This document shows positions 1 through 40,846 of a stretch of DNA of 40,846 nt, one piece after another. Each line of letters opens with the position of its first letter. Position 1 is the stretch's first letter. The notes beneath the pieces are model-generated. The model had not been told where the DNA came from, ran no database searches, and saw only the letters and a program-made list of their open reading frames with translations. Made by a program: the position numbers and the translations under genes. This DNA is from a virus. The stretch spans positions 1-40,846 of IMG/VR virus record IMGVR_UViG_3300027839_000024; one strand, 5' to 3'.

Positions 1-99
1 GCGCACGTACACACGCACGCCCGCGCGGGAGGGCTAAAATCTAGATGTAAAGAACTTTAAAATCTTTGCCGCTAAAGACAATTTTTTAAGGATGCAAAA

Positions 100-1053
100 A
101 TGCTATTGATTGGAGATTGCAAAGAAAAATTAAAAGAGGTACCCGATAACTCGGTGGATTGCTGCATAACTTCTCCACCCTATTTTAATCTTCGTGACTA
201 CGGCGAAGGCGGGCAGATCGGATTAGAAAAAGCAACGTCCGAATATCTTGTAAACTTGCTGCAAGTATTTAAGCAGATCAAACGAATTTTAAAACCGACC
301 GGTACTCTATGGTTAAATCTTGGGGACACCTACGCGCAGAAACAACTTGTCGGCATACCGTGGAAAGCCGCTATCGCTTTACAGAATAACAAGTGGAGAT
401 TACGCCAAGATATAATCTGGCACAAGCCGAACCCGATGCCGGAGTCCGTCCGCGACCGTTGCACAAAAAGTCACGAGTACATCTTCCTTTTGAGTAAGCA
501 GGAAAGATACTACTTTGATGCTGATGCGATTGCGGAGCCTGCGCAAGATCGTGGCGCGTGTATTCCAGAATCGCTTGTTAGGGTAGACAACGGCTTCCCC
601 GGCGCATGCAAAACGAGAAGCGGCGGCACCTCAACAGGATATGGCTCGCTAGAAACCCGCAACAAACGCTCCGTCTGGACCGTCACCACCAAGCCCTACG
701 CCAAGGCCCACTTTGCCACGTTCCCGCCCGACTTAATTTTGCCTTGTGTGTTAGCCGGAACAAGCGAACATGGATGCTGCGCGGCTTGTGGTATGCCGTG
801 GGAAAGAGATTTTAAAACGCTAGGTAAAGCGCCAAGCGTAGGTTGGATTCCTACGTGTACGTGTCACACGAATGAAGTGGTACCCGCAAAAGTGATAGAC
901 CCTTTCTTTGGATCGGGAACAACCGGCGCGGTTGCCGATGCACTAGGGCGCGAATGGATTGGGGTAGAGTTAAATCCCGAATATGCGAAAATGTATAAAG
1001 ATAGATTCGACGAAGTGCGAAAATTTATAAGGAAGCGTAACGATGGATCGTAA
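100..1053 (+). CDS. DNA (cytosine-N4 or adenine-N6) methyltransferase
   Basis: SAM-dependent modification methylase of 317 aa acting on exocyclic amino groups of DNA bases. The catalytic motif SPPY is at residues 25-28 and the SAM-binding motif DPFFGSGTTG follows near residues 268-278, so the motif order (IV before I) is the beta class shared with many phage orphan methylases. A Cys-rich insertion (CCAACG around residue 226, then CTCH) looks like the zinc ribbon often found in the target-recognition part of these enzymes. The start has a good ribosome site (AAGGA, 8-9 bases upstream). No restriction gene is beside it, so an orphan role protecting phage DNA or marking it for regulation is likely (inference). 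The base methylated and the target site cannot be read from sequence alone. Confidence 0.93.
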   Translation: MLLIGDCKEKLKEVPDNSVDCCITSPPYFNLRDYGEGGQIGLEKATSEYLVNLLQVFKQIKRILKPTGTLWLNLGDTYAQKQLVGIPWKAAIALQNNKWRLRQDIIWHKPNPMPESVRDRCTKSHEYIFLLSKQERYYFDADAIAEPAQDRGACIPESLVRVDNGFPGACKTRSGGTSTGYGSLETRNKRSVWTVTTKPYAKAHFATFPPDLILPCVLAGTSEHGCCAACGMPWERDFKTLGKAPSVGWIPTCTCHTNEVVPAKVIDPFFGSGTTGAVADALGREWIGVELNPEYAKMYKDRFDEVRKFIRKRNDGS

Positions 1054-1456
1054 CGTAAATTTCTTTGATGGGGACATTGTAGGTATTCAAATTCTAGTGG
1101 TGGATTTTTTAGGGGATGAACCTATATGCGAACACTACGGCTGCAATTGTAAAATGGATTTACCGTGGGGAGTGATTGCAGAGGTAGGCACAGATCAATA
1201 TGACGCGCAAGAAGATGACGAGGATTTAGAAGAAACGGAAAGTCAGGTCATCGCCCGCGCAACTTCGGTTGAAGCAGCTTTACTTTCCGTTCGTGAATTT
1301 GAATTAGAACATGATCAAAAATGGACGGTGGTATTTACGGATGCCGCCCATTATACTTTTCGATTAGAAGCAGCTTTTAAAGAAGGTTTAAAAACCGGAA
1401 ATATAAATTGGGAAGATATTATTTTTGAAACCGATGCCGAAGATGAATCTACTTAA
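1043..1456 (+). CDS. hypothetical acidic protein
   Basis: 137 aa, strongly acidic, especially residues 50-75 (runs of Asp/Glu) and the C-terminus. It overlaps the methyltransferase end by 11 bases and is probably translationally coupled to it. A short N-terminal beta-like segment and a CEHYGCNC cluster near residues 29-36 could bind metal. No family recognised. Acidic phage proteins of this size are sometimes DNA mimics or host-enzyme inhibitors, but nothing here demonstrates that. Confidence 0.75.
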   Translation: MDRNVNFFDGDIVGIQILVVDFLGDEPICEHYGCNCKMDLPWGVIAEVGTDQYDAQEDDEDLEETESQVIARATSVEAALLSVREFELEHDQKWTVVFTDAAHYTFRLEAAFKEGLKTGNINWEDIIFETDAEDEST

Positions 1457-1464
1457 AAAAACAA

Positions 1465-1493
1465 TTGACAACATATCCTATACGGGATAGTAT
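1465..1493 (+). promoter_or_regulatory. sigma70-like promoter with internal dyad
   Basis: Consensus -35 TTGACA (1465-1470), 17-base spacer, -10 TAGTAT (1488-1493). Inside the spacer TATCC (1474-1478) and GGATA (1485-1489) form an inverted repeat placed where a repressor would block polymerase. It drives the small genes starting at 1530. Confidence 0.75.
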
Positions 1494-1529
1494 TAAGGCT
1501 ATCCCCCTAACCTTATCTGGAGAAATTTT

Positions 1530-1913
1530 ATGGTTGATATCCCCGAGGATGTTGCCCATTGGATGGGTAACTACTTAGCGTCTAGCGCATCGAACCATCA
1601 CCTAACCTATGTTGTGGTATCACCCCGACAAATGATGCAGGATATTAAAGCAGGCGATCTATGCGCGAACATATCGAAACTAAAAGAAAAACATCCTATG
1701 GATACAAAGTACGTAGACAAATGTTTGTATGGAATACCTAAAAAAGATTTACAGATATCCCCCACACATTGTGTTGGGTGCGATAGTCAAGAAATAGATT
1801 CCTCATTTGAAGAACTCGATGCATTTTCATTTGGCGAAGTTGAATCGGTAGCTCGAATTGAATTTGAGTGCGCAAGTTGCGGCCTTAAATGGGGTGCCTT
1901 GAGCCTAGTATGA
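1530..1913 (+). CDS. hypothetical protein with C-terminal zinc ribbon
   Basis: 127 aa. The C-terminal half carries two Cys pairs, CVGC (about residue 82) and CASC (about residue 115), spaced as in a zinc ribbon that could bind nucleic acid or protein. The N-terminal half has no recognised domain. GGAGA lies 6-10 bases before the ATG, and the gene is first behind the promoter at 1465-1493. Function unknown; a small regulatory or host-interaction protein is possible. Confidence 0.75.
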   Translation: MVDIPEDVAHWMGNYLASSASNHHLTYVVVSPRQMMQDIKAGDLCANISKLKEKHPMDTKYVDKCLYGIPKKDLQISPTHCVGCDSQEIDSSFEELDAFSFGEVESVARIEFECASCGLKWGALSLV

Positions 1914-1928
1914 ACGGGAGAAATTAAA

Positions 1929-2192
1929 ATGTTAGACAGAGCGCATGAAGAAAAAATTTTAAACCAGCATTGTATGGATGCGAACGTATCGCCTAGTCAG
2001 TACGTAACGATGCAAGTTGCAGCGCGGTATTTAGGTGTATCGGTAAGGCAAGCGCGGCATCTCTGCAAGAATGGACATATTGGAATTAAGTATGGACAAC
2101 GTACTTGGATAATTACACGTGATGAAATTATCGAGTTCAAACCTAAAAAACCCGCGCTTGGAAGACCGCGTAAGAAAATTATTGAGGAATAA
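1929..2192 (+). CDS. small helix-turn-helix DNA-binding protein (excisionase/MerR-like fold)
   Basis: 87 aa. Residues about 25-70 follow the HTH_17/excisionase pattern: a helix ending AARYLGVSVRQAR, then a short wing with GIKYGQRTWII and DEII. A basic tail follows (KPALGRPRKK). Such proteins bind DNA as Xis-type architectural factors or small transcription regulators. No integrase is visible, so a regulatory role is preferred over excision. It sits in the run of genes behind the promoter at 1465 and ends two bases before the next start. Confidence 0.78.
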   Translation: MLDRAHEEKILNQHCMDANVSPSQYVTMQVAARYLGVSVRQARHLCKNGHIGIKYGQRTWIITRDEIIEFKPKKPALGRPRKKIIEE

Positions 2193-2194
2193 AA

Positions 2195-2563
2195 ATGTCT
2201 AGTCCTTCGTACCACGTGAAGTGTGCATATCGTGTCTTTTCTAAAATTCACGAGGGCGGGCAATTGGAGAAGATGCGCGATCAAATATTAACTATCCATC
2301 CTCACGCGATATTTGGCGAGGAGACAAATAACTACTGGCCGATTCGTCCTGAAATAATCGATGATGTACGCGGGCGGGGAATTTTAGTTACCGAAAAGGG
2401 TGACGATCTTTGTTTAATTATTCAAGAATTACCCATAACTATTTCTGTTCAATCCGCGTTGCAAGGTGAAGAAGTTGTACACGAATTGAATGTAGTATTT
2501 CCCAACAGTTTCGCCACAATGTCGGTTTGTGCAAAGTGGCTAACTGAAGTAATCGCGGTGTAG
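2195..2563 (+). CDS. hypothetical protein
   Basis: 122 aa, soluble, no recognised motif. Starts two bases after the HTH gene with GAGGA upstream, so the two are probably co-translated. The composition suggests mixed alpha/beta. A degenerate copy of the window's palindromic repeat (GTGCAGACGTAGGC, 2567-2580) follows its stop. Function unknown. Confidence 0.7.
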   Translation: MSSPSYHVKCAYRVFSKIHEGGQLEKMRDQILTIHPHAIFGEETNNYWPIRPEIIDDVRGRGILVTEKGDDLCLIIQELPITISVQSALQGEEVVHELNVVFPNSFATMSVCAKWLTEVIAV

Positions 2564-2589
2564 TTTGTGCAGACGTAGGCATACACATT

Positions 2590-3252
2590 ATGATACCGAA
2601 AGTGATACACCAGTTATGGATTGGACCGAAGCCGGCCCCCATTGAAATGATGCGTACATGGAAAGAATCCCACCCCGACTGGGATTATATGATCTGGAAC
2701 GAAAGATCAATAGCAGAGCATTTTCCAAAAGGACTCCACAACCAACAACAATATGATACGATGCCCGAGTGGAATGGTAAATGTGATATCGCAAGATATG
2801 AAATCCTCCAAAAATTTGGTGGGTTTTTTCTCGATGCAGATTGCGTTTGCCTTCGTCCATTAGATGATTATCTATTAGACAATGATAGTTTCAGTTGTTA
2901 TGAGAACGAACTGATTCGTGGACAACTAATTGCTGCGGGATATTTGGGATGTGTGCCGGGATGTGAATTGATGTGGGTGTTGGTAAACAAGTTGCACAAT
3001 TTATATGGAGAGGCCCTCCATCGCGGCCCAATGACAGCATGGAAAACAGTGGGTCCGAGGTTTTTAACGCAAACAGTACATGAATTGAAATATAACAAAC
3101 TAGCGGTTTATCCTAGTTTCTATTTTATCCCCAACCACTATACAAAGTTGCATCCATACAGAGGCCCCTTTAAACCTTACTCAAACCAATTTTGGGGAAG
3201 TACGCAAGGTGGGTATGAACCCATGAAATATGAAGACAATCATTCACGTTAA
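2590..3252 (+). CDS. glycosyltransferase, DXD sugar-binding family (Och1/capsule-type)
   Basis: 220 aa GT-A glycosyltransferase of the Gly_transf_sug type. The N-terminus IPKVIHQLWIG is the typical opening strand. Residues 62-84 contain the family core: K..D..RYEIL, a Gly-Phe segment, then the metal-binding LDAD (DxD at 82-84). These enzymes move a hexose from a nucleotide-sugar to a glycan or lipid acceptor. It is separated from the large glycan operon at 5.4-13.3 kb by the minus-strand island but probably belongs to the same biology (inference). No membrane anchor is visible. Confidence 0.88.
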   Translation: MIPKVIHQLWIGPKPAPIEMMRTWKESHPDWDYMIWNERSIAEHFPKGLHNQQQYDTMPEWNGKCDIARYEILQKFGGFFLDADCVCLRPLDDYLLDNDSFSCYENELIRGQLIAAGYLGCVPGCELMWVLVNKLHNLYGEALHRGPMTAWKTVGPRFLTQTVHELKYNKLAVYPSFYFIPNHYTKLHPYRGPFKPYSNQFWGSTQGGYEPMKYEDNHSR

Positions 3253-3469
3253 TCAGCACAAAATAAAAGCCAACAAAAAAACCGGGGCGGTAGCTTCGGT
3301 GTTGACCGTGAAAACCTACAAAGATAATCGTTACACAAACAGTGCGGTAATTGTCGATGCCAAAGGTAACGAAATTGCTCGCGTTGTTTATCGACCTGAT
3401 GACCCGTTATCGTGCGGGGCGCATTGTTGGATAGAAACCAAGCACAAGGTGATCGTAAATGCAGACTAA
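3230..3469 (+). CDS. hypothetical protein
   Basis: 79 aa. Overlaps the glycosyltransferase end by 23 bases in another frame and overlaps the next gene's start, giving a coupled trio. Lys-rich N-terminus followed by predicted beta strands and a CGAHCW segment near residue 65. No family recognised. The ribosome site is weak, consistent with translational coupling. Confidence 0.65.
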   Translation: MKTIIHVNQHKIKANKKTGAVASVLTVKTYKDNRYTNSAVIVDAKGNEIARVVYRPDDPLSCGAHCWIETKHKVIVNAD

Positions 3470-3662
3470 AAAAATGTCGGTGGTTGAATCTATTTGCAAC
3501 ATGGTATTTGGTTATCTATTATCGGTCGGTGTGCAGGTAGTTGCGTTTCCTTTTTTCGGAATTGAGGTACCACTGCGCGACAACTTTTTGCTAGGTGGTT
3601 GTTTTATTGTGGTTAGCTTATCGCGGTCTTACATTATCCGCAGAATTTTTAATCTATTTTAA
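3459..3662 (+). CDS. DUF7220-like phage membrane protein
   Basis: 67 aa with two membrane segments (about residues 12-30 and 41-57) and the pattern KKMSVVESICN, GY, PFFGI, then a C-terminal RSY..RRIF. This matches the small phage family DUF7220, whose function is not known. It probably lies in the host inner membrane. The start overlaps the previous stop by 11 bases, and it is the last plus-strand gene before the convergent minus-strand island. Confidence 0.8.
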   Translation: MQTKKMSVVESICNMVFGYLLSVGVQVVAFPFFGIEVPLRDNFLLGGCFIVVSLSRSYIIRRIFNLF

Positions 3663-3680
3663 TTTTATTTAGGTTGGTTG

Positions 3681-3947
3681 TTAGTCCGAGAACTTACGGG
3701 CCAACATCCATTTGATAATTACCGACACTAAAATTTGAATCACCCAAATTGGTACCGGATAAGCATTGCAGATTTCTGTTACGATTCTTTTTTTTGCCCA
3801 CTTTTTTTCTGCGCTGTTACCTTCGATTAAACTCCCCCATCGCTTTGCAATCAATCGAACCGCCATCCTCGAGATAGGTTTGTGAACTCGGGCTAACCAC
3901 GGCCCTCGTTGGCTAATTGTTTCCTGCAAGCCGCGAAGCGTAGGCAT
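3681..3947 (-). CDS. hypothetical small membrane protein
   Basis: 88 aa, basic N-terminal two thirds and one C-terminal membrane segment (about residues 64-82). The start shares one base with the stop of the upstream phosphoesterase (TAATG), so it is translated by re-initiation. It is the distal gene of the three-gene minus-strand unit. Function unknown; a tail-anchored partner of the phosphoesterase is possible. Confidence 0.65.
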   Translation of the reverse strand: MPTLRGLQETISQRGPWLARVHKPISRMAVRLIAKRWGSLIEGNSAEKKWAKKRIVTEICNAYPVPIWVIQILVSVIIKWMLARKFSD

Positions 3948-4978
3948 TACGTGCCCCTCTCCGCTGTCAATGTTTTAACGGCATCGCGAACGTCAGCAAA
4001 TCCAAGTATGCGGCGATTCTCGGGGAACAGTAAGAAGGTTGGGCAGGCGGGCAGGGAATCGTTGTAGCCTGCTTGTCTGCCATACGAGGAATTGATTTGA
4101 TACGAACCCGGTCGGCAAGTCCACACTTGCTGTCCGTGCATTAGCGAAGCCTCGATTGCAGTTTCATGGTGATGACAGACCACCCCGATATCGAACGGCT
4201 CGGAACCAAAGCGATACCATTGCTTTGGACTGTGCGTCTGGTTCATCGACGAATTGAAACGATATTTATGCCGCCAAGCTAGGTTATAAGTGGTGGCCCC
4301 TACGGTCGCTGATATCCGCGCCTCATCGCTTGCGCAGGCGATGCCATGTTTTGCACAGATCATTGCAATCACATCCACACCGGCCACCTGCGGGGTCCAG
4401 TCGTCATGGTTGCCCGTAATTACCCCGAGGATCGACTCAGAAAACAAACTTAAATAGTAATCAAACAATTCGTATTGATCACCCGGCGTGGTTCGGGCAG
4501 ACAAAATAGCAGATCGATGTTTAATGTGGTTGTCGATAGAGTCCCCACCCAGGCACGCAAAAAGTCCCGGCGTTTTAGCTACTAACTCAGCATCTTCTCG
4601 CATCCGTTTTAATGCGCAGATGTTATTCCCGGCGATGTGTTGATCACTTATAAAAGTGACTCCAATCACTTCGTGGGGAAATTCGGCAATGTACCTACCA
4701 TCATTTTTGTGTTTTGCAATTTTCTGTTCGTTATGCTTCTCGTAGTTTTTCCAAATTTGATCTGGGGGAGTTTCTTCGGGTTCAATTTCGGGGTGCAATA
4801 TAAATTCCCCGCTTCGTAACTTGTCAACGGAAATCCCCATTCGGTGGAATTTTTTACGAACTGCATTGGGGGTAATCCCAAAATATTCCGCAAATTTCTT
4901 ATGTGGAGTTTCGGGGTTTTTCCGAATCATATCGAGGATGTATTTTTCCTTTGATTCGTCCCATCGAAATGCGGCCAT
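3947..4978 (-). CDS. calcineurin-like metallophosphoesterase with N-terminal HTH
   Basis: 343 aa. Residues about 8-50 form a helix-turn-helix (KKFAEYFGITPNAVRKKF), then a linker, then a binuclear-metal phosphoesterase: D112xH114 (SDQH), GGD146..N150, GNHD 189-192 and the late His cluster at 269-271. All main metal ligands are present, so it should be active on a phosphodiester or phosphomonoester. The fused HTH suggests it is directed to DNA. It starts with a good AAGGA site on the minus strand. Function could be a nuclease or a nucleotide-signal hydrolase; neither can be chosen from sequence. Confidence 0.88.
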   Translation of the reverse strand: MAAFRWDESKEKYILDMIRKNPETPHKKFAEYFGITPNAVRKKFHRMGISVDKLRSGEFILHPEIEPEETPPDQIWKNYEKHNEQKIAKHKNDGRYIAEFPHEVIGVTFISDQHIAGNNICALKRMREDAELVAKTPGLFACLGGDSIDNHIKHRSAILSARTTPGDQYELFDYYLSLFSESILGVITGNHDDWTPQVAGVDVIAMICAKHGIACASDEARISATVGATTYNLAWRHKYRFNSSMNQTHSPKQWYRFGSEPFDIGVVCHHHETAIEASLMHGQQVWTCRPGSYQINSSYGRQAGYNDSLPACPTFLLFPENRRILGFADVRDAVKTLTAERGT

Positions 4979-5023
4979 GTTGGGTATCCTTTCCGAATGG
5001 CTTGATTGAATTTCTGCTATAAG

Positions 5024-5350
5024 CTAGGATTGCGAATCCAGAATATTTTGAACTATGTTTACAATTTTAGGGCAGGATAAAAATCGCCCAAGGCAATCCG
5101 CATGGCAAAAAGCAGCCGCTTGGTCTTCCGCGATTTGGGCTACATAATCTTCGTTGATCGTGTCGTTGCCCGCATGATGCGTTTCATGCAAATACGTCTC
5201 GAGAAATTCTTGGCCTACCAATTCCGACTTTATCCGAATTGCTTTTCTTTTCTTGGTCGGTGGGTCCGTGGTACCTTCAGTATCACGCGGCAAGTCTTTT
5301 GCAAAAATAAGTCTCCACTTTTTCCAAGCTACGTTAATTACTCTTTCCAT
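5024..5350 (-). CDS. HExxH metallopeptidase-like protein
   Basis: 108 aa from the start at 5350, chosen because AAGGAGG precedes it at ideal spacing; a longer frame exists but has no ribosome site. The motif HETHHAG at residues 55-61 is a zinc-binding HExxH helix, followed by NEDYVAQIAEDQ, which supplies possible third ligands. It resembles small phage and bacterial proteins with an ELHEVLHHAD-like helix. Probably a minimal zincin or an inactive zinc protein. First gene of the minus-strand unit, divergent from the radical SAM gene. Confidence 0.75.
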   Translation of the reverse strand: MERVINVAWKKWRLIFAKDLPRDTEGTTDPPTKKRKAIRIKSELVGQEFLETYLHETHHAGNDTINEDYVAQIAEDQAAAFCHADCLGRFLSCPKIVNIVQNILDSQS

Positions 5351-5397
5351 AAATTGCGCCTCCTTGCAATCAACAAAGGAAAAATAAATTATCCCAA

Positions 5398-6336
5398 ATG
5401 AACGAAATCGAAGCAATACAAAAAATGGTGCCCCCCGGCCAACCTCGCCCACAAGTAACGTGGAAACAGGGTGTCCTCCAAATATGGATTACACGCTCTT
5501 GTGATAAATCTTGTTTTGGATGCACGCAGGGGAGCAATTTAAAAGGTCCGTTTGCGAAAATTACGCTGGACCAATTTGATGATGCGTGCGCGAGTTTGCA
5601 CGGATACTTTGGAGTTATCGGCATGTTTGGTGGAAATCCCGCCGTACACCCACAATTTGAAGATTTGTGCGAGATCATGCGCAGTCATTTTGACCAGGAG
5701 CAATGCGGGCTATGGTGTAACAAATTGTTTGGCCACGGTGCGGCGGCACGAAAAACTTTTAATCCCGCGTATTCAAATTTGAATGTGCATCTAGATCAAG
5801 ATGCCTATGATGAATTTAAACGAGATTGGCCTGAATGTAACCCAGTGGGGCTACATTCGGATTCTCGCCATTCACCCCCCTTCGTTGCTATGGAAGATGT
5901 TATTGCAGATGAATCGAAAAGGTGGGAACTAATTTCCAATTGCGACATAAACCAAAATTGGAGTGCGCTTATCGGGACGTTTCGTGGAGAATTACGGGCA
6001 TGGTTTTGTGAGGTTGCCGGCGCGCAAGCAATGCTCCACCAGCATGACAAGGACTACCCCGACACCGGTACTAAAGTAACGCCGGATTGGTGGAGAAAAT
6101 CTATCGAATCATTTTCTAACCAGATAAAGTTTCATTGCCATAAATGCGGAATCCCTTTGAGGGGATATGGTGAATTAGCGATGAGCGGAAACAAAGAACA
6201 AACGAGCGAAGCGCACGCCAATATTTATAATCCTAAATTAAAAAATCGAGAGGTGGAAGTTGTAACGGACCTTGACCAACTAAAAGATCAAGCGCTAGGT
6301 TCAGCTACTCAATATATTCAAAACTCAACAAAGTGA
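5398..6336 (+). CDS. radical SAM protein
   Basis: 312 aa. The canonical CxxxCxxC cluster-binding motif is at Cys35, Cys39 and Cys42 (SCDKSCFGC), followed by a GMFGGNP turn typical of the SAM-binding strand region. Later Cys residues (SNCDIN, FCEV, CHKCG) may bind an auxiliary Fe-S cluster like a SPASM-type tail. Radical SAM enzymes do difficult C-H or C-C chemistry; the substrate is unknown. It leads an operon of methyltransferases and glycosyltransferases, so a sugar or glycan-linked group is a plausible substrate (inference). The 47-base divergent gap to the minus-strand gene must hold the promoters, though no strong one is seen. Confidence 0.88.
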   Translation: MNEIEAIQKMVPPGQPRPQVTWKQGVLQIWITRSCDKSCFGCTQGSNLKGPFAKITLDQFDDACASLHGYFGVIGMFGGNPAVHPQFEDLCEIMRSHFDQEQCGLWCNKLFGHGAAARKTFNPAYSNLNVHLDQDAYDEFKRDWPECNPVGLHSDSRHSPPFVAMEDVIADESKRWELISNCDINQNWSALIGTFRGELRAWFCEVAGAQAMLHQHDKDYPDTGTKVTPDWWRKSIESFSNQIKFHCHKCGIPLRGYGELAMSGNKEQTSEAHANIYNPKLKNREVEVVTDLDQLKDQALGSATQYIQNSTK

Positions 6337-6340
6337 TTTT

Positions 6341-7048
6341 ATGGACGCACCTTTACCTACTAATTTAAACGAAGCGTGGGAGCAGTTTTTTCTAAGCGAA
6401 GATTCCCGTAAACCGAACCACGATAGTTATGATGATATCTTCGACGATGGGACATTGTTTCCGTTACAACGAAAACGGGAACTAGAAAAAATGGTACACG
6501 CCGCGCGATTAAAAGACCCAAAAATAGTTGCAGAAATTGGCGCAGATAAAGGGGGTGGTCTTTATCATTGGTGTAAATCGTTAGAGTCCAGTGTAAAGAA
6601 AGTTATCGCGTGTGAAATACGCGGGACTCCCTACAAAAAATTATTTGAAAAAGCATTCCCAGAAATTGATTTTCTATGGTTACCTCAAAGTAGCTATTCA
6701 GAGGCAACCGTGAACATTGTTTACGATTGGTTAGGCGAGGATAAAATCGACACGCTTTTTATTGACGGTGACAAGTCGTTATTTGCCACCGATTTTTATA
6801 CGTATCGACCGATGATGCGAGAGCGGGGCATTGTATTTATGCACGACATTCAAGACCAAGCACCGGGGGGCGCTTATAAAAAAGTTCTTCTAGACAACAA
6901 CTATGATATTTGTACGATCATCGACAAATCAGAAAGTGAAGAATCTGTGATACGTAAAAATCAAGGTGAGGAAGCTACCTCTGCACACGAACGATGGCTA
7001 AGAATCTGGGAGGGCCGAAGTTGTGGTGTGGGGGTAATCAATCTATGA
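6341..7048 (+). CDS. class I SAM methyltransferase-like protein (CmcI/Methyltransf_24 type)
   Basis: 235 aa. VAEIGADKGGGLYHW (about residues 64-78) is the SAM-binding glycine loop, VIACEI follows as the acidic strand end, and DTLFIDGDKS (about 146) is the motif shared with cephalosporin-hydroxylase/CmcI-like proteins. It likely transfers a methyl group to a sugar or other small acceptor. It lies four bases after the radical SAM gene and overlaps the LicD-like gene by ATGA, so it is part of the coupled operon. Confidence 0.8.
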   Translation: MDAPLPTNLNEAWEQFFLSEDSRKPNHDSYDDIFDDGTLFPLQRKRELEKMVHAARLKDPKIVAEIGADKGGGLYHWCKSLESSVKKVIACEIRGTPYKKLFEKAFPEIDFLWLPQSSYSEATVNIVYDWLGEDKIDTLFIDGDKSLFATDFYTYRPMMRERGIVFMHDIQDQAPGGAYKKVLLDNNYDICTIIDKSESEESVIRKNQGEEATSAHERWLRIWEGRSCGVGVINL

Positions 7049-7644
7049 ACAAAATAATTGCAGAAGCCGTATTGCTAAAGGTCGCTGATATTTTCGATAC
7101 AGTAGGCGTACCGTTTTTTCTAATACAAGGGACTGCGCTGGGGGCATATCGGGACAAAGGATTTACACCTACTGAATTAGATATAGACTTCGCAATTTTA
7201 CAGGAGAATTTTAACCATACTGCCGGCGACATTGCAAAACATTTAGTAGATGCCGGCGCAGAAATAGAATCGTGGTCGCTACCATTTACGAGAGTCAAAA
7301 CATTGGTTGCAAAATTATGGGATGTAAAAGTAGACATTGTGGGGCATGTCAGATGGAAAGACAAGCGGTTTACTTCTATTCCGGTTATCACTAATGACGC
7401 ACGCGCACCGCACGTAGGCGAACCCTACGCGCTGGTACATAACGCAGAGTGGTTTGAGAATTACGATACGGTCGAGTTATTCGGTAGAGAATTTAAGGTG
7501 CCTTCCCCGATTGAAGAATACTTAGCGCATGAATACGGTGAAGATTGGAGGATACCAAAAAAAGACCATGTATCACGAACTAGAATTTATGATTTTATAA
7601 AAACCGAAGGCATACCCCATGACCTTTTTGAGCATCCACGATAG
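7045..7644 (+). CDS. LicD-like nucleotidyltransferase-fold phosphotransferase
   Basis: 199 aa from the ATG at 7045, which overlaps the previous stop (ATGA); an upstream in-frame ATG would run deep into the previous gene. The core FFLIQGTALGAYRDKG (24-39) followed by ELDIDFAI (D46xD48) is the LicD/fukutin signature. LicD enzymes move phosphocholine or another phospho-alcohol from a CDP-linked donor onto a glycan. The operon also encodes a cytidylyltransferase at 8176, so donor synthesis and transfer are both present. The exact group transferred is not known. Confidence 0.83.
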   Translation: MNKIIAEAVLLKVADIFDTVGVPFFLIQGTALGAYRDKGFTPTELDIDFAILQENFNHTAGDIAKHLVDAGAEIESWSLPFTRVKTLVAKLWDVKVDIVGHVRWKDKRFTSIPVITNDARAPHVGEPYALVHNAEWFENYDTVELFGREFKVPSPIEEYLAHEYGEDWRIPKKDHVSRTRIYDFIKTEGIPHDLFEHPR

Positions 7645-8185
7645 CCCTGATCACTTGAGAAATATCTACGATGAAAATTTCTACTGGTATTTATCGTCGA
7701 AAGAATTTCACACAACTTTTTTACAGCCTATCGGTGAAATTGTAAATGAAAAAAATTTACCCTGCTTAGATGTAGGGTGTGGAGAGGGGCAATTATGTCA
7801 GCACGTACAGACACCGTACCACGGCATAGATGGATCAAGTACCGCGATTGAAAATGCGAAAAAACTTTTCCCACATGCCACCTTTGAAGTGTCCCGATTT
7901 GAGGATTTTAATTCCGACAAATTGCATACGTACACTAAAAAATTTGGAACCATAGTTTTCGGGGGAGTCTTAGAAGTCCTAATAAAAGCAGATCGACGGG
8001 TAGACTTTTTAAACTACTACAAAAAATTTAATCCCCAATGGTTTGTGGTCTACGATCTTTTGCGGTTGGACACTTCCGGGATAGATGCCGCGTTTGAAAA
8101 AGTAAGCGAGCAGCAAGCATCCGTAGAGATGGACATTTTGGAAGTGAAAAAACATAGGAAAATTTTGGTGTACAAATGCAAGTAG
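7619..8185 (+). CDS. class I SAM-dependent methyltransferase
   Basis: 188 aa. Motif I LDVGCGEGQL is at residues 50-59, with HGIDGSS as the ribose-binding acidic strand and FEVSRFEDF as motif III-like. Typical small-molecule or sugar O-methyltransferase size. Starts 26 bases inside the LicD-like gene with GAAGG upstream and overlaps the cytidylyltransferase at its end. The substrate is probably a glycan residue given the neighbours (inference). Confidence 0.87.
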   Translation: MTFLSIHDSPDHLRNIYDENFYWYLSSKEFHTTFLQPIGEIVNEKNLPCLDVGCGEGQLCQHVQTPYHGIDGSSTAIENAKKLFPHATFEVSRFEDFNSDKLHTYTKKFGTIVFGGVLEVLIKADRRVDFLNYYKKFNPQWFVVYDLLRLDTSGIDAAFEKVSEQQASVEMDILEVKKHRKILVYKCK

Positions 8186-8589
8186 GTTACATACCGGGCG
8201 TTTGGGATTTGCTGCACGTGGGGCACATTACAATTTTAAAGCGTGCTAGGGGATTTTGCGATAAGTTAATTGTGGGGGTGCCCTCTGATAATATTGTGAT
8301 GGAAGACAAACACAAACCGCCTGCAATCATACTAGCGCATCGAACCGAGATGCTACGTGAGCTACGTTGTGTAGATGAGGTGGTGCCTTATTACAAATTA
8401 GAATTTATAACCCACCTGAAGATTATTCGACCTCAATTTTTATTCGTAGGGGAAACGTGGGGGTGCCTACGTAGGCACAAGGAGGCGGTAGAGTGGTGTG
8501 GTGGTCATGGCTGCAAAATAATTACGTTTCCGTATTCGCACATGGAATCTACTTCCGACATAAAGCACAGGATAAAAGAAAATGTCTAG
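8176..8589 (+). CDS. cytidylyltransferase (glycerol-3-phosphate/choline-phosphate type)
   Basis: 137 aa, the full length of a single-domain cytidylyltransferase. HVGH at residues 14-17 is the HxGH nucleotide-binding motif. HRTEMLRELRCVDEVV matches the conserved middle segment, and MESTSDIKHRI is a variant of the C-terminal STTxIK motif. It should form a CDP-alcohol from CTP and an alcohol phosphate. The LicD-like transferase encoded two genes upstream could use the product. One copy of the palindrome GTGCCTACGTAGGCAC lies inside its coding region (8463-8478) and encodes part of WGCLRRHKE. Confidence 0.87.
   Translation: MQVGYIPGVWDLLHVGHITILKRARGFCDKLIVGVPSDNIVMEDKHKPPAIILAHRTEMLRELRCVDEVVPYYKLEFITHLKIIRPQFLFVGETWGCLRRHKEAVEWCGGHGCKIITFPYSHMESTSDIKHRIKENV
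8463..8478. repeat. 16-bp perfect palindrome, copy 1
   Basis: GTGCCTACGTAGGCAC, identical to copies at 16572-16587 and 20520-20535. This copy lies inside the cytidylyltransferase gene. Confidence 0.8.
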
Positions 8590-9568
8590 AGTATTTTTTG
8601 GAATCGGAAATTTTCAAAATCATATGAGCAGTGAAGGTTGGCAACTTCAGATGGGCCTTAATGAATCGGGCTACAACTTAGTAGGACCAAAAATAGACGG
8701 GTGCCATAATGTCCGGCATTACTTGGAGAGTAACCCCGATGTGCATACTGTAATTTTACAGGACAAACGTGAGTGGGATGTGAATCACCCCGCGTGCTTA
8801 GATAAAAACGAAATGTATTCTGAATACACACAATTAGCGGATCGAGATGATTTGTTCACGCTTACCGTGTACAAAGATGCACAAAATCAAGCCGACTATC
8901 ATCGGTTATCTGCGGAAGAAATAGGTTGTAATGCACTAATTATTTATTATCACCCAAGGTCTATAATCGGAGTTGCGCCTTGGGTTCAAGATTACACTTT
9001 GATTAGGACTTACCACACATTAAATAGAGACGAATTACCCGCAGGGATTATTTTTAATGCGAAATACAAAAAGAAATCTTGCGTGGTATCGGGTGCAATA
9101 AGCGCTCCATATCCCCTGCGCAGGCTCGCTATTGGGGGTATGCAATCGAGACACTACTATGAGAATGGCGGGGAGATGGTTCACCTACCTCACCCCGGCT
9201 ATCACGCGAACGGATTTGCAACTCCGAAATATTTGGGGGCATTAAACCACCATAGAGTGGCCCTATGTTGTGCGAGTAGATATCAATATGCGCTTCGTAA
9301 AATTATCGAGGCAACCGCCGTGGGATGCCGCGTTATTACGGACTTATCTGAATATGATCGATTACCCGCAATCGATGGTAACTTAATTAGAGTACCCCCG
9401 CACATTGAAATTGGTGATTTGAATACGGTTGTATCGGGCGCGATTCGATCTTGGGACGAATCCAAACAACGGGAATTTTCAGAAGCGGCAATAGATTTTT
9501 ACGACTACAAAAAAATTACGCGCCGTTTAAGAGATGACATAGAGTCTGCACGGGAACTTATACCGTAA
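8582..9568 (+). CDS. GT-B-like glycosyltransferase (putative)
   Basis: 328 aa. The C-terminal half contains a segment typical of family-1-like glycosyltransferases: LHHRVALCC..RYQYALRKIIEATAVGCRVITD (about residues 222-258), where the E-A-x-A-x-G pattern contacts the nucleotide-sugar. The N-terminal half is divergent. Likely transfers a sugar within the glycan assembled by this operon. Overlaps both neighbours (ATGTCTAG at the start, TAATG at the end). Confidence 0.68.
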   Translation: MSRVFFGIGNFQNHMSSEGWQLQMGLNESGYNLVGPKIDGCHNVRHYLESNPDVHTVILQDKREWDVNHPACLDKNEMYSEYTQLADRDDLFTLTVYKDAQNQADYHRLSAEEIGCNALIIYYHPRSIIGVAPWVQDYTLIRTYHTLNRDELPAGIIFNAKYKKKSCVVSGAISAPYPLRRLAIGGMQSRHYYENGGEMVHLPHPGYHANGFATPKYLGALNHHRVALCCASRYQYALRKIIEATAVGCRVITDLSEYDRLPAIDGNLIRVPPHIEIGDLNTVVSGAIRSWDESKQREFSEAAIDFYDYKKITRRLRDDIESARELIP

Positions 9569-10332
9569 TGAACATTTCTATTAAAGCAATTTTAGTGTGT
9601 GTTGATTATCACGATATTTTAAGTTTGACACTTCCTACCAACGCGCACCACTTCGATTCTGTACTGGTGGTAACAACGCCCAACGATAGAAAAACACAAG
9701 CCATTGTAGACAGAATACCCAACGCAACGTGCCATTGTACTAACGCTTTCTATGAACATGGGTGCGCGTTTAATAAAGGCGCTGCAATGGAAGAAGGTTT
9801 TGATATAGTGGGTCGAGATGGTTGGATAGTTGTTTTAGATGCTGATATTGTGCTGCCCCCGCAAATGCGATTTCCTAATCTAAGTGAGCAGCAAATTTAT
9901 GGGGTCCAACGGCGTATGTGTGAGGACATCAGTTTATATGCGGAAGGTTGGTACCACGATTACCAAGAATGGCAGGCACTACCTACGATGCCGGACACTG
10001 ATATTGCCGTAGGATTTTTTCAACTATTTAATGCGAGCGCAGATCATCTAACAAATCGCCCGTGGTATCCTATCGAATGGAAGCACGCGGGCGGGTGCGA
10101 CAGTTTCTTTGAACGAAAATGGAACAATCAAAACAGAATACGACTATTTGATTTCCAGGTTTTGCATTTGGGGACGGCAGGTAAAAATTGGTTCGGGCGT
10201 ACTACTCCTTTTTTAGATGGGACACTGCACGAAAAAAGTGAAGATAGATTTTTGCAACTTTCCGACATGATAAAAACAAGAAAAAAAGGATTACCGAATT
10301 ATATGGGCGAAAGGCTACCCCCGCAGGCATGA
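9568..10332 (+). CDS. GT-A glycosyltransferase-like protein
   Basis: 254 aa. The N-terminal Rossmann-like half has AILVCVDYHDILSL and FDSVLVVTTPND, then WIVVLDADIVLPP with the metal-binding DxD at 91-93. This type is common in environmental phages. HLGTAGKNWFGR near residue 210 may close the acceptor site. It overlaps the previous stop by one base and the next start by ATGA, so expression is coupled. Donor and acceptor are unknown. Confidence 0.78.
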   Translation: MNISIKAILVCVDYHDILSLTLPTNAHHFDSVLVVTTPNDRKTQAIVDRIPNATCHCTNAFYEHGCAFNKGAAMEEGFDIVGRDGWIVVLDADIVLPPQMRFPNLSEQQIYGVQRRMCEDISLYAEGWYHDYQEWQALPTMPDTDIAVGFFQLFNASADHLTNRPWYPIEWKHAGGCDSFFERKWNNQNRIRLFDFQVLHLGTAGKNWFGRTTPFLDGTLHEKSEDRFLQLSDMIKTRKKGLPNYMGERLPPQA

Positions 10333-11168
10333 TAAAAAAATTGGTAGAAACCAAAGCACCAATTTTAAGCGTGTGCGTGTGCGCGTTAGAAAGTAGAAAG
10401 CAACAATCAAAAAAACTGTTTGACCACTTATCGAAGCAAGCCAAAGATTCGGGGTGCGCCGAGGTACTAATAGCGCACGATTGCGGGCAATCTACAAGTG
10501 GAGAAAAAAGACACACACTAAGCGTAGAATCATCGGGGAAATATATCTCATTTGTAGATGATGATGATTCTGTATCTGATACTTACATCGAAAAGATTGT
10601 ATCGGGATGCTCTAAGAATCCACACGTTGTGACTTTTAATGTGTTAGTTATACAGGAGGCAAATAAAAATTCGTACGCAAGGATGAACTTACACACACTC
10701 ACCACCCCCCGAGAAGTTACCCCCTACGGAAAATCAACAGATGAAAAATATGGGGAAGTTTTTTTAGTGGGTATGTTCCCTAGTCATCTCTGCGCATGGA
10801 GGCGAGACATCCAACGAAAAATTGCATACAATCCACAATTAAATTGTAAGGACGATGCCGCGTGGATCGAACCTATGATTGCCGCAAATTTAGCCACCAT
10901 TGAACACCGCATATCTGAAGTCTTGTATTTTTACCACTACTCCAATTCAGGAACAACTAATCAAACAGAGCAAGCCAAACAAAAATCAAAGTCGATAATC
11001 GGGAATGGCTTTGAGTGTTTTCGAGAAGGGGACAATTTTTTTATATCGCACGATCCATTAGAAAAGACATCTCACAAATCTAATATAGTGTGCCGGGATT
11101 GTAATAATAACCTTGTAACTAAACGCCGGGAGAACATGATTTGCTTCCATGTTTATAAATTCCTATGA
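10329..11168 (+). CDS. family 2 glycosyltransferase
   Basis: 279 aa. The opening strand ILSVCVCAL, the later GEKRHTL (58-64) and KYISFVDDDDSVSDTYIE (DDDD at 77-80) are the GT2 nucleotide-sugar and metal-binding elements. The C-terminus holds a Cys cluster (CRDCNNN and a later Cys), possibly a small metal site. It is similar in plan to the next gene, so the two may be an old duplication. Part of the coupled operon (ATGA overlaps at both ends). Confidence 0.83.
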   Translation: MIKKLVETKAPILSVCVCALESRKQQSKKLFDHLSKQAKDSGCAEVLIAHDCGQSTSGEKRHTLSVESSGKYISFVDDDDSVSDTYIEKIVSGCSKNPHVVTFNVLVIQEANKNSYARMNLHTLTTPREVTPYGKSTDEKYGEVFLVGMFPSHLCAWRRDIQRKIAYNPQLNCKDDAAWIEPMIAANLATIEHRISEVLYFYHYSNSGTTNQTEQAKQKSKSIIGNGFECFREGDNFFISHDPLEKTSHKSNIVCRDCNNNLVTKRRENMICFHVYKFL

Positions 11169-11743
11169 TAAAACTTTCAATTTTAATTCCAACAATACCT
11201 CCCCGGCTTTCGCTGGAATTTCCTTCAATAGTAAGTCAATTAAATGACCAACTAAATGGTAGGAAAGATATCGAGTTAATTGGATTGTGCGATAACTTTT
11301 CGTGGACAGTTGGCGAAAAGAGAAACAAACTATTATCTCTGGCGTCTGGAAAATTTGTGGCCTTTATAGATGATGATGACGAGATATCGGGGGATTACAT
11401 AGAAGAAGTTGTACTAGGAATAGTAAACAATCCAAACGCAGAGTTAATTTCTTTTAATGTAAAAATGTGGGCGGAGCGGTTGATAGAATACGAACAAATT
11501 AAAGAGAAGATAGACGGTGGTTATGTTTTATTATCAAATCAGGCTGCCCACATTTACGTTTGGAATAGACAGTTCATTTCAAACCATAAATTTCCAGACA
11601 TATCTTTTGGCGAGGATAACGCATGGTGTGGTGCGTTACTGAAAAAGAAACCGGATACTGTACACATCGATAAGTTTTTGTACAGTTACCAATTTGACCC
11701 TTTCAATAGCGAGACACGAAATGAAGCACCCTCGGGAGAGTAA
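11165..11743 (+). CDS. family 2 glycosyltransferase
   Basis: 192 aa. LSILIPTIPPR is the first GT2 strand, VGEKRNKLL (49-57) is the conserved G-x-KRN element, and FVAFIDDDDE (DDDDE at 69-73) binds metal and the nucleotide. SFGEDNAWCGALLKK resembles the E-D acceptor motif. Short for the family but apparently complete. Coupled to its neighbours by overlaps; probably adds one sugar in the same glycan. Confidence 0.84.
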   Translation: MIKLSILIPTIPPRLSLEFPSIVSQLNDQLNGRKDIELIGLCDNFSWTVGEKRNKLLSLASGKFVAFIDDDDEISGDYIEEVVLGIVNNPNAELISFNVKMWAERLIEYEQIKEKIDGGYVLLSNQAAHIYVWNRQFISNHKFPDISFGEDNAWCGALLKKKPDTVHIDKFLYSYQFDPFNSETRNEAPSGE

Positions 11744-12449
11744 AATACCCCGCGTGATGATCACGGGAAAAACTATGCACGGGGAGAAGGCGGTGGAACA
11801 TTTGAAACTCAATGGATGGAAACGGGAGAGGGTAATTGATCGTGGGTTTACTTCATTGGCGCAGTTATGGAATAGTTGCGCAGCACAATGTGAAGATTCT
11901 GATTGCGTTGTAATTATGAGTGAAGCAGCGCGCCCTACTAGGCGTCAATTAGAATTATTTTTTGGGCTGTTTCAGCAAGGCTATTTTTTAGTGTTAGGTA
12001 AGGGGGTTAATTGTTTTGGAATACAAAAACAACTCTTGCGAGAACTTGGACCCTTCGATGAATCGTGTGGACTAGCCGACATGATTTTTAGAATGTGGCA
12101 GAATAACTATGCGATATCAGACATGGGAATTGTGCCGGTGTTAAAAGCCATCCCACAATATGAGAGTGGAATATGGGGGACGCCCTCCGAAAAAAAACAA
12201 ACATTAAAAAAATGGGACACTCGAAAAGAAGTGTGCAGCAAAGACCTAGAAGACACGTGCGAGCGTGTGTATGATTGGGGGCCATCCCCCAAAGAAATGG
12301 CTACTCGATTAACTTGGGATTTTAGCCGGTTCGATATTAACACTCAATTTTTTAAGGACGTTTTACCCTTTGAAAACCTTGCCACACGTGACCATCGATT
12401 ACCTGAGCTAGCTATCCTCAGGGCGCATAGGGAGTTTATACCAAAATGA
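11721..12449 (+). CDS. glycosyltransferase-like protein (GT-A fold, no clear DxD)
   Basis: 242 aa from the ATG at 11721; an upstream ATG at 11694 and a downstream GTG/ATG near 11754 are alternatives. SLAQLWNSCAA, CVVIMSEAARPTRRQLE and LLRELGPFDESCG follow the pattern of GT2-like proteins, in which the last motif precedes the acceptor helix. The usual DxD is replaced (SEAARPT), so it may be inactive or use a different chemistry. It overlaps the preceding gene by 23 bases and the next by ATGA. Confidence 0.65.
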   Translation: MKHPRESKIPRVMITGKTMHGEKAVEHLKLNGWKRERVIDRGFTSLAQLWNSCAAQCEDSDCVVIMSEAARPTRRQLELFFGLFQQGYFLVLGKGVNCFGIQKQLLRELGPFDESCGLADMIFRMWQNNYAISDMGIVPVLKAIPQYESGIWGTPSEKKQTLKKWDTRKEVCSKDLEDTCERVYDWGPSPKEMATRLTWDFSRFDINTQFFKDVLPFENLATRDHRLPELAILRAHREFIPK

Positions 12450-13294
12450 TTTTTAAGTTATGGCGCATACTTGGAAACGATCTTCCCCCGCGACATTCCG
12501 AAACGCAGACCGAAGATAATTTAGACTTCATTTTGAAGAATGAATCCCCATTTGAAAATTGCGAGAAATTATTTCTTCTTAATCGGATTGTAGACCAAGA
12601 GAAAGAAAAAAGGTTACGCCTAAAAATAAATAACGCGGGACATCGAGTAATCACGATGAAATTTGAGCCTGATAAATTTTTATCTATAAGGTCACTAAAG
12701 GACCGTATCCGTTACGCGACAAACGTAAACTATGCTAGAAATTATTGTGTCAATTTTAGTTTGTTTGAAGGTGCGGATGTGGTGTGCCCTATGGATGGTG
12801 GGATGTATTACACCGATGCAGGGTGGAACGGATTTGCGCAAGTAGCAGAAGAAAATTTGGAAGATGGTTATTTTGCATTTGCAACTTGGCGCTTATTTTC
12901 ATACGACGATGTACTAAGCGAAAGCCTCTTGCCACAATTTAAAAGTGAATATCGATTTGGCACACAAATATCTTTGGGGCCAACCGAACTACAACTTGCG
13001 CTGACATCCCATTCCGATCAACGATTTGACGAATCGCTAATGTATGGGAGCGCGGATAAGGTTGAATTTTTATATCGATTAGGTTTACACGGTTTATGGG
13101 ACCATTGGGAGCCTTCGTTAAAACTCGCGGCGATGAATAAGAAATCAAAATTTTACGATTCGGTACGGGTAGCGTTGCCGGGGTACGTATGCAGATTACC
13201 GTCAGGTAATTGTGAAGCAGATCATAATAATGAGTGCCGGGGGAAGCAACGCTGGGCGGGGGTTAATAGATTACTAGCAGTTGCAGGGAGTTGA
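12446..13294 (+). CDS. putative glycosyltransferase (IGNDLPPRH family)
   Basis: 282 aa. The N-terminal FKLWRILGNDLPPRH followed by LDFILKNESPFENCEKLFLLNRI is a recognisable signature of uncharacterised glycosyltransferase-like proteins in bacteria, phages and fungi. A later CPMDGGMYYTDAGW takes the place of the DxD region. Last gene of the coupled glycan operon, which runs from 5398 to here. Function assigned by signature and context only. Confidence 0.62.
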   Translation: MIFKLWRILGNDLPPRHSETQTEDNLDFILKNESPFENCEKLFLLNRIVDQEKEKRLRLKINNAGHRVITMKFEPDKFLSIRSLKDRIRYATNVNYARNYCVNFSLFEGADVVCPMDGGMYYTDAGWNGFAQVAEENLEDGYFAFATWRLFSYDDVLSESLLPQFKSEYRFGTQISLGPTELQLALTSHSDQRFDESLMYGSADKVEFLYRLGLHGLWDHWEPSLKLAAMNKKSKFYDSVRVALPGYVCRLPSGNCEADHNNECRGKQRWAGVNRLLAVAGS

Positions 13295-13298
13295 TTTA

Positions 13299-13400
13299 AT
13301 GTTTAAAAGAAGAAGAAAAAAGAAGACAGAAAAAAATAAGATTCCGTGGGCGGCTTTCGCTAGGTTGTGGGTTTATCTCAAACGCTTACTGGGGATGTAA
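13299..13400 (+). CDS. 33-aa basic microprotein
   Basis: Short frame starting four bases after the glycan operon and ending two bases before the DUF3310 start, with GGGAG 9 bases upstream. The first 14 residues are nearly all Lys/Arg (FKRRRKKKTEKNK), followed by an amphipathic IPWAAFARLWVYLKRLL. The gap is exactly filled and the ribosome site is good, so I think it is real. It could bind nucleic acid or membrane. Confidence 0.5.
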   Translation: MFKRRRKKKTEKNKIPWAAFARLWVYLKRLLGM

Positions 13401-13402
13401 AG

Positions 13403-13780
13403 ATGGAAGCACTCAAGCGACAAGTAGGCGGCACACACTATAAGCAATATAAAATAGAACCGATTGTGTACGTATGCAAAAATAAAATTATCCATACCCT
13501 AGCAAACATTATCAAATATGCTTCCCGCGCAAACACTCGAGATAATCTAGAAGCAAATCAACTACGACTTAAACTCGAAGATTTAGACAAGATAATCCAT
13601 TATGCAGAAATTGAAAAAGAGGTTGCCATTGAAGAATACAAAGAGCATATAGGCGAGGAGGTAGACATATCTCTAGAGGACATAAGGCAGCCTAAAAAGT
13701 CGATAGCCCCTACGTCAAAATATAAACCGCCCGCACATGCTATGGTAAGTCATGCCGATTCGTGGACACCCCACGGATAA
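13403..13780 (+). CDS. DUF3310 protein
   Basis: 125 aa from the ATG at 13403. QVGGTHYKQYKIEPIVYV is the hallmark N-terminus of DUF3310, followed by the conserved IIKYASRAN helix and LEDLDKIIHYAE. The family is very common in tailed phages. Phage T7 gp1.7, a nucleotide kinase, is to my recollection related, but this protein lacks an obvious P-loop. The C-terminal 50 residues are variable and acidic. Confidence 0.88.
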   Translation: MEALKRQVGGTHYKQYKIEPIVYVCKNKIIHTLANIIKYASRANTRDNLEANQLRLKLEDLDKIIHYAEIEKEVAIEEYKEHIGEEVDISLEDIRQPKKSIAPTSKYKPPAHAMVSHADSWTPHG

Positions 13781-13835
13781 AAGGTTGCATACATTTTTGA
13801 TAAGGTATAAAATCTACTTCTTCCCAAGGTGGTAT

Positions 13836-14075
13836 ATGGGCAGTGTAACTATTAAATTTTGTTGCGGATGTGGCGAACGCTCAGAGGCCCTAACCCTCTA
13901 CACGCAGCAAACCGATTTTGAGGGGCGATCAACTGACTTCTATAATTCGGAAAATAAATTAGAGTTATGTGACCCGTGTTTAAGTGTGGCGAAATCAGAT
14001 TTCCAGGCGAGGCGAAAATTTACGTGTCCTGCACTACCTGCTAATCAATTACTGTTATTCAAGGAAGGTTCATAA
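13836..14075 (+). CDS. small zinc-ribbon-like protein
   Basis: 79 aa from the ATG at 13836 (AAGGTGG just upstream; the longer frame lacks a ribosome site). CCGCGERSE near residue 9 and CDPC near residue 46 make a four-Cys zinc ribbon. Function unknown; such ribbons in phages often bind nucleic acid or host polymerase. Confidence 0.65.
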   Translation: MGSVTIKFCCGCGERSEALTLYTQQTDFEGRSTDFYNSENKLELCDPCLSVAKSDFQARRKFTCPALPANQLLLFKEGS

Positions 14076-14076
14076 T

Positions 14077-14322
14077 ATGGCAAGCGAACTATGGATTGTG
14101 GTGGGTTTAGTTCTGCTATCTACCGTGGGTATTTTATGGCCTAAAATTTCTACGTTTTTATTTCAAGGAAACTCACCACGTAATCCCGATGCCTTTCAAG
14201 TACGGATGGATTTAATCAACGATTTGCTAGATGCCTGCGAAGGATGCGAGGCCGAAACAAAAGCGGTCGTAGTAGCGGGGGACGTTATTGCAAAACATTG
14301 GAAAGAGGACACCCACAAATGA
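14077..14322 (+). CDS. small membrane protein
   Basis: 81 aa from the ATG at 14077 with AAGGAAGG upstream. One N-terminal membrane segment (about residues 5-27: LWIVVGLVLLSTVGILW) is followed by a cytoplasmic or periplasmic tail. Begins one base after the previous stop and overlaps the next gene by ATGA. Its place beside a signal-anchored protein, a protease and a holin-like gene suggests a lysis or envelope role (inference). Confidence 0.65.
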   Translation: MASELWIVVGLVLLSTVGILWPKISTFLFQGNSPRNPDAFQVRMDLINDLLDACEGCEAETKAVVVAGDVIAKHWKEDTHK

Positions 14323-14771
14323 ATAAATTTTTAAGGTTTATACCTCTACTTTTATTACTAGCTTATTTGTCGGTAAAAATTACTGTATATGTAAATACTG
14401 ACGATGCGCCTACCATCCCCCCATTTGCACCTACGCCCACACAAAAAGCACATCTGTTTCTTGTCCAAGAATCCTTGAAAAATCATCCTGAAGCAGCTTC
14501 AAATTTTTCAAACCTATTCAAGGGTTTAAGTTTAGTTGTAGCAAAAGACCAAACAATACTAAGGACTACCGGCGATGTAAGACGCACACACCAAAACGCG
14601 GGGGCGCTCGCTATTCAGGTCGGGGAAGTACCACCTATCCCCGGTTTTTCGGAAGCGGTAAATGTATTTCTAGAAGGTGAGATTGGGAATGATAATGTAC
14701 CTCTGGACAATGCAAAGAGAAATCAAATTAGCGAGGCATTCCGTGCTTTAAGTTGGGCAACTAATCAATGA
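14319..14771 (+). CDS. signal-anchored envelope protein, hypothetical
   Basis: 150 aa from the ATG at 14319 (ATGA overlap). Residues 5-24 (LRFIPLLLLLAYLSVKITVY) form an uncleaved signal anchor, followed by a Pro/Thr-rich linker and a soluble domain probably outside the inner membrane. The arrangement resembles an i-spanin or a lysis accessory protein, but no diagnostic motif is seen. Overlaps the cysteine protease start. Confidence 0.62.
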   Translation: MNKFLRFIPLLLLLAYLSVKITVYVNTDDAPTIPPFAPTPTQKAHLFLVQESLKNHPEAASNFSNLFKGLSLVVAKDQTILRTTGDVRRTHQNAGALAIQVGEVPPIPGFSEAVNVFLEGEIGNDNVPLDNAKRNQISEAFRALSWATNQ

Positions 14772-15793
14772 AACGACAAATCCTACGAAAAATGCGGAAA
14801 CCGTCCGATCTACAAACCGCATACGAGGACGGTTTTGAGGGCGTGTATTACGATGGCGATGAACACAATAAACTCCTTGATCTTTGTGATTACGCGGTGG
14901 GGCGCGATGCCGCCGCTGCGTTCGGTTGGCAAGATTCACATAAGGGAAAGTTAGCGGTACCGTTTAAGTGTATTGATATGCTCTGGCCAAATGCGTTTCC
15001 CGGCCCCGCACAAGCGCGTGGCGACTGCGTGAGCCATAGCGCGATGCGGTCTGCTCTTGGCACGTTAGCGTGTGAGATCGTCGCTGGTAAGCCAGACGAA
15101 GTGACTGGGGAACTCGAAGGGCCGCCCGAAGTTTCCGCGCTTGGAGAAAAAAATACAGTCCTTTCCACGGAAGCAATTTATTGGCATCGCGGGCATGGGG
15201 GCGATGGATGGGGATGCCATCACGCTAGCCGCGTGTTGATTAACGAATCGGGAATGTGGATAAGAAAAAATTACCCCGAGTTTGGTTTTGATCTAACAAA
15301 ATACAGTGGTCGAATGGCTGGAAAATGGGGCCGCACTTCCCCACCGCAAGAGATAATCGATTTTGGATTAAAGCACGCGCTACGGCAAGCCACCGAACTT
15401 GATTCGTTTGAAGAAGTGCGCGATTTTATTGGCAATGGATATTTTATATCAAGTTGTGGTGGCGAGGGTTGGTCATCGAAGCGCGATGAAAACGGATATT
15501 CCAGACGTTCAGGCTCGTGGTCGCACGCGATGTGCGTGTGTGCCGTGGATGATCGCGATATTATCAAACAGAAATACGGTGAACCTTTAATTTGCATTGT
15601 CAACTCGTGGGGTAAGTGGAATTCAGGACCGCGTAAAATATTGGGGACTAATTTAGAAATCCCCGAGGGTGCGTACTGGGCGAAGTGGTCCGATTGCAAG
15701 CGCCGATCTTTTCTTGCTATGAGTGGCGCCGAAGGTTGGCCCCCCCAAAAACTCCCTGATTGGGGCGCGGATTATTGGAGCAGATTGAAATGA
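14768..15793 (+). CDS. papain-fold (C1-like) cysteine protease
   Basis: 341 aa. The catalytic elements are in papain order: Q82-A-R-G-D-C87 (oxyanion Gln and nucleophile Cys), H253 in SWSHAMCV, and N279 in CIVNSWGKW. No signal peptide is seen. It sits between signal-anchored proteins and a holin-like gene, and no lysozyme or amidase is visible in the window, so it may be the endolysin or act on an envelope protein. A virion maturation or injected protease is an alternative. Ends with an ATGA overlap to the next gene. Confidence 0.83.
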   Translation: MKRQILRKMRKPSDLQTAYEDGFEGVYYDGDEHNKLLDLCDYAVGRDAAAAFGWQDSHKGKLAVPFKCIDMLWPNAFPGPAQARGDCVSHSAMRSALGTLACEIVAGKPDEVTGELEGPPEVSALGEKNTVLSTEAIYWHRGHGGDGWGCHHASRVLINESGMWIRKNYPEFGFDLTKYSGRMAGKWGRTSPPQEIIDFGLKHALRQATELDSFEEVRDFIGNGYFISSCGGEGWSSKRDENGYSRRSGSWSHAMCVCAVDDRDIIKQKYGEPLICIVNSWGKWNSGPRKILGTNLEIPEGAYWAKWSDCKRRSFLAMSGAEGWPPQKLPDWGADYWSRLK

Positions 15794-16209
15794 TTAAGGT
15801 GTGCAATAGATGTAACCTTGAGTATGAAGCAGTCGGGGTGTGTCCCGAATGCGACTGTCCCGAATATAGAATTAAGAAAGGAATCCTAATGTGGACTACG
15901 TGGCGTTCTTCGGTGTTGTCGTGGCTTCTCTTTTTTGCGTTGCCATCTGGCTATGCGGAGGCGTGGACAGCAAATGAATGGCTAGGAGTAATTGAAGCGA
16001 GCGCGGGTGTAGTGGTTACTCAGAGATTACCAGACGCGCCATCGGGGGATGTGTGCGATAATTGCAATGGGACCGGGAAGGTGGGAGACGGTACAGTTTT
16101 TGTCGAATGCGCGGCTTGCGATGGAACCGGAAAAAGAAAAAAAGAAAAAGCAAAGGAGGACTCCGCTGCCGCCGCAGCGAGTAACTTTCGATGTTCAAAA
16201 TTCGGTTGA
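15790..16209 (+). CDS. zinc-motif protein with internal membrane/signal segment
   Basis: 139 aa from the ATG at 15790. Residues 1-33 form a small zinc ribbon (CNRC, CPEC). A hydrophobic stretch follows (about 42-57, ending GYAEAW, like a signal peptide). Then come two DnaJ-type CxxCxGxG motifs (CDNCNGTGKV and CAACDGTGKR) and a charged Ala-rich tail. An in-frame ATG at 15889, preceded by AAAGGA, could start a shorter secreted form of 106 aa, so two products are possible. It may bind zinc beside the membrane. No full DnaJ J-domain is present. Confidence 0.65.
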   Translation: MIKVCNRCNLEYEAVGVCPECDCPEYRIKKGILMWTTWRSSVLSWLLFFALPSGYAEAWTANEWLGVIEASAGVVVTQRLPDAPSGDVCDNCNGTGKVGDGTVFVECAACDGTGKRKKEKAKEDSAAAAASNFRCSKFG

Positions 16210-16266
16210 CGTTAAACATAAATTGCACCGGGATGTGCGACATAAATTTTTTAGAAGGAACTAAAC

Positions 16267-16452
16267 ATGGCACGCTTATTTAAAGGCACAGCAAAAAATA
16301 AAAAGACAACTATCGCGGGAATCCTTACCGCGCTGGTTGCAATTACCAACGCAGCAATCGCACTGATTAACGGACAGCAGCCCGATTGGACAGTTACGAT
16401 TGCAAGTGTAACGGTTGCTCTCGGTTTATTGTTTGCGGCAGACGGCGAATGA
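16267..16452 (+). CDS. holin-like small membrane protein
   Basis: 61 aa with two hydrophobic segments (about residues 14-32 and 42-57), a basic N-terminus (ARLFKGTAKNKKTT) and a short acidic end. This matches small phage holins that form inner-membrane lesions at lysis. AGAAGGAA precedes the start. It is the last gene before a strong terminator, consistent with the end of a lysis/accessory operon. Confidence 0.7.
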   Translation: MARLFKGTAKNKKTTIAGILTALVAITNAAIALINGQQPDWTVTIASVTVALGLLFAADGE

Positions 16453-16491
16453 TACAAACGAATTACCTGTAAGCGATGCACGCCCATCGCG

Positions 16492-16527
16492 CCCCCGGCT
16501 AACCTCGCCTTAGCTGGGGGTTTTTTT
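16492..16527 (+). terminator. intrinsic terminator after the holin-like gene
   Basis: Eleven-base-pair stem (CCCCCGGCTAA with TTAGCTGGGGG, one G-T pair), a 7-base loop and a run of seven T. It ends the transcript that begins upstream of the glycan and lysis genes. Confidence 0.9.
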
Positions 16528-16571
16528 ATGGAGCTAACTAACCATTGAACCGATTGAATCCTAGCGGGTGC

Positions 16572-16587
16572 GTGCCTACGTAGGCAC
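16572..16587. repeat. 16-bp perfect palindrome, copy 2
   Basis: GTGCCTACGTAGGCAC, in the intergenic region between the holin terminator and the next promoter. Flanks GCGGGT (16564-16569) and ACCCGC (16588-16593) extend the inverted repeat across a two-base bulge. Confidence 0.85.
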
Positions 16588-16605
16588 ACCCGCACGTGAC
16601 TAATA

Positions 16606-16736
16606 ATTTTAGGTTTTAAAACCCCTTGTTTTATAGGGTTTACAAAAAAGAAAAACCTTATTTAGGGGTTGTATTGTTGCCGATATAAGCAACAATAGGG
16701 GGAGTGAAAAAAGTAACCTTGAAGGAGGACGAACCT
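16606..16736 (+). promoter_or_regulatory. promoter/operator module A
   Basis: Near-duplicate of module B at 20900-21010. Contains an AAACCC..GGGTTT inverted repeat, then TTGTAT (16669-16674), a 16-base spacer and AACAAT (16691-16696) as possible -35/-10. The dyad TATTGTTGC (16672-16680) / GCAACAATA (16689-16697) overlaps it, followed by GGGGGAGTGAAAAAA and an AAGGAGGA ribosome site. Changes between the two copies keep the dyad paired. Confidence 0.7.
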
Positions 16737-17138
16737 ATGAAAACTGTATCCAAATTGTCGCAGGCAATCGAGAACCACCCCGCACGTTCGGCATGGGATA
16801 AGGGGATTAAACTCTATGCACTCGAATTGCTGGAAGGTGTAGAGAATTTTGAGGTAACAGACATTCAACTTAAAAAAGCTATTTTGAACGGCGCGGAGAA
16901 TTGGCTCCACTACTCAGAAGGTTGTTGCTCCCTTGTCTATAATGCGGATATAGCGGAGCGACTTTGCACACCCAGCGAATTGAAGCGGAACAGATGCGGT
17001 GATTGCGATCCAAATGCGGGTGAAACGTGGGTGGTTTGTCAAGCACGTGCGCTGCATCAAGCCTTCTTCTTAATTTTGCAATGTCGCAAAAGTAACTCAG
17101 AAAGATTGAGGATCGAAAAAATAATTAGTAAATTTTAG
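16737..17138 (+). CDS. hypothetical protein (SLVYNADIAERLCTPSELK family)
   Basis: 133 aa from the ATG at 16737 behind AAGGAGGAC; an in-frame GTG at 16704 only reads through the ribosome site. The central NWLHYSEGCCSLVYNAD, IAERLCTPSELK and ETWVVCQARALHQA segments are a pattern I recognise from uncharacterised proteins of phages and mobile elements in anaerobic bacteria. Helical, soluble, no catalytic motif known. First gene under module A. Confidence 0.75.
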   Translation: MKTVSKLSQAIENHPARSAWDKGIKLYALELLEGVENFEVTDIQLKKAILNGAENWLHYSEGCCSLVYNADIAERLCTPSELKRNRCGDCDPNAGETWVVCQARALHQAFFLILQCRKSNSERLRIEKIISKF

Positions 17139-17150
17139 GAGGACAAAACT

Positions 17151-17354
17151 ATGGGTGGATTTCAAGCGGGAATGAAGATCGAAGGTGAAGCGGGATTGCA
17201 TTTTAATGCGTGTGTTTTTGCTACCTCAGAGGAGGCCGACAGTGCGGGCCGGGAGTTAATGTCCCGGTGGTTTGTTCCTACGGGATTTGAAGTAGTGGCC
17301 GTCGATGAGGGGCCGAACTACGTTTTTGCAGATGGTGCATCGACACGAATTTAG
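17151..17354 (+). CDS. small hypothetical protein
   Basis: 67 aa, with TAGGAGGACAAAACT before the ATG, very like the ribosome-site context of the gene at 21210. Alpha/beta composition with no known motif. Co-transcribed with the preceding gene and followed immediately by a terminator. Confidence 0.7.
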   Translation: MGGFQAGMKIEGEAGLHFNACVFATSEEADSAGRELMSRWFVPTGFEVVAVDEGPNYVFADGASTRI

Positions 17355-17368
17355 ACTAGGCACCTGAA

Positions 17369-17400
17369 ACACCCTACCATTTGGTGGGGTGTTTTTTTTT
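17369..17400 (+). terminator. intrinsic terminator
   Basis: Ten-base-pair stem ACACCCTACC/GGTGGGGTGT with loop ATTT and a run of nine T. Ends the two-gene unit driven by module A. Confidence 0.9.
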
Positions 17401-17410
17401 GCATAGCTGC

Positions 17411-17440
17411 TTGACATTTAGCTAGCAGCGGGGTTAAGGA
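17411..17440 (+). promoter_or_regulatory. possible sigma70-like promoter
   Basis: TTGACA (17411-17416), then an 18-base spacer to TAAGGA (17435-17440), a weak -10. GCTGC just before and GCAGC within the spacer form a small inverted repeat. It lies directly after a terminator and before the gene at 17530. Confidence 0.4.
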
Positions 17441-17529
17441 TTACTATGGGTGAGGGGGAACCCCCAATCGCTTGTATTTAAATTCTTGTGTAGGCAAAGC
17501 GCCAACACACAACTCCTTGAAAGGTAACT

Positions 17530-18003
17530 ATGGCTAATTTAACATTGAAGCGTGGCGAGAAGACGAAATTGGTTAGGGAATATTTGGTGCAGAATCCCGA
17601 AGCTACAAAAAAAGAAGTGATGGAAAAATTCCATATTTCAGACGCGATGTTTTACAACACGCGCAAAGCACTTGCTGTACCTGAAAAAACGACACCACCA
17701 GCGATTGTTAAGGCGAGAGAAAAACTTAAAATGCGGTTGAAGGCAAAGAAGCGTGCTGAAGATGTTTGCAAAATTCCTAAGCAAGTTAAAATGACGTTGA
17801 GCCTTGCAGAAATTCCGTTGCTGCTAGACATTTCAACTTCGGATGATGCGGTTAAAGATTTGTGCTTGACTCTATGCGTTTCAAAAGAGGGTTTAGCATT
17901 TGAATCCAAAAGTATTGACGGAACGGATGCTTCCAATGGTTTAAATCGCATGATTACTTGGAGAAATCTCTCATCGCTGTATAACGCGCTTTCCGATTGT
18001 TAA
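17530..18003 (+). CDS. HTH-containing hypothetical regulator
   Basis: 157 aa. Residues about 10-45 (LVREYLVQNPEATKKEVMEKFHISDAMFYNTRKAL, split here only for description) form a helix-turn-helix of the kind found in phage regulators and terminase-like small proteins. A Lys-rich linker (residues about 60-75) leads to a C-terminal beta-rich domain of unknown type. It probably binds DNA, perhaps the dyad operators described here (inference). Followed by the large hairpin at 18020. Confidence 0.7.
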   Translation: MANLTLKRGEKTKLVREYLVQNPEATKKEVMEKFHISDAMFYNTRKALAVPEKTTPPAIVKAREKLKMRLKAKKRAEDVCKIPKQVKMTLSLAEIPLLLDISTSDDAVKDLCLTLCVSKEGLAFESKSIDGTDASNGLNRMITWRNLSSLYNALSDC

Positions 18004-18019
18004 ATAACTACATTCCCCG

Positions 18020-18092
18020 CCGTGCCGTAAGATAGTCGAGTGGATATTTCATCCGCGTTCCGCAATCACAACTATCTGCGGCACGGTTTTTT
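18020..18092 (+). ncRNA. structured hairpin / attenuator-like element
   Basis: A long basal stem pairs CCGTGCCG..GATAGT (18020-18036) with ACTATCT..GGCACGG (18071-18086), followed by TTTTTT (18087-18092). The apical part can form GTGGAT/ATCCGC with loop ATTTC. It is terminator-like but much larger, and its T-run ends only five bases before the start of the next gene, which has no ribosome site. It may be a plain terminator, an attenuator or a small RNA. Confidence 0.6.
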
Positions 18093-18097
18093 ACACC

Positions 18098-18664
18098 ATG
18101 CTCGATCCGTTTGTTATAATCTTTGATGTTGAAACAACTGATTTACAGTTGGGGATGCCCCATCTCGTAGAGATCGGCGCACTAAAACTGGATTCGGAAT
18201 TAAAAGTAGTTGATGAGCATCAAACTTTAATTCGACCAGAAAACATGGAACTGTTTTCTGAATTTTCGTACCAACTCACCGGAATCGATGTGGACGATTT
18301 AGAAAATGCTCCCCCTTGGAAAGATTGTTGGAAAGCGTGGGCAGAATTTACGAATTACAAACGTACACGGTTAATGTCTTGGGGAAGTTTCGATTCTTTT
18401 CTATTGCGCCTAGAATATAATCGATTAAGGTTAAGCTACCCGCACAGCGACCTAACTATATGCCTTGCAAGTATGGCCTACATGCACGCACTCACTCGCG
18501 GGTGGAAACCCAAGGGGTTTTCCCTAAAGAATATTTGTCGTGAGTTTGGCGTAACTTATAGCCACGGACATCGCGCAATTGTAGATGCTAAATTAGCGGC
18601 ATCCGTCTTAAGGGAAATGGTACAGACACAAGAACCCGACAAATTCCAACTGTACGAAGTTTAA
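18098..18664 (+). CDS. DEDDh 3'-5' exonuclease (DnaQ-like)
   Basis: 188 aa. ExoI motif DVETTD (D10, E12), the LTGID element (60-64), SWGSFDS with D99 (ExoII) and HRAIVDA with H158 and D163 (ExoIII, DEDDh type) are all present, so it should be catalytically active. It degrades DNA or RNA from the 3' end, for proofreading, repair or nucleotide recycling. There is no Shine-Dalgarno sequence before the ATG. A later in-frame ATG would remove the ExoI motif, so the upstream start is kept. Confidence 0.9.
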   Translation: MLDPFVIIFDVETTDLQLGMPHLVEIGALKLDSELKVVDEHQTLIRPENMELFSEFSYQLTGIDVDDLENAPPWKDCWKAWAEFTNYKRTRLMSWGSFDSFLLRLEYNRLRLSYPHSDLTICLASMAYMHALTRGWKPKGFSLKNICREFGVTYSHGHRAIVDAKLAASVLREMVQTQEPDKFQLYEV

Positions 18665-18676
18665 TCGAGAGTCGAT

Positions 18677-19099
18677 ATGAAATCTGTTACAATAGAAATC
18701 GGTTTAGGTGAACTTTTAGATAGGCTATCTATACTCGAATTGAAGATCGAAAAATTAACGGGTGATAAACAAGTAGTAGCCAAAAAAGAAAAAGTCAAGC
18801 TACAACATTTTTTAACCGCTTCCGATTACGTTTTAACACCTACCATGTTGATTGAACACCGAAAGCTGCTTGAAGTAAACGAAAAGCTGTGGGAGGTTGA
18901 AGACCGCCTGCGCAAATTAGATTTGTCCGTATTTGAACACCTCCCCATTTCCGGTGTGTTTCGTGGGGATGCCCACGTTATGGATTGGATGCACCTAGCA
19001 CGGTCGGTTTATTTTTTAAACGATGAACGATACAGGATAAAAAACTATGTTGACACCACCTTTGGAGAAGGCCCCCGCGAGGTTAAATCTTATGCCTAG
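18677..19099 (+). CDS. DUF6165 family protein
   Basis: 140 aa. The N-terminus IEIGLGELLDRLSILELKIEKL, the central helical part and the C-terminal FLNDERYRIKNYVD fit DUF6165, an uncharacterised helical family often seen near surface-polysaccharide genes. Its function is unknown. The neighbourhood with glycosyltransferases elsewhere in this phage is consistent with that link. Confidence 0.78.
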   Translation: MKSVTIEIGLGELLDRLSILELKIEKLTGDKQVVAKKEKVKLQHFLTASDYVLTPTMLIEHRKLLEVNEKLWEVEDRLRKLDLSVFEHLPISGVFRGDAHVMDWMHLARSVYFLNDERYRIKNYVDTTFGEGPREVKSYA

Positions 19100-19496
19100 T
19101 CGTAGCGAAAAATTTAAATGGTTGGCAAGTAACAAACCAAAAGCGGGTGAGATACTGAAATCAATTGACGATTCCCCCGTGGAAGTGCATGTTGAGCGTA
19201 GACGAAATAAACATGGCGAAATTGTGCTTATGATGTTTGCTAACGCGCTAATCGATGACCAATGCACAGACTGGTATTTAACTAATAACGATACCCCAAG
19301 AGCGCTAAAGGTTTTGATTCTCCCCGAATCGCAGGACGTTTTAATTGACTCAAATCGTGGGCGGTTGGATAGCCTAGAAGTCTCTGCACTACGAGTCGTT
19401 AAGCATAACGAAAAAGGTACCGCGTTAATTTGCGAGCTACTGCACATGGCCGATCCGGCTATTTACGATGAACGAGATATTGACCCCCGAACATAA
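19092..19496 (+). CDS. hypothetical protein
   Basis: 134 aa from the ATG at 19092, which overlaps the previous stop and has GAGG upstream; an ATG at 19047 would add 15 residues. Mixed alpha/beta, with no motif recognised. Part of a compact run of four genes (18677-20381) that are probably co-transcribed. Confidence 0.68.
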   Translation: MPSRSEKFKWLASNKPKAGEILKSIDDSPVEVHVERRRNKHGEIVLMMFANALIDDQCTDWYLTNNDTPRALKVLILPESQDVLIDSNRGRLDSLEVSALRVVKHNEKGTALICELLHMADPAIYDERDIDPRT

Positions 19497-19505
19497 GGTG
19501 TAATT

Positions 19506-19919
19506 ATGGCGACTTTACGGCATACGAGCGTTGAAGGTTTATTGCAATGTCAATTTTATGCGTCAAAAGAACTAGCGCCCACAATGCGCACATTGTTTGA
19601 ACTCCCCTGCGATCCATTTGATGATGATGTTCAAATAGCTAGCGCGGGTAAAAAGTATTTGATCGATCTAGGGGTTTTCTTCTATCGAGACGAGTTGCAC
19701 GATACCGGTCTGATATTAGATGCCCCCCTAAGACAAGAACACGGCTTCCCCGCGTGGGTGTACTCTGCGGTCCTCTCGTTTGAAAATCTATCCATAGCTC
19801 CGTGGGAAGAAGCCACCTCGGATGTAATATCTAAAAATGGGGATGATCGCGCTTGGCTACTGTGGAGCCAACCTAAAAATATACTAGCGTTTGATGAGTA
19901 CGCTATACGGACTTCTTAA
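19506..19919 (+). CDS. hypothetical protein
   Basis: 137 aa, acidic, with AAGGTG before the start. The CDPFDDD segment (about residues 35-41) could bind a cation. No family recognised. Its stop directly abuts the next start codon, suggesting coupled expression. Confidence 0.68.
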   Translation: MATLRHTSVEGLLQCQFYASKELAPTMRTLFELPCDPFDDDVQIASAGKKYLIDLGVFFYRDELHDTGLILDAPLRQEHGFPAWVYSAVLSFENLSIAPWEEATSDVISKNGDDRAWLLWSQPKNILAFDEYAIRTS

Positions 19920-20381
19920 ATGGCCGACGATTTAAAATCTTTGCGAGATAGCTTGAAGATAATAAAGGATAAAGAAATCCGACTTGAGGCAGATTTAGCA
20001 ATACGCGACGATTCCAAAAATGAAGTGGCCATTATCAAAGCAGCGTTAGCCTTGTTTGAAATATCTAAAGCGCTTCGCCTTATTAAATCAGTATCCAAAC
20101 CAGAAAGCAAAACACGTGGGCGTATCCTAAAATTAAATCAAAAAATACAACAGCATACCCACAAACTAAAAGAATATGAGGGTGAACTAGAAGAAGCAAT
20201 CAAAGCGGGTGGTTCGATGTTGTCGAAATACCAAAAAGCATTGGAGCAGGTAACCGAAGCACATGAATTATTTGCAGCCTTCTATGCAATAAACAAAACT
20301 AAATTTGATTCCGTATCGCTCGAGGATATTTTTTCAACTTCCGTAGAGGCGATTGAATATGCCGGCTCAACAAAAAAATAA
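19920..20381 (+). CDS. coiled-coil hypothetical protein
   Basis: 153 aa, almost entirely helical with long charged heptad-like stretches (about residues 1-35 and 70-115). Starts immediately after the preceding stop. It could be a scaffold-like or adaptor protein, but no specific family is recognised. Confidence 0.68.
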   Translation: MADDLKSLRDSLKIIKDKEIRLEADLAIRDDSKNEVAIIKAALALFEISKALRLIKSVSKPESKTRGRILKLNQKIQQHTHKLKEYEGELEEAIKAGGSMLSKYQKALEQVTEAHELFAAFYAINKTKFDSVSLEDIFSTSVEAIEYAGSTKK

Positions 20382-20519
20382 ATTACCCCCTAGGCGCAAC
20401 TAAAAACCACGATTAGACTGTAGCCTCCTTATGAGGCGTAAAATATATCAACACCCCGCCAACACTTCCTACCTCTCCCTCTCTCCTGAAAACACATTCA
20501 AAAAAAAAATGGTGCATTT

Positions 20520-20535
20520 GTGCCTACGTAGGCAC
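20520..20535. repeat. 16-bp perfect palindrome, copy 3
   Basis: GTGCCTACGTAGGCAC, 42 bases upstream of the secreted-protein start at 20578 and in its probable leader. It shares the right flank ACC with copy 2, and ATTTTTTT follows shortly after, so a weak terminator is an alternative reading. Confidence 0.85.
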
Positions 20536-20577
20536 ACCTCATTTTTTTACCGTTTCTTGACCGTAAGGATACACACC

Positions 20578-20787
20578 ATGAACAAGTTTCTTATTGCTCT
20601 GTTGTTTGGTATTTCATTTACACTTCTTGCGTCCCCCGCCGATGCACATATTATTCGTCATCGATTTTCCCGCCATGCTGAAGTAGAGATCGAGGCGGGT
20701 GGTGTTACCTTTAGGTTCGCGCCCTTTAAACGATGTGGCCATCGACATATTCACTTCCTACGTTTTAGAGGTTGTGGTTGTAACTAG
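20578..20787 (+). CDS. secreted small His/Cys-rich protein
   Basis: 69 aa from the ATG at 20578 with AAGGA nine bases upstream. Residues 1-23 are a clear signal peptide (KFLIALLFGISFTLLASPADA), leaving a mature peptide of about 46 aa with seven His and three Cys (HIIRHRFSRHAEV, CGHRHIHFL, CGC). It may bind metal in the periplasm or outside the cell. It stands alone between a palindrome-bearing leader and a terminator. Confidence 0.7.
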   Translation: MNKFLIALLFGISFTLLASPADAHIIRHRFSRHAEVEIEAGGVTFRFAPFKRCGHRHIHFLRFRGCGCN

Positions 20788-20804
20788 ATTCTCTTTTGAT
20801 ATTT

Positions 20805-20866
20805 CCCCCGCCTTATTGTGGTTGGTTATCATGCCCCGATCACCACGATAAGAGCGGGGTTTTTTT
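20805..20866 (+). terminator. large intrinsic terminator
   Basis: CCCCGC..CTTAT..GTGGT pairs with ACCAC..ATAAG..GCGGGG with small bulges, then a run of seven T (20860-20866). Ends the secreted-protein transcript. Confidence 0.85.
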
Positions 20867-20899
20867 GTTGACTTTGTTGACGTAGCAAAGCAATGCGAC

Positions 20900-21010
20900 T
20901 AAACCCCTAAAAAACAAGGGTTAAAAAAGACTAAAGAAGGGGTTGTAATGTAGCCGATACAAGCTACAATAGGGGGAGTGAAAAAACGACCTATAAAGGA
21001 GGGCGAAATT
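20900..21010 (+). promoter_or_regulatory. promoter/operator module B
   Basis: Second copy of the module at 16606-16736: AAACCC..GGGTT inverted repeat, TTGTAA (20943-20948), 16-base spacer, TACAAT (20965-20970). The dyad TGTAGC (20949-20954) / GCTACA (20963-20968) overlaps it, followed by GGGGGAGTGAAAAAA and an AAAGGAGGG ribosome site. Relative to copy A, the dyad arms change on both sides together. Confidence 0.72.
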
Positions 21011-21184
21011 ATGGCTAACGAAATTATTACTGCTTCGACTGTTGCTCAGGACCAAGCGATCCGAAAGTTGACCAAAGTTGGTTGGGAAGTTTACAACTTA
21101 ATCGGCAACCTTTACTTTCTCCGACACGCTGTAACCAAAGATGAAGTCGGGATAGACTCAGAAGGTAATCACCACAACGTCTAG
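21011..21184 (+). CDS. small hypothetical protein
   Basis: 57 aa from the ATG at 21011 behind a strong ribosome site; the in-frame GTG at 20978 only reads the leader. Short alpha/beta protein with no known motif. First gene under module B, in the same position as the gene at 16737 under module A, but with no clear sequence similarity to it. Confidence 0.68.
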   Translation: MANEIITASTVAQDQAIRKLTKVGWEVYNLIGNLYFLRHAVTKDEVGIDSEGNHHNV

Positions 21185-21209
21185 AAATTTTTTGAAGGAG
21201 GACAAAACT

Positions 21210-21539
21210 ATGAAAACTTGTGCTATACCAATGGAAACCCAAGGCTGCGGCGAAGACTTCCAAGCGTATTTGGAAACTGTTGATTATAAAAGTCCCGTAG
21301 ACTGGACTGAACCGGGATTGAAGGTGACGCGACTTCGTTTGCTATCTGACCCCGGTTGCCCGATTTGGGGAGTCAGCTATTGTTTTGGTAGACTCGCCGG
21401 CAGAAACGTAAAAGTAATGCTGCCTTTCGATACTCTGCCTAAGCGGGGATTTAAAAGAGCGATTGTTAAGTTTGCAAAAGAGGATGGAATTTACGCCAAG
21501 GGTTTGGGAATTCTCGAGAACATTTCCACCCTCTGCTAA
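21210..21539 (+). CDS. hypothetical protein
   Basis: 109 aa from the ATG at 21210 (GAAGGAGGACAAAACT upstream). Contains CGEDF, WGVSYCFGRLAGR and a basic KRGFKRAIVKF segment. No family recognised. Second of three genes in the module B unit. Confidence 0.7.
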   Translation: MKTCAIPMETQGCGEDFQAYLETVDYKSPVDWTEPGLKVTRLRLLSDPGCPIWGVSYCFGRLAGRNVKVMLPFDTLPKRGFKRAIVKFAKEDGIYAKGLGILENISTLC

Positions 21540-21557
21540 ACACGAAAGGTAAAACCT

Positions 21558-21740
21558 ATGAGAACTTTTGAACTTGAATTGATCGAAGAAGGTATGGAAA
21601 ATATGTGCGGGTTTTGTGTGGCGTGTGGCGCGGAGCGATCCTGTTGCGAACCGGATGCCCGCGAATATGAGTGCGAGGAATGTGGAGAGAAAAAAGTTTA
21701 TGGCGCAGAGGAATTAGTGTTGATGGGTTTGGTATCTTAG
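21558..21740 (+). CDS. small zinc-binding protein
   Basis: 60 aa. CGFCVACGAERSCC (about residues 17-30) and CEECGEKKVYGAEEL (about 40-54) form zinc-ribbon knuckles. This type is common in phages and mobile elements with no assigned role. Last gene before a terminator. Confidence 0.72.
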   Translation: MRTFELELIEEGMENMCGFCVACGAERSCCEPDAREYECEECGEKKVYGAEELVLMGLVS

Positions 21741-21750
21741 CCAAAACTTT

Positions 21751-21780
21751 AAGGCCCTCATTACCGGGGGCCTTTTTTTT
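21751..21780 (+). terminator. intrinsic terminator
   Basis: AAGGCCC (21751-21757) pairs with GGGCCTT (21768-21774), followed by a T-run. Ends the module B unit. Confidence 0.88.
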
Positions 21781-21829
21781 ATGCGCTGCCTATACTAGGG
21801 TAACTTGGTTAATAGCAAGGATGCACATT

Positions 21830-22486
21830 ATGTACCCGCAAAGAATAGAGGCTTTACTCGATCAGCCAATTTCTTTTTTAGAGCGGAGCGGTTTAGGTAC
21901 TCGCGCACAAAATGCACTTGAGCGTGCGGGGTACTCAAAAGTTTATCATGTTCTTAATGAAACTTTTGAATCTCTTTGTAATGTTACCGGTTATGATGTG
22001 GCTACCCACAAGCAGTTACTTAAAGCATTACAGGTGGAAGGCATCTATAGGAAAGTACACTTAAAAAATGTGCAGACGTATGCACTAAAGGAACCCAAAA
22101 AAATGTTCGATGTTTTTGATAACGAGAAATTTAAAGATAGTGCGTCCCGTGTGATGACATCCATCCAAGGGGTTGAGGGCAGTGTGAAAATTGGAATGAC
22201 CGTAGAGGGTCAAGTACACCCGCAAAGTTTAATTTCTGTTTTGATGGGGATAAAAGAGCAACAAATACATTGCTCACAGCAAGTCGCTATTTTATCTTCT
22301 CTTGTGAAAGCAATTCTTGCTTGTACTTCCATTTCTGAAGATCAAATGGAAAACATTGTTGACGATTTTTCAACTGACATCGATGCAAAAATAACACACT
22401 TAGAAGAAATGAGAAAAAAGAACGACTCGAAGGAAAGCAAATCTAAGATTGTACTACCTCAAGGCCCAGCCGGGGGTTTACGATGA
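21830..22486 (+). CDS. RNA polymerase alpha-CTD-like (helix-hairpin-helix) protein
   Basis: 218 aa from the ATG at 21830, chosen because AAGG lies nine bases upstream; the ATG at 21821 is too close to it. Residues about 6-65 follow the alpha C-terminal domain pattern: hydrophobic FLERSGLGTRAQNALERAGY, V..VL, L.NVTGYDVATHKQLLKAL, in which two HhH motifs bind DNA UP elements or activators. The rest is a helical tail with a charged end. It may recruit or redirect host polymerase, or simply bind DNA. Ends with an ATGA overlap to the SDR gene. Confidence 0.68.
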   Translation: MYPQRIEALLDQPISFLERSGLGTRAQNALERAGYSKVYHVLNETFESLCNVTGYDVATHKQLLKALQVEGIYRKVHLKNVQTYALKEPKKMFDVFDNEKFKDSASRVMTSIQGVEGSVKIGMTVEGQVHPQSLISVLMGIKEQQIHCSQQVAILSSLVKAILACTSISEDQMENIVDDFSTDIDAKITHLEEMRKKNDSKESKSKIVLPQGPAGGLR

Positions 22487-23109
22487 AACAAAAATCATAC
22501 GTAGTCACGGGTGGCAGTCGATCCTATGGTGCATCCATCTCTCATGCGCTACGCTCTCGAGATCATATTGTGTACGATATCCAAAGGCATATTCGACCAA
22601 TGCTAGAAGATATTTTCGATTCACAACTAGAATTGAAGTATTGGATATCGTGCGATTTTTCGCAAGCACATGATACCGTGTCGGCAGCTACTCACCTATT
22701 AGATCAAAAGATAAAACTAAATGGTATGGTTCATGCCGTAGCTTGCCACGAGGCAATAGACCCCCGATTGATAAGTACGCTCGACATGGCAAAGCATTTT
22801 ACCGTAAATGTGTTTGGCCCTTTGTTGTTTACTTTGTACTGCCATCAAGCAAACGTGTTACCTCAAGGTTCTCGGGTCATCTTTTTGTTAGACCAGCGGA
22901 AATCGGACAACTCGCAGATTATGTATAGCGCGGCAAAGTCATCGACCCAAGCTATCGTGTCGCAATTCTACCCTCTATTTGATTCCGTGGATTTTATGTT
23001 TGTGGCTATGCCTAATCGAAGGGTGCCTAGCGGGGATGATGCAGAGGATACAATTGTAAACCTCTTGCAAAACGAATCTTGTTCAAATGACGCACTACTA
23101 ATTGTGTAA
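22483..23109 (+). CDS. short-chain dehydrogenase/reductase (SDR)
   Basis: 208 aa. The cofactor-binding TGGSRSYG is at residues 9-16 (the usual TGxxxGIG with Ile-to-Tyr), NVFG at 109-112 and the catalytic Y148-SAA-K152. The protein is shorter than typical SDRs (about 250 aa), with a shortened C-terminal substrate lobe. Probable NAD(P)-dependent oxidoreductase acting on a sugar or other alcohol; it may serve the glycan pathway (inference). Co-translated with the RpoA-CTD-like gene. Confidence 0.82.
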   Translation: MKQKSYVVTGGSRSYGASISHALRSRDHIVYDIQRHIRPMLEDIFDSQLELKYWISCDFSQAHDTVSAATHLLDQKIKLNGMVHAVACHEAIDPRLISTLDMAKHFTVNVFGPLLFTLYCHQANVLPQGSRVIFLLDQRKSDNSQIMYSAAKSSTQAIVSQFYPLFDSVDFMFVAMPNRRVPSGDDAEDTIVNLLQNESCSNDALLIV

Positions 23110-23119
23110 GGAATACAAA

Positions 23120-23842
23120 ATGGTAAAAGTATCAAAGCCAAAAATGCTTAGCGTAGATTTACTGCGTGCTAACGAATGGAATCCTAATGAGCAAAGCGAG
23201 GAAACATTTCAACAGCTAATGCAGGAAATAAAAGAAGACGGATTTGAGCAGCCGCTAAACGTAGTGAAAGATGACAAGGGTAAAGGGTATGTAATAATTG
23301 GGGGGGAACATCGATGGCGTGCCGCTTGCTTGTTAGGTATGGAAGAATTGCCTTGCTATGTTCACGATTGGGATATGTCTGAGCAGAAACTAAAAACGGT
23401 ACGCAGAAATCTTTTAACGGGTAAACTTAATGCAAGAAAATTTACCGATCTTGTCGATGAGCTAACACAAACAGGATTAGAACTCAACGATATGCCGACT
23501 GCTTTAGGCTTTGATACCCAAAAAGAATTTGATAGGTATTTTATCAAGGCAAAAGAAGCGCAGGATACGGAATTTGTGGACGATTTAACATCTGAGAAAG
23601 CGCCTATGGAAGCGCAAGAATCTTTAATGTCAATTGTGGCCAATATTTTTAACGAATGCAAAGGTGCGGCGACTGTTGACCAGAGCTACCTCTTTTTTAC
23701 TGTCAAAGGTAAAGTGCAGATGGCTATTTTGTGCAGTGACCAAACGTGGGACGCTGTGCAAAATCTCGTGGCCCATTTGAGAGAGTCGGGTGAATCTGCG
23801 GACGCCTTTATACGAGAGGTAATCCAAGAAAAACTAAGTTGA
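23120..23842 (+). CDS. ParB/sulfiredoxin-fold nuclease-like protein
   Basis: 240 aa from the ATG at 23120 (AAGGAAT upstream). The N-terminal domain has the ParB pattern: LLRANEWNPNEQ, L..EIKEDGFEQPL, then GGEHRWRAA at 61-69, the conserved nucleotide-binding box. ParB-fold proteins next to terminase genes are common in phages and may act as nucleases or CTP-dependent DNA-binding proteins. A second ParB-like domain is embedded in the giant protein at 36615. Last gene before the terminase promoter. Confidence 0.85.
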   Translation: MVKVSKPKMLSVDLLRANEWNPNEQSEETFQQLMQEIKEDGFEQPLNVVKDDKGKGYVIIGGEHRWRAACLLGMEELPCYVHDWDMSEQKLKTVRRNLLTGKLNARKFTDLVDELTQTGLELNDMPTALGFDTQKEFDRYFIKAKEAQDTEFVDDLTSEKAPMEAQESLMSIVANIFNECKGAATVDQSYLFFTVKGKVQMAILCSDQTWDAVQNLVAHLRESGESADAFIREVIQEKLS

Positions 23843-23844
23843 TC

Positions 23845-23874
23845 TTGACGAACAAAAGTTTTTTTCGCTACAAT
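23845..23874 (+). promoter_or_regulatory. promoter of the packaging/head operon
   Basis: TTGACG (23845-23850), 18-base spacer, TACAAT (23869-23874), starting just after the ParB-like stop and 15 bases before the terminase small-subunit ATG. It likely drives the whole late operon. Confidence 0.75.
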
Positions 23875-23888
23875 GCCCGCGAGGTACT

Positions 23889-24551
23889 ATGTCGGACGAT
23901 ACAAAAAAACTTGTTGACCTTGTAGCTGCTTTGGCCGAGTCCCCCATCGACCCTTCGGAGACTCCCCACGGTCCCGAAGATGCTACCCCTATGTTGGAGG
24001 TTACCGGGAAAGCGCGCTCACTTTCTAGCGAAGAAAAAAAGTGGCAAGCGTTTGAGTGGTCCATGATGGGGCACGATACCAAAGGTATCGCAAAAATGTT
24101 TGACGTTACCCCGTCCACGATTTATAGGTGGTTGCAGGATTTGTATCGCGAACATCGGCAGACAATCGAGCAGGTACCGGGTGCAGATGTACTTTCGGAG
24201 CATCTATTGTGGTTAGGCAAACTCGAGCAGATTTGTCTGCATGAAATAAACTTAATGCGTGAGGATTCCACTACTATCGACCCAGCCACGGGGGTAGTTA
24301 GTCGTAATGATGATTCGAGAATGAAATCGGTTCGTGTAAAGTTTATGCAGGCAGCCTTACGAGCGCGGCAAATGAAAATTGAGATGTTACAAAAAGCAAA
24401 TGTGCTTCCTGTAGAACCCGAAAAAATATATCACACTATGGCAGATGAACGGCGCAAAGATACCGAGGAAGAAAAGAAGGATCGCGAGAAGACACGGGCA
24501 GAAATTGAGCAGAGCATAGAAAAGCTAATCAAACGGGGTTTGTCGCTTTGA
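23889..24551 (+). CDS. terminase small subunit (putative)
   Basis: 220 aa. Residues about 60-92 form a helix-turn-helix (MGHDTKGIAKMFDVTPSTI, then YRWLQDL), used by small terminases to recognise packaging sites, followed by a helical oligomerisation-like region and a charged C-terminal tail that would contact the large subunit. Directly upstream of, and overlapping, the large subunit gene, which is the strongest support. Confidence 0.8.
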   Translation: MSDDTKKLVDLVAALAESPIDPSETPHGPEDATPMLEVTGKARSLSSEEKKWQAFEWSMMGHDTKGIAKMFDVTPSTIYRWLQDLYREHRQTIEQVPGADVLSEHLLWLGKLEQICLHEINLMREDSTTIDPATGVVSRNDDSRMKSVRVKFMQAALRARQMKIEMLQKANVLPVEPEKIYHTMADERRKDTEEEKKDREKTRAEIEQSIEKLIKRGLSL

Positions 24552-26239
24552 GTACATCCGAATCGTTGCGGGAAATTAAAGACCGCGATTTGTTAGTATT
24601 GGAGAAGTTGCTTCAAGTAAAAGAGGCAAGGTTAAATTTTGCGCTAAAGCATCATCGAAATACCCACGATGAGCCAATGGACTTCGACCACTTCCCACAC
24701 ATTCGGGATTTATACAATAGCACAGCGCGTGAAATGGTTTTGATGGGCAGCGTGCAAAGTTTCAAAAGCGAATTTATTGTAATTGATCATTTAGCGTGCG
24801 CTTACGTGGGGCTATCAGTTTTTTTCGTAGTGCCTAAGTACGAGATGCGCAACACTTACGTCCAGAACCGTGTTGATCGTTGTGTGCAAAACGTAAAAGA
24901 GTATAAAAGAATCATGGGTGCAGGTTTCTTCGATTCGATGGCAATCAAGTCATTTGGAAAGGGGGTGATCAAGTACGTTGGGAGTAATGTAGTATCCGAC
25001 TTCAAGGAGTTTCCTGCTGATGTAATTGTCGTCGAGGAAGTCGATGAATGTAATTTAGACAACATTGAATATGCAATGGATAGATTGCGGGCATCTAAGT
25101 ATCAATTCAAAAGATACTTAGCAAACCCGCGAATTAAAAACAGAGGTATCCATGAAATGTTTATGAGGTCTGACCAGAGAGAATGGGAAATTCCCTGTAG
25201 CAAATGCGGGGAGTTTCACGAGACGGATTGGTTTACAGTTGTGGTGGAGGAAATTGTCGATGCGGAAGGTAATGTCATCGACTTTAAATTACGAGATGAC
25301 GAGTGGGCCGAAGGTTGTAAGCGCGACATCGACATGATCTGTCCCACGTGTGGGGGCGCCCTTGAGCGTTCGAGCGCTTTAGGTCATTGGGTACCGGGTA
25401 ACCCTTCTTCGCAAGTCGAGGGCTATCACCTATCCATGCTGTGCAACATGATCAATCCCATAGCTGGGATGTGGGATAGGTTTTCACGTGCAATCACCGA
25501 TCCTGGTTTGATGCAGCGATTCTTTAATTCCGATTTGGGACTTCCGTTCGATGCTATCGGAAACAAAGTCACCCCGACGATGCTTGACAATTGCACAATG
25601 CCGGGTGATGGCGCTTACAATTTTGTGGTTCATTCAGATTGCGCCCATGTTAAAGGAAACTCACACCCCGGCCCCTGCTCTATGGGCGTGGATGTGGGAG
25701 CTACGCTCGATGTGCGCATCAGTTATTTACGCTCTCGTGGGGAACGGCAGGCGGTGTACGTTGGCAAGGTTCGCAGTGTGGATGATATCTACGACTTAAT
25801 CCAACTTTACAACGTCGAAAAAGCCGTAATGGATTCGATGCCTGAGATAACCCTAGCGGCTGATTTTCAACTTGGCGCGGGGGAGCTAGGTTGTGAAGCG
25901 TGGTTATGCCGTTATGCCAAAGAGGGCAGCGACCGCCGGCGAACTTACGATTTAATCAATCGAATAATAAACGCAGACCGGACTGAAGTTTTAGATAGAA
26001 GTTTTGCGCAAATACGCCTAAAAAAGAATTTACTCCCTAACAACTATCATGCTATACTAGGCGGCGTGTACACCGCAGAAATGACTACCCCAATCCGAAA
26101 AATTGTGGAGGATGTAGCGGGCAATCCAAGATACGAGTGGTCAAAGGGGAAGGATCACCAGCGGCACGCCGATACTTACGACATGCTAGCCGCAATGATT
26201 ATGATGGAAACCACTATCGACGATATTTCAATAGGATGA
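24548..26239 (+). CDS. terminase large subunit (GpA-like, with zinc finger insert)
   Basis: 563 aa DNA-packaging motor. The Walker A region is GSVQSFKS (67-74), with Phe where Gly usually precedes the Lys. Walker B is DVIVVEEVDE (158-167). A four-Cys zinc insert lies at 217/220/265/268 (CSKC, CPTC). The nuclease half has MGVDVGATLDV (D382), VMDS (D429) and a late HADTYDM, giving the RNase H-like acidic triad. ATPase powers translocation and the nuclease cuts concatemers. It overlaps the small subunit gene by four bases. Confidence 0.92.
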   Translation: MSTSESLREIKDRDLLVLEKLLQVKEARLNFALKHHRNTHDEPMDFDHFPHIRDLYNSTAREMVLMGSVQSFKSEFIVIDHLACAYVGLSVFFVVPKYEMRNTYVQNRVDRCVQNVKEYKRIMGAGFFDSMAIKSFGKGVIKYVGSNVVSDFKEFPADVIVVEEVDECNLDNIEYAMDRLRASKYQFKRYLANPRIKNRGIHEMFMRSDQREWEIPCSKCGEFHETDWFTVVVEEIVDAEGNVIDFKLRDDEWAEGCKRDIDMICPTCGGALERSSALGHWVPGNPSSQVEGYHLSMLCNMINPIAGMWDRFSRAITDPGLMQRFFNSDLGLPFDAIGNKVTPTMLDNCTMPGDGAYNFVVHSDCAHVKGNSHPGPCSMGVDVGATLDVRISYLRSRGERQAVYVGKVRSVDDIYDLIQLYNVEKAVMDSMPEITLAADFQLGAGELGCEAWLCRYAKEGSDRRRTYDLINRIINADRTEVLDRSFAQIRLKKNLLPNNYHAILGGVYTAEMTTPIRKIVEDVAGNPRYEWSKGKDHQRHADTYDMLAAMIMMETTIDDISIG

Positions 26240-26245
26240 TTAAAA

Positions 26246-27331
26246 ATGCCATTCGCAGGGTATGACAATTTTTCCGCGTGTGTTGCCGATCAAAAAACGC
26301 AGGGGCATTCCGATTCCGAAGCGCGTGCCATTTGTTCATCTGTGGAGCAGGAATCAAAAACCTATGAAGGCAAAGCCGGCGCACTTTATGAGAAAAAAGG
26401 CGAGGGTAAATACCGACAAAAATCAGCCGGTTACTACCGGAAGGCGGCTAAAGGATTTTTGGTACTTAAAAAATCTATAGTCGAGGTGGCTAAATCACCA
26501 ATTGATTCTTCGTCTCTGCCTAATTCAGTGGCTAGTCCTAAGCAGGGCGTAGACCCAAATAAAAAAAATAAGGATAAGAAGAAACAGTATAAAAGTGTAC
26601 AAGAGTTAGTATCAAAAGGCGGCCCAGGTAGTGGTGTGTATGATCGCGAAAAACCAAAACCCGAAAGACCGGAATCCAAAAAGAAGAAACCCGGTGGCAC
26701 TAGGCTTACTCCAGCACAAATCAAAGCTAGGGTAGAAGCTACGTCAGCGTCTCGAAAAAAAAAGAAAGATGCCAGAGATGCAAAGGTAAAAAAGAAAGCC
26801 AAGGAAACGGTAGATAAAGAAAAGAAGGAGGCCGCCAAGAAAAAAAAGGAAGCGGAAGATAAAGCAAAGAAAGAAAAAGATAAGAGAGACCGCGAAAAGT
26901 TTTTAGCAGATCGTATGAAGCGACTTGCAGGCGGTGCAAAAGGAGGTGGTGCAAAAGGCGGTGGTGCAAAAGGCGGTGGTGCAAAAGGCGGTGGTGCAAA
27001 GGGGGGCGGTGCAGCCGGCGGTAGAAAAGTCGGTGGTGCATCTAGTGGTGAGGGCAATTATAAAAAGCAAACAAAACAAGATCGCAGCAAGTTAGACACA
27101 AAAGACAAAAAAGAGGATAAGGAAAAAAAGCTAAAACCTCTTTCTGAAATGACCGATGCCGAATTGGCCAAAGAGTACAAGAAAGAATTTCCAAAAGGTT
27201 CCGATAGATTGGGTCCAAGAAATCGGGATGTGGTTATTAAAAAGTTACAGGATAAGCGAAAAAAAAACTTAACCAAAACCAAAACCAAAACCAAAAAAAG
27301 TACAAACCCTAAATCGAGTCGTTACACATGA
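26246..27331 (+). CDS. Lys-rich repeat-containing head-region protein
   Basis: 361 aa. The N-terminus MPFAGYDNFSACVADQ is a short motif seen at the start of several phage head-region proteins. Around residue 128, SKGGPGSGVYD resembles the GGPGSG motif of phage head or protease proteins. Residues 150-225 are extremely Lys/Glu-rich and helical. Residues about 228-253 are tandem GGAKG repeats. The tail is KTKTKTKK. It lies between terminase and portal and overlaps the portal by ATGA. It may be a scaffold, a DNA-condensing head protein or a processed cargo; no direct evidence distinguishes these. Confidence 0.75.
   Translation: MPFAGYDNFSACVADQKTQGHSDSEARAICSSVEQESKTYEGKAGALYEKKGEGKYRQKSAGYYRKAAKGFLVLKKSIVEVAKSPIDSSSLPNSVASPKQGVDPNKKNKDKKKQYKSVQELVSKGGPGSGVYDREKPKPERPESKKKKPGGTRLTPAQIKARVEATSASRKKKKDARDAKVKKKAKETVDKEKKEAAKKKKEAEDKAKKEKDKRDREKFLADRMKRLAGGAKGGGAKGGGAKGGGAKGGGAKGGGAAGGRKVGGASSGEGNYKKQTKQDRSKLDTKDKKEDKEKKLKPLSEMTDAELAKEYKKEFPKGSDRLGPRNRDVVIKKLQDKRKKNLTKTKTKTKKSTNPKSSRYT
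26932..27015 (+). repeat. 15-bp tandem coding repeat (GGAKG)
   Basis: About five units of GGTGCAAAAGGCGGT, three nearly identical, encoding GGAKG. The high DNA identity indicates recent slippage, so copy number may vary. Confidence 0.9.
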
Positions 27332-29130
27332 GCAGTAAATCGGAAATCTTAACCGAGGGTGAATTAGCAGACGCTATACAAACCAGCGCCAGCGAATCAA
27401 GCGGTGAAAATATAATTGAGGAAGTTTTCATCACCGGCGATGACCGTATGGCATCGTCTGCGGATTTACAAAAAGAAATGATCAGGCAAAGCATGTCCTG
27501 CTTTGACTCTGACCGCATCCACAAAGAGACTAACAATTCTACTTTGTTGGATGTTATGAAATCAGCCGCCGAGGGGTCAACTCAAAGTGAGGATGAACTT
27601 GGGTATCCTGAATTTTCGTTGTCTGCTACGCAAGTTGTCGAGCCTCCCTACCCGCCCGAGTTGCTTGCCACATTTCTTGAGGTGGACCCAACCCATTTTC
27701 GATGCGTGAAAACAAAAACCGTTGATGCGGTGGGCCGCGAATACTCGCTTGAGCCTATCGTTAATGTAATGTCAGACGAAGAAGCTGAAAAGTTAGTTGG
27801 CTTTAGTGACCGGCTAAAACAATCGGGTGTGACCACCCCCGCTGTGCGTCAATCCGAAGTTGAAGCCGAAGTGGACACGGTGAATCGTTTTATTGGCGAT
27901 TGCAACGAGTTGATCGGATTTGAAGGCGTACTGTTTCGTGCGTGTATGGATTACGAAGCGGTGGGGTGGGCGGCAATAGAAGTTATTCGCTCCGCTGATA
28001 TGAAAGTTAGAAAAATTGCCCATATACCTTCTACCCGAATCCGTCCCCTTCGGGGATGGCATGGTTACGTTGAAATCTTATCCGATTCTAAATTTGTTTA
28101 TTACCAACCTTTTGGTAATAAAATTGTTTCCGCAGATCGTTCGCCGCTTACCGGCAAACCCGAGGTGTATGACCCCGCACGCAATGGAAAGTTGACTGCT
28201 AATAACAAATTAAGTTGGAATATGATTGACCGTGAAACGGGCAAACCCACTAATAGTTTTGCGAAGTCTGCGAACGAAGTAATTTGGATTCCTAAACATC
28301 ACGCGGCCACAATTTATTATGGATATTCCGATATCGTACCAGCGCTTGGGGACGTTTTAGGAAACGTACATATTCGTGATTTCATGCTCCAATTTTTTGA
28401 GCATAATACAGTGCCACGATACGCGGTGATTATTGAAGGTGCAAAACTTTCAAAGGATGTAAAGGATGCCATCATGCAATATTTTGGGCAGCATGTAAAA
28501 GGCAAAGCACACAAAACCCTAATCATTCCGATTCCGGCGATGCGAGGTGAAGTAAAGTTACGATTTGAAAAACTCGCTGCCGATGCACAAGAGGGATCAT
28601 TTCAAGACACTCGCAAAAACAATGCGCAGGGCATTATGACTGCGCACGGTGTATCGCCTGCCATTATCGGAATTGCAGAAAGTTCTGAGCTAGGATCGGG
28701 TAAGGGATTGTCTCAGGCAGAGATTTACAAAGATCGAATTGTTACGCCATCACAACGTGTGTGGGAACATCATTTGAATCGACTTCTTAAACTAGGACTA
28801 GGCACCCAGCTTATTCGATTAAAGTTTAATCCTCTAGATATCCGCGATAGGGAAGCAGAAAAAACTGTGTTCCTATCATACCTTGAAAAGGGTGTGATGA
28901 CCATAAATCAAGTTGCGAAGCGTTTGGGTCTTGCGCCGGTTGAAGGTGGCGACAGAAACTTTATTCTATCACCCCAAGGCCCTATTTTTGTTGACGAACT
29001 AACACAAGCAGCGGGTGTTGAAAAACAAGCGTTAGAAGATCAAATAGAAGAATTAAAATCTGAACTTGATGCGCCGGATATAACGGGTGACACGATGCCT
29101 GTTAAACCCATCAAAATACCCGACGAATAA
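27328..29130 (+). CDS. phage portal protein
   Basis: 600 aa, within the portal size range. The region from about residue 165 to 540 has portal-family features: the FRACMDYEAVGWAAIEVIR wing/stem segment, HIPSTRIRP, WIPKHHAATIYYGYSDI, a long helix with DTRKNNAQGIMTAHGVSPAIIG, and the crown-like C-terminus. Twelve copies form the channel through which DNA enters the head. Placed between the Lys-rich protein and the MuF giant, the standard order. Confidence 0.9.
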   Translation: MSSKSEILTEGELADAIQTSASESSGENIIEEVFITGDDRMASSADLQKEMIRQSMSCFDSDRIHKETNNSTLLDVMKSAAEGSTQSEDELGYPEFSLSATQVVEPPYPPELLATFLEVDPTHFRCVKTKTVDAVGREYSLEPIVNVMSDEEAEKLVGFSDRLKQSGVTTPAVRQSEVEAEVDTVNRFIGDCNELIGFEGVLFRACMDYEAVGWAAIEVIRSADMKVRKIAHIPSTRIRPLRGWHGYVEILSDSKFVYYQPFGNKIVSADRSPLTGKPEVYDPARNGKLTANNKLSWNMIDRETGKPTNSFAKSANEVIWIPKHHAATIYYGYSDIVPALGDVLGNVHIRDFMLQFFEHNTVPRYAVIIEGAKLSKDVKDAIMQYFGQHVKGKAHKTLIIPIPAMRGEVKLRFEKLAADAQEGSFQDTRKNNAQGIMTAHGVSPAIIGIAESSELGSGKGLSQAEIYKDRIVTPSQRVWEHHLNRLLKLGLGTQLIRLKFNPLDIRDREAEKTVFLSYLEKGVMTINQVAKRLGLAPVEGGDRNFILSPQGPIFVDELTQAAGVEKQALEDQIEELKSELDAPDITGDTMPVKPIKIPDE

Positions 29131-29147
29131 TGCGCAAGGGGTAGTCT

Positions 29148-32100
29148 ATGCCTGTTACTAAGGTGTACGATAAAATCAGCGAGCGTGCCCGCCGTCTTTT
29201 TGTCCTTCGGTCAGCTACCGAAGGATCACGCATCGTACTAGAGCGCGAATTTCAACGTGAAATGTCGCGTAAAATCTCGCGTATTCTTGGCGAGGTATCC
29301 CGCACAATTACGGATGATGGTACGCTCGATATTTGTGTGAAGCAAGCGCAACTTGTAAAACGATTACCTTACAAAGAGCGCGCCCCCGTAATTAAAGATT
29401 TTCTAAGCACGGCGTTTAACCCTGCAAGATTTCCAGACCTTAGCACTTCGGAAGAAGTGCGCGGGGCGCAGTCCACGTACACTAAATGGTTTCATATTAT
29501 GTACGAGCTAGGCGCGGTCGCCGGCTTGCGGTCGATGGGGTACAACGGATCGTCTGTTTTAGTGGAGCGCGCACAAAAGAGAATTGAAGTTAAGAAAGGA
29601 TTTTTCGATAAGGTAATTTATGAACTAACAGATGCCGAAATACTAAATCAGTTAGAAAATCGAGAGGTTCTTTTTGGTCGGGGTATTAGCAGAGATACTA
29701 TTCTAGATGCGAGGGGTATGGTCAAATCCGATATATTTTTGGGCAATTCTACTGCGATGGAAGTAGCCGAAAAATTGAAGGTGAAATATCATATCCCATT
29801 AGTGCGGGGTGAAAAAATCGCACGCACAGAAACACAGCAAGCGTTTAATGGTGCGTGTAATGATATGTATCGTCGCAGTGGTGTTAAATACCACACTTGG
29901 TCTACGGTGGGTGACGACCGAGTACGTCCGGAACATTTAGATAATGACGGCTCAAAAGTTGAAATGGGAAAAGAATTTCCATCGGGGCAACTTCATCCAG
30001 GTGACGGCCCATTATCTATAAATTGTCGGTGTAGCGTATTTCCGGATTTATCAGATAAACGTATTTTACTAGAACCATGGCAAGGTGGCCCTGGTGGCGA
30101 TTCTACCACGGTGGGGGATCAAGGATCACCGTCTAACCCCACTACGATCACGGGTGAAACCGATCCTAATTTGACGGGATTAGGTACTTCAAGACCCGAT
30201 CCACGCAAGCGGGTGCTTACACCCGCACAACGAGCAACTGCGCGATTAAAAGTTATCACAAGTGTAAAAAAAGAAGTAGAGGAAGCGATAACTAAAGTTG
30301 AAAAGCGATTGATTGAACTTAGGCGACGAACCCGACGAACCAAACCTAGATTTGACCCTTCGGTAACACCTCAACAAATTGCAAACGCAGAGGAAGCGCT
30401 GTGGGATACCCGCAAACAATTACAATACGTCGATGACTTACTATCTGAAGAACGTGTGCAATTGCACGCTGCCCAACTTCGTACTACGGCCACCAAAATA
30501 CACGGGGACACCACCGGTGAAGTATTTGGGGCTACTTTCAATATGGATGGGACCGTGTATGAGGGCACCGATGCCATCACAACTTTAAAGAGTTTTAATC
30601 TTACGCATGAGCAGGTTGCATCGGGACAATTTGAGAGTTTACTTAGAAATTATGAAGCTATTTATCGCGAACTTGCAGACGTTCCCGCAGGTCAACAATT
30701 AAAAATTGGCATCTTTAAAATGCCCGATGGTAAAGTTTCAATTGATTTTAATATTGCTACGCCTAAACGATCCGTAGCAAAACAAATTGCAACTTTAAAT
30801 AATCAGGATAGTTTTTGGGATGCCGCTAAATTTGAAGTGGTCCCTACCGGCGGTACGGGGCAAAGCGTAATTAAAGACGCACAAATTATTGAGTTAATCA
30901 AGAACATCGACGAAGTAGAGGCGATGCCTTTAAAAAGTGCTAATCCGTGGGTACTACGCGGTGAGAATATCACAGATTTTAAGACACTAGAGCAGGTTGA
31001 AGCAATGGATCAGGCTATTGTGGATGCGTTTAGAACACGGGAGACAACCGAGCAATTATTTGTAACTGCACACCGTATTGAAGATGGCACCCCCATTTAT
31101 ACACCCGCACGGGCTACGCTACACGATGAAATTATAGTCGCTACTTTAGAGGGCAGCAGCGCCGTTGATGAACCTGTTTCGATAATGATGGGCGGGGGTT
31201 CAGGTGCGGGAAAAGGCACAGTCCGTCGAAGTGGGAAGATGGACCTACCTCAAAATTTAGCTACAGTAAATTCCGACGATATAAAAGAGATGATTCCGGA
31301 ATATACGCACATGGTGGACAATGGCGACGATGCGGCAGCAGCTATTGTTCACGCTGAATCATCCGATGTGGCGAGGCGTGCATTAGACGAAAGCATTGAA
31401 TCGGGTAGAAATACAATGCTAGATGGTACGGGTAATAGTAGCATGGCAAAAGTGCAAGGGCGCGTTGATCGATTACGTAAAACAGGGAATAGAGTAGAGG
31501 CGCATTATGTCACAATCGACATGGACGAAGCATTTAAACGCGCAACACAAAGAGCAAAAGATAAAGGGCGCAAGGTGCCCGATGATATTATAAAAGGTAC
31601 ACACGAGGGTGTGAGTAAAATTTTTCCTAAGTTGGTAGACGAAAATGTATTCGACGAAGTTACCTTGTGGGATAACATGGGAAAACCCCCCACAAAAATT
31701 CTCACTCAAAAAGATGGCATAACTACTATCCACGATGCCGACAAATGGGAATCCTTTTTACGGAAAAATCCAGACTATCGGCCCAACAGTTGGGTACCAA
31801 AACCGGGAACACAGATCGACGATTTAACTTCATTCGATAGACACCGAATTTCTAGCTTCACGGAAAACGGAAGAACTAAATTTACTCCTTCCAGAACATC
31901 TATGCATGATGAAATTGTCGATGAAATAATTTCAGTAAATCGAAACAATGAATTAGTAACAGCGGTAGATGAACCAGTATCATATATGATGGGCGGCGGT
32001 TCGGGTTCGGGTAAAGGCACCCTATTAGATGTTAAACAATCTGCGGGTGATTTAGGCGTCCCGGTGAATACTGCAATTGTAGATTCTGACCGGGTGAAAG

Positions 32101-35100
32101 ATTACCTTCCCGAATATCAAACGATGTTAGAGGCGGGCGACCCTAAAGCGGCTATGATTGTTCACGATGAGTCATCGCATATTGGAACCGTTGCGGTGCG
32201 TGAGTCGATGCGCAGAAATCAAAACACACTCATAGACGGTACGGGTGATGGTGGGTATGGGGCATTACGTGAGAAAATAAAAATCTTACGTGAAACTGGA
32301 AATAAAGTAGAAGCAAATTATGCCACTATTGATACTTCTCTGGCGGTTGCTCGTGCCGAAGAAAGAGCGCGCAAATCGGGGCGTGCTGTCCCTAACGCTG
32401 TTATCAAAAGAACACACGAGCAAGTAAGCAAAGTTGTTCCCAGAGCGTTAGACGAAGGATTGTGGGACAAATTTACGCTATGGGATACCACCGATGCGCT
32501 AAATGGCAACGCTACTAAAATTTTATCTTTGGACGAAGGTCGTATCTTTATTCACGATGCAGAAAAGTGGGAATCGTTCCTAAGAAAAAATCCAGACTAC
32601 ATACCCAATAGTTGGAAATCGGCGCGGGAACTTCCAGAATTACAAAGAGTTGCACGACTAAACCCCGATGATTTCATACCGCCTGTTTCTTTAAAAGAGG
32701 CAGACGATTTTTTAGTGCGGTCTACTTTGAGCGACGACCCCGAATTACTTTCTTTGTTACCCGAAAGAACCCGACAATGGATTGCAGAAAGCAAGGCACT
32801 CTATGACCCCGATTTACCGGTTCGGGGCGTTGGTATTGCTAAACCTTCCCCCAATGGTGTGAAGTTTAATGTAAGTCAAGGTCGCGCTGATTTACCAGAT
32901 ATCGATGCGGTAGGTTTTATAGCCAGATCGGATGATAATAAAATTTATGCGTATGGTGTTGTAGATGGCAAAATTAAACCCATTGCGATTAGTAAAGAAC
33001 ATCTATTTGACCCCGATTTAATAGGCTTACAGGGTAGAAAGCGCGCCATTTCAAAACTAAATGAACTACAGACTAGGGTAGATAAGTTTGAAGTAGCCAT
33101 TGAGATGTTGGGTGGTACGCCAACCCCCGAGGGCGCTGTAAAATTTGAAGCACTAAAAAAAGAGTTAGAACTGATTACCAAAAAGCGCGCTTATATGAAA
33201 CGATATGACCGCGTGCTAACTTTGGATGATTTGCGGTATGAAAAACTTATATCCGACGATCTGTTTAGGGCCGCAGACATGCGTCGAAAGTTAATGACGC
33301 ATGAACTAGGGCACACCATGCAATTACCTTCAGACGGTATGTCGGGTATGCCGGCGGCTAGGCGAAGTTTTGTTCAAGCTACGCATACTGTAAGTGAGGG
33401 TGCAAGGCAAGAACTGCTTACATTAGTAGACGCATCTAAACTAGACGGCGCATTTGAAGGTATGCAGAATGTTACGGTAGGTAATAAATTAAAAATCAAT
33501 TTTACTAACCAGCGCGAAACGTGGGCAGATTTAGTTGCCATTTATACGGACCCTCAAAAAAATGTAATTTTAAAACATGCTATGCCCGAAACTTTTCAAA
33601 ATTTAGAAGCAATGCTGGGAAAGCTACCCTACAAGGTACCCGATATAGTAGATGAACGACTATCAAACGTAATTAAATATGCGGCGTTAGACAAGGACAG
33701 AAACAATCGCATACTGAAGGGTTTGCAGGCACAATATAATTTAACAATTGATGATGTTGATGACATTTTTAGGCGATTTTCCAGCGTAGATGTGCGGGCC
33801 ATCGCCCAAAATCCAAACCTACTAGATGATGTTGTGAATGATGCGTTGTACATCATAAAAACCGCCCAAGATTCGATGGACCCCAAGCATAGAGTTTTGA
33901 TGAGCGTTACAGCTAAACGTACGCAAGAACTTACCGATACAAATTTGGCGAGATGGCACGCTACCTTAAAGGGAGAGCAAGGACTTTTATCAGACGAAGT
34001 AAACGCGATAGCTAAAAATCAAAAACTTCACCGGGCAGAATGGCCGCACTCACGAGTCGAAAAAGAGATGCGAGAGTTGAGGCAGCGGATGCGCACGCTT
34101 CAGGACACGGATACGCTAATCAGAGCAGAGCAGCGACATCGCGAATTAAGGCTTGCTTCGGGGAGAGTAGCCGCCCCTCCTGAGCCATTTAGCCAGCGCT
34201 CATGGAATCCAACTTCAACACGAGACTACTTAGATTATGGCGTGCATCCCACTATTGCAGATGACATTGTAGAGTTGACACCTACGGAACATTTGCAAAG
34301 AGCAAAATATATTTTAGAACAAGATTTAGCATCCCCTGAAAACGTAGCTTTACGAGTTGCTATGGATGATGTGTTAGCAGGTAAACCGTTGCCACCAAAC
34401 GCAACTTTACAAACTGTAAATGATCGAGTAACGGCGCGTGTTTATTTAAAACACTTAGACGATGCCGACAAGACACCACATAATTTATATGTAGGCATTA
34501 ACAGTGACACGGGGACTATCTTCTTTCCACGTACACAGCGGGGGATCGTTGGGGACGTTATACAATTGCCAGTAGGCGAGGGGGAGTCCCTCACGTTATC
34601 GAAGGTTACGACTAATTTAACCTCTAGCAAGTCACGTGCTATAGAGGATGCCCTATCGGACGGCGCGAACGATGGTGTAGTTTTTAAAATTCGGGCCGGC
34701 GCTGATGCGCAACGTATGGGAGATCGAGCGACCGTTGCTGACTTATTGGATGGGGGCTTAAACAAGCCAGAAAATTCACGCGCTAAAAATCAGGTACTCA
34801 ATAGATTGTTTCCCGATGCTAAGGATGAGCGCTTAAGAGCTGGCGCTTTTACCTATCGTACAATTGAGGACGCAGACGATGTAGCTACGCGGATGTTATT
34901 TGAAGACGCAAAAACATTATACTTTGATTTGCATGGTGAAACTGCTGAGTCAATAACTCATACTAAGGCAGAAGCGATGCGTCAATTACTTAAAGGCAAC
35001 GATGCGAGCGTTTCCCCTCGGGAGTTGCAACAGCTTATCGACAAAGCGGGTAGACTACATCCTAAAGAACGAGCCAGCCTGTTTGAATTTCAACAGCAGT

Positions 35101-38100
35101 ATGTGTCCGAATATCGAGCAAGAGCGCAAGCAAGGGCGTTACTTAATGAATTAGACCGTGCGCCGGTGTCTGTGGATTCGGTGTACGTCCCCTTTCCAGA
35201 CGGTCTACGTATCATCGACACCGATTTGTTAGTGCCGGGGAAGGTGCTAGAGATAGGCCAGCCAACCGGGAAGGCCGAAGCATTTTTACGGCTAAACGGC
35301 CCCACACCCGGAAAGGTTAAACCTAGCGATTTAATGGCTACGCAAGATTCGGTATTAACACGCGGATTATCGACACGCAAGGCGGCATTAGGGGATACTA
35401 TTTACGGTATAGATGACCCGATGAAAGATACCGCAATAATGTTCAAGGTGGACAATCCAAAGGGTATAAAGCGCGAACCTAAATTTAAGGCATATCGACG
35501 GGGGGAAGGTCGGGTAAGCAAACCACACGAAATGCTAATGGCGGGGGAGTTTAGAGTAAAGAGTGTACAAAAAATTGATGGTGTATTGGAAGTTAATGTG
35601 GAGCATATCCCACCTAAACTTTCCACCGACATAATACCCCAAAAAACAATAACAGGTGCGCCAGATGAATTTGCAACGCATGGGGAATTTAAAGTTGTAG
35701 GGGTAACCAAAAAAAAATCATATATTGAAGTTGAGTTAAGTCAGATTCCAACGGATCGCAGTAGGATTAAAACTTTCCATACGGGGGATTTTATAGATGC
35801 GGATGCAAATATAATTGTTCGGGAGTTGATAGAAGAAAAATCATACAGTCAACTTTTTGCTGAAGCGCAAAACGATATTTTAGTAGGTGAAAAAGTAGTT
35901 AAGGGGACTAGACCTACCGCGATGTTAAAACGCGATTTAGACGCGGTGATTAACGGTGAACCATTACCTAAAAATGCAAGCGGCGCACTTATAGAGCGTA
36001 GAACGAAGGCGCGCATATTTTTAAACGAATTAGACAGCACAGACGAAGTGCCTTCGCACTTATATCGAGGTGATCGTGCCATAAGTCGTTCGGGAAAGGA
36101 TATGCGGGAAGTAACACTAGGTCAAGAGATAGAAATAAATGATCGAACGATTGTTACGGGACTAACAACCGATCCAAAGGTGGCACAAAAATTTGCGCTA
36201 GATCGAGGCGAAGAAAATTGGCCTCCCGTAGTGTACAAGGTTAGACCGGGGGCGAAGGCGCAAAAACTATTTGAAGACATCGACGCTATCGACTCACGAA
36301 TTTTAGAGATGGGGAGCGAGGCAACCCCTGAGTATGCCTTAGCACTAAGACAGAAACGTGAACTTAGAGCAAAATTAACCGCGCTTCAGGAAGACGAATA
36401 TTATACAGCGGGAAAATTCCGCGTAGTTGGAAAACGAGAGATACCTATCGACGATTTAGACATTTCCCAAGTTATGGATACTCGACGCAATTTTACAATC
36501 CCCGATGGCGTAGAGGAACACATTATAGAAATTGAAGTGGAGTATGTACCTTTAACCGACGATGTTTTAAAACCTGCCGCAGATATTCCTAAACCGTGGC
36601 AACACAACACCCAAGCAGAGGAGGTACCACGATGGTTTGTAGATCAATTTGCAGACGTAAAACCTCCCACTTCGAGTGCAGGCCGGAAATCGTTAGATGC
36701 TCTTAAAAAAGACATTTTAGAACACGGTATTTTAGACCCAATTGAAATTTCCATCGACGATGCGGGCCGCGCTCTTGTTACAAATGGTAATCGGCGCTTA
36801 ATCGCTGCAAAAGAATTAGGTATAGAAGATGTGCCGGTCGTAGTTAAAAAACAAGATGGTGCCCTAGCACGGAAGGTAAACGTAAAGGACAAATTATTCG
36901 ATCCTGATTGGAAACCCACAACCGTGGGAGATTATTTCGATGACGAAATGTTTGAACTAACTACAACTAAAGTTGCGAAGCAATGGGCAATGGACGGCAC
37001 CGGCCCTAAATATGAAACCATAACCTTATTTGAGGATTTGTACCCTAATTCTCGCCTGGGCGGTTTTGGGGCACGAGGTGAAGCAAAAACAACGAAAGAA
37101 GCAATCGAGCTATTATCGAAGCGGGGGACCACGGGCATAACTTCTGGTAATGACCGCCTACGGCGAACTCTCAACGATATATTTGAGGGCACGGTTGATC
37201 GGTCTGGGGATACCCTCAAGATACAGCCCGGGGGTGGATTTACGGAAATTGTCGGCGAATCATTTTCAAATTTTGTAAAGCGTCACATACGCCATGCCGA
37301 AACGCTTGAGAAAGCCGGCGATGCGGCACAAGCCAACCACGTAAAAACTCAACTTGTAAGAATGATGCGTCAACGGGCAGAAGCACGTGCTATTGCTCAC
37401 AAGCTAGCTACCGAAGCAGACATCATGCCTGTGGCGTTGTATAGGGGCACCGGAAATCAGCATGGTTTAATCAATAGTCGATTGTATAATTCCATAGGTT
37501 CATGGGATGATTTAGAACCCGGTCAAGTCATAGAGTTGGGAGGTAGAAAATTCACAACGGGCTTAACTCGAGATGAGGATATGGCGCTTCATTTTGCGTT
37601 TCAGTCGGGGACACGCCACGAAGGTGCCATAGTTTGGAAAATTAAACCGGGCGCACGTGCTAAGCGGGTGTTATCGATAGATGATGTGGGAGCATCCTTC
37701 CAAAATGAAGATGAGTTTATGGCAGCGGGTAACTACACCGTCACAAAGAAAACCAAAAAAGTATACCAAAGCGGTCCCTACAGTGATGTTCCAAAGGACT
37801 ATCTTGAAATTGAACTCGAATGGCAACCTTTAAACACGCCGTCTTCTGTTGACCCTAAACTTGTCGGTATTGAAAAATTTAAAAGACTACAACAAAACGA
37901 AGGTAATGTGCGTCTGCCTACTAAAACAAAATTGGTTCAAAGCGAATTGGGTATTCCCGAAACCGGAAAACCGTTTGAATTTACTTATGCACATAATACA
38001 GAAAGCGCAGTTGATTATGGTAAACGGTATGGGCAGCATGTAGAACCATCTGGAAAATATGTAACTGTTGTAAACCCTAAAAATGTGGTAGATCAGCCTA

Positions 38101-40846
38101 CAATTGAAACAGGAATTATCACACTTGAAAAGCCTTTAGTTGTAGATTTTGGGGCGGGTTACTCAGACGCTACTAATTGGAAATATGTTTTAAGCGAACG
38201 ATTCGGGGGTAAGACGGGAAGGGAACTAAGCGAAGCAATCACGGATGCGGGGTATGATGGAATTGTTACGGTAACTGAAACGAGAGGAACTAAACACACT
38301 TCAGAAATTATAGCCCTTAGAAAAAATCCTGATCGACCACTACACGCACTAAGTCCCGGCAGGGAACTCCGCCCCTCTGAGGTATTTGATGCTATAAAAT
38401 CCCCCGATGAATTACTATCCATCCAAACGCAACGGGCGGCAGTTATTGCAGAGGAAAGATTAAAGGAAATAGCTCGCATTAGGGACATAGCCGCAGTCCA
38501 AGACGTAGCCGCGCAACGACTAATGGAATTAGAGGCTCGATACGTTAGGGCAGATGTGGCAATACAAAAAGCAAGAGCAGAGAGGGCACAAGTAAAAGCA
38601 AAAGTTGATGCTGTAAATAGTCAAATTAAAAAAATAAAACAGGGGATAAAAGAAGGCGTGTTTGAACCTGAAGATTTAAACTCTTTGTATGAAATGCGAG
38701 AGGTGGCGGTTGGAAAGTTTCAAGCATGGGACGATGAGGTAAACCAGCTAATTGATGTTGACGCATCTTTGAGAAGCGGCTTAATTACCCCTAGTCAAGC
38801 CGATGCGGCAAGCAGTCCCACGTTTTTTGACAAGCTACTGAGAGAATCATCGGCACAGTTGGAGGAAGCAACTGAACTTATAAACAAAAGGGAAGGTGTA
38901 AAACAACTAAAACTTTTTGAGACGGTTGAATCAGATATTTTAAAGACTTTGAAAGCTGACTTAGCAAAAATAGATGATGTTATGCAAGCAGAAATACACG
39001 CGGTAGATGCTGCGCAAGAGGCCGCAGAAAAATTGATGGACGCGATAACTAAATCCGAAAACGCACAATTAGAACTAAACTTTGCCGAAGCTAAGGTGGT
39101 TACGTCCGAAGAAAAATTGGTAGGCGCTGCCAAGTTAAAAGCAGACGCCACCCAATTTAATAACGCCGAAGATTTTATAGGGGCGGTCCTAGATTCTGAA
39201 GAAACAACTACGGTTTATACTGTGCGACGGGTGAGTGCAAAAAAAGTGCCTTTCCCAGATGAGGCCCCAGACGGGCATATCCGCATGTATAGAGGTGTGA
39301 ACCCCGATAGGATTGAGGGTCGGGGTAAAGGCAAGTACGGGGGGACTAAACTAGATGCCGAGGGGGGTGGCGTAGGGCGATGGTACACAACCGATTATGA
39401 AGAAGCGGTCTCGTATGCAAATTGGGATTTGGAGACTACGGGAGAGCTAGGACCGAATCGGGCAATACTAGCAGTTGATGTTCCAAACGAGGATGCCGTA
39501 GTGTTTGCAAGGCGAGGAAGTAGGACTCATTTAGATGAGGATGATTTTCTAGCTGGCGGTAGGTCAGAGGCACTTCTTGATGGTGATTATGCGTCACGGT
39601 CGGTTCTGTACGAAGGCGATGAAATTATCGCGGGGAAAGACGCACCCCATTTAGCTGCGAAAGAAATAGAAATTACAATCCCATCCGAGCCAAAAAATTG
39701 GGATTCAATAAATCGCGATTATAAGAATCGAACGGGTGAATTTGGAACTACCTCACGCACATCTACTGAAGTTAAAACGATAGATGGTATTCGTTATGAA
39801 TCATACGCAGACACGGGGGAAATGTTAGAGGGTTTGGGTTATGAACATATGGTAGCTATCCGTGAATCGGATGATCGTGTGGTGGGTACTTTATTTTACG
39901 GCCCAGATGTAAAAGACCCTACCGAAGTGGGCATTAAGGGTGCGGTAGGAGTTGCACCAGATATGCGCCGGCGGGGTATTGCAACAAATATGTATGATAT
40001 GGGCGAAGAAGTAACGGGGGAGGTTTTCAAACCGGACATCCCCCATTCGCCAGATGCACAAGCGTTTTGGAAAAGCAGGCAGGCTAAAAAAGATATTCCA
40101 AATAACACACGGTTTATTACCGATAAGAAAATGGCGAACCAACTAGCCGCTATGGATGATTCTATGGAGGTTGTTTCCTACGAACTGCCAGTTTCAAGTT
40201 TACAAGATGACGCTCCTTCGATGGTTAAATACTCAAAAGGTGTAGACAATCCAAAAATTAAAAAGCTAGAAAACACTTTCTTAGAAGTATCGCAAGAGAC
40301 AAGCGATCCTGTGACTAAGGGGGTAAGGTACACGGATAAAAAAACAGGCGGCGGTTTAATGAACAGGTCAAACCTTAACCTCGATAAGTTGACTGACGAT
40401 GAACACTCTGAACTTGTAGACTTATGGGACTTTGGACTGCAACAACCGCTTGAGGTTCCTTCAGACGCAAAATTTGCATTTACCTTAGAAGGTGAACAGC
40501 AGCACGAGCGATTACTTGAGTTGCTAACAAAGGCATCGAAAAATGGCGTAGTCAGAGAGGAAATAGAGTTTGTTGGTACACCGGTCTGGGCAAGTAGTGA
40601 CGGGCAAATTGCGTTTAACCCTTTAACGCAGCAAGTCGATAACGTACCCTATCCAATGGCACCTAAGCCACGAGGTAGTGTACGTATTGTCGATGATATA
40701 CCTGCGAGCCAAGCCGACAGCCTTGATGACGCTGCCGCTGCAAAAGTAACAGGAGGGATGACCGAAGATGAATTTATGAAGAAGCATAAAACGGGAGATA
40801 TTTCATCAGACTGGAGTTACCGGGCAGGCGGGCTTGATCATTTAGT
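29148..40846 (+). CDS. giant MuF-fused polyvalent protein (3' end outside window)
   Basis: At least 3,899 aa with no stop; I translated every codon from the ATG at 29148 (17 bases after the portal stop, AAGGGG upstream) to the window end. Domains with rough residues: MuF/SPP1-gp7 head morphogenesis 150-305; coiled coil 360-430; unknown domain 450-590; two zeta-toxin-like kinases 655-883 and 916-1157; HELGH zincin with zinc ligands 1385, 1389 and likely Glu1457; helical region 1500-1730; ART-like modules 1770-1905, 2005-2165, 2295-2470, 2755-2900 and 3375-3510; ParB-like 2490-2575; ART-PolyVal-type 2940-3062; coiled coil 3085-3345; GNAT 3540-3650; uncharacterised tail. MuF proteins are packaged in the head, so this is probably injected with DNA and acts on host defences (inference from known polyvalent proteins). 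It ends outside the window. Confidence 0.93.
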   Translation, partial: MPVTKVYDKISERARRLFVLRSATEGSRIVLEREFQREMSRKISRILGEVSRTITDDGTLDICVKQAQLVKRLPYKERAPVIKDFLSTAFNPARFPDLSTSEEVRGAQSTYTKWFHIMYELGAVAGLRSMGYNGSSVLVERAQKRIEVKKGFFDKVIYELTDAEILNQLENREVLFGRGISRDTILDARGMVKSDIFLGNSTAMEVAEKLKVKYHIPLVRGEKIARTETQQAFNGACNDMYRRSGVKYHTWSTVGDDRVRPEHLDNDGSKVEMGKEFPSGQLHPGDGPLSINCRCSVFPDLSDKRILLEPWQGGPGGDSTTVGDQGSPSNPTTITGETDPNLTGLGTSRPDPRKRVLTPAQRATARLKVITSVKKEVEEAITKVEKRLIELRRRTRRTKPRFDPSVTPQQIANAEEALWDTRKQLQYVDDLLSEERVQLHAAQLRTTATKIHGDTTGEVFGATFNMDGTVYEGTDAITTLKSFNLTHEQVASGQFESLLRNYEAIYRELADVPAGQQLKIGIFKMPDGKVSIDFNIATPKRSVAKQIATLNNQDSFWDAAKFEVVPTGGTGQSVIKDAQIIELIKNIDEVEAMPLKSANPWVLRGENITDFKTLEQVEAMDQAIVDAFRTRETTEQLFVTAHRIEDGTPIYTPARATLHDEIIVATLEGSSAVDEPVSIMMGGGSGAGKGTVRRSGKMDLPQNLATVNSDDIKEMIPEYTHMVDNGDDAAAAIVHAESSDVARRALDESIESGRNTMLDGTGNSSMAKVQGRVDRLRKTGNRVEAHYVTIDMDEAFKRATQRAKDKGRKVPDDIIKGTHEGVSKIFPKLVDENVFDEVTLWDNMGKPPTKILTQKDGITTIHDADKWESFLRKNPDYRPNSWVPKPGTQIDDLTSFDRHRISSFTENGRTKFTPSRTSMHDEIVDEIISVNRNNELVTAVDEPVSYMMGGGSGSGKGTLLDVKQSAGDLGVPVNTAIVDSDRVKDYLPEYQTMLEAGDPKAAMIVHDESSHIGTVAVRESMRRNQNTLIDGTGDGGYGALREKIKILRETGNKVEANYATIDTSLAVARAEERARKSGRAVPNAVIKRTHEQVSKVVPRALDEGLWDKFTLWDTTDALNGNATKILSLDEGRIFIHDAEKWESFLRKNPDYIPNSWKSARELPELQRVARLNPDDFIPPVSLKEADDFLVRSTLSDDPELLSLLPERTRQWIAESKALYDPDLPVRGVGIAKPSPNGVKFNVSQGRADLPDIDAVGFIARSDDNKIYAYGVVDGKIKPIAISKEHLFDPDLIGLQGRKRAISKLNELQTRVDKFEVAIEMLGGTPTPEGAVKFEALKKELELITKKRAYMKRYDRVLTLDDLRYEKLISDDLFRAADMRRKLMTHELGHTMQLPSDGMSGMPAARRSFVQATHTVSEGARQELLTLVDASKLDGAFEGMQNVTVGNKLKINFTNQRETWADLVAIYTDPQKNVILKHAMPETFQNLEAMLGKLPYKVPDIVDERLSNVIKYAALDKDRNNRILKGLQAQYNLTIDDVDDIFRRFSSVDVRAIAQNPNLLDDVVNDALYIIKTAQDSMDPKHRVLMSVTAKRTQELTDTNLARWHATLKGEQGLLSDEVNAIAKNQKLHRAEWPHSRVEKEMRELRQRMRTLQDTDTLIRAEQRHRELRLASGRVAAPPEPFSQRSWNPTSTRDYLDYGVHPTIADDIVELTPTEHLQRAKYILEQDLASPENVALRVAMDDVLAGKPLPPNATLQTVNDRVTARVYLKHLDDADKTPHNLYVGINSDTGTIFFPRTQRGIVGDVIQLPVGEGESLTLSKVTTNLTSSKSRAIEDALSDGANDGVVFKIRAGADAQRMGDRATVADLLDGGLNKPENSRAKNQVLNRLFPDAKDERLRAGAFTYRTIEDADDVATRMLFEDAKTLYFDLHGETAESITHTKAEAMRQLLKGNDASVSPRELQQLIDKAGRLHPKERASLFEFQQQYVSEYRARAQARALLNELDRAPVSVDSVYVPFPDGLRIIDTDLLVPGKVLEIGQPTGKAEAFLRLNGPTPGKVKPSDLMATQDSVLTRGLSTRKAALGDTIYGIDDPMKDTAIMFKVDNPKGIKREPKFKAYRRGEGRVSKPHEMLMAGEFRVKSVQKIDGVLEVNVEHIPPKLSTDIIPQKTITGAPDEFATHGEFKVVGVTKKKSYIEVELSQIPTDRSRIKTFHTGDFIDADANIIVRELIEEKSYSQLFAEAQNDILVGEKVVKGTRPTAMLKRDLDAVINGEPLPKNASGALIERRTKARIFLNELDSTDEVPSHLYRGDRAISRSGKDMREVTLGQEIEINDRTIVTGLTTDPKVAQKFALDRGEENWPPVVYKVRPGAKAQKLFEDIDAIDSRILEMGSEATPEYALALRQKRELRAKLTALQEDEYYTAGKFRVVGKREIPIDDLDISQVMDTRRNFTIPDGVEEHIIEIEVEYVPLTDDVLKPAADIPKPWQHNTQAEEVPRWFVDQFADVKPPTSSAGRKSLDALKKDILEHGILDPIEISIDDAGRALVTNGNRRLIAAKELGIEDVPVVVKKQDGALARKVNVKDKLFDPDWKPTTVGDYFDDEMFELTTTKVAKQWAMDGTGPKYETITLFEDLYPNSRLGGFGARGEAKTTKEAIELLSKRGTTGITSGNDRLRRTLNDIFEGTVDRSGDTLKIQPGGGFTEIVGESFSNFVKRHIRHAETLEKAGDAAQANHVKTQLVRMMRQRAEARAIAHKLATEADIMPVALYRGTGNQHGLINSRLYNSIGSWDDLEPGQVIELGGRKFTTGLTRDEDMALHFAFQSGTRHEGAIVWKIKPGARAKRVLSIDDVGASFQNEDEFMAAGNYTVTKKTKKVYQSGPYSDVPKDYLEIELEWQPLNTPSSVDPKLVGIEKFKRLQQNEGNVRLPTKTKLVQSELGIPETGKPFEFTYAHNTESAVDYGKRYGQHVEPSGKYVTVVNPKNVVDQPTIETGIITLEKPLVVDFGAGYSDATNWKYVLSERFGGKTGRELSEAITDAGYDGIVTVTETRGTKHTSEIIALRKNPDRPLHALSPGRELRPSEVFDAIKSPDELLSIQTQRAAVIAEERLKEIARIRDIAAVQDVAAQRLMELEARYVRADVAIQKARAERAQVKAKVDAVNSQIKKIKQGIKEGVFEPEDLNSLYEMREVAVGKFQAWDDEVNQLIDVDASLRSGLITPSQADAASSPTFFDKLLRESSAQLEEATELINKREGVKQLKLFETVESDILKTLKADLAKIDDVMQAEIHAVDAAQEAAEKLMDAITKSENAQLELNFAEAKVVTSEEKLVGAAKLKADATQFNNAEDFIGAVLDSEETTTVYTVRRVSAKKVPFPDEAPDGHIRMYRGVNPDRIEGRGKGKYGGTKLDAEGGGVGRWYTTDYEEAVSYANWDLETTGELGPNRAILAVDVPNEDAVVFARRGSRTHLDEDDFLAGGRSEALLDGDYASRSVLYEGDEIIAGKDAPHLAAKEIEITIPSEPKNWDSINRDYKNRTGEFGTTSRTSTEVKTIDGIRYESYADTGEMLEGLGYEHMVAIRESDDRVVGTLFYGPDVKDPTEVGIKGAVGVAPDMRRRGIATNMYDMGEEVTGEVFKPDIPHSPDAQAFWKSRQAKKDIPNNTRFITDKKMANQLAAMDDSMEVVSYELPVSSLQDDAPSMVKYSKGVDNPKIKKLENTFLEVSQETSDPVTKGVRYTDKKTGGGLMNRSNLNLDKLTDDEHSELVDLWDFGLQQPLEVPSDAKFAFTLEGEQQHERLLELLTKASKNGVVREEIEFVGTPVWASSDGQIAFNPLTQQVDNVPYPMAPKPRGSVRIVDDIPASQADSLDDAAAAKVTGGMTEDEFMKKHKTGDISSDWSYRAGGLDHL
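29595..30062 (+). other. MuF (phage Mu gpF / SPP1 gp7) domain
   Basis: Residues 150-305 of the giant protein. ARTETQQAFNGACNDMYRRS, TWSTVGDDRVRPEH, LHPGDGPLSINCRCSV are the three conserved blocks of phage head morphogenesis proteins, ending in the CRC box near 293-295. Confidence 0.9.
31110..31796 (+). other. zeta-toxin-like kinase domain 1
   Basis: Residues 655-883. The P-loop is GGGSGAGKGT with K689; then VNSDDIKEMIPEY, IVHAESSDVA, TMLDGTG, and a closing HDADKWESFLRKNPDYRPN. Zeta kinases phosphorylate UDP-N-acetylglucosamine or similar substrates. No epsilon antitoxin is visible nearby. Confidence 0.82.
31893..32618 (+). other. zeta-toxin-like kinase domain 2
   Basis: Residues 916-1157. 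The P-loop is GGGSGSGKGT with K956; then VDSDRVKDYLPEY, IVHDESSHIG, TLIDGTG, and the same closing HDAEKWESFLRKNPDYIPN. A duplicate of domain 1 with all the same landmarks in order. Confidence 0.84.
32775..33587 (+). other. zincin metallopeptidase domain
   Basis: The zinc helix HELGH is at residues 1385-1389, with NQRETWADLVA (Glu1457) supplying a likely third ligand. An upstream beta-rich region (about 1210-1330) precedes it. Gluzincin-like; it could cleave host proteins or process the giant protein itself. Confidence 0.75.
34455..35642 (+). other. two degenerate ART-like modules (A and B)
   Basis: Module A begins LYVGIN at residue 1780, with Val where the catalytic Arg of ARTs would be; module B begins VYVPF at about 2012, also lacking Arg. 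Both keep the later GVVFKIRAG / IMFKVDNP strand and the GEFRV-like end strand, so the fold seems kept but catalysis lost. Confidence 0.6.
36030..36557 (+). other. ART-like module C
   Basis: LYRGDRA at residue 2305 (Arg2307), a TGLTTDPKVAQKFA strand-helix, then QEDEYYTAGKFRV near 2414, with an ExE-like Glu pair. All three ART landmarks are present, so it is potentially active. Confidence 0.68.
36615..36872 (+). other. embedded ParB-like domain
   Basis: Residues 2490-2575: LDALKKDILEHGILDPIEI then VTNGNRRLIAAKELG, the ParB nucleotide-box pattern (GNRRLIAA). Confidence 0.8.
37410..37847 (+). other. ART-like module D
   Basis: LYRGTG at residue 2764 (Arg2766), TTGLTRDEDMALHFAF as the middle strand-helix, and NEDEFMAAGNYTV near 2853 with an ExE-like pair. 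Potentially active. Confidence 0.7.
37965..38333 (+). other. ART-PolyVal-type domain
   Basis: Residues 2940-3062. The FTYAHNTESAVDYGKRYGQH opening, EKPLVVDFG, a helix, then AGYDGIVTVTE and EIIALRKN at the end match the ART-PolyVal arrangement seen in phage polyvalent proteins. Confidence 0.72.
39270..39677 (+). other. ART-like module E
   Basis: MYRGVNPDR (Arg3382), GRWYTTDYEEAVSYA, then THLDEDDFLAGG; a separate, more divergent ART-like unit following the long coiled coil. Confidence 0.6.
39765..40097 (+). other. GNAT acetyltransferase-like domain
   Basis: Residues 3540-3650. AIRESDDRVVGTLFY and the acetyl-CoA loop GVAPDMRRRGIATNMYDM (RRRGIA at 3607-3612) are the GNAT signature, followed by AQAFWKSR. 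Confidence 0.78.

What the first reader, a model, noticed from the sequence alone, without database searches (positions are those of the whole stretch)
29148..40846. Giant MuF-headed polyvalent protein of at least 3,899 residues
Seen: one frame is open for 11,699 bases with no stop, and recognisable domains run along its whole length (MuF, two zeta kinases, zincin, several ART-like units, ParB-like, ART-PolyVal-type, GNAT). Known: MuF-linked toxins and phage polyvalent proteins are packaged with DNA and injected. Inference: this is an all-in-one injected counter-defence and takeover protein. A head must fit this mass beside the DNA, which makes copy number and processing open questions.
Basis: partly seen in the sequence, partly recalled or inferred. 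Interest (0 to 1): 0.95.

Follow-up and report, generated by a model that had tools for sequence, protein, structure and literature searches.

The report
Giant phage head-protein with effector cargo
An uncultured phage encodes a 4,861-residue (540 kDa) version of a small head protein that carries a long tail of mostly enzyme-like domains, probably injected into the host with the DNA; it is an extreme case of a known kind of protein and shows how much cargo one head-protein gene can carry.

Summary
The frame from 29148 runs off the window end, which is the end of its IMG/VR record. A sister record (G001, 99.94% identical over 36.6 kb) carries it to a stop: 4,861 residues, 540 kDa. Three further records carry the same C-terminal part. 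The 13 SNPs inside the frame are 10 synonymous and 3 non-synonymous, with no indel.

The gene sits in the standard MuF slot: terminase, portal, MuF, prohead protease, major capsid protein. Relatives with a 57-87% identical capsid protein carry a MuF gene of 290 to 1,732 residues. Residues 1-315 are the shared MuF core; everything after it is variable cargo. Here the cargo is two zeta-type kinases, a zincin-like HExxH unit, ART-like units (two with intact motifs, at least two decayed), ParB, a conserved phage domain, a GNAT array and a long coiled coil.

Best explanation: a MuF-type polyvalent protein (Iyer 2017), carried in the virion in few copies and ejected with the DNA. Packaging, processing and enzyme activity are untested. 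Size alone is not unique: other IMG/VR contigs hold zeta-bearing polyvalent frames of at least 5,000-6,100 residues without a detected MuF. Host not found.

The parts
23889..24551 (+). HTH protein, probable terminase small subunit
   Evidence: Pfam HTH_23 1.1e-05; weak PHROG terminase small subunit hits
24548..26239 (+). terminase large subunit (gpA-type)
   Evidence: PF05876 3.6e-19; phrog_675 2.5e-61
26246..27331 (+). 361-aa lysine-rich protein with GGGAK repeats between terminase and portal
   Evidence: translation; no Pfam hit
27328..29130 (+). portal protein, ends 17 nt before the giant gene
   Evidence: PF04860 4.1e-18
29148..40846 (+). giant MuF gene, residues 1-3899 of 4861; continues 962 residues in sister record G001 (loci L006-L008)
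29148..30092 (+). MuF head-protein core (residues 1-315), the part shared by relatives; motifs TVGDDRVRPEH and NCRC kept
   Evidence: PF04233 over cut-off; 30-44% identity to MuF genes in the same slot
31071..31793 (+). zeta-type kinase 1 (residues 642-882), Walker A GGGSGAGKGT intact
   Evidence: PF06414 1.6e-52 over two stretches; PDB 1gvn, 2p5t matches; alignment A3
31842..32615 (+). zeta-type kinase 2 (residues 899-1156), 46-50% identical to kinase 1, Walker A intact
33255..33647 (+). zincin-like metallopeptidase unit (residues 1370-1500), HELGH with downstream conserved Glu
   Evidence: aligned with HExxH tails of MuF relatives L013, L014, L025; structure model too poor to use
34350..34850 (+). 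ART-like unit 1 (residues 1735-1901), motif decayed (LYVG for LYRG)
   Evidence: 29% identical to unit 3; alignments A2, A10
35100..35582 (+). ART-like unit 2 (residues 1985-2145), more decayed
   Evidence: alignment A10
35925..36572 (+). ART-like unit 3 (residues 2260-2475), LYRG, TGLT and EDE motifs present
36672..36875 (+). ParB N-terminal-like domain (residues 2509-2576)
   Evidence: PF02195 6e-07, over cut-off
37362..37832 (+). ART-like unit 4 (residues 2739-2895), LYRG, TGLT and EDE motifs present
   Evidence: low-confidence model
   Evidence: no Pfam hit
38400..39167 (+). helical, coiled-coil-like spacer (residues 3085-3340)
   Evidence: composition
39273..39587 (+). possible further ART-like unit (residues 3376-3480, MYRG and WYTTDYEEA)
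   Evidence: motif only
39780..40067 (+). GNAT-like domain (residues 3545-3640)
   Evidence: PF00583 0.0074, below cut-off; match to a Pseudomonas phage HRDY3 protein
40317..40673 (+). uncharacterised domain (residues 3724-3842) shared with another giant polyvalent protein (L100)
   Evidence: 40% identity, E 4.7e-19
40743..40846 (+). start of the first of two GNAT-bearing repeat blocks (3866-4040 and 4071-4306); the window record stops here

Best explanation
This is a MuF minor head protein whose C-terminal tail has grown into a polyvalent effector array. Residues 1-315 probably attach it to the portal inside the procapsid, as for other MuF proteins. The remaining ~4,550 residues ride in the head in few copies and are ejected with the DNA, whole or after cutting by its own zincin unit or the prohead protease encoded just downstream. 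In the host the freed domains would act early: zeta kinases on UDP-amino-sugar precursors of the cell wall, ART-like units and GNATs on host proteins, ParB on DNA. Shown: the complete frame, its place in the head operon, variable tails on a conserved MuF core in relatives, internal duplications, and intact key motifs in both zetas, the zincin and two ART-like units. Inferred: packaging, ejection, processing and every enzymatic activity.
For: Complete 4,861-residue frame in an independent record, partial support from three more. Operon HTH-TerL-361 aa-portal-giant-protease-capsid. Complete MuF frames on 24 other contigs with related capsid genes (some near-identical to each other), plus L014 found through its terminase: same MuF core, tails from none to ~1,400 residues; tails include Pfam ARTs and a Nudix domain (L031, L021) and zincin motifs (L013, L014, L025). 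MuF-like head proteins with tandem zetas recur in cyanophage PSS2-type proteins. SNP pattern 10 synonymous to 3 non-synonymous. Literature: MuF fused to effectors, zeta fused to MuF, zincin processing, N4 virion RNAP packaged unprocessed (PMC5512222); MuF toxins and 1-2 copies of SPP1 gp7 (PMC5576092). The UDP-amino-sugar target of zeta is established knowledge of that family, not tested here.
Against: No virion proteomics. Zincin and ART-like units lack profile or structural confirmation. Two of the ART-like units have lost the motif Arg, so part of the tail may be inactive. MuF toxins were reported almost only from temperate phages (PMC5576092), while no integrase or resolvase was found in 11 records of this group (several are fragments).
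Confidence: 0.68

Rival explanations
1. Polyprotein: the chain is cut before or during head maturation by the zincin unit or the prohead protease, so the virion holds the MuF core and only some fragments; no 540-kDa protein is ever injected. (This overlaps with the best explanation and differs in the fate of the chain.)
For: HELGH unit inside the chain; prohead protease/scaffold gene next but for small ORFs; P1 DdrB is cut to 76 kDa before packaging (PMC5512222).
Against: No cleavage site could be tested; N4 virion RNAP, which also has such a domain, is packaged whole (PMC5512222).
Confidence: 0.4
2. MuF polymorphic toxin with immunity: the tail kills non-lysogens or competitors, and the small ORFs directly downstream protect the producer.
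For: Three small ORFs (79, 60, 55 aa, the last two similar to each other) lie between the giant gene and the protease gene; small ORFs after MuF toxin genes were proposed as immunity genes (PMC5576092).
Against: No integrase or resolvase in 11 records; many different domains rather than one C-terminal toxin; the small ORFs in relatives look unrelated.
Confidence: 0.12
3. Mainly structural: the long helical tail works as scaffold or internal head filler and the enzyme-like domains are decayed passengers.
For: Long coiled-coil-like stretches at 3085-3340 and 4440-4861; decayed ART-like units.
Against: Relatives with a similar capsid protein manage with a bare MuF of 290-340 residues; both zetas keep Walker A and other family residues.
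Confidence: 0.08
4. Assembly or sequencing artefact.
For: The window record ends inside a repeat.
Against: Independent records agree across the repeat with no indel; codon-position composition is uniform along the frame.
Confidence: 0.01

Closest known systems
Polyvalent proteins of phages and conjugative elements (Iyer et al. 2017, PMC5512222)
   Same: One chain joining peptidase, ART-like, GNAT, ParB and zeta-type domains, encoded among late head genes.
   Different: Tail of ~4,550 residues on a MuF head; tandem zetas plus a GNAT array; no ArdC, helicase or methylase module detected.
MuF polymorphic toxins (Jamet et al. 2017, PMC5576092)
   Same: MuF core at the N-terminus with variable C-terminal effector cargo in the portal-capsid operon.
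   Different: Many domains instead of one toxin; no sign of lysogeny in the group; no tested immunity gene.
Cyanophage PSS2 minor head protein and relatives (phrog_16619; L054, L060, L069, L066)
   Same: Head protein followed by zeta kinases, in tandem in L054 and L060, aligning with giant residues 583-1147.
   Different: 1,149-1,750 residues; without the ART-like and GNAT cargo.
Giant zeta-bearing polyvalent proteins of other IMG/VR contigs (L086, L084, L100, L085, L098)
   Same: Single frames of at least 4,872-6,101 residues with a zeta domain; L086 has ddrB-ParB, L100 shares the 3724-3842 domain.
   Different: No MuF detected with the local profile; L100 carries SNF2 helicase and methylase modules.

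Membership tests
MuF head proteins | Phage_Mu_F domain over curated cut-off | tested here: met
   47.4 bits against 29.6
MuF head proteins | gene between portal and prohead protease/capsid | tested here: met
   same slot in relatives
MuF head proteins | present in the virion, bound to portal, few copies | not testable with these tools
   needs virion proteomics or cryo-EM
Polyvalent proteins | several unrelated effector domains in one chain | tested here: met
   zeta x2, ParB, GNATs by Pfam
Polyvalent proteins | zincin-like metallopeptidase domain (common, not universal) | tested here: inconclusive
   HELGH and conserved Glu in relatives; no fold confirmation
Polyvalent proteins | ART domains (common, not universal) | tested here: inconclusive
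   motifs only; profile comparison negative; low-confidence model whose non-significant hits include many ART folds
Polyvalent proteins | delivered into the host with DNA | not testable with these tools
   inferred from the head operon only
MuF polymorphic toxins | carried by temperate phages | tested here: inconclusive
   no PF00589 or PF00239 in 11 records, but several are fragments, and transposition or plasmid-type lysogeny was not tested
MuF polymorphic toxins | adjacent immunity gene | tested here: inconclusive
   three small ORFs follow; function unknown
Zeta toxin kinases | P-loop and catalytic residues | tested here: met
   Walker A Lys, Asp and Arg positions shared by both copies and PSS2; Pfam 1.6e-52

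The most novel reading that the evidence does not exclude
The whole 540-kDa chain is packaged and threaded through portal and tail in one piece, making it one of the largest injected phage proteins, and the MuF gene of this phage group is an open-ended cargo bay that can carry from zero to about 4,550 residues.
Probability: 0.3. Interest if true: 0.75.

Novelty: new variant of a known kind. Interest (0 to 1): 0.5.

Why it matters
It gives a clean comparative series: closely related capsid proteins, one MuF slot, tails from none to ~4,550 residues. That makes the limits of protein cargo in a phage head, and the need for processing before ejection, directly testable.

Tried and rejected
Pfam, PHROGs and PADLOC on slices of residues 300-3600 gave no significant hit for zincin, ART-like or conserved-phage domains. 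PDB profile searches with the ART-like alignments found nothing. AlphaFold models of the zincin region (pLDDT 45.8) and ART-like unit 4 (43.5) are too poor to rely on; Foldseek on the latter gave no match at E <= 0.001, though many of its top non-significant hits are ART-fold chains. Profile comparison with Pfam-supported MuF ARTs failed. A combined ART4 plus conserved-domain alignment was misplaced by MAFFT and dropped. A viral scan with the ART-like units found only this phage's own records. Genome scans with the capsid and MuF alignments found no host or prophage. A size survey of PF04233 across genomes could not be run. Considered and rejected: size as unique, misassembly.

Full report
Observation. 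The frame 29148-40844 is open for 3,899 codons. The window is a complete 40,846-nt IMG/VR record. A 100% match to the MuF region led to record G001, which contains the window end. Read in the phage's orientation, the frame ends after 4,861 residues, 540 kDa and pI 5.9. The two records differ at 22 of 36,581 positions without indels; of 13 differences in the frame, 10 are synonymous. Under a rough 3:1 non-synonymous expectation this would have probability about 1e-4 (own arithmetic; the SNPs are clustered, so not independent). Three more records agree with the C-terminal part. The window record stops in a repeat of the C-terminal GNAT block. The frame is therefore real and probably under purifying selection.

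Surroundings. Upstream lie an HTH protein, a gpA-type terminase, a lysine-rich protein and the portal; downstream, after three small ORFs, come a protease/scaffold protein and the major capsid protein. This is the standard MuF position.

Relatives. Scans with the capsid protein gave 29 and then 53 loci. In those where the whole MuF frame was held and recognised, a MuF profile found it at 290 to 1,732 residues. The core aligns with residues 1-315 of the giant at about 30-44% identity, while the capsid proteins are 57-87% identical in the loci carrying a complete MuF frame. Tails carry Pfam ARTs (L031, L021), a Nudix domain (L021) and HExxH units (L013, L014, L025). L037 and L137 carry an intein in the core at or next to the NCRC motif.

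Domains of the giant. MuF, two zetas and ParB are solid. GNATs are solid in the C-terminal part. Duplications are seen for zeta, ART-like units and a GNAT block. The zincin has HELGH and a conserved downstream Glu without fold support. ART-like units 3 and 4 keep LYRG, TGLT and EDE; units 1 and 2 have lost the Arg. Neither profile nor structure comparison confirmed an ART fold. Residues 2935-3060 belong to a conserved phage domain; residues 3724-3842 are shared with L100.

How unusual is it. A zeta scan turned up five other frames of at least 4,872 to 6,101 residues, two checked by Pfam as polyvalent types. Tandem zetas behind a head-protein region occur in PSS2-like proteins. In the phage collection of 50,697 records no protein covers most of the giant.

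Mechanism. By analogy with MuF effectors and polyvalent proteins (PMC5512222, PMC5576092, PMC9503650) the chain is most likely carried in the head and ejected. One copy would occupy an estimated 0.3-0.6% of the head volume (assuming 50% DNA fill and a 50-100 kb genome). Whether it is cut first is open; both outcomes have precedents in P1 DdrB and N4 virion RNAP. Lysogeny markers were not found.

Noticed in passing
L037 6325-8265 (also L138); L137 4871-7573: MuF genes with an intein inserted in the MuF core at or next to the conserved NCRC motif; close relative L038 lacks it.
   Followed up: partly
window 26246-27331: Lysine-rich 361-aa protein with tandem GGGAK repeats between terminase and portal; strong AT skew in this kilobase.
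   Followed up: no
L042 7716-8309: Small ORFs of 79, 60 and 55 aa after the giant gene; the last two resemble each other.
   Followed up: partly
window 5398-11165, and L006 652-1848 (-): Sugar- and methyl-transferase-like genes: weak radical SAM hit, Methyltransf_24, glycosyltransferase family 2, and a family 9 glycosyltransferase after the capsid gene.
   Followed up: no
window 22483-23109: Short-chain dehydrogenase-like gene beside a ParB-like gene just upstream of the terminase genes.
   Followed up: no
window 100-1053: N6/N4 DNA methylase.
   Followed up: no
L086, L084, L100, L085, L098: Other zeta-bearing frames of at least 4,872-6,101 residues, cut by the locus ends.
   Followed up: partly
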